A stretch of 64,000 nt of DNA from Cymbomonas tetramitiformis. Taxonomy: Eukaryota > Chlorophyta > Pyramimonadophyceae > Pyramimonadales > Pyramimonadaceae. The notes under the pieces are model-generated. The model worked only from the letters and a program-made list of their open reading frames with translations, was not told where the DNA came from and made no database searches. A program made the translations under genes and the position numbers. Of the stretch, positions 1 to 64,000 are shown in pieces; positions within the stretch are counted from its first letter, which is position 1, and the number at the start of each line of letters is the position of its first letter. The stretch spans positions 1 to 64,000 of the forward strand of contig LGRX02033442.1 of assembly GCA_001247695.2 (NCBI GenBank). Direction: 5' to 3'.

Positions 1-3000
1 GGTCTTGGACTGCGCGTGATAGCATACGAGAGCCGCCAGTTCTCAGCCGCCGAGCAGAATTACCACACCGGCGAGCGCGAGCTAGGTGCTCTACACCATT
101 GCACCACCGTTACCTGGCGGCATTACCTCATCTTCACCAACTTCCGCATCCAGGGTGATCACCGCCCCCTTGAATGGCTGATGGAACCTGGCAGGGAGCT
201 TAGCCGCAGCCAGGCACGCTGGTACATGGATCTGGTGGAGGTGGGAGTCCCGAGAATGGAGTACATCAAAGGAGCGCTGCTGCTGGTACCGGACGCCCTG
301 TCCAGAAGACCCGACTTCAAAGACAAGGACGTGCGTGAGGGGCTGAAGGAGGCAGGGGTGATCGACCCCACCTCAGATCTGCCGAAAGACCCCCTGGCAA
401 CGCTGGAGTCTGAATACTTCTCCAGCTCACCACCCGCAGCTCATCCCCACTGGGCCCAGACTGTTGACTGTTGGCTCTCAGCAGTGGAGACCCTCTCTGT
501 GGCGGAACAGGCCATGGACAAGGGGGAGACCATCGCTCTCGTTAACCCGAAGCTCTATAGGGGAATGAAGGAGGATCACCTCGACTTCGACATGCCTGAC
601 TGGCCTGCAGCTGATAGCGCGAAGCCGGTAGAAGCTCCACACAAACCCTCTGATAGAGCCCCACCCCAGATAAGGATAACGAGGAGTATGTCACGCGCTG
701 GGAAGACCTCTACGACCCCAGCGCCTCCGCAGTTGGCGTCACCGAAGACGCGGACGCCTACATCACGAGCTGACGCATCGGAGGCGCCCACTGAGAAGGT
801 GCCAACGAGCTCACCAACCCCGCAGCAGGCGCCCCAACAGTCAACTCCATCCCCGGTCCTTCACCCACAGAAACGGCAGGCTCCCCCAGAGGACTCACAG
901 AATTGGCGTGTCCGAGCAGAGTACTCCTCGAAGTACGCCGAGAAATTTGGACCCTTCGATGTGGACGCCTGTTGTGACTTTGGCGGCCGCAACAGACAGG
1001 CGGATAGATTCTGGACAGACTGCCTTTCAGAGAAATGGAGGGGCCTTCGGGTTTGGTGTAACCCTCCATACAACTCCAAGTGCATTACTGTGGAGGCGAT
1101 CTTGAACAAGTATATCGCAGAATGGAAGGCAGACCCAGAGAACACCTCAGCAGTATTCGTTCTACCAGATCACCAGTCCAAGCTCCCCGCGTGGCGCAAA
1201 CTTTTCAGAAAGGCCAATATGCAGATTGTGGAGGTCATCCCTACTCACGATGACAAGGGCGAGCCCAACCAGTTCTTCGAGAACCCAGATGGGAGAGCCT
1301 TCAACCTTCGCTGGCCTGTTCTGATAGTACACGCCCCTCCCGCCAAACCACAACCAGCACGCGTGAGGCATCCGCGAACAGCCCCCGCTGTGATAAGGAC
1401 AGGCGAGGCGGCAGACTTCAGAGACGCAGCCTCCCAGCAGTCGGATTCAAAGTTCCTGCGCGCGTTGAAAGCGGAGTACACCCGAGAGGGGACACTTCGT
1501 TCACTAAGAGAGAAAGTGAAGGCGGCACCACACCAATGCCTACAGGACTTCAGGCTAGTGGGTGAAGTGGTTTGGAGAACCGCAGCAGGGAGATATCAGT
1601 TGGTGCTGGGGGAGGACTCTCCACTTCGAGAAGTAGTGATTCGCCATGCTCATGAGTCATTGTCCTCAGGCCACACTGGGCGAGACAAGACTCTGGAGAG
1701 GGTGCTGCGACGCTTCTATTGGCGTGGTGCCGCGGAAGATGTGGGCACCTGGGTTGCATCCTGCGCAGTGTGCCAATCAGTGAGGCCGCGGGGAACTTAC
1801 CCGGATGGGTTGCTAAACCCTCACAGCATCCCGAACAGGCCATGGCAGGATGTCGCGGTGGACTTCGTCACCGGCCTGCCGGTATCAGAGAGAGGCAATG
1901 ATGCTTTCGTGGCCTTCACCTGCAAGCTGACGAAGATGGTCCACGTTGTGCCGATGAACTTCGGCGACAGCTCCGCAGCTGTGGTGGCCAGAATCTACTT
2001 TGACTCGGTGTGGCGTTTACATGGCGCGCCTATGAAGATTGTCTCTGATCGTGACCCACGGTTTCAAGATGCTTTCTGGCAGGAGCTCATGAGACTGATG
2101 GGTGTGAAAGTGGCTCGTACCACGCCGTACAACCCTCGGTCTGACGGCCAGGCGGAACACAGCAACAGGGTTATTGAAGACATGCTCAGGTCCTTTGTAG
2201 ACGCCAATGTGGAGGACTGGGATTTGTTCACCACTAACGTGGAGTTCGCGATCAATGACTCCAGGAGTGAATCTACTGGCTTCACGCCATTTGAACTGGT
2301 GTTCGGGTTCTCGCCGCTGTCGCAGTTGGACCTTTTCCTGGAGGCCGCACAGTCCACCGCTGGACGACGAACTGGGGGAGTAGGCACCGCACACGAAGTG
2401 GCTGTGAAATTTTCGTCGCAGCTGCGGGACGCCAGACAGCGGTTAGAGCTGGCTCAACAGCGACAGCGCGAACAGTTTGATCGCAGACACGGGCAGCGGG
2501 AGTATGCTGTTGGAGATCTGGTCTGGATAGAGGCGAAACATCTTACGGAGAAGGTGATGGATCGCTCCATTTGTAGGAAACTGACCAAGCGCTGGCATGG
2601 ACCAGTTCCGGTGACCGAACGCTTCTTCAGCGATGTACAGATGACCATGCCAGAGGCCGACAGAGGAGCTCCAGTAGCCTACCGCCTACGCCTCCCTCCT
2701 CACTGGCGGATTCACGACGTGTTCGCTCAACATCGCCTCAAACCGTACACCAGCGGTCAAGATGCTTTTGCCGCACGCGATCACCTAGCAGTACCTGAAG
2801 AGGTGGTAGTGGACGGTCAGAAGGAAGCACACGTTGAGCGCATTCTTGCACGCCGAGTGCGGTCTGTTCGAGGAAAGGAGGTGGAAGAGTGGAAGGTTCG
2901 CTGGACTGGCTACTCCAAAGCTCACGACCAATGGAGGACGCGTGACAAACTTGAACGCGGAAGTCCACTTCAACAACTTCGTGAATTCGAGCAAGCGAGA

Positions 3001-3900
3001 CTGCACATGGAAGCGCAAGTCCGCGACGAAGCCACTCGGCGACGCGAGCAGCGTGGCCGTCACTCCGCTCAAGCCGGAATGACACTGGCCCACCTCATCA
3101 CTAATCCCTGCGATGAACTGGACCAGCTCGAACAGATGGAAGATGATATTCCCCTGCCGTGGGAACACCATGAGCGCGTGGAAGATGGGTCGTTGGCAGT
3201 GGTGACAGAGCTGCTGGCAATACAGGCAAAAACAACCCGCACGCCCAGGATTCTCGTACTTTTCAGCGGTACTGGCTCAGTAGAGAGGGAATTCCTAAAT
3301 TGCTTCCCCTCCGCTTCAGTAGTGACCCTCGACTCCGGGCACATCTGGCAACCCACTCATGTGTGTGACATCCTGCAATGGGACTACAGACAATACCCGC
3401 CTGGATTCTTCGATGTTGTTTGGGCAAGTCCCCCCTGCAGGCAGTACAGTCAAGCGCGCACCACTGGTGGACCCCCTGACCTTCCCCAGGCTGACAAAAT
3501 CGTACGACGAGCATTGCAGATCATTGACTACCTGGAGCCAAAACATTGGTTCATGGAAAACCCCAGAGGTCGCTTCCCTAACGCGCTACGGCTTCGCCCT
3601 ATGATGCGCCAGCTTCCCCCACCGCTGGTGTGTACCTACTGCATGTACGGTACTCAGTACATGAAACCCACCTGCATATGGACGAACTCAGCACCACCCT
3701 CGCCCCTGCTACGCTGTACTACTTCAACACCGTGTGCGTGCAGATGGGCAACCGGTGCTCATCCAGAGACTGCTCAGCTTGGACCTCACCCGCAGCAGAC
3801 TGGAGCAGGTCGATCTGCGAGTGTATATCCCGTGCCAGCACTCCTGCTACGACAACTTTTCCGACATTTACGCCTCCGCGACATTGAAGACCCGCTTTAG
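1..3900 (+). CDS. pol: Ty3/gypsy pol polyprotein, 5'-partial (copy A)
   Basis: The frame is open from base 1 to TAG at 3898-3900 and would run on leftwards; the first GTG at 16 is not a real start. Domains by nucleotide: end of RNase H (1-330); a proline-rich linker; a Dam-like adenine methyltransferase (about 900-1350, with VDACCD near 958 and the CNPPY motif near 1056); integrase HHCC finger (about 1650-1790); integrase DD35E core (VDFVTG near 1860, SDRDPRF near 2045, AEHSN near 2150); chromodomain (about 2830-2960, VRWTGY); and a C5-cytosine methyltransferase-like domain (about 3245-3890, with LFSGTG, ASPPC and MENPRG). Unlike copy C, the cytosine methyltransferase frame is intact here. 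The product would be cleaved by the element's own protease and act in reverse transcription and integration; the role of the methyltransferases is inferred. Confidence 0.93.
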   Translation, partial: GLGLRVIAYESRQFSAAEQNYHTGERELGALHHCTTVTWRHYLIFTNFRIQGDHRPLEWLMEPGRELSRSQARWYMDLVEVGVPRMEYIKGALLLVPDALSRRPDFKDKDVREGLKEAGVIDPTSDLPKDPLATLESEYFSSSPPAAHPHWAQTVDCWLSAVETLSVAEQAMDKGETIALVNPKLYRGMKEDHLDFDMPDWPAADSAKPVEAPHKPSDRAPPQIRITRSMSRAGKTSTTPAPPQLASPKTRTPTSRADASEAPTEKVPTSSPTPQQAPQQSTPSPVLHPQKRQAPPEDSQNWRVRAEYSSKYAEKFGPFDVDACCDFGGRNRQADRFWTDCLSEKWRGLRVWCNPPYNSKCITVEAILNKYIAEWKADPENTSAVFVLPDHQSKLPAWRKLFRKANMQIVEVIPTHDDKGEPNQFFENPDGRAFNLRWPVLIVHAPPAKPQPARVRHPRTAPAVIRTGEAADFRDAASQQSDSKFLRALKAEYTREGTLRSLREKVKAAPHQCLQDFRLVGEVVWRTAAGRYQLVLGEDSPLREVVIRHAHESLSSGHTGRDKTLERVLRRFYWRGAAEDVGTWVASCAVCQSVRPRGTYPDGLLNPHSIPNRPWQDVAVDFVTGLPVSERGNDAFVAFTCKLTKMVHVVPMNFGDSSAAVVARIYFDSVWRLHGAPMKIVSDRDPRFQDAFWQELMRLMGVKVARTTPYNPRSDGQAEHSNRVIEDMLRSFVDANVEDWDLFTTNVEFAINDSRSESTGFTPFELVFGFSPLSQLDLFLEAAQSTAGRRTGGVGTAHEVAVKFSSQLRDARQRLELAQQRQREQFDRRHGQREYAVGDLVWIEAKHLTEKVMDRSICRKLTKRWHGPVPVTERFFSDVQMTMPEADRGAPVAYRLRLPPHWRIHDVFAQHRLKPYTSGQDAFAARDHLAVPEEVVVDGQKEAHVERILARRVRSVRGKEVEEWKVRWTGYSKAHDQWRTRDKLERGSPLQQLREFEQARLHMEAQVRDEATRRREQRGRHSAQAGMTLAHLITNPCDELDQLEQMEDDIPLPWEHHERVEDGSLAVVTELLAIQAKTTRTPRILVLFSGTGSVEREFLNCFPSASVVTLDSGHIWQPTHVCDILQWDYRQYPPGFFDVVWASPPCRQYSQARTTGGPPDLPQADKIVRRALQIIDYLEPKHWFMENPRGRFPNALRLRPMMRQLPPPLVCTYCMYGTQYMKPTCIWTNSAPPSPLLRCTTSTPCACRWATGAHPETAQLGPHPQQTGAGRSASVYPVPALLLRQLFRHLRLRDIEDPL

Positions 3901-4088
3901 ATTCCAAGTGGCACCCTTCTTCTTGAAAGTGGTGCCCTGGTAGCGGCAGGCAAACTATGCTCGAAGAGGGACCAGAGAACCTAAGAACTGGAAACAGCAA
4001 GGAACCAGAAAACCTAAGAACTGGAACTTAGATGGGTACCTTAGCGGAGTGATCCCAGGAGGTAGACCACTCCTAAGGGGGGGAGAGT
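3901..4088 (+). other. 3' non-coding stretch and polypurine tract of copy A
   Basis: This sits between the pol stop and the LTR. It ends in ctcctaagggggggagagt immediately before the LTR's TG. That is the expected place and composition of the polypurine tract that primes plus-strand DNA synthesis. The same tract precedes the 3' LTR of copy C. Confidence 0.75.
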
Positions 4089-4789
4089 TGTGCCCGGAGG
4101 CACAGCGTGAGCCGATATGCCTATGCGTCCGTATGTGTGTCATCGGGGGTAATCTGGGATTGGCACGATGACAGTGAAATTGGGCTTGAAATCACGATGA
4201 GAATGAATACCAGATGTCCGGGGTATGACAGTATGACACTATGACAGTATGACAGTATGACACTATAGTAGTATGACAGTACTGTGGGGGGTGTCATCGT
4301 GGAACTCAGTCAGACCCTCGAAGAATGGTCAGATTCGCATCGGGGTTGAAAAGACAATGAAATCGAATATCAGATATTAAGGTTATGACAGTATGACAGT
4401 ATGACGCTATGACAGTATGACGCTATGACAGTATGATAGTATGACAGTACAGTAGTATGACAGTACTGTGGGGCAGTCATCGTGTCAGCCTGTCAGCATA
4501 ACATCTGAATCGAGAATGACGAATCGGAATTAGAAATGAGATCGGATCGGGAACTGAACGTTGAGCCGAAGTGTGACATCGGATCTCGAGTGGTTGACCC
4601 TGCAACCTGAGTGACGAGTGAATAAGTAGAGCACTTGAGAAGTGTTTAGCCTTCAGAACTCGGAACCGAATTATCGTTTGTACCTCAATCTGGCCCTGAT
4701 CCAGTATATTATAAAAATCCGAATTGTGTACCTTTGCACGTTCAATCAAAAACATATCTCCGAGCATCTGTCGTCGTGCCCCTGGCACA
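4089..4789 (+). repeat. 3' LTR of copy A (701 bp)
   Basis: It begins TGTGCCCGGAGGCACA and ends CCTGGCACA, so it has TG...CA ends with short inverted repeats. It contains two blocks of an octamer-like repeat (tatgacag / tatgacac / tatgacgc). Copy number in those blocks accounts for the main length differences from the copy C LTRs (685 and 693 bp). A candidate TATA element (agtatattataaaaa) lies about 90 bp before the end. Confidence 0.95.
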
Positions 4790-4905
4790 CAACACCCCAC
4801 ACTCAACCACAGCAGAGATACACCGTCATTTTAGCACCCAGCACTACCCCCACGCCCCGCCAGCCCCTACATTGCCGCCCCTTGTTTATAATCGCGACAG
4901 CTGTC
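4788..4905 (+). repeat. ~118-bp dispersed repeat, copy 1
   Basis: The sequence from the last LTR bases to about 4905 (acaccccacactcaaccaca and onward) recurs at 6893-7005 with only a few differences. Copy A therefore seems to have inserted into, or right beside, one copy of an older repeat. I do not recognise the parent element. Confidence 0.7.
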
Positions 4906-5990
4906 ACAACAAACACGCTTAGAAGGGGTCCCTCGGGCACCCCTGAAAGGCCTGTCGGACCCCCCATACTTAGTCACGCTACCGCAGCCCATGTCAGACC
5001 CCACCGCACTTGCCCCCATCGCGCCCGTCTCAGCCGTCAGCAAACTCTCCAACCATGACCCCCTTTTTCAGTAAATGTCATTCCCCCCTCAGTCACGGTC
5101 CTACCCCAGTTTAAAGTCCGCTCGAGCGCCCGGAGCATATCACGTTCACCCTCCAGCTCAGATCTCCCTCCCAGTATAAATCATGCACGACGCCTCGCCA
5201 AGCGCTACATCGACGTCGCCGCGACCAGCCCGTGCCGATCCGCGAGCACCGCAGAGCGTCAAGCACGACATCACGCGAAGTGACATCACGACATGACCAC
5301 ACATGACGTCTCGGCGATGCATGACAGGGCAAACGCAAGCGCGCGTGGACACCAAACGCCGTTGTCACTGGGAACCAATGGTCACAGGGCACCCGAAACG
5401 ACAATGGCATTCACGGACTTCCACTATGCTCGCTTGAGTATTTAGCTAGCTCCTGCTTTCGAAAAGTTAGATCCGAACCTTTCAAAACCATTCTGCGGTA
5501 TAGTGATATTTGCCTCTTGTGGCCTAGTATTAAATGTGATATTTGCATACATAAATTATACTTCGAGTCCACATGAGAGCTTTGTCACTAGCACTTTGTA
5601 AGAGTCTGGTTCGGATCCTCAGAGTGCCGGCACGCCACTCTGATGTATGTGCGAAGTCGTGCCGGGGTGTTTGTTTTATCTGTGAATTGCCCCCTGTGTT
5701 GCTCGTTTGCCCTTCTGCTTTTCATGCTTCTATCTGAGCCTGAATCTACAGTCTGCGAACACAAGGTAGACCCGCGCCCGTTTTGCGAATCCACGAGCCG
5801 GCTCGGCAGAAGCGCGTTGCCTCCTGGCATGTTTTACGTGGCTCAGCAACAGACACGCATATCGCCGTTCCGCAGCGCTGGAGATCCGCAGCTGTCCGAA
5901 AACGTTCGCGAATTCAGAACACGCTCGTGAATTCTCACAGAGGGGCATTTTACCCGTTGAGCGCGTAGCGGCGAGATAGCCCGGAGCTGC
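4906..5990. other. Intergenic, no gene recognised
   Basis: Only short frames on both strands, none with a recognisable domain. A TATA-like sequence (cagtataaatc) sits near 5172, with no supported gene after it. Confidence 0.5.
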
Positions 5991-6039
5991 GTTTATCGTA
6001 AAATCACACCCGCGACGGCGAACCGTTTCAGGCACCCTC

Positions 6040-6745
6040 AGCAGTATTCACGTGTGTGCACGGTGCGCTCGGCCTTTTTGTGCCATATTTTGCACCATTT
6101 GCCATGCGAATTCGAACCTCGCAGGGCTTGCTTGCCGATTATGCTCGAACCGGCGTATGTGACCGGCGTTTGGGAATGCACAACCGTAGCCGCGCTAACT
6201 CGAGCCGTGACACCTGACTTTTGCTGTTTGACGAGGTTGTAGCCGAACCCATGTTTTTCCCGCAGTTCGTATGTTGTTTACCTTTGCGAATTCGACCTGC
6301 GCAGGCTGTGGCAACGTTGAATTCCCCGAACGGACCTGTGTGACAGGTTGTGGGAATTCACGGCTTACGGCGCGCCAGCTCGAGTCCAAACACCTGGCTG
6401 TAGTCTTTTGACAGCATTGCAGCCGAATGTTTTTCCTTCAGTTTTTATTGTGTTTGTATTTGTGAATTCGACCCATGTGGGCGTTGGCAGCGGTGAATTC
6501 CCCGACGGGCCTGTATGACAGGTTGTGGGAATTCATGGTTGGCGACGCGCCAGCTCGGGTCTGGACACCTGACCCATGTCTTTTTGCCATGCGTGTGCTC
6601 GAAGCACGCCTTTGCCCGCAGTTTCTTTCATGATTTTCGACGTGAACTCGTGCTTGGCTGCTCGAAGGGCACCAACTAGGCCTTGTGGCAGGTTGGGGGC
6701 ATTCACCGCAGGAGCTGCTCGTGCCGCGACCTGGGCGCACGACAC
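6040..6745 (+). repeat. ~177-bp divergent tandem repeat, about 4 units
   Basis: Four units share a start (gaattcga near 6109, 6288 and 6464, with a decayed version near 6642). They also share an inner segment that includes cctgtgtgacaggttgtggg and gaattcac, and an 'acacctg' block. Spacing is about 176-179 bp. The frames crossing the region are not conserved between units, so this is satellite-like rather than coding. Confidence 0.7.
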
Positions 6746-6892
6746 GCGAGCCGCAGTGAATGCCCAATTGCAAAGTGTTGTTTTGTTCTGCTGGAACGGT
6801 ATCACCTAACAGGGTGCCGAACCTCTTCGTAATAATATATTTAAAAAACTTGCCCTCCAATGCCACACCCACATCTCAAACCCAAAATTCCT

Positions 6893-7005
6893 CACAACAC
6901 CCCACACTCAACCACAGCAGAGATACACCGCTATTTTAGCACCCAGCAATACCCCCACGCCCCGCCAGCCCCTACATTGCCGCCCCTTGTTCATAATCGC
7001 GACAT
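6893..7005 (+). repeat. ~118-bp dispersed repeat, copy 2
   Basis: Near-identical to 4788-4905: same cacaacaccccacactcaac start, same cgccccgccagcccc centre, and the same end near gcgacat. The pair brackets about 2.1 kb, so they could be the ends of an unrecognised non-autonomous element or simply two copies of a dispersed repeat. Confidence 0.65.
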
Positions 7006-8029
7006 CCCAACCGACATGCAAGCTCGACAGTTGCGATACAGGAAGCGACTTGTGGGCAGATTTATTTCACAATTGCACCATGCGTGTTCGACATGCAGAC
7101 TATGTAGAAGGGAGACCGCTAGATCGCATCGCGACATGCGAGCACGACGTCTGCAAATATAAATGTATTAAAAGGAAGCACGCTGTGCCACTTGCGTATC
7201 TTTATAATTGTACAGTAGCATGTATGCGCGTCCACACAATGCATATAAACTCAGAAATGTCTGCACGAATTGCCACTGCGTTCATGCCGCTTTATAGCGA
7301 CGACGGCTGTAAATACATGTGCGCCATGCGCAGCGGATGCAATATCAGATGGAGCGCTGGCGCTGCGACACCGTTGGATAATGGATATATCTATACGAAG
7401 TATATAAACTTCGTATATATATATATATATATATATACCCGTATGGTAGATGATCAATATTGTAATACTCATGCAATATCTTTGGATGCGGCACATGCTA
7501 TATAATCGATATCCAATATATGCATACTTTGTGTAATCGAGTATGCATATATGCACATGTTCGATATCGATTATACATCATGCATGCACGGCATGGTAGA
7601 TTATTATGAAAAATTCTTCGCGAATGCTCGACTCCTGCGATTACATTGCAGGCCCCTGTGGATGCATGGCCAACATGCATACATCATGCAAACATGCAAG
7701 CTGATGCACGAATGGCACTATCGATGCGATGATGGAACATGATGACAGCATAATGCATGTGCATTACTCGTGATATTTCGTAAGGTCCATATATGCGTAT
7801 TTAATTTTTCGTTGTACATAACGATGCCTGTGACACGATATCGAAAGTCAGCGATCGTCACAGCTTGAATTTCTGATCGAAATGACGATTTGTTCTCATC
7901 TTCACCATTATTCAAGAGTTTCACAATTTATCAAGTTATAGTATAATATATAATATATATCCTTCCGCTTCGTTGTGTTGTCAGTCATCCATGTTAATTA
8001 ACATCGTTATCGATGTTAACATGTTTCGT
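7006..8029. other. AT-rich low-complexity region with (TA)n
   Basis: No gene is recognised. There is a (TA)n run at about 7412-7436, palindromic AT-rich words such as cgatatcgattat, and repeated gttaac/ttaattaac words near 7990-8045 that lead into the repeat cluster to the right. Confidence 0.5.
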
Positions 8030-9467
8030 TGTTATCCATGTTAACATCGCATGGTAATTAATCGTGCTGTCCAAAAATATCGACGCCTAGTGGAGATCGC
8101 ATATTTGTGATCGACAGCGCCTAGACCTCTGACCGTTATCGTCTTGGCATCAAGGCCTTTGACCTTTATAATCTTCACCCAAACCAAATTACCTTACCTT
8201 ACCTTACCTTACCTTAATCAGCAGCAGCAAAGCTCGAATCCCAACGGGCGATACAGTCGAATGTTCCATCTCACGATCGCCAGACGCCAACGATGACAGT
8301 GCCACTGCAGTCGCGTACATTTATCGCGACGCCACCCACGCGTTATGGCATGGCATGCTGGGAAGCAAAAAGCAAAGCACTGTCGCGCACATGATCCTGC
8401 GGTCAGATGATGTAATGGCGATATCCATGTTAACATCGCATGGCAATTAATCGTGCTGTCCAAAAAGATCGACGCCTAGTGGAGATCGCATATTTGTGAT
8501 CGACAGCGCCTAGTAAATTACCTACCTACCTTTGACCTTTATAATCTTCACCCAAACCAAATTTTCATCTCCGTTCGCTGTACGTGTTATGAATTTAGAT
8601 ATGGGTCATCTGAATGACCATCTCCGTTCGCCTTTTTCTTTATTTGATATGTATGAGGAAAGCGAACGGAGATGGTCATTCGGCAGCAGCAGCAGCAGCA
8701 GCAAAGCTCGAATCCCAACGGGCGATACAGTCGAATGTTCCATCTCACGATCGCCAGACGCTAACGATGACAGTGCCACAACAGTCGCGTGTATGTACCA
8801 CGACGCCACCCACGCGTTATGGCATGGCATGCTGGGAAGCAAAAAGCAGAGCACTGTCGCGCACATGATCCTGCGGTCATATGATGTAATGGCGATATCA
8901 ATGTTAAAATCGCATGGTAATTAATCGTGCTGTCCAAAAAGATCGACGCCTAGTGGAGATCGCATATTTGTGATCGACAGCGCCTAGACCTTTGACCTTT
9001 ATAATCTTCACCCAAACCAAATTACCTTACCTACCTCTGATCTTTATCGTCTTGGCATGAAGTGAATTACCTTACTTACTTACTTACCTTACCTTACCTT
9101 ACCTTACCTTACCTTACCTTACCTTACCTTAGTCAATCAGCAGCAGCAGCAGCAGCAGCAAAGCTCGAATCCCAACGGGCGATACAGTCGAATGTTCCAT
9201 CTCACGATCGCCAGACGCTAACGATGACAGTGCCACAACAGTCGCGTGTATGTACCACGACGCCACCCACGCGTTATGGCATGGCATGCTGGGAAGCAAA
9301 AAGCGAAGCACTGTCGCGCACATGATCCTGCGGTCATATGATGTAATGGCGATATCCATGTTAAAATCGCATGGTAATTAATCGTGCTGTCCAAAAAGAT
9401 CGACGCCTAGTGGAGATCGCATATTTGTGATCGATAGCGCCTAGTACTTACCTTACCTTACCTAAAT

Positions 9468-9509
<42 letters not shown>

Positions 9510-9936
9510 AGCTCGAATCCCAACGGGCGATACAATCGAATTTTCGATCTCACGATCGCCAAACGCTAACGATGACAGTGCCACAACAGTCGCGTGTATG
9601 TACCACGACGCCACCCACGCGTTATGGCATGGCATGCTGGGAAGCAAAAAGCAAAGCACTGTCGCGCACATGATCCTACGGTCAGATAGTGTAATGGCGA
9701 AAATGATTTAAACATCGCATGGCCGACGCGATGTTCGGAAATCAGATAGATTCGCTTTAACATTGCATAGCAGACGCGAGGATCGAGAAATGTCAAATCA
9801 TTAATGGAATGGCAGACTCGATGTTCATGTTCGGATCTCTCGAGTGCGCCACGTCGGCAAGATAAATAATCCCATCGACCGTCAGATGCGCCTAGTGGAG
9901 ATCTTAATTTAAGATCGACCGGGCCTAGTACTTAAT

Positions 9937-9969
<33 letters not shown>

Positions 9970-10190
9970 AGCGCGAATCCCAACGGGCGACACAGACGAA
10001 CTTCCGATCTCACGATCGCCAAACGCTAACGATGACAGTGCCACTGCAGTCGTGTATATTTACCGCAACGCCACCCACGCGTTATGGCATGGCATGCTGG
10101 AATGCGAAAAGCGAAGCACTCGCGCGCACATGATCCTACGGTCAGATGGCCTAGTGGAGATCTCTTTTTGAGATCGATCCGCCTAGTACT
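8030..10190 (+). repeat. Cluster of a CAG-headed dispersed repeat with a 3' hairpin
   Basis: Five cores begin with a CAG run (near 8220, 8684, 9137, 9466 and 9937). Three or four of them are preceded by a ccttac-type pentamer microsatellite. Each core continues with the same ~200 bp: cgaatcccaacgggcga, then catctcacgatcgcc, then cgttatggcatggcatg, then tgtcgcgcacatgatcct. Most then carry a ttaatcgtgctgtcc block and end with a short hairpin flanked by gcctagt (8085, 8477, 8950, 9405, 9890 and 10149). A sixth core lies at 40978-41263, so the family is dispersed. It has no coding capacity. The gctcgaatccc word resembles an RNA polymerase III box B and gcctagtgg resembles a box A, but their order is wrong for a tRNA-headed SINE, so the class is undetermined. 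Confidence 0.8.
8081..8124. other. Hairpin module with flanking gcctag repeats (type copy)
   Basis: The stem gatcgc/gtgatc (one G-U pair) is flanked by gcctagtgga on the left and gacagcgcctag on the right. Other copies have gatctc/gagatc (10156, 41228), gatcttaa/ttaagatc (9900) and gatctc/gagatc with a different loop (60042). Stem bases change on both sides together, so pairing is preserved. Confidence 0.6.
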
Positions 10191-10624
10191 AGATAAAGCT
10201 AGATGCGCCTCCATACCTCGGTATCAGTGAGATCTCTCAACTTTGAACTGGAGAGTTGCACAACTTAAACTGGTCCGTTCATTTTTAATCGTGGCAATTT
10301 TCCGAATCCGACAGTCCATGTACAATTCCACAGATCGAAATACGATGCATTCCTTTGTCGCTCCCCACCACCAGCACCAGTGTTGCTGGAATCTGATGGG
10401 TGGTACCGGTAAGATTCCGACGGCTGCCAGTGGCTAAGGGGGCATTTAACCGATATATGCTTCTTAAGTATGGAATTTGATCCGATGGCTGCCGGTAGCT
10501 AAGGGGTATCGCTACCGGTAGCTAGCGGTGCCACGTCGGATTTCTACAGCACTGCTCCCCAGTCCCCACGTCCCCAGGAGGCCAGGAATCTCTTCGGACC
10601 TTCCGATGTTGCCGATCTAAAAAC
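10191..10624. other. Intergenic, no gene recognised
   Basis: Contains a short repeated word (ccgatggctgcc / gctaccggtagct) near 10420-10530 and the left target-site copy of the hAT element (ctaaaaac, 10617-10624). No coding signal. Confidence 0.5.
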
Positions 10625-10641
10625 CAATCCTGTTCATGATT
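10625..10641 (+). repeat. Left terminal inverted repeat of the hAT element
   Basis: A 17-bp match in inverted orientation to 29077-29093, directly abutting the 8-bp target duplication. Confidence 0.9.
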
Positions 10642-11000
10642 CCAGCGGAACCCATGGGTTATGGGCTGGGTTGGATTTTTTTTTTAAAAACCCAGCCCAT
10701 GGATATCATCGTAATAAAAAACCCAGCCCATGGATATGCATTTTTTTAAAACCCACGAAACCCGCGGTACCCACGTGGATATCCATATTGGGGTTTAATC
10801 ATGGATCGACGCACTACACTCCATACGCTTAATCTAACGGCTTTACACATAACGTGGGAATTGTAGCCTTAAAGCGAACTGCCGCATTCCATTCCGTCAA
10901 ACAAGTCTCACAACCCAAACATAAAACATATAATACAAGGTAACCGGTTCGTTGACCTGACTGCACTGCGTGTTCGTTCTGTGACGCTCCGTCTCGACTC

Positions 11001-11375
11001 ATGGGTAGGAGGAAGAAATCTGCTGCTAAAGCAACCCAGCTCACAGAGCACGCTTTCACCAAATACCCGGGCTTGAAGAAACCGCTCGAGGTGATAGGCA
11101 AACAAATTAAAGTTCCAGGCGACTATTGGGAAAGACCTAGTGGAGGTGCCTTAGTGGAGGAGAATGAAATCTCATATTTGTGCACTATCGTTGAGTTCGA
11201 CGCTCTTCACGCATTCCCGGGTGGCACGAAGTGCGCAGCGTTTCAGATGCAGGAGATGGGTCCCTCTGGCACTGGAAGCCTGGAGGCCGGTGTTGCTTCA
11301 GGCGAGCTATTTTGGATGCGATACCCAGTCCCCTTTTTAGAGTACTATTATAATACGTGTCCTGTTCGGAGTTGA
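11001..11375 (+). CDS. hAT-internal ORF, 5' part, function not recognised
   Basis: A 124-codon ATG frame in the left arm of the hAT element, on the strand of the transposase remnant. The start is basic (MGRRKKSAAK); I recognise no domain. It may be the first exon of the transposase gene: a good 3' splice site (tttttatttttcacag, ending 11443) follows and opens the frame that leads into 11479. No in-phase donor is convincing, so the join is unproven. Confidence 0.4.
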   Translation: MGRRKKSAAKATQLTEHAFTKYPGLKKPLEVIGKQIKVPGDYWERPSGGALVEENEISYLCTIVEFDALHAFPGGTKCAAFQMQEMGPSGTGSLEAGVASGELFWMRYPVPFLEYYYNTCPVRS

Positions 11376-11443
11376 GTGCGGCCGTCAAGAATGGTCGGAA
11401 GATCATGCGTGAGGAATTTTAGACCCGTTTTTATTTTTCACAG

Positions 11444-11694
11444 AACGCCCTTCGAACACTCGGCTGGTTCAGATTTACATGTCCAAGACGTACCCCGCTG
11501 AGAGCTGGTTAGATCTAGCTTGGTTGGTTGTGGCACGATCCTTGTACTTGCAGTTTTTGCGTGCTGCACAGGCTGTGAGGGAAGATGGCACCCATGACCG
11601 ACGGTCCTCACCAGCAAAGAAACAACGGCTGGGAACGGAAGGCTCGTTTTCACTGTTAAGGAACGTGGCTTCATCTGTACCTGGTGGCATCCTT
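11444..11694 (+). pseudogene. hAT transposase remnant, 5' side of the retrotransposon insertion
   Basis: The frame, with first ATG at 11479, runs into the target site of copy B. After copy B and one copy of tcctt are skipped, it continues without shift into 28050-28433. The visible part has a helical, hydrophobic stretch (LDLAWLVVARSLYLQFLRAA) and no catalytic motif I can name. The gene was intact across this point before the insertion and is now cut. Confidence 0.6.
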
Positions 11695-13017
11695 TGAACA
11701 AGGCTACAATTCAAGCAATTGCAATATCTTTATGGCAGGAAAGATTGACCAGTAAATTAACAGGTTGAGCAACAGCTCCTCCAAATAGTTACTTCAAGTT
11801 AGAACAGCCTCCAAATGGGCAATATTCATGTCTTATACTTTCAAGGCGCGCAATTCATATCTCTAATCGATCTGTCCCATGTCGGCTGGCATATCATCAT
11901 CTGCCACCTATACAAATCCTAATCAGAGAATCTGCATTTGGACAATCCTAATCAAGACAGTTGATTTCATTGTCCCTTGCTGATCTTTGCCTTCTTCCTA
12001 CGAGGAGCCACGTCCAGCACTTCTTCTTCATCACTGTCACTGCTCATGGTGCATTTCAAATGAGTGATATAATCATGTGTCCAACATCTCGGATATTTCT
12101 TAGATTGCCTCTTCGTCTCTTCAGACACCCCAGCCTTATTCTCAACCATTGAAGTCAATCCAGTATCCGACCCATATGGTTTCTTTGGTGGTACATGAAC
12201 AGTTTCCACCACAGAGGCTGGGGCATCCTCAGATATGGCCTCAGACTTCTGCTCGGTAATAGGCTGATCATCGGGCTGAACAGGTGAGGTCGGGGAGGTG
12301 CCCTTTGGTACCCAGTGAAGTTCACCCTTCTCATCCATGATCAATTGCAGTCCCAGTCTCTTCAACCTTCGAGCTTCAGCTTGTTCTTCAGCATCGTCAG
12401 CTACCAAGTCATCGAACTCGCTGACGTCATCCTCGGTGTCATCATATTCAGGCGAAGTTGGCTCCCATTTCGGACTGGCAGTGTCCATGTCATATATGAC
12501 ACCCGCGTCATCTTTGTCATCCGAATCTGGTAGCTTCTCCTTACTGTTAGTGACACCTGCGTCATCATTGTCATCAGAATCTGGTAACTTCTCCTTACTC
12601 CAGGACACAGCGCCTGTACCCGAATCTTCACTGTTCGTAGGCGCTGAGTGTATAGGCTTACGCCCCTTGTAGGGAATTCCACGATATTCGTCATCGTCAA
12701 TCACAATCGTCGGATTCCAGTACGCGATCCCAACGCGGCTGATCGGTAATGAGAATGGCGCTACCGGCGCCTTCAACTGAGTGGCGTCTTCTAGAAACCA
12801 GCCGCCGCCCCTATTACGCTCCCAGCGGCGTAGCGCACCAGAAGGGTGTACGATAATATGCTGCCAGCTATAATCAAGTCCAGGCTTTCGCTCCCCATAG
12901 TACGAAGTCAATGGCTCGGGAGTCCCCTTCCGAGCCCATTGCCATCTCACTGCCCCAGTATGCATAAATACAATATGCCAATCGAATGGCTTGGCCGGGC
13001 TATTGTTCCCTGGCACA
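11695..13017 (-). repeat. 3' LTR of copy B (1323 bp)
   Basis: Read on the minus strand it starts TGTGCCAGGG and ends CCTTGTTCA. It is essentially identical to 26722-28044. The near-identity implies a recent insertion. Confidence 0.95.
11967..13016 (-). CDS. LTR-encoded 349-codon ORF (3' LTR copy)
   Basis: The open frame fills about 80% of the LTR in the sense direction of the element. It opens at a GTG two bases into the LTR; the first ATG is at codon 18 (12965). The N-terminal part has two related motifs, each of the form H-I-V/I-x-H-x-G-A-x-R-W (residues about 14-27 and 48-60). The middle has two SKEKLPDSDD repeats and a long acidic stretch; the end is basic (APRRKKAKISKGQ), which could be a nuclear-localisation signal. 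I recognise no family. LTR-encoded proteins are rare; mouse mammary tumour virus Sag is the known retroviral parallel in position only. Confidence 0.6.
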   Translation of the reverse strand: MPGNNSPAKPFDWHIVFMHTGAVRWQWARKGTPEPLTSYYGERKPGLDYSWQHIIVHPSGALRRWERNRGGGWFLEDATQLKAPVAPFSLPISRVGIAYWNPTIVIDDDEYRGIPYKGRKPIHSAPTNSEDSGTGAVSWSKEKLPDSDDNDDAGVTNSKEKLPDSDDKDDAGVIYDMDTASPKWEPTSPEYDDTEDDVSEFDDLVADDAEEQAEARRLKRLGLQLIMDEKGELHWVPKGTSPTSPVQPDDQPITEQKSEAISEDAPASVVETVHVPPKKPYGSDTGLTSMVENKAGVSEETKRQSKKYPRCWTHDYITHLKCTMSSDSDEEEVLDVAPRRKKAKISKGQ

Positions 13018-13034
13018 ACTCCTCCCCTCTTAGC
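13018..13034 (-). other. Polypurine tract of copy B
   Basis: On the minus strand, ctaagaggggaggagt lies directly before the TG of the 3' LTR. Position and composition fit the plus-strand primer. Confidence 0.75.
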
Positions 13035-13097
13035 TTGTTAGTACAAAGAGATGATAACTCAGAGTCATTTGTACAGCAGCTAAGATCCAGACACAGA

Positions 13098-16000
13098 TCA
13101 GCCATGCGTATGGATGCGTGATATGCTTTTCTGATCGAACAGGTGCTCGAAGAGTTGACGAAGCAATCCAGCGGGCAGAGGGTATACAGCAGTGGAAACT
13201 CCCGCTCCTTGTTGCCCTGGATGAGGTCCCAGTTGAGCAGTTTCCGGATGTGATCCCAGAGTCTGTTGGTGAAGACAAGGAGTATCCATCGTGCAGTACC
13301 GTAGATCCACTGGAGGAGGCGACTGCGTCCAGATGCAAGTAGGCTTGCGATAGCCAGTACCATACATACAGTAAGAGCAATACAACGGGGTAGGTAACCG
13401 GCGAACTACGGGTCGAAATCGCAGCGCAAAGGGAAACCTGCCCATCGGATTTTCCATAAACCAATGCTGGGGTTTGAGAAAGTCAAAAATTTGGAGCGTT
13501 CGGCGTACACAAGCATCAGCCTGTCGCAGTTGTCGCACCCCAGTGGTCTTAGCCTGACTGTATTCGGTGCACGGTGGACTAGCCCAGATGACGTCAAAGT
13601 AACCAGGTGCGTAACGCTTGAAGTCCCAGTCCTGAACCTTCTCAGCGTAGGTAGGTTGCCAGCGAGGATCATGATCGACGGTGACCACAGTGCTCTTCGG
13701 ATAACATGACATGAAACTTCTCTCCACACTTCCTGTACCACTGAAAAGTACTAGTAGTCGCAACTCGCGTGTCGAGACCCCAGAGTCCAGAAGAGCTAGA
13801 TGCGTCACAAAGGCGTCAGCGGAGCGACAGTATTGTTCCCAAGGTAGGCAGTTGTCCAGAGAAGTGAGTTTTCCTTCATCAGAAGTATCCAGGAAAGTTA
13901 GAGCTCCGGCGCGTTCCCGCCTTTGCTTCCGCTGCATTCTGACCTCCTGTAAGGCTTTTTCCCGGGCTTGTCCTTCTCGTGATAGTCTCAGTTGTTCGAA
14001 CTCCGTGAGCTGTTCGAGTTCACCCCCGTAGTTCAACGACTCACGGGTCTTCCAGGAGTCATGAGCATTAGAGTACCCAGTCCAGCGAACCAGAAATTCT
14101 TCTACTTCCTTGCCTCCTTTCATAGGTTTCACTCTTCGAGCCAGAATCTTAGACACATGGGTCTGGGATTGTCCATCCACGAGAACCTTGGCAGGAGTAG
14201 GTATTTGTCGACGCAGCGCAAAGGCTTCATCCGCAGTGCGGTATTCCTTGAGGCGATGCTGCGCAAAAACATCGTGGATACGCCATTTAGGGGGTAACTT
14301 GAGCCGGTAAGCCACCGGAGCACCTCTGTCAATTTCGGGTAGCTCTCGCTGCTGGTCACTGAAGAACCTCTCGGTGATGGGTAAGGGCCCGTGCCAGCGA
14401 GGTCCCAGCTTCCTGAAGGATTCGCGGTTCATGATATTTTCCGTGAGATGCTTGGCATCTACCCAGACCAAGTCTCCCAACTGAAAGGATTTGGCGGTGT
14501 GACGCTGGTCAAACTGATGTCGCTGGCGTTGCTGTGCCAGTTCTAGCTTAGTGCGGGCGTCCTCTAGTTGAGCCGCGAATTTACTAGCCATCTCGTGTGC
14601 CGTACCTTCTCCACCCTTACGCTTGGAGTGTTGTCCAGCAGCCGCTTGCAGGAACAAGTCCAGTTGCGACATAGGCGAGTGCCCCAAGACCAACTCAAAC
14701 GGGGTAAAGCCGGTTACATCGCTCCGCGTATCGTTTATGGCGAACTCTACGTTGGCACACCACAAATCCCAGTCCTCTGGATTGCTGCCTACGAAGGACC
14801 TTAGCATGTCTTCTACCACGCGGTTGGTATGTTCAGCTTGTCCGTCCGAACGAGGGTTGTAAGGCGTGGTGGAGGCCACTTTAGTTCCCATAAGTCTCAT
14901 CAATTCCTTCCACATAGCATCCTGAAAACGAGGGTCGCGGTCAGAGACAATCTTCATAGGGGTGCCATGTAGTTTCCAGATGTGGTCGAAGTAGATTCGA
15001 GCGATAACCTCAGAGGAGCTGTCCTGGAAGTTCAACGGGATGATGTGAACCATTTTGCTGAGCTTACATGTGAAAGTAGCAAAGGCATCGTGATTCCGCG
15101 CCGTGACTGGCAGTCCAGTAACAAAGTCCACACTGACCACTTGCCATAGTCGCGTAGGAATAGTGTGTGGGTTCAGCAATCCATCCGGGTAGGAATTTCT
15201 CGGTCGCACCGCTTGACAGATAGTGCAAGATGAAACCCAGCGTCCCACATCTTCTGCTGCCCCTTTCCACCAGAAGCGTCGCAGTACTCGTTCCAGAGTT
15301 TTGTCCCTGCCCGCGTGTCCAGCTGAAACAGATGCATGCGCCTCTTGCAGCACTACCTCACGGAGGGGTGAATCTTCTCCCAGTACCAACTGATAGCGCC
15401 CAGCGCTCACCCTCCACAACACATCTCCCACTACGCAGAAGTCACGAGTGCGTTGATGCGGAGCTTCTTGGATTTCCTTCCTTAAAGTCTGAAGGGGACC
15501 AGGTCGCCCATATTCCGCTTGCAGCGCTTTGAGGAACTGGCCTCCTGATATCTGCTGATGCAGGTCTCGAACGCTGGCCGCTTCTCCAGTACGCACGATA
15601 GGAGGGGGGGAACTCGTTTTCCTTTCCCGCTTGACACGCTGTCGAGCTGGCGGGGCGTACACCACTAGCAGGGGCCAAGGAAGATCCAGAAGGGCTCCAT
15701 CCGGGGCGGCGAACATCTGCACAGGTTCTCCTTGAGCGTCATGGGTAGGAATAATGTACTCCACTCTCATTCCCGCAGATCTGAACAACTGCCGCCACTG
15801 TGGCATGCGAGACTGAAAGTCAGGAAGGACGAAGAGAGCTGAAGTATTCTCAGGGTCCAGACGCCATTCTTCCACATATTTCCTCAGTACGGCCTCGATG
15901 GTCAAATGGTTGGAGGAGAAGGGAGGATTGCACCAGACGTTCAACCCTCGCCAGTTTTCCTTCAAGCAGTCCGTCCAGTAGCGGTTGACCTGACGATTCT

Positions 16001-19000
16001 TTCCTCCCAAGTCGCAACAGGCGTCCACCTCGAAAGGTCCATATTCTTGACTCAAGAAGTCGAACATGTCCGCACGGAACTTCCAGTCCTGTCGATCGCT
16101 GGGCTCCAGGAGTCTGGTTGAAGCCTCGCTGCACTTCGGCGTTGCTGAGAAATCAACAGGGGTCTTCCTGGGAGAAGGGGGCGAGGATGCTGTCAGTTTG
16201 CCAGAGCGCGTCTGAACTGCCAGGGTTGCTTTCTCGTACCCAGTTTCGGCCAGCTGCAGGGTATGTAAGGCGTCCATCCAGAGTTGAGGGGAGTCCATCC
16301 AGGTGAGAGTCCCACTGTACGCGAGGACTGGTTCAGGATCTTTGGTCTTGGCGCTGTTGGACTTGCGCTCCTTCAACTTGTTGGGATCTACCACTCCCAG
16401 GGGCGCGCGTCCTTGGCGGGACTCTTTACCAGCTGCAGGTCGAAACTTGCTGGCAGTGTCTGCGGCCGAGGGAGGTCGCTGCGGTTTCCCAGTAACCGGA
16501 TGCACAAAGCCAGCTTCTACCAGTCCTTCTCTCGCGGAAATTTCCTTGTAGTCGGGTCGCCTGGACAGAGCGTCTGGAACCCAGAGTAGCGCCCCAGGGA
16601 TGTACTCCATCTCGGGTACCCCTACCTCCACTAGATCCATGTACCATCGGGCTTGGCGTCGGCTGAGAGGTTGTCCGGGTGCCATTAACCAGACTAGGGG
16701 CTTGTGGTCACCCTGCAATTGGAACTCAGTCCAGATGAGGTAGTGTCGCCAAGTTTGCGTAGTGCAGTGATGGAGAGCGCAGAGTTCTCTTTCGCCAGCA
16801 TGGTAGTTCTGCTCGGCTCCATTAAACTGTCTGCTCTCAAAGGCGATAGGTTGCAATCCATTTCCTACGTCTTGCATCAGTACTCCCCCTAGTGCCACTC
16901 CACTGGCGTCAGTTTGTACCACGAAAGGATGCCGTCCTTCGGCCGCCGCTTTCATATCGGGTAGCGCCAGAGTGGGTGAAGAACATAGCGCCTTCTTAAT
17001 CTCCTCGAAGGCCCAACGCTGCATGGGTCCCCATAGCCAAGCGACATCCCCTTTGGTGAGCTGAGTCAAGGGTTGTGCTACTTCAGAGAAGCCCAGCATG
17101 TACCGCCGGTAGTACCCAGCCAACCCCAAAAATTGGCGCACATGCGTGGCGTTTTCCAGAGCGGGCCAGTCCCTGATGGCGGCCAGCTTGTCATGTTGAG
17201 GTTGACTTCCTTCCCGTGAGATCACGTGCCCCAGAAAGCGTATCTGGGTCTGCAATAGTTGACACTTAGACTCTTTGAGGTAGATACCCTGGTTCTCACA
17301 GACTTCGAGAAATTGCTGGAGATGGGAAAGATGCTCCTCCAAGGTGTTGCTGAAGAGGATACAATCGTCCAGGAATATTCTTACAAAAGGAAGATGTCCC
17401 AGAGCGCGCTGCATGCGTCTCTGATAGCAGGAAGGACTGTTGGTCAACCCCATGGGCATCACCAACCACTCATACGAGCCATAGGGAGAAGTGAACGCAG
17501 TCTTTTCCACATCCTCAGACGCCATAGCCATCTGCCAGAACCCATCGACCGCATCGAAGGAGGAGAAGTACTTGGCCCCATGCATGGAGTCGAACAACTG
17601 CTGAATGTCGGGAAGTGGATATTTGTCCTTGACGGTCAGGCTGTTGATGGCTCGGAAGTCGCAGACCATTCTGAGTACTTCAGGTTTCCCAGGCTTGGGA
17701 ACCATCAGCACTGGTGCAGCGAACGGACTTGAGGAAGGTCTGATGTAGCCCTTGCTCAGGAGTTCATCCAGGCGTTCTCGCAGTTGAGTCAGCTCCACCA
17801 TGGACATCTTGTAGGGCCTCTTAGCGGGCGCGATGCCATTCCATCCCTCTTGCAGTCTCACGTGGGCCACTTCATCTTTTCGCAGGGCGTCAAAGTTGGG
17901 CAGCGCTTCGCGAATTACTCGAGGTGAAAAGGACTCGATCAGCTTCTGAAACTTCTTTCTCCACTCGGGGAGATTGAAGGGTCCTCCAAATTCTCGCTGG
18001 TGGCCACCGCTGATAACATCGAAGTCCCTACCAGATAGAGGTGTCGCATAGGCCACTAAGATGTCGTGGGGTGTCGCGGCACTGTCCATTCCCGCATATC
18101 TGCGCCGATAGGCTTTGATCTCCTTGGTCGCTTGGGCCGCTGATAACATTACCATCAGTTCCAGAGCCATCGCGGTTCTCTCGCCTTTGCGTGTAGAGCT
18201 ACGCCCCGGCGAACATCCCCGTATCCGCACGGATTTGCCATGATGGCGAAACTTGACTGATCCCCACCCATCATAGTCCAGCGTGACCGGCGAGAGGTGT
18301 CTCAACCACCTTCCTCCGAGTACAATGTCCACCTTGATGCCCAGAGGAAGTACTCTCATCTTGATGACCTCGGAGTAAGTCCCCTCTGAAGTCTCGGCGG
18401 TCAGCTTGCCGTAAGCGACTTGCGCAGAGGTCTGCACTGACCCATCCGCGAGGGTAACGTTCAGCGGCATCCCATTAGCGCGAACTGTGAGGTTCAATCT
18501 CTTGACGCACTCACTGGAGATGAATTCATCCGAGGCACCCGAATCCACCAGCACGCGCACTCGCTGTCCCTTCAGCAAGGCCCAGAACACCAATAGCAGC
18601 GTTCCCTCTTTGTCCCGAATCGCAGTCAGCTGACTGTCCTGGTTCCACATTACTTGACCATCGCGTCGCAGATGTGCACAGATGGCTGCTCGCACTGGGT
18701 GATGCAAAGGTACGCGCTGCTTAGACCGGATAGGTCTTGTGCGCGGTGGTGCAGGCTGCGAACGAGGATCCGGACCAAAGTACCATCCACCTTCCAGGTC
18801 GCGATCTGCTTGTAGCTGCCGCTCCTTAGCGCGTCGCTCTTGTCCCTGAGCGCGTCGTCTGGCGCGGCTCTGCGTGCGGCTTTCCAGAGGGTAAGAGCGA
18901 AGAGGTTGGATGGACATCTTCTCCTCCTCTTCCTCCCCAGCGCTATCTTCTGGTTCGGACTTTTGAGTGAACGAGGGGGTTTCTTCTTCCCGCGATGCCG

Positions 19001-20669
19001 CCTGGGCGTTGGTGACGTTCGCTGGTGCTGCCACTGCTTCATTACCTTCCAGGATCGGCCGCAGACGATGGCGTTGCTGTTTCTGAATGGTCAGTAGCAG
19101 TTCGAGGTGGGTTTCCTCCTGGATGGTTTTCAGGGGAGTCGGCTCCACTCCTTCTGTCACCGTTGTCAGCACACTTGGATTGTTCTCCGATCTGGCGGCG
19201 GCCAGCTGGCGCTCCATCAACTGCTGCGTGAAGTTGAGCGACCGCTGGGAGTCCTCGAGGTCAGAAATGTCCCCAGAAGTTGCGGGCTGAGAACTGGATG
19301 GAGATAAGGTCAAATCCAGAGTTGTCGCGGGATTCGCATCTGATGGTTCCGCTGAGTCCAGGGAGAGTGAATCACCACTTGCTGTTGAGGGTAGAGCCAG
19401 GTGAGCAGCCTCCTCCGCAGCTTCCCTTTCTCGCTGGTTCCATTGGTGCACCCTGTATAGACTGCACCATGCGTCTGGAATTCCTACATCTCCACCAGAA
19501 CCTGGGATAGTACCGCACTCGGTCTCCAGAGATAGCTGAACTGCTCCTTCGGTTATCGTTAGGTCAGGGGTGACCTTCCCATGCCATCTGTACCAGCGGC
19601 GGCGATATCTGCGCCACCCTTCTGGTACCCATGCATCTCTCCATTTCTCATTCTCCGTTACCAGCGCTGCCGCGGCCATGTGCTCCGGGTGCGTCATCTC
19701 TCTCCAAGCACGCGTACGATCCGCCAGTGACTCTGCTCGAAGTCCTGGTGGTTCATCTCCCAGCCTCGTAACCTCTGCCTCATGCTGCAGTCGGTCTCGT
19801 ACCGTCTTCGGAGTTCTGCTGCGAGGTTTTCCAGTGCGCTTGCGCGCTGCACTCGTAGTGCGCTCTGCGCTTGAGGACGCCCTCTCTGCCAAGGCTGGAC
19901 ACGCTGCTGGTCGAGACGTCGAAGGAAACACCTCAGGTCGAAGTTTAAAAGGTGGGGGTTCTGAAGCTGGGCCAGTTTTTGAAGTTCCACCCCCTTCCTC
20001 CCCACTGTCGTCCAGAGGGTGTGAAACCGCGGGTAGCGTTACATCCTGAATCCGCTGCCTCAAGGCTCGCATACGCTCCACCGGAGCTTTTCTCGGTACC
20101 CGCGGTCGAGGAGTTTTCCGCCAGGGGGTGTTGAGTGGGTTGAAGGTCCACTGGGTCTCCTCTTCCTGACCATCATCCTCATCCAGTGCTGCCAGTACTG
20201 ATGTCTCAGGGTTAGGGTTAGGGTCAGGGTTAGGGTTCGGGTTAGGGTTAGGGTTAGGGTCTGTGGGGTCAACGCGGGGCGTTTCGCCACGCTCGCGTTG
20301 TGGAGCCTGACGGCGATCACCAGTTCCAAGGGAGCGATCTACACTGAACATAACGGGAGGCTTGGAGCGCTCAGGCGACGAAGTGGGTGACCTTCGTGGC
20401 GACCGCTGATGGCGCCGGGACACCAAGTGATGTTCTCGCCGGCCCTGCTCAGTGGAAAGGTTCGCTGTGTAAACAGCGGTACTGGTCAACGAGGGTTCAT
20501 CCCGTAGGGTTCTGGTTCTGTCGAGATGGCGTTGTCGCCTCTGATCGGCAGACCAGGTGAATCCGTACCCTCGAGCGGCCAGAGGGTTGGGGGGTGGCGG
20601 AGGCTCTTTCTGGATATTCCCTCGGTTGTGGGCGAAGGCTGTACTCCTTGCCCAGGGGCGGTTACCCAT
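13098..20669 (-). CDS. pol: Ty3/gypsy pol polyprotein with two DNA methyltransferase domains (copy B)
   Basis: A 2523-residue ATG frame, intact throughout. Order by approximate residue: a long basic and proline-rich N-terminal region with (NP)n near 140; aspartic protease (DSGAS, ~708); reverse transcriptase (FLDD, ~1101); RNase H (TDASG, ~1254); Dam-like adenine methyltransferase (~1530-1650, VDACCD and CNPPF); integrase HHCC and DD35E (~1770-1950, VDFVTG at ~1847); chromodomain (~2165-2215, VRWTGY); C5-cytosine methyltransferase-like domain (~2305-2510, LFSGTG, ASPPC, MENP). Normal Ty3/gypsy pol is about half this length and lacks both methyltransferases. The pol frame is in -1 phase to gag and is open back through the ancestral gag stop, so frameshifting or re-initiation is possible. 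Protease, reverse transcriptase and integrase roles are well supported; methylation activity is inferred. Confidence 0.93.
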   Translation of the reverse strand: MGNRPWARSTAFAHNRGNIQKEPPPPPNPLAARGYGFTWSADQRRQRHLDRTRTLRDEPSLTSTAVYTANLSTEQGRREHHLVSRRHQRSPRRSPTSSPERSKPPVMFSVDRSLGTGDRRQAPQRERGETPRVDPTDPNPNPNPNPNPDPNPNPETSVLAALDEDDGQEEETQWTFNPLNTPWRKTPRPRVPRKAPVERMRALRQRIQDVTLPAVSHPLDDSGEEGGGTSKTGPASEPPPFKLRPEVFPSTSRPAACPALAERASSSAERTTSAARKRTGKPRSRTPKTVRDRLQHEAEVTRLGDEPPGLRAESLADRTRAWREMTHPEHMAAAALVTENEKWRDAWVPEGWRRYRRRWYRWHGKVTPDLTITEGAVQLSLETECGTIPGSGGDVGIPDAWCSLYRVHQWNQREREAAEEAAHLALPSTASGDSLSLDSAEPSDANPATTLDLTLSPSSSQPATSGDISDLEDSQRSLNFTQQLMERQLAAARSENNPSVLTTVTEGVEPTPLKTIQEETHLELLLTIQKQQRHRLRPILEGNEAVAAPANVTNAQAASREEETPSFTQKSEPEDSAGEEEEEKMSIQPLRSYPLESRTQSRARRRAQGQERRAKERQLQADRDLEGGWYFGPDPRSQPAPPRTRPIRSKQRVPLHHPVRAAICAHLRRDGQVMWNQDSQLTAIRDKEGTLLLVFWALLKGQRVRVLVDSGASDEFISSECVKRLNLTVRANGMPLNVTLADGSVQTSAQVAYGKLTAETSEGTYSEVIKMRVLPLGIKVDIVLGGRWLRHLSPVTLDYDGWGSVKFRHHGKSVRIRGCSPGRSSTRKGERTAMALELMVMLSAAQATKEIKAYRRRYAGMDSAATPHDILVAYATPLSGRDFDVISGGHQREFGGPFNLPEWRKKFQKLIESFSPRVIREALPNFDALRKDEVAHVRLQEGWNGIAPAKRPYKMSMVELTQLRERLDELLSKGYIRPSSSPFAAPVLMVPKPGKPEVLRMVCDFRAINSLTVKDKYPLPDIQQLFDSMHGAKYFSSFDAVDGFWQMAMASEDVEKTAFTSPYGSYEWLVMPMGLTNSPSCYQRRMQRALGHLPFVRIFLDDCILFSNTLEEHLSHLQQFLEVCENQGIYLKESKCQLLQTQIRFLGHVISREGSQPQHDKLAAIRDWPALENATHVRQFLGLAGYYRRYMLGFSEVAQPLTQLTKGDVAWLWGPMQRWAFEEIKKALCSSPTLALPDMKAAAEGRHPFVVQTDASGVALGGVLMQDVGNGLQPIAFESRQFNGAEQNYHAGERELCALHHCTTQTWRHYLIWTEFQLQGDHKPLVWLMAPGQPLSRRQARWYMDLVEVGVPEMEYIPGALLWVPDALSRRPDYKEISAREGLVEAGFVHPVTGKPQRPPSAADTASKFRPAAGKESRQGRAPLGVVDPNKLKERKSNSAKTKDPEPVLAYSGTLTWMDSPQLWMDALHTLQLAETGYEKATLAVQTRSGKLTASSPPSPRKTPVDFSATPKCSEASTRLLEPSDRQDWKFRADMFDFLSQEYGPFEVDACCDLGGKNRQVNRYWTDCLKENWRGLNVWCNPPFSSNHLTIEAVLRKYVEEWRLDPENTSALFVLPDFQSRMPQWRQLFRSAGMRVEYIIPTHDAQGEPVQMFAAPDGALLDLPWPLLVVYAPPARQRVKRERKTSSPPPIVRTGEAASVRDLHQQISGGQFLKALQAEYGRPGPLQTLRKEIQEAPHQRTRDFCVVGDVLWRVSAGRYQLVLGEDSPLREVVLQEAHASVSAGHAGRDKTLERVLRRFWWKGAAEDVGRWVSSCTICQAVRPRNSYPDGLLNPHTIPTRLWQVVSVDFVTGLPVTARNHDAFATFTCKLSKMVHIIPLNFQDSSSEVIARIYFDHIWKLHGTPMKIVSDRDPRFQDAMWKELMRLMGTKVASTTPYNPRSDGQAEHTNRVVEDMLRSFVGSNPEDWDLWCANVEFAINDTRSDVTGFTPFELVLGHSPMSQLDLFLQAAAGQHSKRKGGEGTAHEMASKFAAQLEDARTKLELAQQRQRHQFDQRHTAKSFQLGDLVWVDAKHLTENIMNRESFRKLGPRWHGPLPITERFFSDQQRELPEIDRGAPVAYRLKLPPKWRIHDVFAQHRLKEYRTADEAFALRRQIPTPAKVLVDGQSQTHVSKILARRVKPMKGGKEVEEFLVRWTGYSNAHDSWKTRESLNYGGELEQLTEFEQLRLSREGQAREKALQEVRMQRKQRRERAGALTFLDTSDEGKLTSLDNCLPWEQYCRSADAFVTHLALLDSGVSTRELRLLVLFSGTGSVERSFMSCYPKSTVVTVDHDPRWQPTYAEKVQDWDFKRYAPGYFDVIWASPPCTEYSQAKTTGVRQLRQADACVRRTLQIFDFLKPQHWFMENPMGRFPFALRFRPVVRRLPTPLYCSYCMYGTGYRKPTCIWTQSPPPVDLRYCTMDTPCLHQQTLGSHPETAQLGPHPGQQGAGVSTAVYPLPAGLLRQLFEHLFDQKSISRIHTHG
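20207..20261. repeat. Interstitial TTAGGG-type repeat inside pol
   Basis: About nine ttaggg or one-base-variant units lie within the copy B pol frame, where they encode alternating Asn-Pro/Asp-Pro. The frame is kept open because the unit is 6 bp. It matches the telomere repeat of many eukaryotes. Confidence 0.85.
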
Positions 20670-20803
20670 ACCGCCCTGTCGCCGGCGTCCCGCCGGCAGG
20701 AAGACACTCAGTCCTCCTCCTCCGCAGATTGCTGACCCGAGGAGGACGCTGCGGCCGATTCCTCGTTCTGAAAATACTCCAGCGCTTCCGCTTCATCTTC
20801 CAA

Positions 20804-21870
20804 TGTCCACTACCCTTCGGTACATAGGGATGTACCCAAGGGCCTTAGGTACATAACGATGTACCTAAGCCGTACATATCAAATCAAGGCCCAAATCCGA
20901 CGTTTTGTGCTCCTTGTAGTGACAATTAACCAATAGACACCCTCTTCTATCGATATTACGATCCAACATTCGTATCCGACCCGTACAATATACGCTCCGA
21001 TGCATTCAAAATCACTCTTTTTGAAGAAAACAAAAAAAAACCAGGTCAAAATAAATGTTTTCCCGTCATATTCGGCAAGCTCGTCATTTTTCTCTTTGCG
21101 AACGTTCTGCTGGATCTTGGTAGTAGACCTCGATAAACTTTAATTCCTATGTAGTTGGAAAAAAAAAAACATTGCCCCTCCGCGCTATTGACCTCGCTCG
21201 CGGCATCCGTTTCCAACATGGCCGCTCGTCGCGCAATACGGCAGCTCCGTCAAGGACGCGAAGTGAAGGCACACGCTGCAGCCTTCGACTCCAAGTGGAG
21301 TTCCGCAAGCGAACGGCAGAAACCCGACGTTCCTGAGTTCTCCGACGGTATCCATACAAGCCTCTAACCCCACCTGATGAATATCGTTCACTCGTACGTG
21401 CGAACCCCTAAGGCGAAATAACAATTTTCGTGAATGCACATGTTGTGGGATCAGGTATAGGTACCTACAAAGGCGTGTTGAGTGAAGGCGTGCTTGAGTG
21501 TTTAAATGCAAACCCCTGAAATCACAACTGCCCTAAGGGGTGTTAAATACCATTGTAACAAATATGTATCGATATTCATCATTTAGCGGTCGTACACATG
21601 CATCAGACGCGATGTACCTAAGGGATGTACCTAAGATTTTCGGAGTTTTGAAAATGTATATTTTCTGGAAATTGTCAATATTGATGACCTGCCTAGACTA
21701 TCGTATTGAGCTAAATACCATAAACCAAATGCTTCAGGGCGAAAAGGGACATGTCAACAATGGCTGAAATGGGCCACACGACCCCGCGTCGAGAATTTGG
21801 CTCACCGCGGCATTAAACGCACACGTATAGTTAGGTACATCGCGATGTACCTAAGCGTGGGTAGTGGACA
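20804..21870. mobile_element. Non-autonomous inverted-repeat element (1067 bp) inserted in copy B gag
   Basis: The ends are inverted: tgtccactaccc at 20804 and gggtagtggaca ending at 21870. They are flanked by ccaa on both sides (20800-20803 and 21871-21874). Subterminal gtacctaag/cttaggtac words occur at both ends and inside. No coding frame of note. If the element and one ccaa are skipped, the gag frame runs on for about 32 more codons to TGA at 20708-20710, so the insertion truncated gag. I cannot assign a superfamily from a 4-bp duplication. Confidence 0.8.
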
Positions 21871-24800
21871 CCAAATCCTCCCATTCTGTCTCCAGCGCTG
21901 CGATATGAGATTCATTTGCAGCGCGGCAGCGTGCCAAACGAGCTGGGGCGTCAGCAATCCAGGCTCGTTTCTTGGCCTCGTCGGGACAGTTAGCCCATAA
22001 ATGGGAGTCAGAGTTGCAGACGTAGCATCGGCGTGGCGGCCTGGTCAATCCCGCCGGGCTGGGCGGCACGGCGTGCTGCACCCTGAGGTCGGCGGGGTCG
22101 AGGTCAGTAGCATCTTCCTCCCCAGCGTCCTGCACGGCGTTAAGTCTGGAGGACGAGCGACCATTCCTCCAGGCAGGACTTCGGTTCGCAGGTGCAGAGA
22201 CGGGAGAGGTTCGCGCTGCGGTCAGAGCTTCACTGCGCTCCAATTTGGTGGCCACAGTGATGATATGCTGCAGCGCGGTGGATCCGGGATGATTGCTTTC
22301 CCAATCCGCTGGACTTTGCAGATCCAACCGATCCTCAATAAGGCGATCCATCACAGCTTGCTTCAGTCGCAGTCCAGACCAGAACTGATATAATAGCTGC
22401 TGTTGGCTGATGGCGTGGCAGTTGGGCATGGCGTCTGCCAATAACTGGACTACCTCGTGCCAGGATACCAGACGAGTGGCGAACATACGCGCAGTCTCTT
22501 CTCGTCGCTGCGCCATGCGCATCACGGTCCCCGCTAGTCCTACCAGCGCGATGTCATCCAGTACGCTCCTGGCTACGTCGGCCAGGAAAGGCGCCAAAGT
22601 GGCGTAACGCCGGTTCCAGGCCTCCGAGTTCAACATTCCACCTTGCTTGAGAAAAGTTAGGGATCGCGGCTGTAGTTTGCGTTGAGCCACTTCCTTCAAG
22701 ATCTCCGGCATGGTGATTATGGTTAGGTCTAGGCGATAAGCACTCATGCGACCCAGGGCGAAGGTGACTACGCCCATTGACAGAAAATTGACCAGCGCTT
22801 CAGAAAAAGGTGGAAGCGCGGCAATATCTGCGTCAGTGGTGATTAGGTCAGCGGAGGAGGGGTACATAGGAATGTCTCTGATCAGCTTGAGCACATCAGC
22901 CACTGTCTTGGATTCTCGGTAGACATCACTTGGGGAAGCCGCTCCCATAAGATCGTGGTGCCCTGGGAATTGAGAAAGGCGCTGGTCTACTGGCAGGAGT
23001 CCCGGGGCCGCTGGCAAGGAATTTCCAGGCGATCTGTACTCTGCTGCGCTGGGAACACCAGAGGGAAACCGGTTGACGCCCAGTCTAGCCGGTACTGTGG
23101 CGGGAGTTGGTTGGTTGCCAGCCGCCATTCCTCTAAACAAGTACGCCTCGGAAGATGAAAATGCTGCCCAAATTTGGAGTCCCAGGGGGTCAAATTCTGT
23201 CAACTCGGACTCTAAGGTATTTTCCGCGATGGTTACCCATGAGTACAAGGGCAGGCGTCTCTGCTGAGTTCCAGTACGGCTTTCCGCGCAACGCCGCGCT
23301 TCATCCACTTGCGTTTTCTCCACTTCCAGAGTGAAAGCGTCACTGTCCTCAATCTCAGTCAGGCGCACAGGAGTATGCACTGACCCATGCTGCGCCAGGT
23401 CTTGGATGTCCACTCCGATGTGCCGCATAGTCATCCAAATCCGATTGGTATCGGTTATGAAGTGACTGGCGCTTCCAGGCATGGTTGGCAGTCGGTAAGA
23501 GTATTGTGCCTCAGCGCCGTGGCTGACAGTAACTGCGGAGGAAGAGGACAGATGATTTCTCAACCAGAAGGAGGCTCCTTCTAAAGTCCATAGCAACACG
23601 TCTAAACGCCTGTGTCGTGGCTCACCATTGTCTGAAGGCGGGGGCGAGTTTCCTGGTGACGGTTGATCAGGCTCAGCGGAGTCAGAAGGCGATGAGCCGG
23701 TAGCCGGTGGATCTGGCTGAAATGGTGCCGGCGCCGGATGAGCCGGTGCCGGAGCCGGTTGAGTCGGTGCTGGAGCCGGTTGAGCCGGTGCGGGAACCGG
23801 TTGAGCCGGTGCTGGTACCAGCCAGAGACCTGATCCAGCTGCTGGCGCCGGTGCACCTGGTAAACCGCTCGCCCATCCTAAGGTGTGCTGGTAGGGCGTC
23901 ATAGGTGGAGCGCCCACTGCTGGTAGAACCGAAGTCAGATGCGGATAATGTTGGAGCACTTGCTGATGCAGATTTTGCATGTACTCTGATACCTCTAACA
24001 TCATCTGATTCTGCATTAGGGATTGATGCTGAGAGTTCAGTGCGGGGACAGAGGCATCTGAGGGCGTTCTGGCTGAGGCGGGGTCAGAGAAGAGTGCTCT
24101 GCGCTGTTCTGCCAGGCGCTGCTGGTTCTGTTCCCATCTCTGATGGCGCCTCTCCCGGCGAGAAAGCTGGTTCACTGAGTCTGAGTTCAGAGGTAAGTTT
24201 CTGACTGGAATTCTGCTGAGGACATCTGCTTGAGAAGGGGGTTCGATGACTGGTAGGTTGCGGTTAAGATGCGGCTGGTAGGCTGCGAGTCCAATGCTAC
24301 GCCTGAGTGCGAGGTCTGCGTAACTGACTGAGCTGACTGGCTGCTCCGTAGTTGTTGAGGTCAGCGAGGTAGTCAAAGGTCTGGACTCGCGGTTCAACAG
24401 GGACTCGGGCATATCCGTAGTTGTTGAGGTCAGCGAGGTAGTCAAAGGTCTGGACTCGCGGTTCAACAGGGACTCGGGCATATCCGTAGTTGTTGAGGTC
24501 AGCGAGGTAGTCAAAGGTCTGGACTCGCAGTTCAACAGGGACTCGAGCATATCCGTAACCGTAGCTGCCTCCGTAGTCGCCTGAGTCAGTGAGGGCGTCA
24601 GTGAAGTTGCCTCGCTGTCTATCTCGGACTCGAAAGTCACCGATAACCTTGCCATAGAGTCACCGATCACCTTAGGTTCCGTAACGGTATCGGTAATCGG
24701 TGAGGTCAGCGAATGCCCAGAACATGCTATGCTTATGTGGCGTGGGCCACCTGTCAAGCCGGAGCCACCTGTCCTCCCCGCTGCCCCCACCTCCCCGTTG

Positions 24801-25867
24801 CTTGTTGAGGAGGGAGTTGGATGCATTGAGTGTGCCATGAGTTCGCCAGCAATGCTTTGGTGCGTGTCCTCTGACCTCCCCGCTGCCCCCACACCCCCTT
24901 GGTTAGGGCGCGGAGTCCAGGCGAGATTCTCACCCGGCTGCTGGCGCTTTCGCCAGTTGGCCACATCAGAGCGGGAAGGAAATTGACGAAGTCCTGGTTT
25001 CTGCTCATTCGCCTCATTCTGCATGTCCTGCTCACATGCTGCAATTTTGACCTCGGTCATTTCGCGCACGGCGATCGGGTCGCGAGGTGGTCGGTCAGCC
25101 GGTAGAGGTTGTCCCACAGAGGCTGCTCCCGCGGACTCAGCCTGAAGCGCGTTCTCGCTGAATGGCGTGGGCAGCTGGCCGTGCGGGGAGGTCATCACCG
25201 TAGCTCCAGACCAAGTGTGTGGAGTCCTGTAGGGGTTCAAAGGACTTCGCGGTCTTGGAGCTGGAGGACTCATGTCGCGCGTCCGTGGTGGGCTCCTGCA
25301 GCGCGGCGGTGGCGGGGTCCGGTCTCGAGTCCGAGGCGGGCTTCGCTGGCGCGGAGCTGGAGGGCTCAGGTCGCGGCTTCCTGGCAATCGCAGGATGCCA
25401 GGGGAAGGAGAGGTCAAGTTGACATACCGCTGGGGAGTCGCCCTCATGTTTCGCCCTGCACCAGGGGTGTCAACAGTCAGCACCCTTGGTGACGCCGCTC
25501 TTGCATGACGCAGGGGCGGATTAGGGCGCGGTTTAGGTACCGTTACAGCCTCCTCCAGGGAAGGTGTCACACAAGCGGTTCCAGAGTCCAGAGCCAGAGG
25601 AGTCACGCTGTTAAACTCAGGAGCATCAGCTGACAGGGTCGACTTCTTCTTGGGTATCTGGAAGCTTGGCGCACCTGCTGCTGTCGCAGCCTGTGGCGGC
25701 TGACCCGGAGAGGGCGCCTTGTAGGTGCCCTTCGCCCCCTTGCCAGTGGTTCCAGTGGCTGCAGCACCTCTCGTGCTGCGCTGGCTGGCCTGTCGTCCCC
25801 TTGTACGCCTGGGAGTCGACGTAGGCGACGTTGGAGGTGAGCGTCCCGTGTTGGCGTTTTGCATCAT
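21851..25867 (-). CDS. gag: Ty3/gypsy gag, C-terminally truncated (copy B)
   Basis: An ATG frame of 1338 residues, very long for a gag. The N-terminal half is low-complexity, rich in Pro, Ser, Thr and Arg (repeated PR-S-P-P-R-T-R-D). A 69-bp unit is present three times in frame (about 24345-24550) and a PAPA-Q repeat follows (about 23715-23830). The retrotransposon gag/capsid region is in the C-terminal third. A single CCHC knuckle (CYVCNSDSHLWANC, residue ~1280) would bind RNA. The present stop lies 20 bp inside the nested inverted-repeat element; the original acidic C-terminus (ending 20708) is separated from it. Loss of that tail may or may not impair the protein. Confidence 0.88.
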   Translation of the reverse strand: MMQNANTGRSPPTSPTSTPRRTRGRQASQRSTRGAAATGTTGKGAKGTYKAPSPGQPPQAATAAGAPSFQIPKKKSTLSADAPEFNSVTPLALDSGTACVTPSLEEAVTVPKPRPNPPLRHARAASPRVLTVDTPGAGRNMRATPQRYVNLTSPSPGILRLPGSRDLSPPAPRQRSPPRTRDRTPPPPRCRSPPRTRDMSPPAPRPRSPLNPYRTPHTWSGATVMTSPHGQLPTPFSENALQAESAGAASVGQPLPADRPPRDPIAVREMTEVKIAACEQDMQNEANEQKPGLRQFPSRSDVANWRKRQQPGENLAWTPRPNQGGVGAAGRSEDTHQSIAGELMAHSMHPTPSSTSNGEVGAAGRTGGSGLTGGPRHISIACSGHSLTSPITDTVTEPKVIGDSMARLSVTFESEIDSEATSLTPSLTQATTEAATVTDMLESLLNCESRPLTTSLTSTTTDMPESLLNRESRPLTTSLTSTTTDMPESLLNRESRPLTTSLTSTTTEQPVSSVSYADLALRRSIGLAAYQPHLNRNLPVIEPPSQADVLSRIPVRNLPLNSDSVNQLSRRERRHQRWEQNQQRLAEQRRALFSDPASARTPSDASVPALNSQHQSLMQNQMMLEVSEYMQNLHQQVLQHYPHLTSVLPAVGAPPMTPYQHTLGWASGLPGAPAPAAGSGLWLVPAPAQPVPAPAQPAPAPTQPAPAPAHPAPAPFQPDPPATGSSPSDSAEPDQPSPGNSPPPSDNGEPRHRRLDVLLWTLEGASFWLRNHLSSSSAVTVSHGAEAQYSYRLPTMPGSASHFITDTNRIWMTMRHIGVDIQDLAQHGSVHTPVRLTEIEDSDAFTLEVEKTQVDEARRCAESRTGTQQRRLPLYSWVTIAENTLESELTEFDPLGLQIWAAFSSSEAYLFRGMAAGNQPTPATVPARLGVNRFPSGVPSAAEYRSPGNSLPAAPGLLPVDQRLSQFPGHHDLMGAASPSDVYRESKTVADVLKLIRDIPMYPSSADLITTDADIAALPPFSEALVNFLSMGVVTFALGRMSAYRLDLTIITMPEILKEVAQRKLQPRSLTFLKQGGMLNSEAWNRRYATLAPFLADVARSVLDDIALVGLAGTVMRMAQRREETARMFATRLVSWHEVVQLLADAMPNCHAISQQQLLYQFWSGLRLKQAVMDRLIEDRLDLQSPADWESNHPGSTALQHIITVATKLERSEALTAARTSPVSAPANRSPAWRNGRSSSRLNAVQDAGEEDATDLDPADLRVQHAVPPSPAGLTRPPRRCYVCNSDSHLWANCPDEAKKRAWIADAPARLARCRAANESHIAALETEWEDLVSTTHA

Positions 25868-26721
25868 GTTGAAATTAAGAGTGGCAAAGTGTAAATCTGA
25901 CCGTTGGGGAAGTCAAATCTGTCCAATTTGGCAAATTCCCCCAGAACACTCAGAAAAATATTTCCTCGTAGCAGTGGAAGTCGTGGTGAACAAAGAAATA
26001 TGCTTTCCAGAGTGAAATGCAGTTTTTGGTGGCCAAATTTCAAAAATGGAGTGTTGATCGGCAGTTTGGCTAATTTCTTGGCGGCCATCCCGGAGCAATC
26101 CAGACTAATTGGCCAGGTCCCAGTATTGGAGACTATTTTTTTCCTTCAAAGAATATAAAAAAAATAGAAAACTATCCTTCTGGGCTCCCGTTTCCTTCTA
26201 TGTAGTCTGATGGGCTCAAATTTGTCTAATTTTGCTCTGCCGTGCCGGTTGGCCATCCCAATTTAAAATGTAGCGATCTATGAGGACCCAGGTCTCGGGG
26301 CCAGGTTCCAAACGACAAAAAACTATCAAGAAACGTCTGGAATTTTTGTGTCTACGTTAAAACTGTCTCCGAGGTCCTCTTTTCTCAATCTGACCACTGG
26401 TCCACTTTTCACTCTCCGTTCGGGTCAATCTGGCTGTTAATCCCGGTAGATTTGAGTTGCTGGCGGCTTCTTTTCCCACTTTCTGACCATTTTGCAGCAT
26501 AACAGTTTTGGAAAATCGCCTGTTTGCATGCAGGGTGAAAGTCAGGGGGCAAAAAGGGCGCAGAGCAATACCACTTCCAAGTGAAGACTTCTTGAGCACG
26601 TGACTGTATCCGAGCCGGAGCTCAAGGGTCAGTCAGAGGTAAATCTGCTTCAATCTTGGGGCACAGGTCCGTAGTCGGCAATTTTGCAGTGTACAAAATT
26701 GCAATGTTCTAGATAAACAGT
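25868..26721 (-). other. 5' leader of copy B
   Basis: 854 bp between gag and the 5' LTR with no convincing frame. The bases directly after the LTR (minus strand actgtttatctagaac) should contain the primer-binding site, but I do not recognise the complementary tRNA. Confidence 0.6.
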
Positions 26722-28044
26722 TGAACAAGGCTACAATTCAAGCAATTGCAATATCTTTATGGCAGGAAAGATTGACCAGTAAATTAACAGGTTGAGCAAC
26801 AGCTCCTCCAAATAGTTACTTCAAGTTAGAACAGCCTCCAAATGGGCAATATTCATGTCTTATACTTTCAAGGCGCGCAATTCATATCTCTAATCGATCT
26901 GTCCCATGTCGGCTGGCATATCATCATCTGCCACCTATACAAATCCTAATCAGAGAATCTGCATTTGGACAATCCTAATCAAGACAGTTGATTTCATTGT
27001 CCCTTGCTGATCTTTGCCTTCTTCCTACGAGGAGCCACGTCCAGCACTTCTTCTTCATCACTGTCACTGCTCATGGTGCATTTCAAATGAGTGATATAAT
27101 CATGTGTCCAACATCTCGGATATTTCTTAGATTGCCTCTTCGTCTCTTCAGACACCCCAGCCTTATTCTCAACCATTGAAGTCAATCCAGTATCCGACCC
27201 ATATGGTTTCTTTGGTGGTACATGAACAGTTTCCACCACAGAGGCTGGGGCATCCTCAGATATGGCCTCAGACTTCTGCTCGGTAATAGGCTGATCATCG
27301 GGCTGAACAGGTGAGGTCGGGGAGGTGCCCTTTGGTACCCAGTGAAGTTCACCCTTCTCATCCATGATCAATTGCAGTCCCAGTCTCTTCAACCTTCGAG
27401 CTTCAGCTTGTTCTTCAGCATCGTCAGCTACCAAGTCATCGAACTCGCTGACGTCATCCTCGGTGTCATCATATTCAGGCGAAGTTGGCTCCCATTTCGG
27501 ACTGGCAGTGTCCATGTCATATATGACACCCGCGTCATCTTTGTCATCCGAATCTGGTAGCTTCTCCTTACTGTTAGTGACACCTGCGTCATCATTGTCA
27601 TCAGAATCCGGTAACTTCTCCTTACTCCATGACACAGCGCCTGTACCCGAATCTTCACTGTTCGTAGGCGCTGAGTGTATAGGCTTACGCCCCTTGTAGG
27701 GAATTCCACGATATTCGTCATCGTCAATCACAATCGTCGGATTCCAGTACGCGATCCCAACGCGGCTGATCGGTAATGAGAATGGCGCTACCGGCGCCTT
27801 CAACTGAGTGGCGTCTTCTAGAAACCAGCCGCCGCCCCTATTACGCTCCCAGCGGCGTAGCGCACCAGAAGGGTGTACGATAATATGCTGCCAGCTATAA
27901 TCAAGTCCAGGCTTTCGCTCCCCATAGTACGAAGTCAATGGCTCGGGAGTCCCCTTCCGAGCCCATTGCCATCTCACTGCCCCAGTATGCATAAATACAA
28001 TATGCCAATCGAATGGCTTGGCCGGGCTATTGTTCCCTGGCACA
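26722..28044 (-). repeat. 5' LTR of copy B (1323 bp)
   Basis: Copy of 11695-13017 with about two substitutions (for example near 27608 and 27630). It would carry the promoter for the genomic transcript; no TATA box is obvious because coding sequence occupies most of it. Confidence 0.95.
26994..28043 (-). CDS. LTR-encoded 349-codon ORF (5' LTR copy)
   Basis: Same frame as in the 3' LTR, and the few differences have not broken it. Retention of a long frame in both LTRs is partly a copying effect, because LTRs are homogenised at each transposition. Its intactness in an element with only about two LTR differences does not by itself prove selection. Confidence 0.6.
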   Translation of the reverse strand: MPGNNSPAKPFDWHIVFMHTGAVRWQWARKGTPEPLTSYYGERKPGLDYSWQHIIVHPSGALRRWERNRGGGWFLEDATQLKAPVAPFSLPISRVGIAYWNPTIVIDDDEYRGIPYKGRKPIHSAPTNSEDSGTGAVSWSKEKLPDSDDNDDAGVTNSKEKLPDSDDKDDAGVIYDMDTASPKWEPTSPEYDDTEDDVSEFDDLVADDAEEQAEARRLKRLGLQLIMDEKGELHWVPKGTSPTSPVQPDDQPITEQKSEAISEDAPASVVETVHVPPKKPYGSDTGLTSMVENKAGVSEETKRQSKKYPRCWTHDYITHLKCTMSSDSDEEEVLDVAPRRKKAKISKGQ

Positions 28045-28049
28045 TCCTT

Positions 28050-28433
28050 CCTGAGTCAGATGTAGTAACAGAGGAGGCAGAACGGTGGAAGTCTCTGGAT
28101 ATCAACCTTGTTCGTCGGTTTGTCGATAAGGGCACCGAGTTGCTCAATGAGTTTGCTTTGATGCATGAGGTTAGAAACCGTTTCCCACTTCACTTCATTG
28201 TTTTCAAGCAAGTCTCTTCCCACATTGCGCATGAGGGCAATGCCGAAAACTTGTTTTCACTCGCTGGGAATATTGCAGATCTCAACAAGGACCCTGCTGC
28301 TTATCTTGCCATGCAGACGCGGGTGGCTGTCAACAGTAAAGTGTATATGCCTCCTGCGCAGCACGTCTGGAACAGATTCAAAACCAAATACAGTTGCAAC
28401 GGGACCCTAGAGGAGGAAGAACAATTAGGCTGA
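28050..28433 (+). pseudogene. hAT transposase C-terminal part
   Basis: The frame continues from 11694 after the copy B insertion and ends at TGA 28431-28433. It contains the hAT C-terminal dimerisation signature: a run from FPLHFIVFKQVSSHIAHEGN through ENLFSLAGNI (about 28188-28275), then KVYMPPAQHVW. The hAT catalytic core is not recognisable in the preceding 11001-11694 part, so this transposase is probably deleted as well as interrupted. Confidence 0.8.
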
Positions 28434-29076
28434 GACAATAACTATTAGGAGTTATAGTGCCTGGCTGAAAGAACCAGTTGCGTGGTCTCAAATGGAATAT
28501 ACTTGAATATATTGCAAGGAATATTTGGTAATTTTGCAATGAATCTTGAACTATTTTACTTCGAACATTTGAATACATATGCATGAGAAATGTATATTGT
28601 TGTGTTCCCTGCCAGATTGGTTGCTGCAGTCGGTGATTAGCTCATGTTGTTGTAGTGAATTATACCGGAATAGTTCTCATCTCCACTATCACATTCGCGT
28701 GACTCCGGAGTATTTCGAATCTCCGGAATATTTCTAATCTCCACTATCACATTCGACATTCGCGTGACTCCGGAATACTATTCGTATTTCTCACTCTCCA
28801 CTATCACATTCGCGTGACTCCGGAATAATATTTCTAATCTCCGTCCACCCACCCACCACCCGCTCGCCACCCGCCCGCGCACCGCCCGCCCACCGCACGT
28901 TCAATTTGCTCCAATTCAAATTTGACCGATTTCCGTGATTTTGACTTAAAATATCCATGGGTTGTGGGTAAATCATGGGTTTTCCATTTTTTACGAACCC
29001 AGCCCATGGATATTCGTTTCGGGAAAAACCCAGCCCATGGATATCATTTTTAAAAAATACCCATGTATGGATATGT
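28434..29076. other. Right subterminal region of the hAT element
   Basis: No gene. Three copies of a ~55-60-bp unit (ctccactatcacattcgcgt then gactccgga) lie at about 28678-28830, followed by a C-rich ccacccgcccg stretch (28845-28895) and the subterminal cccagcccatggatat motifs near the end. Confidence 0.7.
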
Positions 29077-29093
29077 AATCATGAACAGGATTG
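29077..29093 (-). repeat. Right terminal inverted repeat of the hAT element
   Basis: Reverse complement of 10625-10641, followed at once by the target duplication ctaaaaac (29094-29101). Confidence 0.9.
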
Positions 29094-29149
29094 CTAAAAA
29101 CATTGGACGGCTCAATTTTAGTTGGGCACCCCGAACGCCCCAAGTTTCT

Positions 29150-29231
29150 CAGTTTTCTAATCAGCTGCGGCTACATAGCCCAGCTTGCATGACACATATG
29201 ACACATATGTGAATGGAACCCGGCCGGTGCA
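29150..29231 (-). repeat. DIRS split direct repeat B2 (terminal)
   Basis: 82 bp matching 29965-30046, starting cagttttctaatcagctgcg and ending at gccggtgca. It marks the 3' end of the element. Confidence 0.88.
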
Positions 29232-29663
29232 CTGCGTGTGGAATTACAAAAATAATAATACGAAAAATCCAGATGTGCCACAAACCAAGGACTCCCGTCA
29301 GACAGGAATCAGGGTCCCTCGACCCGACTGCCGACCCCAGCCTTCTGCATGCGGGCACATGCCCCTCGTGCCAAAGGACTGAGGCCCGCAAATACTATCA
29401 TTACCCTAAAGAGTACAGACTATGGACCCAAAATGCTATGCTAGGGCTGAAACCCTCAAAAAGCATAATTACCCGCTCCAGCACAGAGTCAGGCACGACA
29501 GCAATAACAAAGCCATCACCTAGCAAAGCCTACTGAACAGTGCCTAGATGAGAAGCAGCATGAGGCGGCTTCGCAGCCCCCCATCGAAGGATAACTATAG
29601 CTACCTCTCATCACAGCGGTCGGCACTGAACAGGCACAGGTCCTAGTCTCCTCTACCTACACT

Positions 29664-29785
29664 CTAATGAGCCGACTGCCCCTCTGCGGGCCGAATCTGC
29701 ACGGCCTCCAGCTCAGAGCCCAGCTGCTCCAGGTCCTCCAAGTCCTGCAGCTCCTGCACTGAAAGCGGCCTCTCCTCATCCGTAC
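29664..29785 (-). CDS. Small acidic ORF in the DIRS A2-B2 spacer
   Basis: A 39-codon open frame without its own ATG, preceded by a good 3' splice site (ttgtgattcag) and ending in TAG. It is acidic and leucine-rich, with repeated LEDLEQL-type heptads suggesting a short coiled coil. The RT frame is preceded by a similar site (tgtgtttcag, 33890 area), which hints at splicing in this element. Function unknown. Confidence 0.3.
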
Positions 29786-29810
29786 CTGAATCACAAGGGA
29801 GGGCGGGTGG

Positions 29811-29969
29811 GAAAGTCCACACAAGTCCACAGTAACACGGCAAGAGGCCCTCTCAGTCCGTAGCTGGCCTCTTATGCCTCCGACTGATCAGAAAACCTCA
29901 GTTTTCAGATCTGCTCCGGATGACAGTCATACTGCCTGTCATCCTACACTGATCAGAAAACCATCAGTT
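29811..29969 (-). repeat. DIRS split direct repeat A2
   Basis: 159 bp matching A1 at 34947-35104 with a small number of changes. It is fused directly to B1, so this junction has the sequence expected of the circle junction of the element's cDNA. Confidence 0.88.
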
Positions 29970-30046
29970 TTCTAATCAGCTGCGGCTACATAGCCCAGCT
30001 TGCATGACACATATGACACATATGTGAATGGAACCCGGCCGGTGCA
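29965..30046 (-). repeat. DIRS split direct repeat B1
   Basis: 82 bp matching B2 at 29150-29231; overlaps A2 by the shared cagtt. Confidence 0.88.
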
Positions 30047-30058
30047 AGCACACAAAGA

Positions 30059-31046
30059 TCACCACAAAGCAGTGCACGTACAATGCATGGCAGCAAACAA
30101 GCAATCAGGCAAGAAAGGCCGCCTACTCTGCTGAGCATGGGGCATGCTTCTGGACACCGCCAGCCTGCGGTTGAGGTTGGTAGCCTTGTAGGTGGCCGCA
30201 GCCGCCGACGAGCTCCAGCCACCGTACTGATTGAACTCGAAATCAGTAACCTGGTCAGCCGCAGCCACCGCCGTGGCCCCACCAGACCGCAGGGACTGGG
30301 TCCCATACAGCTGCCTCAGAGCATCGGGGTCCAGCCCAGAGGCCTCACCAAGCATCCTGAACAGGTACCTCCTCAGCTGAGGATAATCCAGCCTCTTCCC
30401 CGTCAGGCAGTCAGCCGACGGGTCCCGCTGAAACCGCCTGCCATCAATCTGCTGAAACAGAGGCTCATCGGGCTGCACTCCCCGTGCAATCTGAGTGTCA
30501 ACCCACCTCTGACTGACCTCCACTGGGCACAAAGGCTGCCCCTCCGCCGCCCGGGCAACCTCCACCAGCTGACCATACCTGTACTTGTCCGTCTTCCGCT
30601 TCTCCAGGAAGGTGGTCATGTGGGTCTCACAGAACTTCATATCCCGCAGTCTCACCTTCTCCGCACAGTCATACCGCCAGAAGCCTGTCCACATGTCCAA
30701 ACCCAGTGTAGCAAACATCTGCCGAGTGACACCTCCCAGCATCAACCAGCAACGAGCACCACTCTGCACGAATGCAAACTCCAGCGGCTCCTTCCTGTTG
30801 AGCCGCCTGTCCCCCAGCCTCCTGTGAGCTGCCTCCCGTACCGCGGCCACCAGCCGATGAGAAGTGGGGTTCCGGTCCGCCGGGACCAGAGCCAAGTCAT
30901 GAGCAGTGAAGACCATAGCCGAAGCGGTCTTCACCACAGAGAACGTCCTGGCCGCATTGGCTATGTACTGCAAGTACATAGCCACCGTGACCGGGTCGGC
31001 AGGAACAGGCACCCTAGGCGGGCCACGGTCCTGACAGAAGGCCTGA
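30059..31046 (-). pseudogene. DIRS tyrosine recombinase, catalytic part (split by insertion)
   Basis: The frame runs from the TA target of the inserted element to a stop at 30059. It contains the end of the core-binding domain and the catalytic domain. A box II-like QSLRSGGATAVAA (usual HxxR, here Q in place of H) is followed by GGWSS and a candidate nucleophile Tyr in AATYKATNL. The box I Arg is probably in KVRLRDMKF. The N-terminal part lies at 31604-31776. This enzyme would integrate the circular cDNA. The His-to-Gln difference and the interruption argue that this copy is not functional. Confidence 0.82.
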
Positions 31047-31048
31047 TA

Positions 31049-31603
31049 CAGTAATCACCCACCTGTAAGAAAACAGAGAAATCCAGGTCAGTCAGCTTTT
31101 CTCATCGATCGAGTTGGGTACCCCCCCCGCGTCGGCGTCATAAGAGAACGCTATGGATAGTGGACCGCGATCTCGTGAGCCAGCCAGCGAATTCCATAAC
31201 CATCCACGTGGACACCTTCCCTAGCCAGCCCGTTCTCTTAAGGTGTTCATTTTCCGAGAAAATGGACCCTGAGAGCCGTGCGCAGCTTAAAGAATTAAAG
31301 CAAGATTTTGATGACGATATTATATCTGAAACAGACTATCGGGAACTTAAACCTTTAAGACAAGTTTTGTGCAAAAAATCATGAAAACCCATCAAATATA
31401 CCATATTTGTCAATTTCCCGGCAAAGTTTTCTTAGTTTAAGAAATGCCTCTCCAGCTAGGCAGCCAGCGGTCATTTTCCTTATTTCAGGCCATCTCATAA
31501 GTCGGAAAATCCAGTCAGCTTTTCTCATCGAGTTGGGTACCCCCCCCCCGAAACGCTGGCTATTTCCTTAACGTCGAGTTTCCTTAAATGTGAGTGATTA
31601 CTG
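31049..31603. mobile_element. TA-flanked inverted-repeat element (555 bp, Tc1/pogo-like ends)
   Basis: The ends are ~26-bp inverted repeats (cagtaatcacccacctgtaa at 31049; the inverted right end terminates at 31603 with gtgattactg) with a few mismatches. They are flanked by TA at 31047-31048 and 31604-31605. TA duplication and CAGT ends fit Tc1/mariner/pogo-class elements. Inside are two copies of an agtcagcttttctcatcg unit with poly-C (31092-31130 and 31513-31551). There is also a 74-codon frame at 31160-31384 whose end (LKELKQDFDDDIISETDYRE) looks like a SHOCT-type short domain. It carries no transposase, so it is non-autonomous. Confidence 0.85.
31160..31384 (+). CDS. 74-codon ORF inside the TA-flanked element, SHOCT-like
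   Basis: ATG frame within the 555-bp element. Residues about 38-68 have the pattern of a SHOCT domain (short amphipathic helix pair: L-K-x-L-K...D-x-I-I-S-x-x-x-Y...L-K). This may be a captured host fragment or chance. No other homology is seen. Confidence 0.35.
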   Translation: MDRDLVSQPANSITIHVDTFPSQPVLLRCSFSEKMDPESRAQLKELKQDFDDDIISETDYRELKPLRQVLCKKS

Positions 31604-31776
31604 TACCGCACGAACACTCGAGAGTAGCCCCGCATGGTGCTAGCCTCACGGGTGCCAGACACCGCCAACAGCATGTCAGCCCGCAGCTGCATCTCCAGCG
31701 GGTCCGTCACGGAGAACTGCAGCCCAGCCCACTGCTCCCCAGTGCCTACGATGCCTGCATGAAAGGCAGCCCCCAT
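31604..31776 (-). pseudogene. DIRS tyrosine recombinase, N-terminal part
   Basis: Starts at ATG 31776, overlapping the end of the RT frame by 31 bp in another frame, as is common in DIRS elements. It encodes the first helix of the SAM-like core-binding domain (STMRGYSRVFVRY). The frame is cut at the TA target of the inserted element and resumes, in phase, at 31046. Confidence 0.75.
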
Positions 31777-33926
31777 CTCATACCCCTACCCCAGTCACAA
31801 GCCCTGCAACCTCCCAAGGTACAGTGGGGACCGGGGCCTGCAGGCTCCCTCTCATCGAAGGAGACCCGCAAGAGGAGGACCCGAAAATCCGGCAGGCCCA
31901 CCCCCCCCTCATTGGCCCTTCCGAGGCCAGGGAGGAAGGTGTCCGCAGAGGGCTGGAGCTCCGTCCACTGCACCACACAGTCTGCTAAGTGAACCCCGTC
32001 GGGACACAGCAAGACCCACCACGGCTGGAAAGTCCAGACCGGGGCCACAATGGTGGCCGCAGCCCTCTCAGCCTGCAGAAACAGCAGGAGCCTCCCGATC
32101 ATCCGAAAAGGCGGGTTGCACCAGTTGACGTGCTCCCGCCAATCCGTCTGACCGAAGGTGTCAACCCCAGACGTACCTGGACAGTGCCAAGCACTGTTGA
32201 AAGATGGGGCACCTGCACTGTCAAAAACAAGACAATTCTTGTCAGTTGCAAACCTGTCCCGGGTGTGCCTCCACCCCCCGGCAATCCATGGGTCAGCCCA
32301 CCGAAAGATTGCCGGGTTGACCATCCAGTCATCATGGTCTCTGATCTTGGACAGGGCATCAGCCCGGGTCTCAAACTCCCTGGGCATCCAAAGGGAGGAC
32401 AAAACCACCCCGTGGTCAGCACAGAAATCATGCACCGCTAAAGCCAGCTCCTGGAGCTCTTGATGCCTACTGCCAGACTCAATGACAAAATGCACAGCCT
32501 GGTTGTCACAAATGACAAGCACCCTCTTCCCTCTCAGCCTGCCAGCCACATCAAATGCCCGGAGAGAGTCAAAAATGCCCCTGAGCTCCCTGAGAGTGGA
32601 TGACTTCAGTCTGTCTGACATGGTCAGATAACTGTGGCCAAGTAACTCAGGTCCCCCAAAGGACTGCTCCAGCCAGGAACCCCATGCCACCTCAGAGGTG
32701 TCCGCATGGACTGTCTCCAGCTGGAGCCCCGCCCCCCTGGGCTCCCAAATGCCTCTCTGGTGCCTACGAAAACCGTTTGTCAGCCAAAACTCAAGCTCTG
32801 CCCGGAGAGCATCAGTACCCGGGACATGAGAAGCCCACGAGCCCCAAGTCAGGGTGTCAGCTATGAGTACCGCAGCCGCCCTAGCATACAGTCTGGTGCC
32901 ACCCCCTAGCACAAACCACTGAGCATTAACTAAGCCTGCAAACTTGGCTACAAGCCTCAGAGGCAGCCTATGAAACAGCCTCAACAAGTATGACACACAA
33001 GCACGGATCTTGTTCAGAGCCTTCTCAGGCACGAACAAGACCCCCCCCTCCAGGTCTATGCCTATGCCAATATGCACAAGGGCACGTGTGAAAAACGGCT
33101 GAGACTTGAGCTCAGACACGAGCCAGCCTGCCTCCCGCACGTCCCGCATAATACGGGACAGTACAGCCAAAGCCGAGGGGTCCGTGAGAGTAGGAGCCCT
33201 CACAGCAAAAGCAAAGTCGTCCACGTAGGGGTGCACACGGAATCCGAGACCCCGCCACTTACCTACGAGCTCCTTGTTAATCTTCGTAAACACCCAGCAA
33301 GCTGGGGCTAGACCAAAAGGCAGCACACAAAACTCAAAGAATCTACCCTGCCACTCAACAGCAACATAGGTACGAGACATCTCGTGAAGGTCAATGTGGT
33401 AGTACCCCGACTTATAGTCGAAGTAAAACAACCCATCATCCTTCCTAAGCAGGTCTACAAAAGGCTGAAGGTGTTCATACTTGAACTTAGGAAAGATTAA
33501 GAAAGCATTGAGCCACTTACCGTTGAAGATCAGCCGTAATTCGTCCCGAGAGTCGTCCACCATTAAAGGTAGGACAACCCGCGGCTTCCTCGAGACTTCT
33601 CTCAAGGCGCCCATAAGCACACACTCCTGCACAGCCTCAATGACAAAGGCAGTATGCCTAACAGCAGACACGTGATTAGGCAGGTGCACTCGAGGCGGTA
33701 CCCTGCCATCCTTAAACTTCAAGTTAAAACCTCTCTCAATCCAAGACATAACGTACGAAGAGCGCACGAAGGTCCGCCAAAAAGAGGCTCGTTCCCTAAG
33801 TCTACCCGCAACACGGGGCACAGGAACGTCCTGTTCACACAAGGGTACGGCCTCGCCAATCTCTTCCTCAGACAATTCAAGACCTGAAACACAAGGAAAA
33901 CAACAGCCCGCGGGCCAAAAGCTCAT
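31746..33926 (-). CDS. DIRS reverse transcriptase-RNase H-Dam-like methyltransferase
   Basis: An intact 726-residue ATG frame. Reverse transcriptase lies at about residues 80-330 (FDYKSGYYHIDL, LPFGLAPACWVF, YVDD near 234). RNase H lies at about 400-540 (VHADTSEVAWG, VICDNQAVHF, TRADALSK). A Dam-like adenine methyltransferase lies at about 570-660, with VDTFGQTDWREHVNWCNPPF at its core. The RT/RNase H/methyltransferase order is typical of DIRS elements. A 3' splice-like site (tgtgtttcag) just inside the start suggests that the first codons might instead be intronic. The same methyltransferase type is found in the Ty3/gypsy elements of this window. Confidence 0.9.
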   Translation of the reverse strand: MSFWPAGCCFPCVSGLELSEEEIGEAVPLCEQDVPVPRVAGRLRERASFWRTFVRSSYVMSWIERGFNLKFKDGRVPPRVHLPNHVSAVRHTAFVIEAVQECVLMGALREVSRKPRVVLPLMVDDSRDELRLIFNGKWLNAFLIFPKFKYEHLQPFVDLLRKDDGLFYFDYKSGYYHIDLHEMSRTYVAVEWQGRFFEFCVLPFGLAPACWVFTKINKELVGKWRGLGFRVHPYVDDFAFAVRAPTLTDPSALAVLSRIMRDVREAGWLVSELKSQPFFTRALVHIGIGIDLEGGVLFVPEKALNKIRACVSYLLRLFHRLPLRLVAKFAGLVNAQWFVLGGGTRLYARAAAVLIADTLTWGSWASHVPGTDALRAELEFWLTNGFRRHQRGIWEPRGAGLQLETVHADTSEVAWGSWLEQSFGGPELLGHSYLTMSDRLKSSTLRELRGIFDSLRAFDVAGRLRGKRVLVICDNQAVHFVIESGSRHQELQELALAVHDFCADHGVVLSSLWMPREFETRADALSKIRDHDDWMVNPAIFRWADPWIAGGWRHTRDRFATDKNCLVFDSAGAPSFNSAWHCPGTSGVDTFGQTDWREHVNWCNPPFRMIGRLLLFLQAERAAATIVAPVWTFQPWWVLLCPDGVHLADCVVQWTELQPSADTFLPGLGRANEGGVGLPDFRVLLLRVSFDEREPAGPGPHCTLGGCRACDWGRGMRWGLPFMQAS

Positions 33927-34041
33927 TACAATTTAGGGTTTCGTCCCCAAAAGTTACATTAAAGTTGGGCATTCCACCTCAACTGCAAAGCATTCCGCTA
34001 AGCTCATTGTTTCAGCCATCGTGGCTCTACATTCTCACAAT

Positions 34042-34893
34042 TCAACGGTCCGTGCCTCTGCCGCGGCCTCTGCCGGCTGGGCGCGGCTGCGAGCATTGGT
34101 TTTGGTGGTGCCCCCACTCGTTACAATTCCAGCATTGGAGCTGGCTGCCACGTCCTGCTTGAACAGGCGGCGGTGGCGGAGGCGCTCCAGGAGCAGTCGG
34201 ACGAGACGCAGCATAGGCACCCCTGCCTAGGCCCTTAGTTCGCCCCTTGGCAGCCGCGGCTTGCGCGGCGTGAATCTTCTCTGCTTTTACTTCCTTTTCA
34301 GCTTTTCGCATAAGCTTCTCGTCTTCCTCATCCTCAGCGTACGACTTACGCTCTAACTTTTCGCAGATTTTCCAGCCCACCTTAGGGCCCTTGTCCGAAA
34401 CCAACGCCAAGATTTTAGCGCGTGCCTTGGCGCGCGCAATACCTTTCTCCGCTGTCTCTGACAAGAATTCCAAGGCAAGAGTGACAGTTTCAGGTAGCTC
34501 CACACCTTCTAATTCCTTCTTGGCATCCTTAAGCGCTAACTGCGACGCTGAGTGTGCCACGAAGTGGTGCTGGGTCTCTAAGAACTGCTTGCGGAGGCCC
34601 TTGTCTTTGCCATCATCGTTGCGAGTCAATTCTAGGCGATCGGACCCTGGAAGCTGAGTGAGGTCAACTGCTGCCTCCCACGGGCGCTTACGGTCACCAG
34701 AAGCTACTTGCGACAGTCCCTTGAGCTCAGCAAGGCGCGTTGTCGCCCTCTCCATTTGTCGCATCAACTTCATTTGCGGTTGCGTGAGGTCCTCTCCATC
34801 TTGGAACGCAGCAAAAGCGGTCGCGTACGCTGGCTGCGCGTGCAAATCATCAATACGTCTCTGACACAAAATTGGATCGGTGAACCACTCCAT
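34042..34893 (-). CDS. gag: DIRS gag-like protein with CCHC knuckle
   Basis: From ATG 34893, 283 residues (the frame also extends upstream to a GTG at 34956). Helical and charged, with no capsid fold I can name. It ends in a Gly/Pro-rich stretch and a CCHC zinc knuckle (CWNCNEWGHHQNQC), then an RG-rich tail (RPAGRGRGRG). The first position after A1 is the gag position in DIRS elements. It would package the element RNA. Confidence 0.8.
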   Translation of the reverse strand: MEWFTDPILCQRRIDDLHAQPAYATAFAAFQDGEDLTQPQMKLMRQMERATTRLAELKGLSQVASGDRKRPWEAAVDLTQLPGSDRLELTRNDDGKDKGLRKQFLETQHHFVAHSASQLALKDAKKELEGVELPETVTLALEFLSETAEKGIARAKARAKILALVSDKGPKVGWKICEKLERKSYAEDEEDEKLMRKAEKEVKAEKIHAAQAAAAKGRTKGLGRGAYAASRPTAPGAPPPPPPVQAGRGSQLQCWNCNEWGHHQNQCSQPRPAGRGRGRGTDR

Positions 34894-34946
34894 AATGAAT
34901 ATACGATATACACTGAAAATATACACTGAAAAACTTACGGTGTTAC

Positions 34947-35104
34947 GAAAGTCCACACAATCACAGTACGCACGGCAAGAGGCCCTCTCAGTCCGTAGCT
35001 GGCCTCTTAGGCCTCCGACTGATCAGAAAACCTCAGTTTTCAGATCTGCTCCGTATGACAGTCATACTGCCTGTCATACTACACTGATCAGAAAACCATC
35101 AGTT
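34947..35104 (-). repeat. DIRS split direct repeat A1 (terminal)
   Basis: Matches A2 (29811-29969), including the agaggccctctcagtccgta block and two tgatcagaaaac words, and ends ccatcagtt at the right end of the element. Confidence 0.88.
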
Positions 35105-35331
35105 ACGATCTTACAAACCTGTCAGTGTTTGAGCGAAATCCAGGAAATCCTCAGCATTTTCAGGCAGTCTTACAGCGCTTGTGATACAGCTTGAGACCAA
35201 AAAGTTGTAGTACTATTTTCATGGCAGAGTTCCTGTGATCTCGACTTCTTGGCAGGATTCCTAACACAACCACCTCAGCAACCTGAAAAGTAGGGCTATA
35301 TAGTACACGCCTGGAGTGAACCAAATATCTG

Positions 35332-38300
35332 ATGAAGCCGGTCTCCCAAATTTGGGGAGAAAAAGTGAGTGGGAAACAGGAGGCAGAAGCAGTAGCGGCT
35401 TGCAACACGTGGTTAAGTGAGACAGATGGAGAAATGAAATTGTGGTTCGAGGATCTCCAAGACACATTGCAACAATCCTTACTTGGATCGCCTAAATCCG
35501 AAGCAATCGTGAAAGTACGTAACGTGCTTCCCGCAGTCGTTGCAGAGGGTGCACTTGCCCTGATCCGATCAGTACCCGAAGAAGACTGGAGTGTTACCCA
35601 GAACTCCTTGCCAAACGGTTCAGCCAAACATCGTTTTCGAGGTAATTGTTTCCACCTTGCAGTCTCAACGCTTTGACAAAGCGCAGAGGTCAAAAGCATT
35701 TCTTAAGGACAGAGCTGTGTCTGTCGTATTAACAGCTAGGTATGATCCGTAAGCACTGCCAACCCAAGCTATTTTATGCCGCGCACTTGATACATTCCTG
35801 TGTCTGACCTCAATTGGGTGTTGTGTAAATTATCTACGGCACACGCACAGCATATCCTTTAACTTGGCGAACCTTGCAGGTGCTGCTCCGGCCGATAGCG
35901 CTGCGGTCAGGCGCGGTCTTTCGAGCACGGGACTTGAACAGTCGGTTTCCAGGCTGTTTCAGGCGTTTGCGTCGCTTATGGCAGGCTCCCCATTCACGTT
36001 CCAGGTATGCATTTTTCTCTCGTCCTCCAGAGTACAGGCCGGCTCGAGAGTCATTTTCCCTTCCTTGTCTTCTTATTTCGTACAGAACACCTTATCGACC
36101 GACCCCCATTTACTCGCGGACAGTTTTGCTTTCATGGGGCATCCGGTCAACGCCAGACTGACCGACGCTCACCATGCTGTAGTATTGCAATTGAAATGCA
36201 TACTACGCTCACGGTGTAGTCAAGGCCACAGCGATCGAAGCTCATCCAGCTCTATTATTGCATATTTGCTCTGGGGGCAATGACTCAATCCCAGTCCGAT
36301 CGACGCGTATATAACTTACGCGCAACCCTCGGTCTAACAGTGGCCACCCACACCAACTCTCGTTCTTTGATTTACACGCACCTTTCAGACTCATTTGAGA
36401 GCGGGTGCTCATGTTCCATCAGCTCGGCAGGTACACTCAAGGAGATTTCATCTCCCCCCACAACGACGCCGCACAGATGGAAGTGTCAACTGAGACGACT
36501 GGCAAACGAGACACATATGCCACTTGCAGCCGGGACATCGCGGTCATCTTCTACCTCACCAAGAGCTGGGACGAAGCTGATGGTGGCTGCTTTATAGACC
36601 ACGCAACGGGAGATGTGTACGTTTTCTCAACTTCGATATAGATATCATATCCAGACTCATCCAGCATACCAACCTAAGGGTTGACCATGCAGCGCCTCGG
36701 CGAGCCCTAGTGTATCTTGAGGCTGATCCTAGGGTTGTATGTGTAGCACACCTAGTTAGCCACTCATTGATAGCAGGCTTCAATGACCGTGTGCGAAGTT
36801 CTTACACCCTTGGTTACCTCCCTGAGCCGTTTGAGATCACTGTGCTCACGATGAACGTCATAAGCACCGAAGTTTTCGCGACGGAGACCATCTCCTTTGT
36901 CGATGCATATAGAAGCTGTTGCTTCATCAAAGTCGGTGATGGGCCTTGCATGCCCGCGTTGACAAAAAGCACGAGCGAGCATGCCTTAAGATATTACTTC
37001 CTGACTGCTACGAACTTTGTGCGATATTCCAGATATGTTCCCGAGTTCAACTCTTTGATAGCATTTCGCGTGCCTCGCTTACACTCGGTTACACCCGTCA
37101 AAGTTCGAAGACCCCGCTACAGGTGCGTCCGCTTGCGTGCTGGCCTTGTAAGGCAGAGCTCATCAGCCCCGCCACAGGTGCGTCCGCTTGCGTGCTGGCC
37201 TTGTAAGGCAGAGCTCGTCAGCCTCGCCACAGGTGCGTCCGCTTGCGTGCTGGCCTTGTAAGGCAAGGCTCGTCCGGCCCGCCACAGGTGCGTCCGCTTG
37301 CGTGCTGGCCTTGTAAGGCAGAGCTCATCAGCCCCGCCACAGAGTGCGTCCGCTTGCGTGCTGGCCTTGTAAGGCAGAGCTCGTCCAGCCGCCACAGGTG
37401 CGTCCGCTTAGCACGTGCTGGCCTTGTAAGGCCAGAGCTGCGTCAGCGCCACAGGTGCGTCCGCTTGCGTGCTGGCCTTGTAAGGCTTGACTCGTCAGCC
37501 CCGCCACAAGGTGCGTCCGCTTGCGTGCTGGCCTTGTAAAGGCAGGCTCGTCAGCCGCCACAGGTGCGTCCGGCAACGTGCTGGCCTTGTAAGGCAGAGC
37601 TCGTCAGCCCCGCCACAGGGCGTCCGGCAACGTGCTGGCCTTGTAAAGGCAGGCTCGTCCAGCCCGCCACCCAGGTGCGTCCGGCAACGTGCTGGCCTTG
37701 TAAGGCAGAGCTCGTCAGCCCCGCCACAGGTGCGTCCGCTTGCGTGGCGCGCGCCTTGTAAGGCCAGAGCTCGTCCGAGCCCGCCACAGGTGCGTCCGCT
37801 TGCGTGCTGGCCTTGTAAAGGCCAGAGCTGCGTCAGCCGCCACAGGTGCGTCCGCTTGCGTGCTGGCCTTGTAAGGCCAGGCTCTCGTCAGCCCCGCCAC
37901 AGGTGCGTCCGGCTTGCGTCTTGGCCTTGTAGGCAGAGCTTCGTCAGCCTCGCCACAGGCTGATCCGGCTTGCGTGCTGGCCTTGTAAGGCCAGAGCTCG
38001 TCAGCCTCGCCACAGGTGCGTCCGCTTGCGTGCTGGCCTTGTAAGGCAGAGCTCGTCAGCCTCGCCACAGGTGCGTCCGCTTGCGTGCTGGCCTTGTAAG
38101 GCAGAGCTCGTCAGCCCCGCCACAGGTGCGTCCGCTTGCGTGCTGGCCTTGTAAGGCAGAGCTCGTCAGCCCCGCCACAGGTGCGTCCGCTTGCGTGCTG
38201 GCCTTGTAAGGCAGAGCTCGTCAGCCCCGCCACAGGTGCGTCCGCTTGCGTGCTGGCCTTGTAAGGCAGAGCTCGTCAGCCCCGCCACAGGTGCGTCCGC

Positions 38301-39923
38301 TTGCGTGCTGGCCTTGTAAGGCAGGGCTCGTCAGCCACCGTAGCCACAGGTGCGTCGGCTTGGCATTAGCTGGCCTTGTAAGGCGAGAGCTCGTCAGCCC
38401 CGCCACAGGTGGTCCAGCATTTGAATTGCTGACCTTGTAGGGCAGAGTCGGCCTCTGCGCCCCACAGGTGGGCAGTCGGCTTGGTGCTTCGGCCTTGTGA
38501 GGCCTGGGCTAGATCAGCCGCCACAGGTGGAAGGAACGTCCGCTTGCGTGCTGACTTTTGCCAAGGCCAGGCTGCAGTCAGCCGCCACAGGTGCGTCAGC
38601 TTGCGTGCTGGCCTTGTAGGCAGAGCTCGTCAGCCCCGCCACAGGTGCGTCCGGCACGTGCTGGCCTTGTAAGGCAGAGCTCGTCCGGCCCCGCCACAGG
38701 TGCGTCCGGCTTGCGTGCTGGCCTTGCCAAGGCAGAGCTCGTCAGCCGCCACAGGTGCGTCCTTGCGTGCTGGCCTTGTAAGGCCAGAGCTCGTCCAGCC
38801 CCGCCACAGGTGCGTCCGGCTTGCGTGCTGGCCTTGTAAGGCAGAAAGGCTCGTCAGCCTCGCCACAGGTGCGTCAGCTGCGTGCTGGCCTTGTAAGGCA
38901 AGAGCTCGTCAGCCTCGCCACAGGTGCGTCGCTTGCGTGCTGGCCTTGTAAGGCAGAGCTCGTCAGCCTCGCCACAGGTGCGTCCGGCTTGCGTGCTGGC
39001 CTTGTAAGGCAGAGCTCGTCAGCCCGCCACAGGTGCGTCCGCTTGCTGCTGGCCTTGTAAGGCAGAGCTCGTCCAGCCCCGCCACAGGTGCGTCCGCTTG
39101 CGTGCTGGCCTTGTAAGGCAGAGCTTCGTCAGCCCCGCCACAGGTGCGTCCGGCACCCTGGCGTGCTGGCCTTGTAAAGGCAGAGCTCGTCAGCCGCCAC
39201 AGGTGCCTCCGCGTGCTGGCCTTGTAAGGCAGGAGCTCGTCAGCCCCGCCACGGGTGCGTCCGCTTGCGTGCTGGCCTTGTAAGGCAGAGCTCGTCAGCC
39301 TCGCCACAGGTGCGTCCGCTTGCGTGCTGGCCTTGTAAGGCAGAGCTCGTCAGCCCCGCCACAGGTGCGTCCGCTTGCGTGCTGGCCTTGTAAGGCAGAG
39401 CTCGTCAGCCCCGCCACAGGTGCGTCCGCTTGCGTGCTGGCCTTGTAAGGCAGAGCTCGTCAGCCCCGCCACAGGTGCGTCCGCTTGCGTGCTGGCCTTG
39501 TAAGGCAGAGCTCGTCAGCCCCGCCACAGGTGCGTCCGCTTGCGTGCTGGCCTTGTAAGGCAGAGCTCTATGTTCTTGAGACATTATTGTTCTCGGCATA
39601 CTCAGGAGAGTTTGATTTACTGGGAATTATCCTGAGTTTCCGAAAAGCGCCGTTTCTAAAGCATTTTGACAAAATCGATTATGTTTATGTTAGTCATTTG
39701 CATTTCACTTCTAGGTTAGCCAGATATCAGCGGCCATGTTTGTCACTTAAAGACACAGTTTGAGTTTTTGGGAATCCACAGTATCTTTGGCTGGTTTCTG
39801 CGTGAACTATCAAATGGACCGTGCAAAAAAAGAAAGCAAAAAGGCACAACTGAAGTGGAAAAGTTTCAACAGAGTGATCGACGACATTCAAAGGCACGTG
39901 TGCAACGCCAAGGGAGAAGTTAA
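35332..39923 (+). CDS. 2-oxoglutarate/Fe(II) oxygenase, prolyl 4-hydroxylase-like, 5 exons
   Basis: Exons: 35332-35641, 35880-36004, about 36402-36616, 37033-37122 and 39782-39923 (stop TAA 39921-39923). All introns are GT-AG and all phases agree, giving about 293 residues. The double-stranded beta-helix motifs are present. A GRYTQGDFISPHND segment gives the HxD iron ligands (about H165 and D167); YLTKSW and GGCF follow. Exon 4 supplies YVPEFNSLIAFRVPRLHS with the distal His (about 234) and a following Arg as the 2-oxoglutarate contact. Exon 5 begins with the family's SIFGWFL ending, then a Lys/Arg-rich tail. The substrate is not predictable; such enzymes hydroxylate prolines or nucleic-acid/ribosomal targets. 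The exon 3 start is the least certain edge. This is the only host gene I can support. Intron 4 is 2659 bp and almost entirely minisatellite. Confidence 0.87.
37112..39570 (+). repeat. 55-bp minisatellite filling intron 4 of the oxygenase gene
   Basis: About 45 tandem copies of a 55-bp unit (gtgcgtccgcttgcgtgctg, gccttgtaaggcagagctcg, tcagccccgccacag). The first unit overlaps the exon 4/intron 4 junction: exon end ccccgctacag followed by intron start gtgcgtccgc is the same as the repeat's ccccgccacag/gtgcgtccgc. Every unit therefore carries a look-alike of the exon end and 5' splice site, plus the short inverted repeat gcctt-gt-aaggc. The first few and last six units are uniform; the middle ones carry many 1-3-bp indels. 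The unit is not a multiple of 3, so the long frames through it are not genes. Confidence 0.93.
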
Positions 39924-40856
39924 TTGCAATATATGGAAGATGAAGCTTCCTGGTTTTGCTTCATGTTGTGGCCATCTCATCGTCGGCATAAAAGAGCTTG
40001 GAGGGCTGGTGAGGGCAATTTTGAGGGCACTGTCATCAAGATGCTTTGTTGTCATAAAACTCATATAGTGTTTTGAAAATTAAAAAGCAATCCATTGTGA
40101 TTCATCGCTCCTCTTCTAGCATGGACAATCAGAACATAAGTGTCTTTAGACATCCAGAACTAGATGCACTTTATATATAGTATATATTGGGAGGTTTCAC
40201 CTTCATTGATTACCTTCATTGATCTGTCGTTCTTGTTATGCTAAGAGCGTGGCATCCTCCTCGGGCGTGACCAGCTTCCGACAGCGGTTGAAACCTCATC
40301 TCCTAGAAAATTGATGCAAAATACAAATTCGGCAACAGTTTACTAGTCTGAAGGGAAATTGAGAGAAATTTATGGAGCAACATCACTCAATAATCAATTT
40401 GAATGCATGCCATTGGCGTCTAGAGGCAAGTGGGCACTGCAGATGACAGCTGCCAATATGTTGGGGAGCAGGGTTGTGCTCGAGCCCCTTTAGACTCGCG
40501 AAAATTCTGCCCTTGGGGCCAAACCCTTACCCAATCCTAAAATGCGAATTAACATACTGCTGAGATCTAACTGGCAGCCCTTCCTGAGTCCCAGTGTAGG
40601 CCTCAGACCGATTGCTAGATCTGAACTGGCTCGGGGTAGCAAGTGTCGCGGAGTCACCGGTAGCTCGGTAGGCCAACCGTTCGGGTTTTAGGTTTCGGTA
40701 TATATGGGGGTATTCTAGATTAATTTTGGGACATAATCCAGATTAAAAACTCAAATGCCTTATTCGATATTAAATACTATGCATGACACTGACTCAATAT
40801 GCATCACCGATTCAAACCGCCTAAACCCACCTTTTGTCTTCACCGCTATTTTCTAT

Positions 40857-40890
<34 letters not shown>

Positions 40891-40964
40891 TGGATGTATG
40901 TATGTATGTATATATATATATATATAACCTCTGCTCCTTATGATTTGGAACCTGGCCAAATTAC
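39924..40964. other. Intergenic, 3' of the oxygenase gene
   Basis: Holds the presumed 3' untranslated region (AT-rich near 40070-40085) and no recognised gene. A (TA)n/(TATG)n microsatellite lies at 40856-40927. Confidence 0.5.
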
Positions 40965-40979
40965 CTTACCTTACTTAAT

Positions 40980-41033
<54 letters not shown>

Positions 41034-41265
41034 CAGCAGCAAAGCGCGAATCCCAACGGGCGACACAGACGAACTTCCGATCTCACGATCGCCAGACGCT
41101 AACGATGACAGTGCCACTGCAGTCGCGTACATTTACCGCAACGCCACCCACGCGTTATGGCATGGCATGTTGGGATGTAAAAAGCGAAGCACTGTCGCGC
41201 ACATGATCCTACGGTCAGATGGCCTAGTGGAGATCTCTTTTTGAGATCGATCCGCCTAGTATACA
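40965..41265 (+). repeat. CAG-headed dispersed repeat, isolated copy
   Basis: Pentamer accttacctta, then ~19 CAG units (40978-41041), then the same core as the 8030-10190 cluster. It ends in the gcctagtgga-hairpin-gcctagta module (stem gatctc/gagatc). It is closest to the copy at 9937-10190. Confidence 0.85.
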
Positions 41266-41663
41266 GTGAGATGTGAACCTTACAATAAAGTTTCTGATAC
41301 CTCTTTATATATGCATAATTATGTAGGGGTACGTGAACGTACAGGTATGGGAAAATCAATCTTCAAAAATCAAAAATCAAATTGTGATTATTGAAATATT
41401 TGGAGTGCAAGTCGCAATCAAGGGCTATTGGCGGATTATGGTAGTTTGGGTTCATTGTACGATTAAAAGTTTGGGAAAGTGTATGTTATGCAAGAGTACT
41501 ATATTACAAACTGAAATAGAATTCAAATATATCAATAGTAGATATTGACACTTTCAACATATTGCCAAATATTAAACCATTCGTAATACTATCAACAGCA
41601 CTTACAGATACTATCAGATGCACCAACGCCAGCTGCGCCAGCTTCAGGGGCTGCGATTACGCC

Positions 41664-41700
<37 letters not shown>

Positions 41701-42009
41701 GGTATCTGTTGCAGGGGCTCCAGCAGCGCCTTCTGGGTCAAAAGCGTCTCCAAGATCTCCAAGCGGTGCCGTGACCATGGAAAGTTCCATGGTCACGGCA
41801 CTAGGAGTTCCATGGTCACGACACCAGTAAATAAGTGTGAATGTTGAGTATGTGACACTGCAGGCATGCGTGTGTGGGTAGCAATTCTATGTACGACAAG
41901 GTTGTACGACAAGGTGTGGGTGTCACGGTGGCGAGTGAGTTGATATAAATACATAGATAATTTCAAATGAAATTATTTCTCCTGACGTGTTATAAATTTA
42001 TATATATAT
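41266..42009. other. Intergenic with a CTG run and a 36-bp palindrome
   Basis: No gene. A (CTG)n run at about 41667-41699. A perfect 17-bp-arm palindrome with a 2-nt loop lies at 41766-41801 (gtgccgtgaccatggaa and its complement), with a further copy of ttccatggtcacg at 41807-41820. Ends in (TA)n that provides the target site of the next element. Confidence 0.6.
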
Positions 42010-42305
42010 GGGATAAGTCTACATCGGGGCCGACATTTCATTTTAATCCACATCGGGGGCCGACATCTCATTTTAATCTACATCGGGGCAGACACTTCAT
42101 TTTAATCTACATCGGGGGCAGACACTTTATTTTAATCTACATCGGGGCAGACACTTCATTTTAATCCACATCGGGGCAGACATCTCATTTAATCTACATC
42201 GGGGGCTGACATGCCATTTTAATCTACATCGGGGGCTGACATCTCATTTTAATCTACATCGGGTGTAGACATCTCATTTTAATCCACATCGGGGATATGC
42301 ATTGC
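42010..42305 (+). repeat. Left terminal array of the MULE
   Basis: About ten units of acatcggggNNagacatctcattttaatct type with 1-3-bp differences. Inverted copies lie at 62640-62798 and, internally, 61718-61815. Confidence 0.88.
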
Positions 42306-42625
42306 ACTTCAATCCCAGATCATGCCCATCATCCTAGCATCCATGCATTACATCATGTACTTTCAAATGCACCAATTGCTGACGAGTGATGCCAATTGTA
42401 AGCATTCATTAATATTCCGTGTGAAAATGCATCACTTAATGATGCGTGATGCCAATTGTGATCATGCATTATTTCATGTTAGAATGATTCAATTTCATTG
42501 GCATTAACGCGTATCAGCACTCAGCACTGAATTCAACTTTTCAGTAGTTTAGTCTGAAGTTTTTCAGCACTTCACAACCCTTAACAGCACTTAGCAATTG
42601 AACTTAAGTGCACAAAGTTGGAAAG

Positions 42626-44777
42626 CTAGATTCTATTACACTTATCACTGCGGTGACCTGCTTTACCGCACTTGCTGCACTTGCTGCACTTGGATGCCTT
42701 CTTGGAACCGATCCTCTCCAAGATCCCCAGCTTGCGCTTCTGCATCTTTGGGCGGCCCTTCCTCTTTGCCGCCACAAGTGGGAGCAGCAAGTCTGGGTCA
42801 TAAGCAGGGTGCGCTTCACAATCCAGCAAGTTTGGCACCGGAGGGAATACCATATGCGCGGGATACTGCATCTTCCACTGAGCGGTGGTCTTCAAGGGGT
42901 CCACGTAGTCCTCCCACTTCCTTCCCGTCACCCGCGCATGCGCCAAGTTATGGTGACAAGGCATGCCTGACAATGCCGTGACTCCGCAATCACACTGCGC
43001 CGGCTCACCAGCTCTGAGCGTGCTAATGTAGCGCACCCCGGGTGTCACCGTGGAGACAACCCTGACAACCACCTTGTCAGTTGCAGTAAAGGAGATTCCG
43101 CTCGTGATGGTGAGTGCCTTCTCCATGGACTCCGCAACATCCAAGATCACGGCGGGTGGCAACTGGCCGATGGCCGATTGAGCTTTGGCCTTGTTCTCAG
43201 CGAACCTCTTTTCACACAGGCCGACGGTCCTCAGGAGGGCTTTGGTCATGAACACACCTTCCTTAAAGTCTGTCCGCACTTTCTCATTGGCCGCGTTCAT
43301 ACACTCCACGCAGCTTTTCACGGATTGACCGTGAAGCTTACCGCAAACCGCCATGTACTGTGACTGATCAGAGGCCTTTCCAAGGTACTCCGCTGCACGT
43401 GTGGAATACTGAGCCTTGATCCCTTCAAGCTTCGGGATCGTCGGTGCCTTCACCGCTTGCTGAAACAACGCCCGGGCTTCCGAGCCGCCAGGCCTGATCG
43501 TGGTGGACACACCATCCGCACGGTGACGAGCACAGGTGGACAAAAGACTGCCGTTACACATCACGGTGTCCCAAGCAGCCGCCAAACCCTTGTCCTTATC
43601 CGAGACCTCTCGGCGGTCGGGGTGGTCATAGACGTCACCGTAGGCCTCCTTCGAGAAGATTAGTTGCATGCTATGCGAGGTCTCACACTCGTTCATGAGG
43701 AGACATGCGTAGTTCATAGGCACCACGTGGTGATTGGCGTCCCGAGTCACCGTGTTCATCAGGATCCCTGCTGAGTTGTTGCGCATATGCGCCCCGTCCC
43801 CAAAGCTCACAGGAATTCACTTGTCTAACGTTTTAATTGTCGTGCAAGGAGCGAATGACCACCCGAGGCAGTATTGCTTACCCTCCTCCACGGAGTACTT
43901 GTGAGCCTTTTTTATCCCACCGATCACGCTGACCTACAGGCTTCGCCTTCTGCTCCTGCAAGAATTCCTTGTGCTCGATATCCACGAGCACTGCCTCCAT
44001 TTCCTTGGCCCCCAGCGTGTGGACCTCGCACCTGTGTCCTTGCTCGCGAAGAAGCTGAGCAAGTACAGGCAGCTTCGCGAGCTCCCTTGAAGGATCGCCG
44101 TTCAGCTTCGCTCTAGCAATGGTCATCACGCTTTGTACGAAACTGCGAGTAGGGTCCGAGCAGAGATATCGCTTGAGATCGCTTTTCAGGCTGGTGGCGT
44201 CGTACTTGGGGTTCTCCACAAGCTTCCTCGACGCGATGGGGGCGAGCTGCGCAGGTGTGCATGCGGTGCTGGCAGTGCGCGCCTTCACCTGATTGAGAGC
44301 GGTGCAGGTGAGCGCCTGGAAAGACACGCAGCGCCAAGCGCCCTCGGAATCCTTCACCTGCGCAGGCCTCCACTCCACACAGTGCTTGCATTCGGAGTCC
44401 ACGCCACAGCCTGCGAGCAACTGGAGGTGACCTTTTCCACAGAACTTGCCCAAGCCCTTGTGGAAACTCTTGGCATACGTGGCGAGCTTGCCATCGCGCT
44501 CTTCCACCTCAGCGGTCAGAAGAAGGGCGCTGTCGCGGCTGCCAACAATGAGCCCCTCCTGGATCAGGTCACTGATAGAAACAGCTCGCAAGGAAACCAG
44601 TTCGCGTGGAGGTAGAACCTCCGCCCCTCCTTGTGCTAGTCGAGTGGAAGCCTCAACCTGCATGACCCTACGCCGCTTAGCAGACAGGCGCTTCTGCTCA
44701 CGCCGCCGATTCTTGTATGCTTCTGCTGCTTCTGCTGCCGCTCCTCCCTCCTGCACACCAGCCGCCTCGTCCTCCAC
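42626..44777 (-). CDS. Mutator-like transposase, two exons
   Basis: Exon a is 44777-43882 (frame open upstream to about 44870) and exon b is 43805-42626, with a 76-bp GT-AG intron at 43806-43881 that keeps phase exactly. The exon join completes the first catalytic block (FGDGAHM). Then come a conserved DANHHVVPMNYACLL block, the second Asp in VSDKDKG, CARH, and a candidate Glu further on. C-terminal are a SWIM finger (CDCGVTALSGMPCHH) and a CCHC knuckle (CSKCGKAGHRSDKC), as in MuDR-type transposases. Exon a has Cys/His pairs (CGKGH, CGVDSECKHC) that fit an N-terminal zinc-binding region. The true start is uncertain: an acidic stretch (EEEEEEE) lies upstream in the same frame. Confidence 0.83.
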
Positions 44778-45638
44778 ACCCTCCTCCTCCTCCTCCTCCT
44801 CTTCGGGTATATTCAGTAACGCCGCCTCTTCCTCGTCCTCCGCATCTTCCTTTCCTGGCTGGCAGACATGTTGTTGCGTTCAGCCTCAGCAGCTGATGCA
44901 GCCTCTGCCAGCATTTCCTCCATGCCGTCTGGATACGCGGGTTCAACAGTTCGTTTCAAGCCAACAGTCAAATGCGAGACGCTGGATCGGCGGGAGCAAG
45001 AGAAGGTTGTGACGTTGAGGTTGGTGAACTGCAGGTCGCAGACGTTGTCAATATCATACACCGCAGGTGAAAGAAAGCAAGGTTTCATATAGTGTTGCGA
45101 CATCTTCACCAAGTTGGAAGCTCTGAATTGTGAGGGAGGGGCGAGTGCGACTGCCAGTGCGCCCAAAGATACCAAAGCCATGTTCTGGATGAAATAATAT
45201 ATCCCCAGGGATCAGGAACGTCGCTGAATGCGCGGTTAAGAAGTCCATTTGCGCCAGTTGTAAAACGTTAGGCAGGCAACCCGCAAGCTTCAAAAGATTG
45301 TTGTCTAAATCTGGGCCTTCTAGGTCAGGTGTGCCAGCAGTGGCGGCCGGCCGCACAGGTAGCCTCTCAATTGTGTCGCGAGGTCTTTTATTTGTCGTGT
45401 CGCAAAAAGATTCGTGTATATTAACGACGCTTCGCAGCTTTTTCAGAAATATGCTGTTTTTCATTTCGTTTCCCTTAAAGGAGCGAAACAGGTTTCCTGG
45501 AAAAAAGTGACATCGTACACACCGCACCGCAGGAGCTGTCCCTAAAAAATTATGCCGTTGGAAATTTTCCAAAAATTTCCTGCCGATGTCAGCAGTCCTA
45601 CCCAGGATTGTGTCGAGCGCTCGCGCTTTACCGGCCAA
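44778..45638 (-). pseudogene. Possible 5' part of the MULE transposase gene, frames disagree
   Basis: A minus-strand frame at 45638-45054 looks coding up to LLSFTCG. The frame at about 45072-44870 (VYDIDNVCDLQFTNLNVTTF through EEMLAEAASAAEAERNN) then looks coding, offset by one base. Exon a opens in the third frame. Either more introns or 1-base losses separate them. No domain recognised. Confidence 0.35.
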
Positions 45639-46012
45639 TCATGATACGATAGCATCTGAGGGATACCACGAACATGGGTCATAAGCAGAATAACCAATTG
45701 TAACTTTTATGCCCAAAAATTCTAAATGCGATTGATGCTCCAAGGCCAGAGGTGTCCGTCTTGGGCGAAAGCTCCCGCGTTTAATCTAACGGTTTTACCG
45801 ATCTCAGCAGTCCTATCCCGGATTGTCTCGACCGATCGTTCGTAACCGATAATGAGAGACACGTTTAACAATTCAAAATTATACCACGAAGATATGCGGA
45901 ATTTCCAATTATGAATTTGTCGCAAAACTTAGCTCCCTATAAGGCCAAGGGTGTGTGTCTCGGGCGAAAGCTCCCACGTTTAATCTAACGGTTTACCGAT
46001 CTAAAGCAGTCT
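45590..46012 (+). repeat. ~206-bp tandem repeat in the MULE, interrupted by copy C
   Basis: Units are marked by cgatctcagcagtcctatcc at about 45799, with diverged versions at 45592 and 46002. They share gggcgaaagctcccRcgttt and cgtaaccgataatgagagac. The next unit resumes after copy C at 59878 (ctcgtaaccgagaacgagag), so copy C inserted inside this array. Confidence 0.7.
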
Positions 46013-46697
46013 TGTGCCCGGAGGCACAGCGTGAGCCGATATGCCTATGCGTCCGTATGTGTGTCATCGGGGGTAATCTGGGATTGGCACGATGACAGTG
46101 AAATTGGGCTTGAAATCACGATGAGAATGAATACCAGATGTCTGGGGTATGACAGTATGACACTATGACAGTATGACAGTATGACACTATAGTAGTATGA
46201 CAGTACTGTGGGGGGTGTCATCGTGGAACTCAGTCAGACCCTCGAAGAATGGTCAGATTCGCATCGGGGTTGAAAAGACAATGAAATCGAATATCAGATA
46301 TTAAGGTTATGACAGTATGACAGTATGACGCTATGACAGTATGACAGTATGACAGTACAGTAGTATGACAGTACTGTGGGGCAGTCATCGTGTCAGCCTG
46401 TCGGCATAACATCTGAATCGAGAATGACGAATCGGAATTAGAAATGAGATCGGATCGGGAACTGAACGTTGAGCCGAAGTGTGACATCGGCTCTCGAGTG
46501 GTTGACCCTGCAACCTGAGTGACGAGTGAATAAGTAGAGCACTTGAGAAGTGTTTAGCCTTCAGAACTCGGAACCGAATTATCGTTTGTACCTCAATCTG
46601 GCCCTGATCCAGTATATTATAAAAATCCGAATTGTGTACCTTTGCACGTTCAATCAAAAACATATCTCCGAGCATCTGTCGTCGTGCCCCTGGCACA
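46013..46697 (+). repeat. 5' LTR of copy C (685 bp)
   Basis: TGTGCCCGGAGG...CCTGGCACA, with octamer-like tatgacag blocks. A candidate TATA (agtatattataaaaa, about 46611-46625) lies some 70-85 bp before the LTR end, so transcription would start close to the LTR end. Confidence 0.95.
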
Positions 46698-46715
46698 TTT
46701 GGTATCAGCGTGCTG
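46698..46715 (+). other. Primer-binding site of copy C
   Basis: tttggtatcagcgtgctg begins at the LTR edge. The tggtatcag part equals the first 9 bases of the complement of initiator-Met tRNA 3' ends used by many plant retrotransposons; the match then ends. Confidence 0.6.
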
Positions 46716-47937
46716 CGATTTCGCCTCTGCGCAACTCGCCCACGGGCCTTTTGAAACTTCCGTTGTGATACAGGGGGAGAGCTGTACTTCCGGCTATCTG
46801 TGCGCAATTTTAGCCTCCGTAAGTACATTTTTTTTCCGTATACAACGGCCGTATCCTCTGGAAAACATCTCCAAAACTTCATATTTTTGCCCCTTAACAC
46901 TGGGGGCTCAAACTGGCTCAGAAACCCAAGCATTCGTTTTCCGATCTTAAACCCGAAGTCCGTCCCAGGCCACAAACGACCGTCAGGGAGCACCCTAAAG
47001 GGTTTCCCCGGTCTACAGTAGCCAAGAAAACGATATAGCTCACCTTTCAGAGCCCCAAAAAGGCGAAAAACCGCCCAAAACAGCCAAAAATAGCCGTTTT
47101 TGACAGTTTCCAGCCTACCCCAAAACCTCTCCCAGTAGCCCCCACCACCGAAAAACCCCTCTTTAGACCCCATAGAACAGCCTAGAAACCCCTGATACCG
47201 CCCTCACGGCCATCAGCAGCGGGGAAAGCTCCACCAAAAGGCGCTTTCAGCAGTTCTGGGACGTTTCTGGCAGCCCTTCAGCACCTCCTGGTATCTTCCA
47301 GCAGCGCACTGACTGGGGCTTTTCTTGGGACCTACGGAGTACAGATACCGTCTGGGACCTCACTGGACCCCCATATTGGACCTGACACCTCCTTTTTCAC
47401 TGCTGCTTGACTCTTGCCCGCGCGCCTAGGCACTCAAAAATCGTGTCGCGGAGCCCTGGCCAAATTTTGAGTTCGCTGGTGTATGGCAGTACCCCCTTCG
47501 CCAGAAGAATACAGAAGAGCGTGGTGGAAGCAAGGACCTATCAAGTGGGTATTCCCCCCAGACCCTACCTATCCACCAGCAGGCGCTTTCTGGCAGAGCG
47601 GTCCTTGGAGCGGTCCTCCTTCCCCCTCCTCCTCTGACGACGAAGAGGAGAACAGCGACTGAACGCCTGGGCAAAGTCACGCTGGCCATCCCACCAGTAC
47701 ATTACGACCACGTGTGGCATCTCCAGGCAATACAAGTGATCGACGCCCCCCCTTGGGTCCTCCTTGGCGCTGATTGGGTTCCCCCATCTCCACCTGGAAG
47801 TCCCGCTCCTTCGCCTCCAGCGAGTGACATCGACGAGGACGAGGCTGATTAAATAAAAAGGCGAGCACTCACTACTTTTGCTCACCTGTGGCTATTGCCA
47901 CACCCAGTCTTTGAACTCAACCAGCTCAGCAGTCAGA
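46716..47937 (+). other. 5' leader of copy C
   Basis: About 1.2 kb with no supported gene. C-rich (ccaaaacagccaaaaatagcc) in the first half. An untranslated leader with packaging signals is expected here. Confidence 0.6.
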
Positions 47938-48393
47938 ATGTCACAGCAGACATCAGAGGCATTCCCCAGCATGAGTGTCAGCGCAGAGCAGCTACACCAC
48001 ACACTGTTCTCTCCCATGACCTTCCCATCGCCCGCCGCTTACGCTTCCGCTCACCCCATTCCACATCCAGGCACCACCATGCCCTACACAGCGGTGCCCC
48101 GCCCTTATACTATGCCGGATGGCACCCCCGCACAGGCTGTATGGAACGGCGTCAATTGGGTATTGCCCCAATCAGCGCCCCTCGCTGGGGGAGTATCACC
48201 AGTGCCGTTCACACTGGGAACCCATCACCCCGTGGGCGCATATCCCACACCGTTCCAACAACAGCTACAGCAGCAGCAGCAGTGGCTCGCGTACCAGCAG
48301 CAGCAACAGCAGTGGCTTCAGCAGCAGCCACTGGAACCGATGCAGCAGCAGTTACAGCAGCAGCAGTTACAACAGCAGCAGTTACAGCAGCAA

Positions 48394-48424
<31 letters not shown>

Positions 48425-51366
48425 CGCAGCCGCCACAACAGCCGCAGCATCGACCACAGCAGCCCCATCAGCTGGCACCAGCCACCTCCGCGCTTCATGA
48501 CTCAGGCGCGGATCTCTCATCGCTGCAGCACTTCATCAGCATCGGCGCCGCGGCCCTGCCGGACCCTCTGCAGGTACCCCTTGACAGCGGGGTTCAGCAG
48601 AACGTCTTGGGCGGTACCCAGCTCTTGGTGCGTCACCTTCCCGCGGTGGCGACAACCTCAGAGACTCGCCGGCGTCGGCGTTCCCGAAGGGCATCTTCGG
48701 GCCCTGCGACACATGGCAAGCATCTTCCAGGCCCAAGCCACGCACCTGATCACTCTGACCCCGACTCCGGTACGGACATCAGCCGCACCAGCACGGGGAC
48801 CAGAGGCAGCCGAAGCACGCAGGCACGGGCTGAGCGCAGGCGGAGGGCCGCCCACAGGTCCGGCTCCGACTCGGACGCGAGCAGCCGAAGTGAACACATT
48901 CGCAGAGAAGTCCTGGCGGCAGTACAGGCCCTGGACATCTCCGCGGTGCTCTCGAGAGGACTCGCGCTGCCTGGTGCGACGGCATCGGCAGGAGCCTCCC
49001 CACCAGGCGACCCTCAGGGCAGCGCACAGGGCCTGACGGCGGACCATCTACACGAGGCAGACGCCGTCGCCAGCGTAACCCCTCCAGTGCCTCAGACCGC
49101 CGCTGAGACCGCTCCCGCCGAACCTCCCACTCAGGGCCGGCCAAATCCCCATAACATGATGGTGGCCCGCCGGCGGCAGTCGATGGAGACGGTGGTGCAC
49201 GGCGGTGGCAATCCCGACTCAGAGCCCAGAGACTCCAGTCCAAGCGACTCGCCACCAGGCCCCCCTAGTGATCCACCTCAGGATCCCCCTGACGATCCCG
49301 CACCAGAGCCCTCCTACCCTCAGTACCCAGAGGTCAGAGCCCTCTTCGTCACCCACGATGGTGGGTCATTGTGGGTGCACCAGTCAGCTGGGGTGCGAGG
49401 CGCGGCAACCGTCTCCCTACCATGGGACGAACGCCGCCGGGCTGGGGTGCAGGGCGACGCCATCTTGTTCAGGATCATGCACCTGCTGGGAGCGCCGCTG
49501 ACTGCATATGCGCGCATGGGGGGCCGGCTACACCATGCACCCCTACCCCTTACCAACCCTCGTGTGGAGACCTGGGTCCTCATGGTCGACCGCGAGGTCA
49601 TGGATATGGCAATGGGGGACCCAGCCGCGGCCAATGTGCGGTCTACCAGCATGGGGCAGCCAGTATGGGAGTGGATCCCTGCTACTGCGCGGGAGTCGGA
49701 GATGCAGAACTTCGATCAGGACGGGCTCGCCGCGTGGTCGGAGGTCAGCAACTCCGATTGGTACCGGAGCATGAGCGTGGTGGCCGCACAACCATCCACA
49801 CCCCTGCCCTTCCATACACCTCTCCCACTCCCCGCACCACCATCAGCCCCTACATTACCGCCCACTCCGACCGCAGTCCCCACAAATCCCGCGCCTGCGC
49901 CTCCGCCCGCGCATGCCCCGGGACCACCACCTCCTGCCCGTTTCCCCCATTCCGCCGCCGCAAACCCCGTTCACTCTGCCGCTGCCGCGAACCCCGTTCA
50001 CTCTGCCGCCGCTGCGAACCCCGTGCTCTCTCCCAGCGCCACCCCCTTTGTTCCAGGCATCGTCCGTCTGCCGCAGGGCACTAACCTGCGAGCATCTCCA
50101 GACGAGGTCCGCCTGGAGCACAAGACCAAAGAGATGGTGCTAAAGCTGGTCAAGAGCGTCACCAGGTTCCCCCGCTCCGCGTCCGACACAAAATCGGCCG
50201 ACAAGGAGGGCCTCCTGACGCAGTTGGAGCACTACTCCCACATGGTGCGGAAGGTATTCCAGGAGGCCATCGTGATCGAAGCACTGACCACTCCCAGTTG
50301 TACGCCATCAGTATCAGAGTACCAGGCGAGTGTGTCAAGCCTTCTTTGGAGCTTCAAGGAGTACACTCTTCAAGACCAGCAGAGAAAGTTCTTGGAGCGC
50401 GCGGCGGGGACCTTTGGGTCCGAGCAAGCTTGGCACCAACGCTACGGGGAGCTGGACGTGTTCTTCAGCGATCTGGCGGTGTGCTCTCTGACGCAGGCCT
50501 ACCTGGAGAACGCACACGGCGAGGCCATTGCCCTGAAGCAGGCGGTGAACGAGACCGCGGCGGAGTATTTCTCGCGACTGGAGACCCGCATGGCCTCCGT
50601 CAACTTCCTGGCCGGCAGAGTCCCCAATTGCGTGGAGATGACCAACCTGTCGATGCTCTCTACGTACCGCCGGGGGCTGAAATATGCACCCAAGGTGATG
50701 CGGCGCCTGAGAGCCATCCACTTGGATGTCTCCAAACCAGAAGAGTGGGAGAGGAAGGCCGTCGCTGACGACATCCCAGGCACCCACAACGCCTTGTTGA
50801 AGATTCGGGAAGTTGCTGAGGAGGTGGAGAGTGACATTGACACGGAGGCGGCTCAGAGGCGCTCTCAAGACCGTCCTCCCCGTGCTGTTTCCTTCGCTAA
50901 CCCACCACCTCGCACCCCCTTCTACAGGCGTACCCCCTCTTCGAGCCGCCCAGCTCTTGCCATGCTGGAGAACGGGCCTGCCACCACCGTCGCCGCGGCA
51001 GTGACTCCTTTGCCACCACCACCTGGCCTCTCCCGCCCCGACGCTCCGAAAGTCCGCCGGTGCTTCGCCTGCGGCTCTGCGGAGCACATCGTCCGTAACT
51101 GTACGGACGAGGCTAAACTCAAGGAGTGGAGGGCCAATGCACCCGCTCGACTGGCGAACTCCCCTGGGTTTGTAGCCGCCGTCGTTTGGGCCATCGAGCA
51201 GCAGGAGGACATCTCCTCGGTGGATGGCGTCCCAGAGGAGTTCTCCGAGGAGGTCTTGGCTCTTGCTACCTGTGAGGACGAGCAGAGCTACCAGACCCTG
51301 GCGGCCCTTGCGGGCATCGAGCTTGTGGAGGGTGACGGCCTTCCCCCGGTGGAGAGCGATGAATGA
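47938..51366 (+). CDS. gag: Ty3/gypsy gag (copy C)
   Basis: ATG 47938 to TGA 51364-51366, 1142 residues; the frame is open upstream to a TTG at 47878 but MSQQTS is the first ATG. Polyglutamine from CAG/CAA repeats lies at about residues 100-170; Ser/Arg- and Pro-rich regions follow. The retrotransposon gag/capsid domain is at about 760-945 (a stretch containing EYFSRLETRMASVNF and YRRGLKYAP). A CCHC knuckle (CFACGSAEHIVRNC) is at about 1041 and the tail is acidic. It forms the particle and binds RNA. The stop is followed in the same frame, without another stop, by pol. Confidence 0.9.
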
Positions 51367-54300
51367 CTGGCCGGCGGCCAGCCCCAGACCCTGCCCTTCG
51401 AGGAAGTGAGGTCTTGCCCTGATGATCAGACCCTCTCCGCCCTGGAGAAGCGGTCAGAACCAGTGGAACCCCGACGCGCCCGAGGACGCAGAGACCCTTG
51501 GGGCCAACGCCCCCATCCCAAGAGCGTGGCCTTCACCTCTGGGACCCGCTTGCGACGCACCTACCGCTCAGCTGGTGCCCCATCGCCGCCGAGGGATGAC
51601 TTGTCCAGCCACCCTCTTGCAGGAAGCACCCCCTTCGATGAGCCGTCACTACCTCTTGATGACGGCCCTGCTTATACACAAGCGAGGATCGAGGGTCGGA
51701 GGGGACGGCGAGTCCCCCGGCACAGACCCCCCATTATGGGCAACAACCGCGGAGAGCCCCGCGATCTTCGCCCCCGACCGCGTGTTGTCCTACCGCTGCC
51801 CATCTATCAGTCCAACCTCGCAGACCCACGGAAAAGGCTAACTGCGTGGCACTGGAAGAGAGATCTGTACTCCCTCCCCCTCGAAGTCGCCATGCAGAAG
51901 GTCCGCAGAGCTCTGCGCAAATCCCCAGAGGCTGCCAAGGACCTGGTGGATAAAATGTCGGAGCGCGTCCGCAGCCGCATACACTCTGGGAGTCGATCGC
52001 CAAAGGAGCGCGTGAACCGCGCCAACCAGCTGGCAGAGAGGATACGCATTGCCCGCGAACCTCAAGATCGCAAGGAGGGCCATCAGCGCATAGCATTGTG
52101 GCACCTCCTCTCACACGACGGTCGCCAGCAAGTCCCCGAACCCTCTAACGCCAGCTCCCACGACCTCTACGCGGCTTGGAGAGAGCTGTCGCCCGCCGAG
52201 CAGCAAAAGGCAATCGCCACTTCGAGTCCAGACTCTTCCCCAGGTAGCAGGCTGTGGGAAAAGGAGGGCGCACGAAGAGCAGCAGCGAGATCTTCGACAT
52301 CCCTCTGCACCCTGGACACTGAAGTGGGCACGATACCTGGGACAGCGGGAGATGTGGGTCTACCTGGCGCCTGGTGCAGTCTGCACGCAGTACACCAGTA
52401 CAAGATGAGGAAGCTGGGTCCCAGCCCCTTGGGAGCATCCCCTCCATCATCCTCGCTGGCCGAGCCCACAACAGAGACTACATCTTCGCACCATGATAAC
52501 GCGCCGGCCACTCCGGGAGGAAACCCCGAAGGTTCATCCACCTACTGCTCAGAGGCGGAGGAGACCTCCGCACCCAGTTCGCTTTGCTTCACCCAGCAGA
52601 TGACCACCGTCAGAACGCATGAAGCGGATGAAGCGCCGCCCTGTCTCGACAGCCACCCCATCGCCGAAGACCCTGAGGTGATGGAAGAGGAGTCCTCGGT
52701 CAATTCGCTCTGCTTCACCCAGCAGATGGCAGCAGCTGGGACCCCTGAGACGAGAACTGACCACCAGAGCTCCCACCAACTCGCCCACAACTCCCCTGCT
52801 GGCAGCCCTCAGCATGACGAGGATCCTCTCACCCATGGCAGTCTCATCAATAGTGTCGCTACCCATGTGAGCCCCACAACAAGCGGCACTACCCACGTGA
52901 GCCCCACAGTAAGCGGCACTACCCATGTGAGCCCTACCACCAGTGGCACTACTCATGTGAGCCCTACTACCAGTGACACCACCCATGTGAGCCCTACCAC
53001 CAGCGACACCACTCATGTCAGCCCCACCTCGAGCGAATGCACCTCAGCGGGCACCCTGCTGACGGCGAGTGCAGACAACCTCGTCAGTCATCCGACTGAA
53101 GATGTTGATTTGCTGGATGAGGAGTTCTACGCCGCGTGTAGGCAAACGTTGGAAGAATGCCGCGAGGCCTCGGACAACCTCCTCCCCAACCTCAAGTGCA
53201 AAAGCATACGCACAGATGGGGGAGTTCAGTGGAAGACCGACATCGAGGGTACCCTTGCAGCGGCACATGACGAAGAAGGACCGCTACTGCTGGTATTCTA
53301 CGCAACCCTCAGAGGGCACACGGTCAAGGTGCTGATCGACTCGGGGGCCTCTGACAACTTCATCTCGGAGCAGAGCGCTAAGCGATGTGGCCTCACGACA
53401 CGAGCCGGCTCCGAGATGCGAGTCACCCTGGCGGATGGATCTGTGAAGATCACTGGCGCCACCGCGTACGCCGGCAAGTTTAACACGCACACCACCACGG
53501 GCACCTATACGGAGAACGCCCTTGCCCTCCGGATCCTACCACTGGGCATACAGGTAGATGTTATCCTCGGCGGAAGGTGGCTGCGCAGTCACTCTCCTGT
53601 CACTCTGGGCTATGAAGGGAATGGCTCCGTCTCCTTCCTCAGGAAGTCCCGCAGTGGTAAGATTGGGGATCGCGTCACCATCACAGGCTGTTCTCCTGGG
53701 AAAGCATCTGGGGACAGGTCTCCGAAGGGCACGGCCTGCGCGGGATTGGTGGATGAGGTGTTCCTAACCCCTGCCCAGCTGAAGAAGTACCTGGTGTACG
53801 CGGAGACGCAGAAGCTACGCGGCAATGACGACCCGGAGATACAGCCCGCCTGGCTCATGGTGGCCGAGAAGTCCCCCGACGATACTGCTTCTGCCTTTGC
53901 AGCCACGGCTATCGACTCTGAGAACGCCGAACCCGCTGCGGATACTGAAGATGCAGAAGTGAGCCCTGAGTGGACCCTCAAGTTTCAGGACTTCTGGGGT
54001 GAGGAGTACAAAAAGGAGATGACGACTGCCCTACCGAACATCGATGGACTCAGACATGACCCCCAAGATGAAGCCAACATTAACCTGGACCCTGAGCTGA
54101 GCAAGAAGGGGCCTCCCTGCCAGCGCATCTACAAGAAGTCCGCAGAGGAACTCCGCCAACTTCGAGAACGCGTGGAGACTCTGATGTCCAAGGGCTACAT
54201 CCGACCCTCTTCCAGCCCTTATGCAGCTCCCTGTTTGATGGTCCCTAAACCCGGGAACCCCAAGGAGCTGCGACTGGTGATCGATTACCGGCTCCTCAAC

Positions 54301-57300
54301 CGCCAGACAGTTAAGGACAAGTATCCTCTCCCAGACATCCAGATGATGTTCGACGAGATGCAGGGTGCGAAGTTCTTCTCTTCGTTCGACGCGGTGGATG
54401 GCTTCTGGCAAGTTCCGATGGCACCAGGAGATGTCGAGAAGACCGCCTTCACCACCCAGATGGGGTCATATGAGTGGTTGGTCATGCCGCAGGGGCTGCA
54501 GAATTCACCGTCTCAGTACCAGCGACGGATGCAGCGGGCCTTGGGCCATCTCCCATTTGTCCGGATCTTCATCGATGATGTGGTCGTCTTCAGCAACACC
54601 GCTGCAGAGCACTACGAGCACGTCAAGCAACTGCTCCTGACATGCAGGGAGAAGGGCGTCTTCCTCAAGAGGTCCAAGTGCCAACTGTTGAAGAAATCCT
54701 TGCGGTTCCTTGGCCACTGTATCTCCGCAGATGGCTGCAGACCCCAACACGACAAGGTGGCTGCAGTGAGGGACTGGCCCGAGCTGGAAACGGTTACCCA
54801 CGTCAGGCAGTTCTTGGGCCTGGCGGGGTATTACCGCAGGTTCATCCACTGCTTCTCCGAGATCGCTCAGCCCCTCACCCGGTTGACCAAGTCGGACGTA
54901 CCCTGGGAGTGGGGTCCCATGCAGCAGTGGGCCTTCGAGGAGCTGAAGAAGGCCCTCACCTCAGCGCCAGTGCTCGCCTTGCCCAACATTAAGGGTGCCG
55001 CAGACGGCACAGCACCTTTCGTGGTACAGACGGATGCTAGCGGCATCGCTCTTGGGGGAGTACTGATGCAAGACAATGGAGATGGTCTTGGACTGCGCGT
55101 GATAGCATACGAGAGCCGCCAGTTCTCAGCCGCCGAGCAGAATTACCACACCGGCGAGCGTGAGCTAGGTGCTCTACACCATTGTACCACCGTTACCTGG
55201 CGGCATTACCTCATCTTCACCAACTTCCGCATCCAGGGTGATCACCGCCCCCTTGAATGGCTGATGGAACCTGGCAGGGAGCTTAGCCGCAGACAGGCAC
55301 GCTGGTACATGGATCTGGTGGAGGTGGGAGTCCCGAGAATGGAGTACATCAAAGGAGCGCTGCTGCTGGTACCGGACGCCCTGTCCAGAAGACCCGACTT
55401 CAAAGACAAGGACGTGCGTGAGGGGTTGAAGGAGGCAGGGGTGATCGACCCCACCTCAGATCTACCGAAAGACCCCCTGGCAACGCTGGAGTCTGAATAC
55501 TTCTCCAGCTCACCACCCGCAGCTCATCCCCACTGGGCCCAGACTGTTGACTGTTGGCTCTCAGCAGTGGAGACCCTCTCTGTGGCGGAACAGGCCATGG
55601 ACAAGGGGGAGACCATCGCTCTCGTTAACCCGAAGCTCTATAGGGGAATGAAGGAGGATCACCTCGACTTCGACATGCCTGACTGGCCTGCAGCTGATAG
55701 CGCGAAGCCGGTAGAAGCTCCACACAAACCCCCTGATAGAGCCCCACCCCAGATAAGGATAACGAGGAGTATGTCACGCGCTGGGAAGACCTCTACGACC
55801 CCAGCGCCTCCGCAGATGGCGTCACCGAAGACGCGGACGCCTACGTCACGAGCTGACGCATCGGAGGCGCCCACTGAGAAGGTGCCAACGAGCTCACCAA
55901 CCCCGCAGCAGGCGCCCCAACAGTCAACTCCATCCCCGGTCCTTCACCCACAGAAACGGCAGGCTCCCCCAGAGGACTCACAGAATTGGCGTGTCCGAGC
56001 AGAGTACTCCTCGAAGTACGCCGAGAAATTTGGACCCTTCGATGTGGACGCCTGTTGTGACTTTGGCGGTCGCAACAGACAGGCGGATAGATTCTGGACA
56101 GACTGCCTTTCAGAGAAATGGAGGGGCCTTCGGGTTTGGTGTAACCCTCCATACAACTCCAAGTGCATTACTGTGGAGGCGATCTTGAACAAGTATATCG
56201 CAGAATGGAAGGCAGACCCAGAGAACACCTCAGCAGTATTCGTTCTGCCAGATCACCAGTCCAAGCTCCCCGCGTGGCGCAAACTTTTCAGAAAGGCCAA
56301 TATGCAGATTGTGGAGGTCATCCCTACTCACGATGACAAGGGCGAGCCCAACCAGTTCTTCGAGAACCCAGATGGGAGAGCCTTCAACCTTCGCTGGCCT
56401 GTTCTGATAGTACACGCCCCTCCCGCCAAACCACAACCAGCACGCGTGAGGCATCCGCGAACAGCCCCCGCTGTGATAAGGACAGGCGAGGCGGCAGACT
56501 TCAGAGACGCAGCCTCCCAGCAGTCGGATTCAAAGTTCCTGCGCGCGTTGAAAGCGGAGTACACCCGAGAGGGGACACTTCGTTCACTAAGAGAGAAAGT
56601 GAAGGCGGCACCACACCAATGCCTACAGGACTTCAGGCTAGTGGGTGAAGTGGTTTGGAGAACCGCAGCAGGGAGATATCAGTTAGTGCTGGGAGAGGAC
56701 TCTCCACTTCGAGAAGTGGTGATTCGCCATGCTCATGAGTCATTGTCCTCAGGCCACACTGGGCGAGACAAGACTCTGGAGAGGGTGCTGCGGCGCTTCT
56801 ATTGGCGTGGTGCCGCGGAAGATGTGGGCACCTGGGTTGCATCCTGCGCAGTGTGCCAATCAGTGAGGCCGCGGGGAACTTACCCGGATGGGTTGCTAAA
56901 CCCTCACAGCATCCCGAACAGGCCATGGCAGGATGTCGCGGTGGACTTCGTCACCGGCCTGCCGGTATCAGAGAGAGGCAATGATGCTTTCGTGGCCTTC
57001 ACCTGCAAGCTGACGAAGATGGTACACGTTGTGCCGATGAACTTCGGCGACAGCTCCGCAGCTGTGGTGGCCAGAATCTACTTTGACTCGGTGTGGCGCT
57101 TACATGGCGCGCCTATGAAGATTGTCTCTGATCGTGACCCACGGTTTCAAGATGCCTTCTGGCAGGAGCTCATGAGACTGATGGGTGTGAAAGTGGCTCG
57201 TACCACGCCGTATAACCCTCGGTCTGACGGCCAGGCGGAACACAGCAACAGGGTTATTGAGGACATGCTCAGGTCCTTTGTAGACGCCAATGTGGAAGAC

Positions 57301-58695
57301 TGGGATCTGTTCACCACTAACGTGGAGTTCGCGATCAATGACTCCAGGAGTGAATCTACTGGCTTCACGCCATTTGAGCTGGTGTTCGGGTTCTCGCCGC
57401 TATCGCAGTTGGACCTTTTCCTGGAGGCCGCGCAGTCCACCGCTGGACGACGAACTGGGGGAGTAGGCACCGCACACGAAGTGGCTGTGAAATTTTCGTC
57501 GCAGCTGCGGGACGCCAGACAGCGGTTAGAGCTGGCTCAACAGCGACAGCGCGAACAGTTTGATCGCAGACACGGGCAGCGGGAGTATGCTGTTGGAGAT
57601 CTGGTCTGGATAGAGGCGAAACACCTTACGGAGAAGGTGATGGATCGCTCCATCTGTAGGAAACTGACCAAGCGCTGGCATGGACCAGTTCCTGTGACCG
57701 AACGCTTCTTCAGCGATGTACAGATGACCATGCCAGAGGCCGACAGAGGAGCTCCAGTAGCCTACCGCCTACGCCTCCCTCCTCACCGGCGGATTCACGA
57801 CGTGTTCGCTCAACATCGCCTCAAACCGTACACCAGCGGTCAAGATGCTTTTGCCGCACGCGATCACCTAGCAGTACCTGAAGAGGTGGTAGTGGACGGT
57901 CAGAAGGAAGCACACGTTGAGCGCATCCTTGCGCGTCGAGTGCGGTCTGTTCGAGGAAAGGAGGTGGAAGAGTGGAAGGTTCGCTGGACTGGTTACTCCA
58001 AAGCTCACGACCAATGGAGGACGCGTGACAAACTTGAACGCGGAAGTCCACTTCAACAACTTCGTGAATTCGAGCAAGCGAGACTGCACATGGAAGCGCA
58101 AGTCCGCGACGAAGCCACTCGGCGACGCGAGCAGCGTGGCCGCCACTCCGCTCAAGCCGGAATGACACTGGCCCACCTCATCACTAATCCCTGCGATGAA
58201 CTGGACCAGCTCGAGCAGATGGAAGATGATATCCCCCTGCCGTGGGAACGCCAAGAGCGCGTGGAAGATGGGTCGTTGGCACTGGCGACAGAGCTGCTGG
58301 CAATACAGGCAAAAACAACCCGCTCGCCCAGGATTCTCGTACTTTTCAGCGGTACTGGCTCAGTAGAGAGGGAATTCCTAAATTGCTTCCCCTCCGCCTC
58401 AGTAGTGACCCTCGACTCCGGGCATATCTGGCAACCCACTCATGTGTGTGACATCCTGCAATGGGACTACAGACAATACCCGCCTGGATTCTTCGATGTT
58501 ATTTGGGGTTTTGGGCAAGTCCCCCCTGCAGGCAGTACAGTCAAGCGCGCACCACTGGTGGACCCCCTGACCTTCCCCAAGCTGACAAAATCGTACGACG
58601 AGCATTGCAGATCATTGACTACCTGGAGCCAAAACATTGGTTCATGGAAAACCCCAGAGGTCGCTTCCCTAACGCGCTACGGCTTCGCCCTATGA
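51367..58695 (+). CDS. pol: Ty3/gypsy pol polyprotein with two methyltransferase domains, frameshifted 3' end (copy C)
   Basis: Open directly after the gag UGA in the same frame; there is no ATG near the start, which suggests translation by UGA readthrough. Residues are counted from the GTG at 51406: protease DSGAS (~644); reverse transcriptase (~930-1110, FIDD ~1055); RNase H (TDASG ~1208); Dam-like methyltransferase (~1530-1650, VDACCD ~1545, CNPPY ~1577); integrase HHCC (~1775-1815) and DD35E (D ~1846, D ~1908, E ~1943); chromodomain (~2170-2220); start of the C5 methyltransferase-like domain (LFSGTG ~2312). An 8-bp duplication near 58505-58515 (tttggg made tttggggttttggg) shifts the frame just before ASPPC, so the present product ends at 58695 with unrelated residues. 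Protease to chromodomain appear intact. Confidence 0.92.
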   Translation: MAGGQPQTLPFEEVRSCPDDQTLSALEKRSEPVEPRRARGRRDPWGQRPHPKSVAFTSGTRLRRTYRSAGAPSPPRDDLSSHPLAGSTPFDEPSLPLDDGPAYTQARIEGRRGRRVPRHRPPIMGNNRGEPRDLRPRPRVVLPLPIYQSNLADPRKRLTAWHWKRDLYSLPLEVAMQKVRRALRKSPEAAKDLVDKMSERVRSRIHSGSRSPKERVNRANQLAERIRIAREPQDRKEGHQRIALWHLLSHDGRQQVPEPSNASSHDLYAAWRELSPAEQQKAIATSSPDSSPGSRLWEKEGARRAAARSSTSLCTLDTEVGTIPGTAGDVGLPGAWCSLHAVHQYKMRKLGPSPLGASPPSSSLAEPTTETTSSHHDNAPATPGGNPEGSSTYCSEAEETSAPSSLCFTQQMTTVRTHEADEAPPCLDSHPIAEDPEVMEEESSVNSLCFTQQMAAAGTPETRTDHQSSHQLAHNSPAGSPQHDEDPLTHGSLINSVATHVSPTTSGTTHVSPTVSGTTHVSPTTSGTTHVSPTTSDTTHVSPTTSDTTHVSPTSSECTSAGTLLTASADNLVSHPTEDVDLLDEEFYAACRQTLEECREASDNLLPNLKCKSIRTDGGVQWKTDIEGTLAAAHDEEGPLLLVFYATLRGHTVKVLIDSGASDNFISEQSAKRCGLTTRAGSEMRVTLADGSVKITGATAYAGKFNTHTTTGTYTENALALRILPLGIQVDVILGGRWLRSHSPVTLGYEGNGSVSFLRKSRSGKIGDRVTITGCSPGKASGDRSPKGTACAGLVDEVFLTPAQLKKYLVYAETQKLRGNDDPEIQPAWLMVAEKSPDDTASAFAATAIDSENAEPAADTEDAEVSPEWTLKFQDFWGEEYKKEMTTALPNIDGLRHDPQDEANINLDPELSKKGPPCQRIYKKSAEELRQLRERVETLMSKGYIRPSSSPYAAPCLMVPKPGNPKELRLVIDYRLLNRQTVKDKYPLPDIQMMFDEMQGAKFFSSFDAVDGFWQVPMAPGDVEKTAFTTQMGSYEWLVMPQGLQNSPSQYQRRMQRALGHLPFVRIFIDDVVVFSNTAAEHYEHVKQLLLTCREKGVFLKRSKCQLLKKSLRFLGHCISADGCRPQHDKVAAVRDWPELETVTHVRQFLGLAGYYRRFIHCFSEIAQPLTRLTKSDVPWEWGPMQQWAFEELKKALTSAPVLALPNIKGAADGTAPFVVQTDASGIALGGVLMQDNGDGLGLRVIAYESRQFSAAEQNYHTGERELGALHHCTTVTWRHYLIFTNFRIQGDHRPLEWLMEPGRELSRRQARWYMDLVEVGVPRMEYIKGALLLVPDALSRRPDFKDKDVREGLKEAGVIDPTSDLPKDPLATLESEYFSSSPPAAHPHWAQTVDCWLSAVETLSVAEQAMDKGETIALVNPKLYRGMKEDHLDFDMPDWPAADSAKPVEAPHKPPDRAPPQIRITRSMSRAGKTSTTPAPPQMASPKTRTPTSRADASEAPTEKVPTSSPTPQQAPQQSTPSPVLHPQKRQAPPEDSQNWRVRAEYSSKYAEKFGPFDVDACCDFGGRNRQADRFWTDCLSEKWRGLRVWCNPPYNSKCITVEAILNKYIAEWKADPENTSAVFVLPDHQSKLPAWRKLFRKANMQIVEVIPTHDDKGEPNQFFENPDGRAFNLRWPVLIVHAPPAKPQPARVRHPRTAPAVIRTGEAADFRDAASQQSDSKFLRALKAEYTREGTLRSLREKVKAAPHQCLQDFRLVGEVVWRTAAGRYQLVLGEDSPLREVVIRHAHESLSSGHTGRDKTLERVLRRFYWRGAAEDVGTWVASCAVCQSVRPRGTYPDGLLNPHSIPNRPWQDVAVDFVTGLPVSERGNDAFVAFTCKLTKMVHVVPMNFGDSSAAVVARIYFDSVWRLHGAPMKIVSDRDPRFQDAFWQELMRLMGVKVARTTPYNPRSDGQAEHSNRVIEDMLRSFVDANVEDWDLFTTNVEFAINDSRSESTGFTPFELVFGFSPLSQLDLFLEAAQSTAGRRTGGVGTAHEVAVKFSSQLRDARQRLELAQQRQREQFDRRHGQREYAVGDLVWIEAKHLTEKVMDRSICRKLTKRWHGPVPVTERFFSDVQMTMPEADRGAPVAYRLRLPPHRRIHDVFAQHRLKPYTSGQDAFAARDHLAVPEEVVVDGQKEAHVERILARRVRSVRGKEVEEWKVRWTGYSKAHDQWRTRDKLERGSPLQQLREFEQARLHMEAQVRDEATRRREQRGRHSAQAGMTLAHLITNPCDELDQLEQMEDDIPLPWERQERVEDGSLALATELLAIQAKTTRSPRILVLFSGTGSVEREFLNCFPSASVVTLDSGHIWQPTHVCDILQWDYRQYPPGFFDVIWGFGQVPPAGSTVKRAPLVDPLTFPKLTKSYDEHCRSLTTWSQNIGSWKTPEVASLTRYGFAL

Positions 58696-58991
58696 TGCGC
58701 CAGCTTCCCCCACCGCTGGTGTGTACCTACTGCATGTACGGTACGCAGTACATGAAACCCACCTGCATATGGACGAACTCAGCACCACCCTCGCCCCTGC
58801 TACGCTGTACTACTTCAACACCGTGTGCGTGCAGATGGGCAACCGGTGCTCATCCAGAGACTGCTCAGCTTGGACCTCACCCGCAGCAGACTGGAGCAGG
58901 TCGATCTGCGAGTGTATATCCCGTGCCAGCACTCCTGCTACGACAACTTTTCCGACATTTACGCCTCCGCGACACTGAAGACCCGCTTTAG
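58461..58991 (+). pseudogene. Displaced 3' part of the C5-cytosine methyltransferase (copy C)
   Basis: After the 8-bp duplication the domain continues in this frame: ASPPCRQYS (catalytic Cys), MENPRGRF, then CTYCMYGTQYMKPTCIWTN to the same C-terminus as copy A, stop at 58989-58991. Copy C therefore encodes the cytosine methyltransferase only if ribosomes shift frame; it is most simply a mutation. Confidence 0.85.
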
Positions 58992-59179
58992 ATTCCAAGT
59001 GGCACCCTTCTTCTTGAAAGTGGTGCCCTGGTAGCGGCAGGCAAACTATGCTCGAAGAGGAACCAGAGAACCTAAGAACTGGAAACAGCAAGGAACCAGA
59101 AAACCTAAGAACTGGAACTTAGATGGGTACCTTAGCGGAGTGATCCCAGGAGGTAGACCACTCCTAAGGGGGGGAGAGT
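58992..59179 (+). other. 3' non-coding stretch and polypurine tract of copy C
   Basis: Equivalent to 3901-4088; ends in aagggggggagagt before the LTR. Confidence 0.75.
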
Positions 59180-59872
59180 TGTGCCCGGAGGCACAGCGTG
59201 AGCCGATATGCCTATGCGTCCGTATGTGTGTCATCGGGGGTAATCTGGGATTGGCACGATGACAGTGAAATTGGGCTTGAAATCACGATGAGAATGAATA
59301 CCAGATGTCCGGGGTATGACAGTATGACACTATGACACTATGACAGTATGACAGTATGACACTATAGTAGTATGACAGTACTGTGGGGGGTGTCATCGTG
59401 GAACTCAGTCAGACCCTCGAAGAATGGTCAGATTCGCATCGGGGTTGAAAAGACAATGAAATCGAATATCAGATATTAAGGTTATGACAGTATGACAGTA
59501 TGACGCTATGACAGTATGACAGTATGACAGTACAGTAGTATGACAGTACTGTGGGGCAGTCATCGTGTCAGCCTGTCGGCATAACATCTGAATCGAGAAT
59601 GACGAATCGGAATTAGAAATGAGATCGGATCGGGAACTGAACGTTGAGCCGAAGTGTGACATCGGCTCTCGAGTGGTTGACCCTGCAACCTGAGTGACGA
59701 GTGAATAAGTAGAGCACTTGAGAAGTGTTTAGCCTTCAGAACTCGGAACCGAATTATCGTTTGTACCTCAATCTGGCCCTGATCCAGTATATTATAAAAA
59801 TCCGAATTGTGTACCTTTGCACGTTCAATCAAAAACATATCTCCGAGCATCTGTCGTCGTGCCCCTGGCACA
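59180..59872 (+). repeat. 3' LTR of copy C (693 bp)
   Basis: Same ends as the 5' LTR, with one extra tatgacac unit and about one substitution noticed (gtccgggg versus gtctgggg). Followed by the target duplication agtct. Confidence 0.95.
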
Positions 59873-59877
59873 AGTCT

Positions 59878-61640
59878 TACATCGGATTTTCATCGAGCGA
59901 CCGCTCGTAACCGAGAACGAGAGACACGTTTCCCATCCGATTTTGTACCACGTTCACTGTTTGGATCCTTTGTAATAAATTATAAACGAACGATGAGATG
60001 ATCGATGACCTACAGGCCAGTCGCATTGAGAGGCCTAACGGAGATCTCAAAATTGAGATCGACCAAGCCGTAGTATTTGGTACCTTGGTTTCCGACATCA
60101 AGCGGACACTTCAAGATTTCAGTTGGCGGCGCCCGCACCATGCAGCCCTACCTCCTGTCCCCTGATCTCTGTACTTTTCGTTTTCATATCTAACCTTTTT
60201 ATTTGCATCACTGCTACTTCTCTTACACAGGGCTGGCTACACTGTGTGGGTTGAACCTGACAGGGGGGGGGCATCTTGCGCTGCCCTCGCATCAACTGCA
60301 TCCGCAGTTCAACCCGTTATTTTGTTTCATAGTAGGGATGCTTGGAAACCGGCGGGCTTCTATGCAGCCCGTCGGTTTGGGTGTATGTGTAACATCCTTG
60401 CTGAGCAGCGCTTCTTTTTGCAGGCTGGTTTGTTGTTGCGCTATGTGTGATGCCGCCAGTAACGTTGCTGGCGGTACTTGTACCGCTGCTCTCAAAGGTA
60501 CTCATCGCGGAGCAATTCTTGTAGGCCGACGGGTTGTATTACAGCCCGGCGGTTTCGGTGTCTTTTGCAACCCTTCGTTCAAGCAGCGCTTTTTGTATTT
60601 TATGCAGGTTTTCTTTCTTGCTGTGTATTTCTGCTGCTGCCAGCAACGTCACCAGCGGATTCCGGATCTCTCGAAAATGCTTCACGGGGGCGATAGCTGC
60701 ACAGTATGTGCAGTGTGGGTTCAAATCCCACCGCTCTCACTAACTTTGCTCTGTCATTTTGCAGGATTTTTGCTTACTGTTTTCGAACGCATGTTTCTCA
60801 TGCGTGCTGTTTCTCGTTGCGTGTGCACTTGGTTTTTGCTTACTGTTTTCGAACGCATGTTTCTCATGCGTGCTGTTTCTCGTTGCGTGTGCACCTGGTT
60901 TTATTTTTTATCTTGGTGCTGATATTTCTGCTTTTATCGTGCAGGTATTTCAAATACTTATCACTCGCTGGCGAAATGCTTCGTTGTTGCCGGGAAATCT
61001 GTTTGATTTGATTTAGCTTTTTAGCGTCCAGCTATTTTCAAGGCGCTGATATTTAACCTCGTACTTGAACTTTCTTGTTGTGACATTTCTTATTTTGTAT
61101 TCATCATGCATGGCTCATTCTTTTAAAATCGTATTTGCACATTTCTTGTAACGAAATCAAACTTTAGTGCTCTGCTTGTGTGTGCATGATGCCCGCTTGC
61201 TTGCTAGATGACTGCCTAGTGCTTGCGCACCCTTGAAATTCTTTCACTGTCTATTATGCACCGCTGAAAGCTGTTAGGCTATTTTCGCGCTGTCGTTATT
61301 TTGTTTCGGAATTTGGTATATTAAAATAATTCGTCCAGAAAATTTCTGTGAATTTTCACGACAGAATTGAGCGTGGCGCTCATGTTTGTCGCAGGTGCGA
61401 CAAACATGAGCGCCACGCTCAATTCTGTCGCACGATATAATTACAGTTTTGTCGCACGGTGCGACAAATAAAAAGCCCTCGCGACAAAAATGAAGTGCTA
61501 CCGGCCGCACATCCTCTTCCACCTCGAGGGCAGCAGTGGATCTCGCAGCGCGTTTCGGCTGCTGTTTTGTTGGAAGTGGGTCTGGAGGTGGTCTTTTAGC
61601 ATTGCTGCGTGTTTCCCGCATGTCATGCAAAAGAAATAAT
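59878..61640. other. MULE interior right of copy C: repeats, hairpins, no supported gene
   Basis: Continues the ~206-bp repeat (59878-59960). A hairpin module like that of the CAG-headed repeats lies at 60029-60072. A ~180-bp divergent duplication (near 60345-60490 and 60525-60665, marked by agcccgNcggtttNggtgt) and a 64-bp direct duplication (60771-60897, tgcttactgttttcgaacgc) follow. Long frames here cross repeat copies and show no domain. Confidence 0.55.
61359..61430. repeat. Perfect 72-bp palindrome (35-bp arms, 2-nt loop)
   Basis: Left arm 61359-61393 and right arm 61396-61430 are exact reverse complements (cgacagaattgagcgtggcg outward). A second, smaller one (tttgtcgcac/gtgcgacaaa, 1-nt loop) follows at about 61449-61469. 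Both contain gtcgca words. Confidence 0.95.
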
Positions 61641-61717
61641 ACGGCTTCGTTGGCATTCACAAGTTAGGTTTCAGATGTAAGTGTGTCTACGCATGCTATG
61701 AAATGTCAACCCTCGAT

Positions 61718-61815
61718 GTGGATTAAAATGAGATGTCTACACCCGATGTGCAACGTTTAGGCCTGTCTGCCCCCGATGTAGATTAAAATCAAATGTCGGC
61801 CCCCGATGTGGATTA
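61718..61815 (-). repeat. Internal copy of the MULE terminal array
   Basis: About three inverted units (gatgtggattaaaatgagat, then tctacacccgatgtg) about 1 kb inside the right end, bordering the duplicated segment to its right. Confidence 0.8.
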
Positions 61816-62506
61816 TATTGTAACACTACTAACACTAGCAAACATTCTACTTGTAATTAAACGAATAGACACCGTTCATGCAACAATACCCGTGTGATGA
61901 TAGTTGTATAGCCGCGTTTTTTGACGCGGGACTTGTGTTTATGAACACACCCAATCCAAAAAAGATATCTCTCTCCGTTGATTGCTCGATGATCACTCGA
62001 ACCACAATAGCAAACCGCATAATGAAGGCATACCGTACCGCATAAACGCATATCGCAACCTACGACGAAGACGGAGTATATTGGGAGCTGATAGATTAGT
62101 AGACCATTACTTTCCGGCGCCTGAAAGGCGTGGAATGAAATAATTCGAGATCTCTTGCCTGGTAGTAACTTACGTACTTTGCAATGTAATAGTAACGCTA
62201 TGATATGTTGTACGACCAAGCATTGGTTGCTGACTTATGGCTTTTGCGACATATATATATTGTAACACTACTAACACTAGCAAACATTCTACTTGTAATT
62301 AAACGAATACACACCGTTCATGCAACAATATCCGTGTGATGATAGTTGTATAGCCGCGTTTTTTGACGCGGGGCTTGTGTTTATGAACACACCCAATCCA
62401 AAAAGATATCTCTCTCCGTTGATTGCTCGATGATCACTCGAACCACAATAGCAAACCGCATAATGAAGGCATACCGTACCGCATAAACGCATATCGCAAC
62501 CTGCGT
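61815..62506. repeat. Direct duplication near the MULE right end
   Basis: 61815-62064 and 62256-62506 are near-identical (tattgtaacactactaacac through ccgcataaacgcatatcgca), about 441 bp apart. Each copy is followed by different sequence. No supported gene. Confidence 0.85.
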
Positions 62507-62639
62507 GGCTGCCACGTGTCTGCATTACACTGCGCGTTATGATGACTTGGCAGGTCACCCGTCGTCTATAAACCGAGAATAGTAACAGAAAAACACCGTC
62601 TAAAAACATGCATACTGGTTCACGCATCCCCAATAGTCT

Positions 62640-62798
62640 GTTAAAATGAGATGTCTGCCCCCGATGTGGATTAAAATGAGATGTCTGCCCCCGATGTGGA
62701 TTATTAAAATGAAGTGTCTGCCCCGATGTAGATTAAATGAGATGTCGGCCCCGATGTGGATTTAAATCAAATGTCGGCCCTCGATGTAGACTTATCCC
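62640..62798 (-). repeat. Right terminal array of the MULE
   Basis: Five units of gatgtggattaaaatgagat / gtctgccccc, inverted relative to 42010-42305, ending gtagacttatccc against (TA)n. Confidence 0.88.
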
Positions 62799-63226
62799 TA
62801 TATATATATATATATATTATATTGTTATATTATACTATACTATATTCATATATAATTATGTATTCCTACTAATCCGACAGAACGACAGGATCTGAAGGCG
62901 ACGCGCGACACAACGGCTCCCCCATCCGCCCCACTCATTCGCCCCTTCCAAATTTCTCCCCCGTGATGGGGGACATGCGCGCGGGGAGAAGGAGTGAGGG
63001 GTTCGCGATGAGGGAATGTGATAATGCGGGGTGGATTTTGAGGTGGGTGGATGGGGGGTGTCTGGGAAAAAAGGTTTTCGAGGAATAGATTGGTGCTAAT
63101 CGGGGAATAGAATTCCATTCCTGTCCATTTCTGGGGAATAGATTATATGTCACACGCACATGCGTCTAGTATCACCGTTTGTATTATTTTCCCCCCACCC
63201 CACCTATTGACTTGGTTATTGCAAAC
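62799..63226. other. Intergenic, (TA)n and G-rich sequence
   Basis: (TA)n at 62799-62830, which includes the right target copy tatatatat, then a G-rich tract (ggggagaaggagtgaggggt and onward, near 62980-63075). No gene recognised. Confidence 0.5.
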
Positions 63227-63355
63227 ATGAGGAAGCCTCCGGAAAAGTACAGCAAGGTGTGCCTTTCTTGCGACAACGGCGGGTGTCGTTGTACTATTGA
63301 ACACACTGGTGGTATGCCTTTTACTGTCCTCTATTCAAGAAAGAGGACACGGTAA
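63227..63355 (+). CDS. 42-codon Cys-rich ORF, unrecognised
   Basis: ATG 63227 to TAA 63355. Contains CLSCDNGGCRC, a zinc-ribbon-like spacing, and basic ends. It could be the first exon of a longer gene or chance; no splice donor or homology is convincing. Confidence 0.2.
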   Translation: MRKPPEKYSKVCLSCDNGGCRCTIEHTGGMPFTVLYSRKRTR

Positions 63356-63627
63356 AAGATTCTCCATCAAAAATGAAAGGTGCGTTGCCCTTGCTTTCCA
63401 CTCCCTTGTACAGTTGTGTGTGTGAAACTCTTGCGCTTTTTTCGATATCAAATCTTTCGCTTCTTCGGAGTAGAAAAAAACGTACCACGCTTCCACATCT
63501 CCTAAGCTACGGTCAAAACCGGGGTATTTATCACATTTATCACACAGGGCATTAACACAACATAACTTTCCATATACATCCTACGTAATAAGTGTTAGGA
63601 ACAACTTTTTTTGCGCAAGCGAGATTT

Positions 63628-63770
63628 TGGGGCTTTCATTGAACCAGATACGGGGCTTTCATTGAACTATCAGATACTGGGCTTTCGTTGAACCAGATAC
63701 GTGGCTTTCGTTGAACCAGGTACGGGGCTTTCATTGAACCAGGTACCTGGCTTTCATTGAACCAGATACG
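63628..63770 (+). repeat. ~24-bp tandem repeat, six units
   Basis: Units of acggggctttcattgaaccag/gat with gt and tg variants; one unit carries a 3-bp insertion (actatcag). Nothing recognised to the right, up to 64000. Confidence 0.85.
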
Positions 63771-64000
63771 TAATTCTACGAGTTCCTGACCACGATACTG
63801 AGTGTGCAGGCAATTTTGCTTAAATTAGAAAGGGTTGGAAGCAAGATTCGTTCGGAATCTAGGATGCTGGACGGTTCTTGTGAGGGGGGGTAATGGGCGT
63901 GATTCGAGCCAGCCAACTCGACTCACGCCCAACAGGGACGCATCCTGCACAACATGATCATATCACGCATATCGTATACGCATAATAAACACATATTGAC

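Follow-up and report, generated by a model that had tools for sequence, protein, structure and literature searches.

Retrotransposons are normally targets of methylation. Some of them also encode methyltransferases of their own. The LTR Gypsy element KnitGypsy-Dnmt3 of the charophyte Klebsormidium nitens carries a cytosine methyltransferase in pol, with conserved key residues and under purifying selection (PMC5890265). DIRS elements with Dam-like domains are described in the same paper, as is SymbioDIRS-Dnmt3, with a Dnmt3 domain in pol. De novo CG methylation has been reported for the Symbiodinium Dnmt3 domain, and the authors argue that the cDNA of SymbioDIRS-Dnmt3 is likely methylated upon reverse transcription (PMC5890265); this is the closest tested case. 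The original prediction for the present locus had named C5 methyltransferases in charophyte and dinoflagellate retrotransposons, and such cases are indeed known, KnitGypsy-Dnmt3 among them. It had also called Dam-like domains typical of DIRS elements rather than of Ty3/gypsy elements, which is right for DIRS, and here they are present in Ty3/gypsy elements as well. Chromoviral Ty3/Gypsy elements with a chromodomain pol have been described in Cymbomonas, where LTR elements make up 140.6 Mb of the assembly; the main text of that paper, as available, makes no mention of methyltransferase, methylation, methylase or MTase (PMC10675990).

A 2019 opinion paper on retrotransposon methylases names Ty3/Gypsy elements too (PMC6338049), and DNMT3 is mentioned in LTR and DIRS retrotransposons elsewhere (PMC12344493). 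In their accessible text, neither the latter paper nor PMC9289625 describes a double architecture, and we found no DIRS or other element with both domains described in the available parts of PMC5890265. Among the open-access matches listed, judged by titles and the starts of abstracts, no paper dealt with such an architecture; subscription papers and repeat-database notes fall outside this scope. Thus cytosine methyltransferases in retrotransposons and Dam-like domains in DIRS elements are already known, and what appears new, this search being no proof of novelty, is the presence of both in one chromodomain Ty3/gypsy polyprotein.

We analysed a stretch of 64,000 nucleotides from the marine green alga Cymbomonas tetramitiformis (contig LGRX02033442.1, hereafter the window). 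Element C lies on the plus strand and, with its target site duplication AGTCT (46008-46012 and 59873-59877), spans 46008-59877, the element proper occupying 46013-59872. Its 5' LTR (46013-46697, TG...CA) is directly followed by a PBS-like site, TGGTATCAGCG, and a purine-rich tract precedes the 3' LTR (59180-59872); the two LTRs are alike except for one indel and a single substitution in 685 aligned positions. The gag ORF (47878-51366) ends in TGA and has a weak zinc knuckle match, below cut-off. The pol ORF (51406-58695) encodes an aspartic protease (53323-53589), a reverse transcriptase (RT) core (54229-54726), RNase H (54910-55323), a Dam-like domain with an NPPY motif (PF05869; 55981-56424), an integrase (IN) core (56926-57237), a chromodomain (57898-58071) and the in-frame start of a C5 domain (58336-58509), which is cut by a frameshift near 58.5 kb. 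The span 51367-58991 had been proposed for pol; the frame runs open from the end of gag (51366) onward, and the ORF listed is the shorter 51406-58695. In this element gag and pol share one frame, with a single TGA (51364-51366) and then CTG between them, and expression of pol by a readthrough-type mechanism is possible.

Only the 3' part of element A lies inside the window edge (1-4789, plus strand; 3' LTR 4089-4789). Its pol is open from the edge to the stop (1-3900) and includes a Dam-like domain (898-1341) and a complete C5 domain (3253-3861). A is a near-identical copy of C: 4773 positions align at 99.0% identity, and three indels separate the two. The original prediction named A and C; a third element, B, had gone unnamed. 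It lies on the minus strand and likewise carries the two blocks within a single open frame. With its duplication AAGGA it covers 11690-28049 (element itself 11695-28044), and its LTRs (5', 26722-28044; 3', 11695-13017) show 2 differences in 1323 positions. The open pol ORF of 2523 aa (13098-20669) holds a Dam-like domain with an NPPF motif (15648-16091) and a C5 domain (13149-13757). Element B belongs to a family other than that of C, with a pol identity of about 56% (alignment of 1781 columns). Its gag ORF (21851-25867) was assigned by its position before pol and a CCHC-like motif read by eye. Here gag and pol are in different frames and 1.18 kb with many stops lies between them, so pol must be expressed by another route. 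The LTRs of B also hold a 349-codon open frame (11967-13016 and 26994-28043), for which the copy at 11967-13016 gave no Pfam match.

Elsewhere in the window, a second kind of retroelement (29811-35104) consists of 160-base direct repeats (29811-29969 and 34947-35104; 95.6%) flanking a minus-strand ORF that matches a reverse transcriptase profile (RVT_1, 1.7e-8). A minus-strand ORF at 42626-43810 has a weak MULE transposase match under cut-off (E 0.0041), and 55-base tandem repeats occur in blocks at 36969-39675. The window gave neither an Rfam match nor a tRNA.

Judged by domain order and termini, the young elements A, B and C are Ty3/gypsy LTR retrotransposons with a chromodomain, chromovirus-like. 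The pol order is PR-RT-RNase H-IN with a DDE-type integrase (rve), whose rve score is below gathering in all three while Integrase_H2C2 is well above it. The LTRs have TG...CA ends and 5-base duplications (AGTCT in C, AAGGA in B). Purine tracts are present in A, B and C, and a PBS-like site in C; no primer site was identified in B. Behind the integrase, the Pfam chromodomain PF00385 scores above gathering in all three. Similar to DIRS elements, which have a Dam-like or Dnmt3 domain in pol, these elements carry methyltransferase domains there. DIRS elements use a tyrosine recombinase and have split repeats; in A, B and C, by contrast, the integrase is of the DDE type, the LTRs are ordinary and the target duplications are 5 bases long. 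The integrase and LTRs rule out DIRS membership, and a profile scan of pol in A, B and C found no tyrosine recombinase match.

A Dam-like block (VDACCD, then CNPPY) had been read between RNase H and integrase in A and C, and both the sequence and the profile bear this out. The Pfam Dam profile PF05869, proposed as a check, passes its gathering score of 28.1 bits in A (30.7), B (36.8) and C (29.6), with an alignment that reaches only profile positions 5-78 of 169. The catalytic (N/D)PP(Y/F) motif is present in all three elements. By sequence, the domain matches Pfam Dam and phage DNA methyltransferases; its 12 nearest phage records by tblastn are distant, and none covers 80%. The model of the B domain (pLDDT 90.2) has a methyltransferase fold, and its nearest solved fold is an RNA-cap enzyme, a cap-specific adenosine N6-methyltransferase that we take to be PCIF1. 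PCIF1 has an NPPF motif, as does the domain of B. It differs in sharing 12-15% identity, in being a far larger protein and in its substrate, the RNA cap. This match weakens the original interpretation as worded, although the cap enzyme may rank first only because the solved matches shown include no phage PF05869 enzyme. N6-adenine methylation of DNA by this domain is putative, the modelled fold being nearer to an RNA enzyme.

The C5 block placed after the chromodomain in A and C is complete in A, with the motifs LFSGTG, ASPPC and MENPRG. In C the domain stays in frame for no more than its first 58 residues or so. Near 58.5 kb an insertion of 8 bases, compared with A, shifts what follows, and ASPPC and MENPRG lie outside the reading frame. 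On the suggested PF00145 check, A (19.8 bits) and B (20.4 bits) fell just under the curated cut-off of 22, and among nine relatives scanned P0032-P0035 and P0040 pass while P0021, P0036, P0037 and P0039 fail. PHROG 757, "DNA methyltransferase", matched both A (2.4e-16) and B (3.1e-14); C was not among the matches listed for either profile. The model of the B domain (pLDDT 88.1) has a methyltransferase fold and supports a C5 identity. With this fold, the PPC cysteine and the motif VI glutamate, the domain belongs with the C5 cytosine methyltransferases in the wider sense. Its motif VI reads ENP, where ENV is usual. Among solved folds DNA enzymes are closest, with DNMT3 first and tied with HaeIII and HhaI; the C5 trees described below hold no Dnmt3 rows. 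The solved sequences within reach of the C5 profile at 0.01 are DNMT2, a tRNA C38 methyltransferase and DNMT1, with each match spanning a portion of the C5 domain. At 203 residues, against 327 in M.HhaI, the domain has little space for a target-recognition region. Its 12 nearest phage records by tblastn are distant, the best at 32% over the whole domain.

Sequence and fold model together establish that the pol of these elements took up two domains predicted to be methyltransferases, and the architecture itself is near certain. The claim of one polyprotein with an adenine-type and a C5-type methyltransferase and a chromodomain holds in full for B and A, and in C for its Dam-like half. The structure predictions returned methyltransferase folds for both blocks, and the catalytic residues of both are kept in A and B, within a polyprotein that also encodes RT and integrase, rather than lost in every copy, which the original prediction had named as the outcome that would count against it. 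KnitGypsy-Dnmt3 is similar in having a cytosine methyltransferase in pol, but its domain belongs to the eukaryotic Dnmt3 type and its repeats follow a DIRS arrangement; the available text names no adenine methyltransferase, and the word chromodomain is absent from it (PMC5890265). The window elements instead have a C5 domain that groups with compact stand-alone enzymes and a second, Dam-like domain.

Searching with the C5 region of B among proteins of whole-pol length yielded 35 proteins, five of them named Cymbomonas tetramitiformis. Entry P0011 is marked as encoded by the window, and one of the Cymbomonas records (P0022) is 97-98% identical to B pol across two long stretches. With our own domain profiles, RNase H, Dam-like, IN, chromodomain and C5 occur in that order in 26 of the 35 (P0006-P0031), C5 being incomplete in P0020 and P0022, where the latter is cut short. 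A C5 domain with no detected Dam-like domain was found in P0032-P0034; several of P0032-P0040 begin close to their first domain, so absence of the Dam-like domain there is not proven. In P0035-P0040 the C5 domain is N-terminal to RT, except in P0040, where it sits between RNase H and IN. P0035 has a Pfam Dam match of 29.4 bits, above cut-off, between protease and C5, with which a profile comparison agrees (E 6.9e-6), and P0039 has an N-terminal Dam match below cut-off (21.2 bits). In a midpoint-rooted RT/RNase H tree of the window and found relatives (34 rows, 33 different), the proteins with the window order group in a single clade (25 rows, of which three come from the window itself or its near-copy; support 95/96), and P0035-P0040 are far away. 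Scanning genome contigs gave 16 loci, the best of which (L191) is a piece of a eukaryotic retroelement. This locus (NHEN01000032.1, 13-3978) is filed in a Verrucomicrobiaceae bin, although the contig is most likely eukaryotic and misbinned, and it encodes RNase H, Dam-like, IN, chromodomain and C5 domains from a retroelement of the same clade. The same domain pair in other public records suggests that these elements may write their own marks.

The two domains differ in how strictly their catalytic motifs are kept, C5 being the stricter. The PPC motif and motif VI glutamate are present in 35 of 35 complete C5 domains (a count that excludes the incomplete ones of C, P0020 and P0022), and NPP is intact in 24 of 29 Dam-like domains, having been lost in P0008, P0013, P0019, P0021 and P0025.

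The C5 profile matched 4610 of 8000 scored candidates. Among the 120 matches listed, 72 were stand-alone enzymes, defined as having at most 25 residues outside the C5 domain, and the other 48 were longer, five with a Pfam chromodomain. Retrotransposon C5 domains were interspersed with stand-alone ones in two trees, and an AU test rejected a single clade of all retrotransposon C5 domains (p 1.1e-5, 24 retrotransposon rows constrained). The tested tree held 24 of 35 retrotransposon and 35 of 72 stand-alone rows, with groups named after the first tree; three stand-alone rows in its main group (P0047, P0085 and P0115) come from short contigs and may be retrotransposon fragments. The firmest part of the tree is the separation of the P0035-P0040 C5 domains from all others (100/99). 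More than one capture of C5 is the simplest reading of these trees, and escape of the domain out of retrotransposons would produce the same pattern. A viral donor is likely. The best viral fold match was Tetraselmis virus 1, a giant virus of a green alga (BFVD A0A2P0VN45), whose compact C5 enzyme has the same size and fold (36% identity, TM 0.88); it and the stand-alone relatives of 196-229 aa differ in being free enzymes outside any retrotransposon. Viral-contig scans found at least 80 loci each with A1 and A2, 19 with A3 and 20 with A4; the scan with P0110 found none. ORFs were listed for three loci, L180, L182 and L161, the last of which looks from its ORFs like a bacterial virus. L180 (9830-10495) and L182 (6487-7164), from virus-collection contigs, encode stand-alone compact C5 methyltransferases. 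L180 also encodes a primase-helicase (PHROG 8.6e-17) and an N6/N4 methyltransferase, gives a match to a capsid profile that falls well short of cut-off (E 0.035), and is probably a polinton-like or similar protist virus; its 544-aa protein has no credible solved relative, and a 500-aa protein of L182 had no PHROG match.

We compared conservation along pol by identity and by our own NG86 counts of pN and pS; synonymous sites are saturated between families, so the pN/pS values between them are only indicative. Between A and B, identity is 59% in the Dam-like and 64% in the C5 domain (pN/pS 0.34 and 0.30). Ahead of each, identity is 40% in the stretch that separates RNase H from Dam-like (C-B) and 39% in the one that separates the chromodomain from C5 (A-B), with pN/pS of 0.63 and 0.66. 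The stretches from Dam-like to IN and from IN to chromodomain, both of which hold integrase parts, are at 62% and 67% (A-B; pN/pS 0.35 and 0.31). Between B and L191, pN/pS rose from 0.36-0.37 in RNase H and IN to 0.44 in C5, 0.45 in Dam-like and 0.59 in the chromodomain, and stood at 0.63-0.73 in all four inter-domain stretches. Both methyltransferase domains are thus more conserved than the stretches before them, the contrast holding for two of four stretches between A and B and for four of four between B and L191. RT (70%), RNase H (77%) and IN (77%; all C-B) are above both, and the Dam-like domain is the least conserved enzyme domain of those compared between families. Within these limits, the alignments show both domains conserved across diverged families. 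The near-identical copies A and C differed over 1140 aligned codons by a pN of 0.0038 and a pS of 0.041.

In the nucleotide alignment of A with C, 8 transitions fell at the 595 CpG positions and 32 among the remaining 4178. Three LTR comparisons gave 1, 1 and 2 transitions, all at CpG, with shared sequences and tiny numbers. Observed/expected CpG was 0.77-0.81 in A, B and C; the stretch 28050-45990 also gave 0.78, and two others gave 1.12 and 1.08. As a sign of a methylation footprint, this CpG decay is weak. Prasinophytes are described as having high 5mCG with CpG enrichment in the accessible text of PMC12695648.

We propose that both domains would be made, processed and packaged with RT and integrase and would act on the element's own nucleic acid, namely its new DNA. 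The placement of C5 after integrase and chromodomain suggests a domain that remains attached to integrase, with the cDNA or the integration site as its substrate; fused in this way it would accompany the intasome and add 5mC to either. The Dam-like domain would methylate cDNA adenines at N6. A new copy would then arrive pre-marked and be less likely to be treated as foreign, with a chromatin state partly set by the element. We consider this mechanism, with both domains acting on new element DNA, the likeliest use, at somewhat less than even odds. The purposes first suggested, camouflage from host silencing and site choice, are conjectural.

The main rival is an RNA substrate. The Dam-like domain could act like PCIF1 on adenosine in element RNA, and C5 like DNMT2 on a tRNA (such as the primer) or on genomic RNA, with a benefit in packaging, stability or evasion of RNA sensing. 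The cap-enzyme likeness of the Dam-like fold and the DNMT2 sequence match of C5 favour this idea, but the Dam-like sequence matches Pfam Dam and phage DNA methyltransferases, the C5 fold is closest to DNA enzymes and viral C5 enzymes, and the cap enzyme may lead only through the lack of a phage PF05869 enzyme among the solved matches, as described above. On balance we regard it as unlikely. Rather unlikely, too, is that the domains are passengers, captured by chance and temporarily kept because they bind DNA or space the polyprotein, their catalytic activity being of no importance. NPP is lost in 5 of 29 Dam-like domains, and C5 is frameshifted in C, whose LTRs are near-identical, and cut short in P0022; loss is therefore tolerated, at least in single copies. 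Against this stand the C5 residues kept in every complete domain, conservation above that of the variable stretches before the domains, open frames across families and the signs of repeated capture. The repeated-capture signs of a compact virus-type C5, together with Dam-like/C5 pairing in two distant Ty3 lineages, point to use and not accident.

It is improbable, in our judgement, that the domains are directed in trans at rival DNA parasites such as giant or polinton-like viruses, or reset host chromatin for tolerance. Such a role has been raised broadly for the methylases of retrotransposons (PMC6338049), insertions of giant viruses and polinton-like viruses abound in the Cymbomonas genome (PMC10675990), and virus contigs carry C5 relatives; however, the sequence indicates no foreign target, and the domains lie inside pol, which acts on its own nucleic acid. 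Repeats are hard to assemble and one copy is frameshifted, but we reject an assembly or annotation artefact as very improbable, given the same domain order in many records (26 of 35 proteins from several sources, named Cymbomonas records included, and L191).

Action of both domains on new element DNA can be set against what is known of prasinophytes. On the first nucleosomes of active genes in two of these algae, Micromonas and Ostreococcus, 6mA takes the place of 5mC (PMC12695648), and Cymbomonas is likewise called a prasinophyte (PMC5741210); long reads of it have been made (PMC10675990). Given these roles of 6mA and 5mC, an element with both writers could mark its new copy. We speculate, tentatively and on the unlikely side of even odds, that this is a widespread Ty3 lineage with working 6mA and 5mC writers, repeatedly captured from algal DNA viruses, that sets the epigenetic state of new copies at birth with marks that have opposite meanings in its hosts (6mA on active genes, 5mC in silencing or compaction), or, if the Dam-like domain is PCIF1-like, that one polyprotein writes RNA and DNA marks. 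Two different writers in one polyprotein would make it possible to ask directly if a mobile element decides its own chromatin state, and if 6mA competes with 5mC on a single new insertion.
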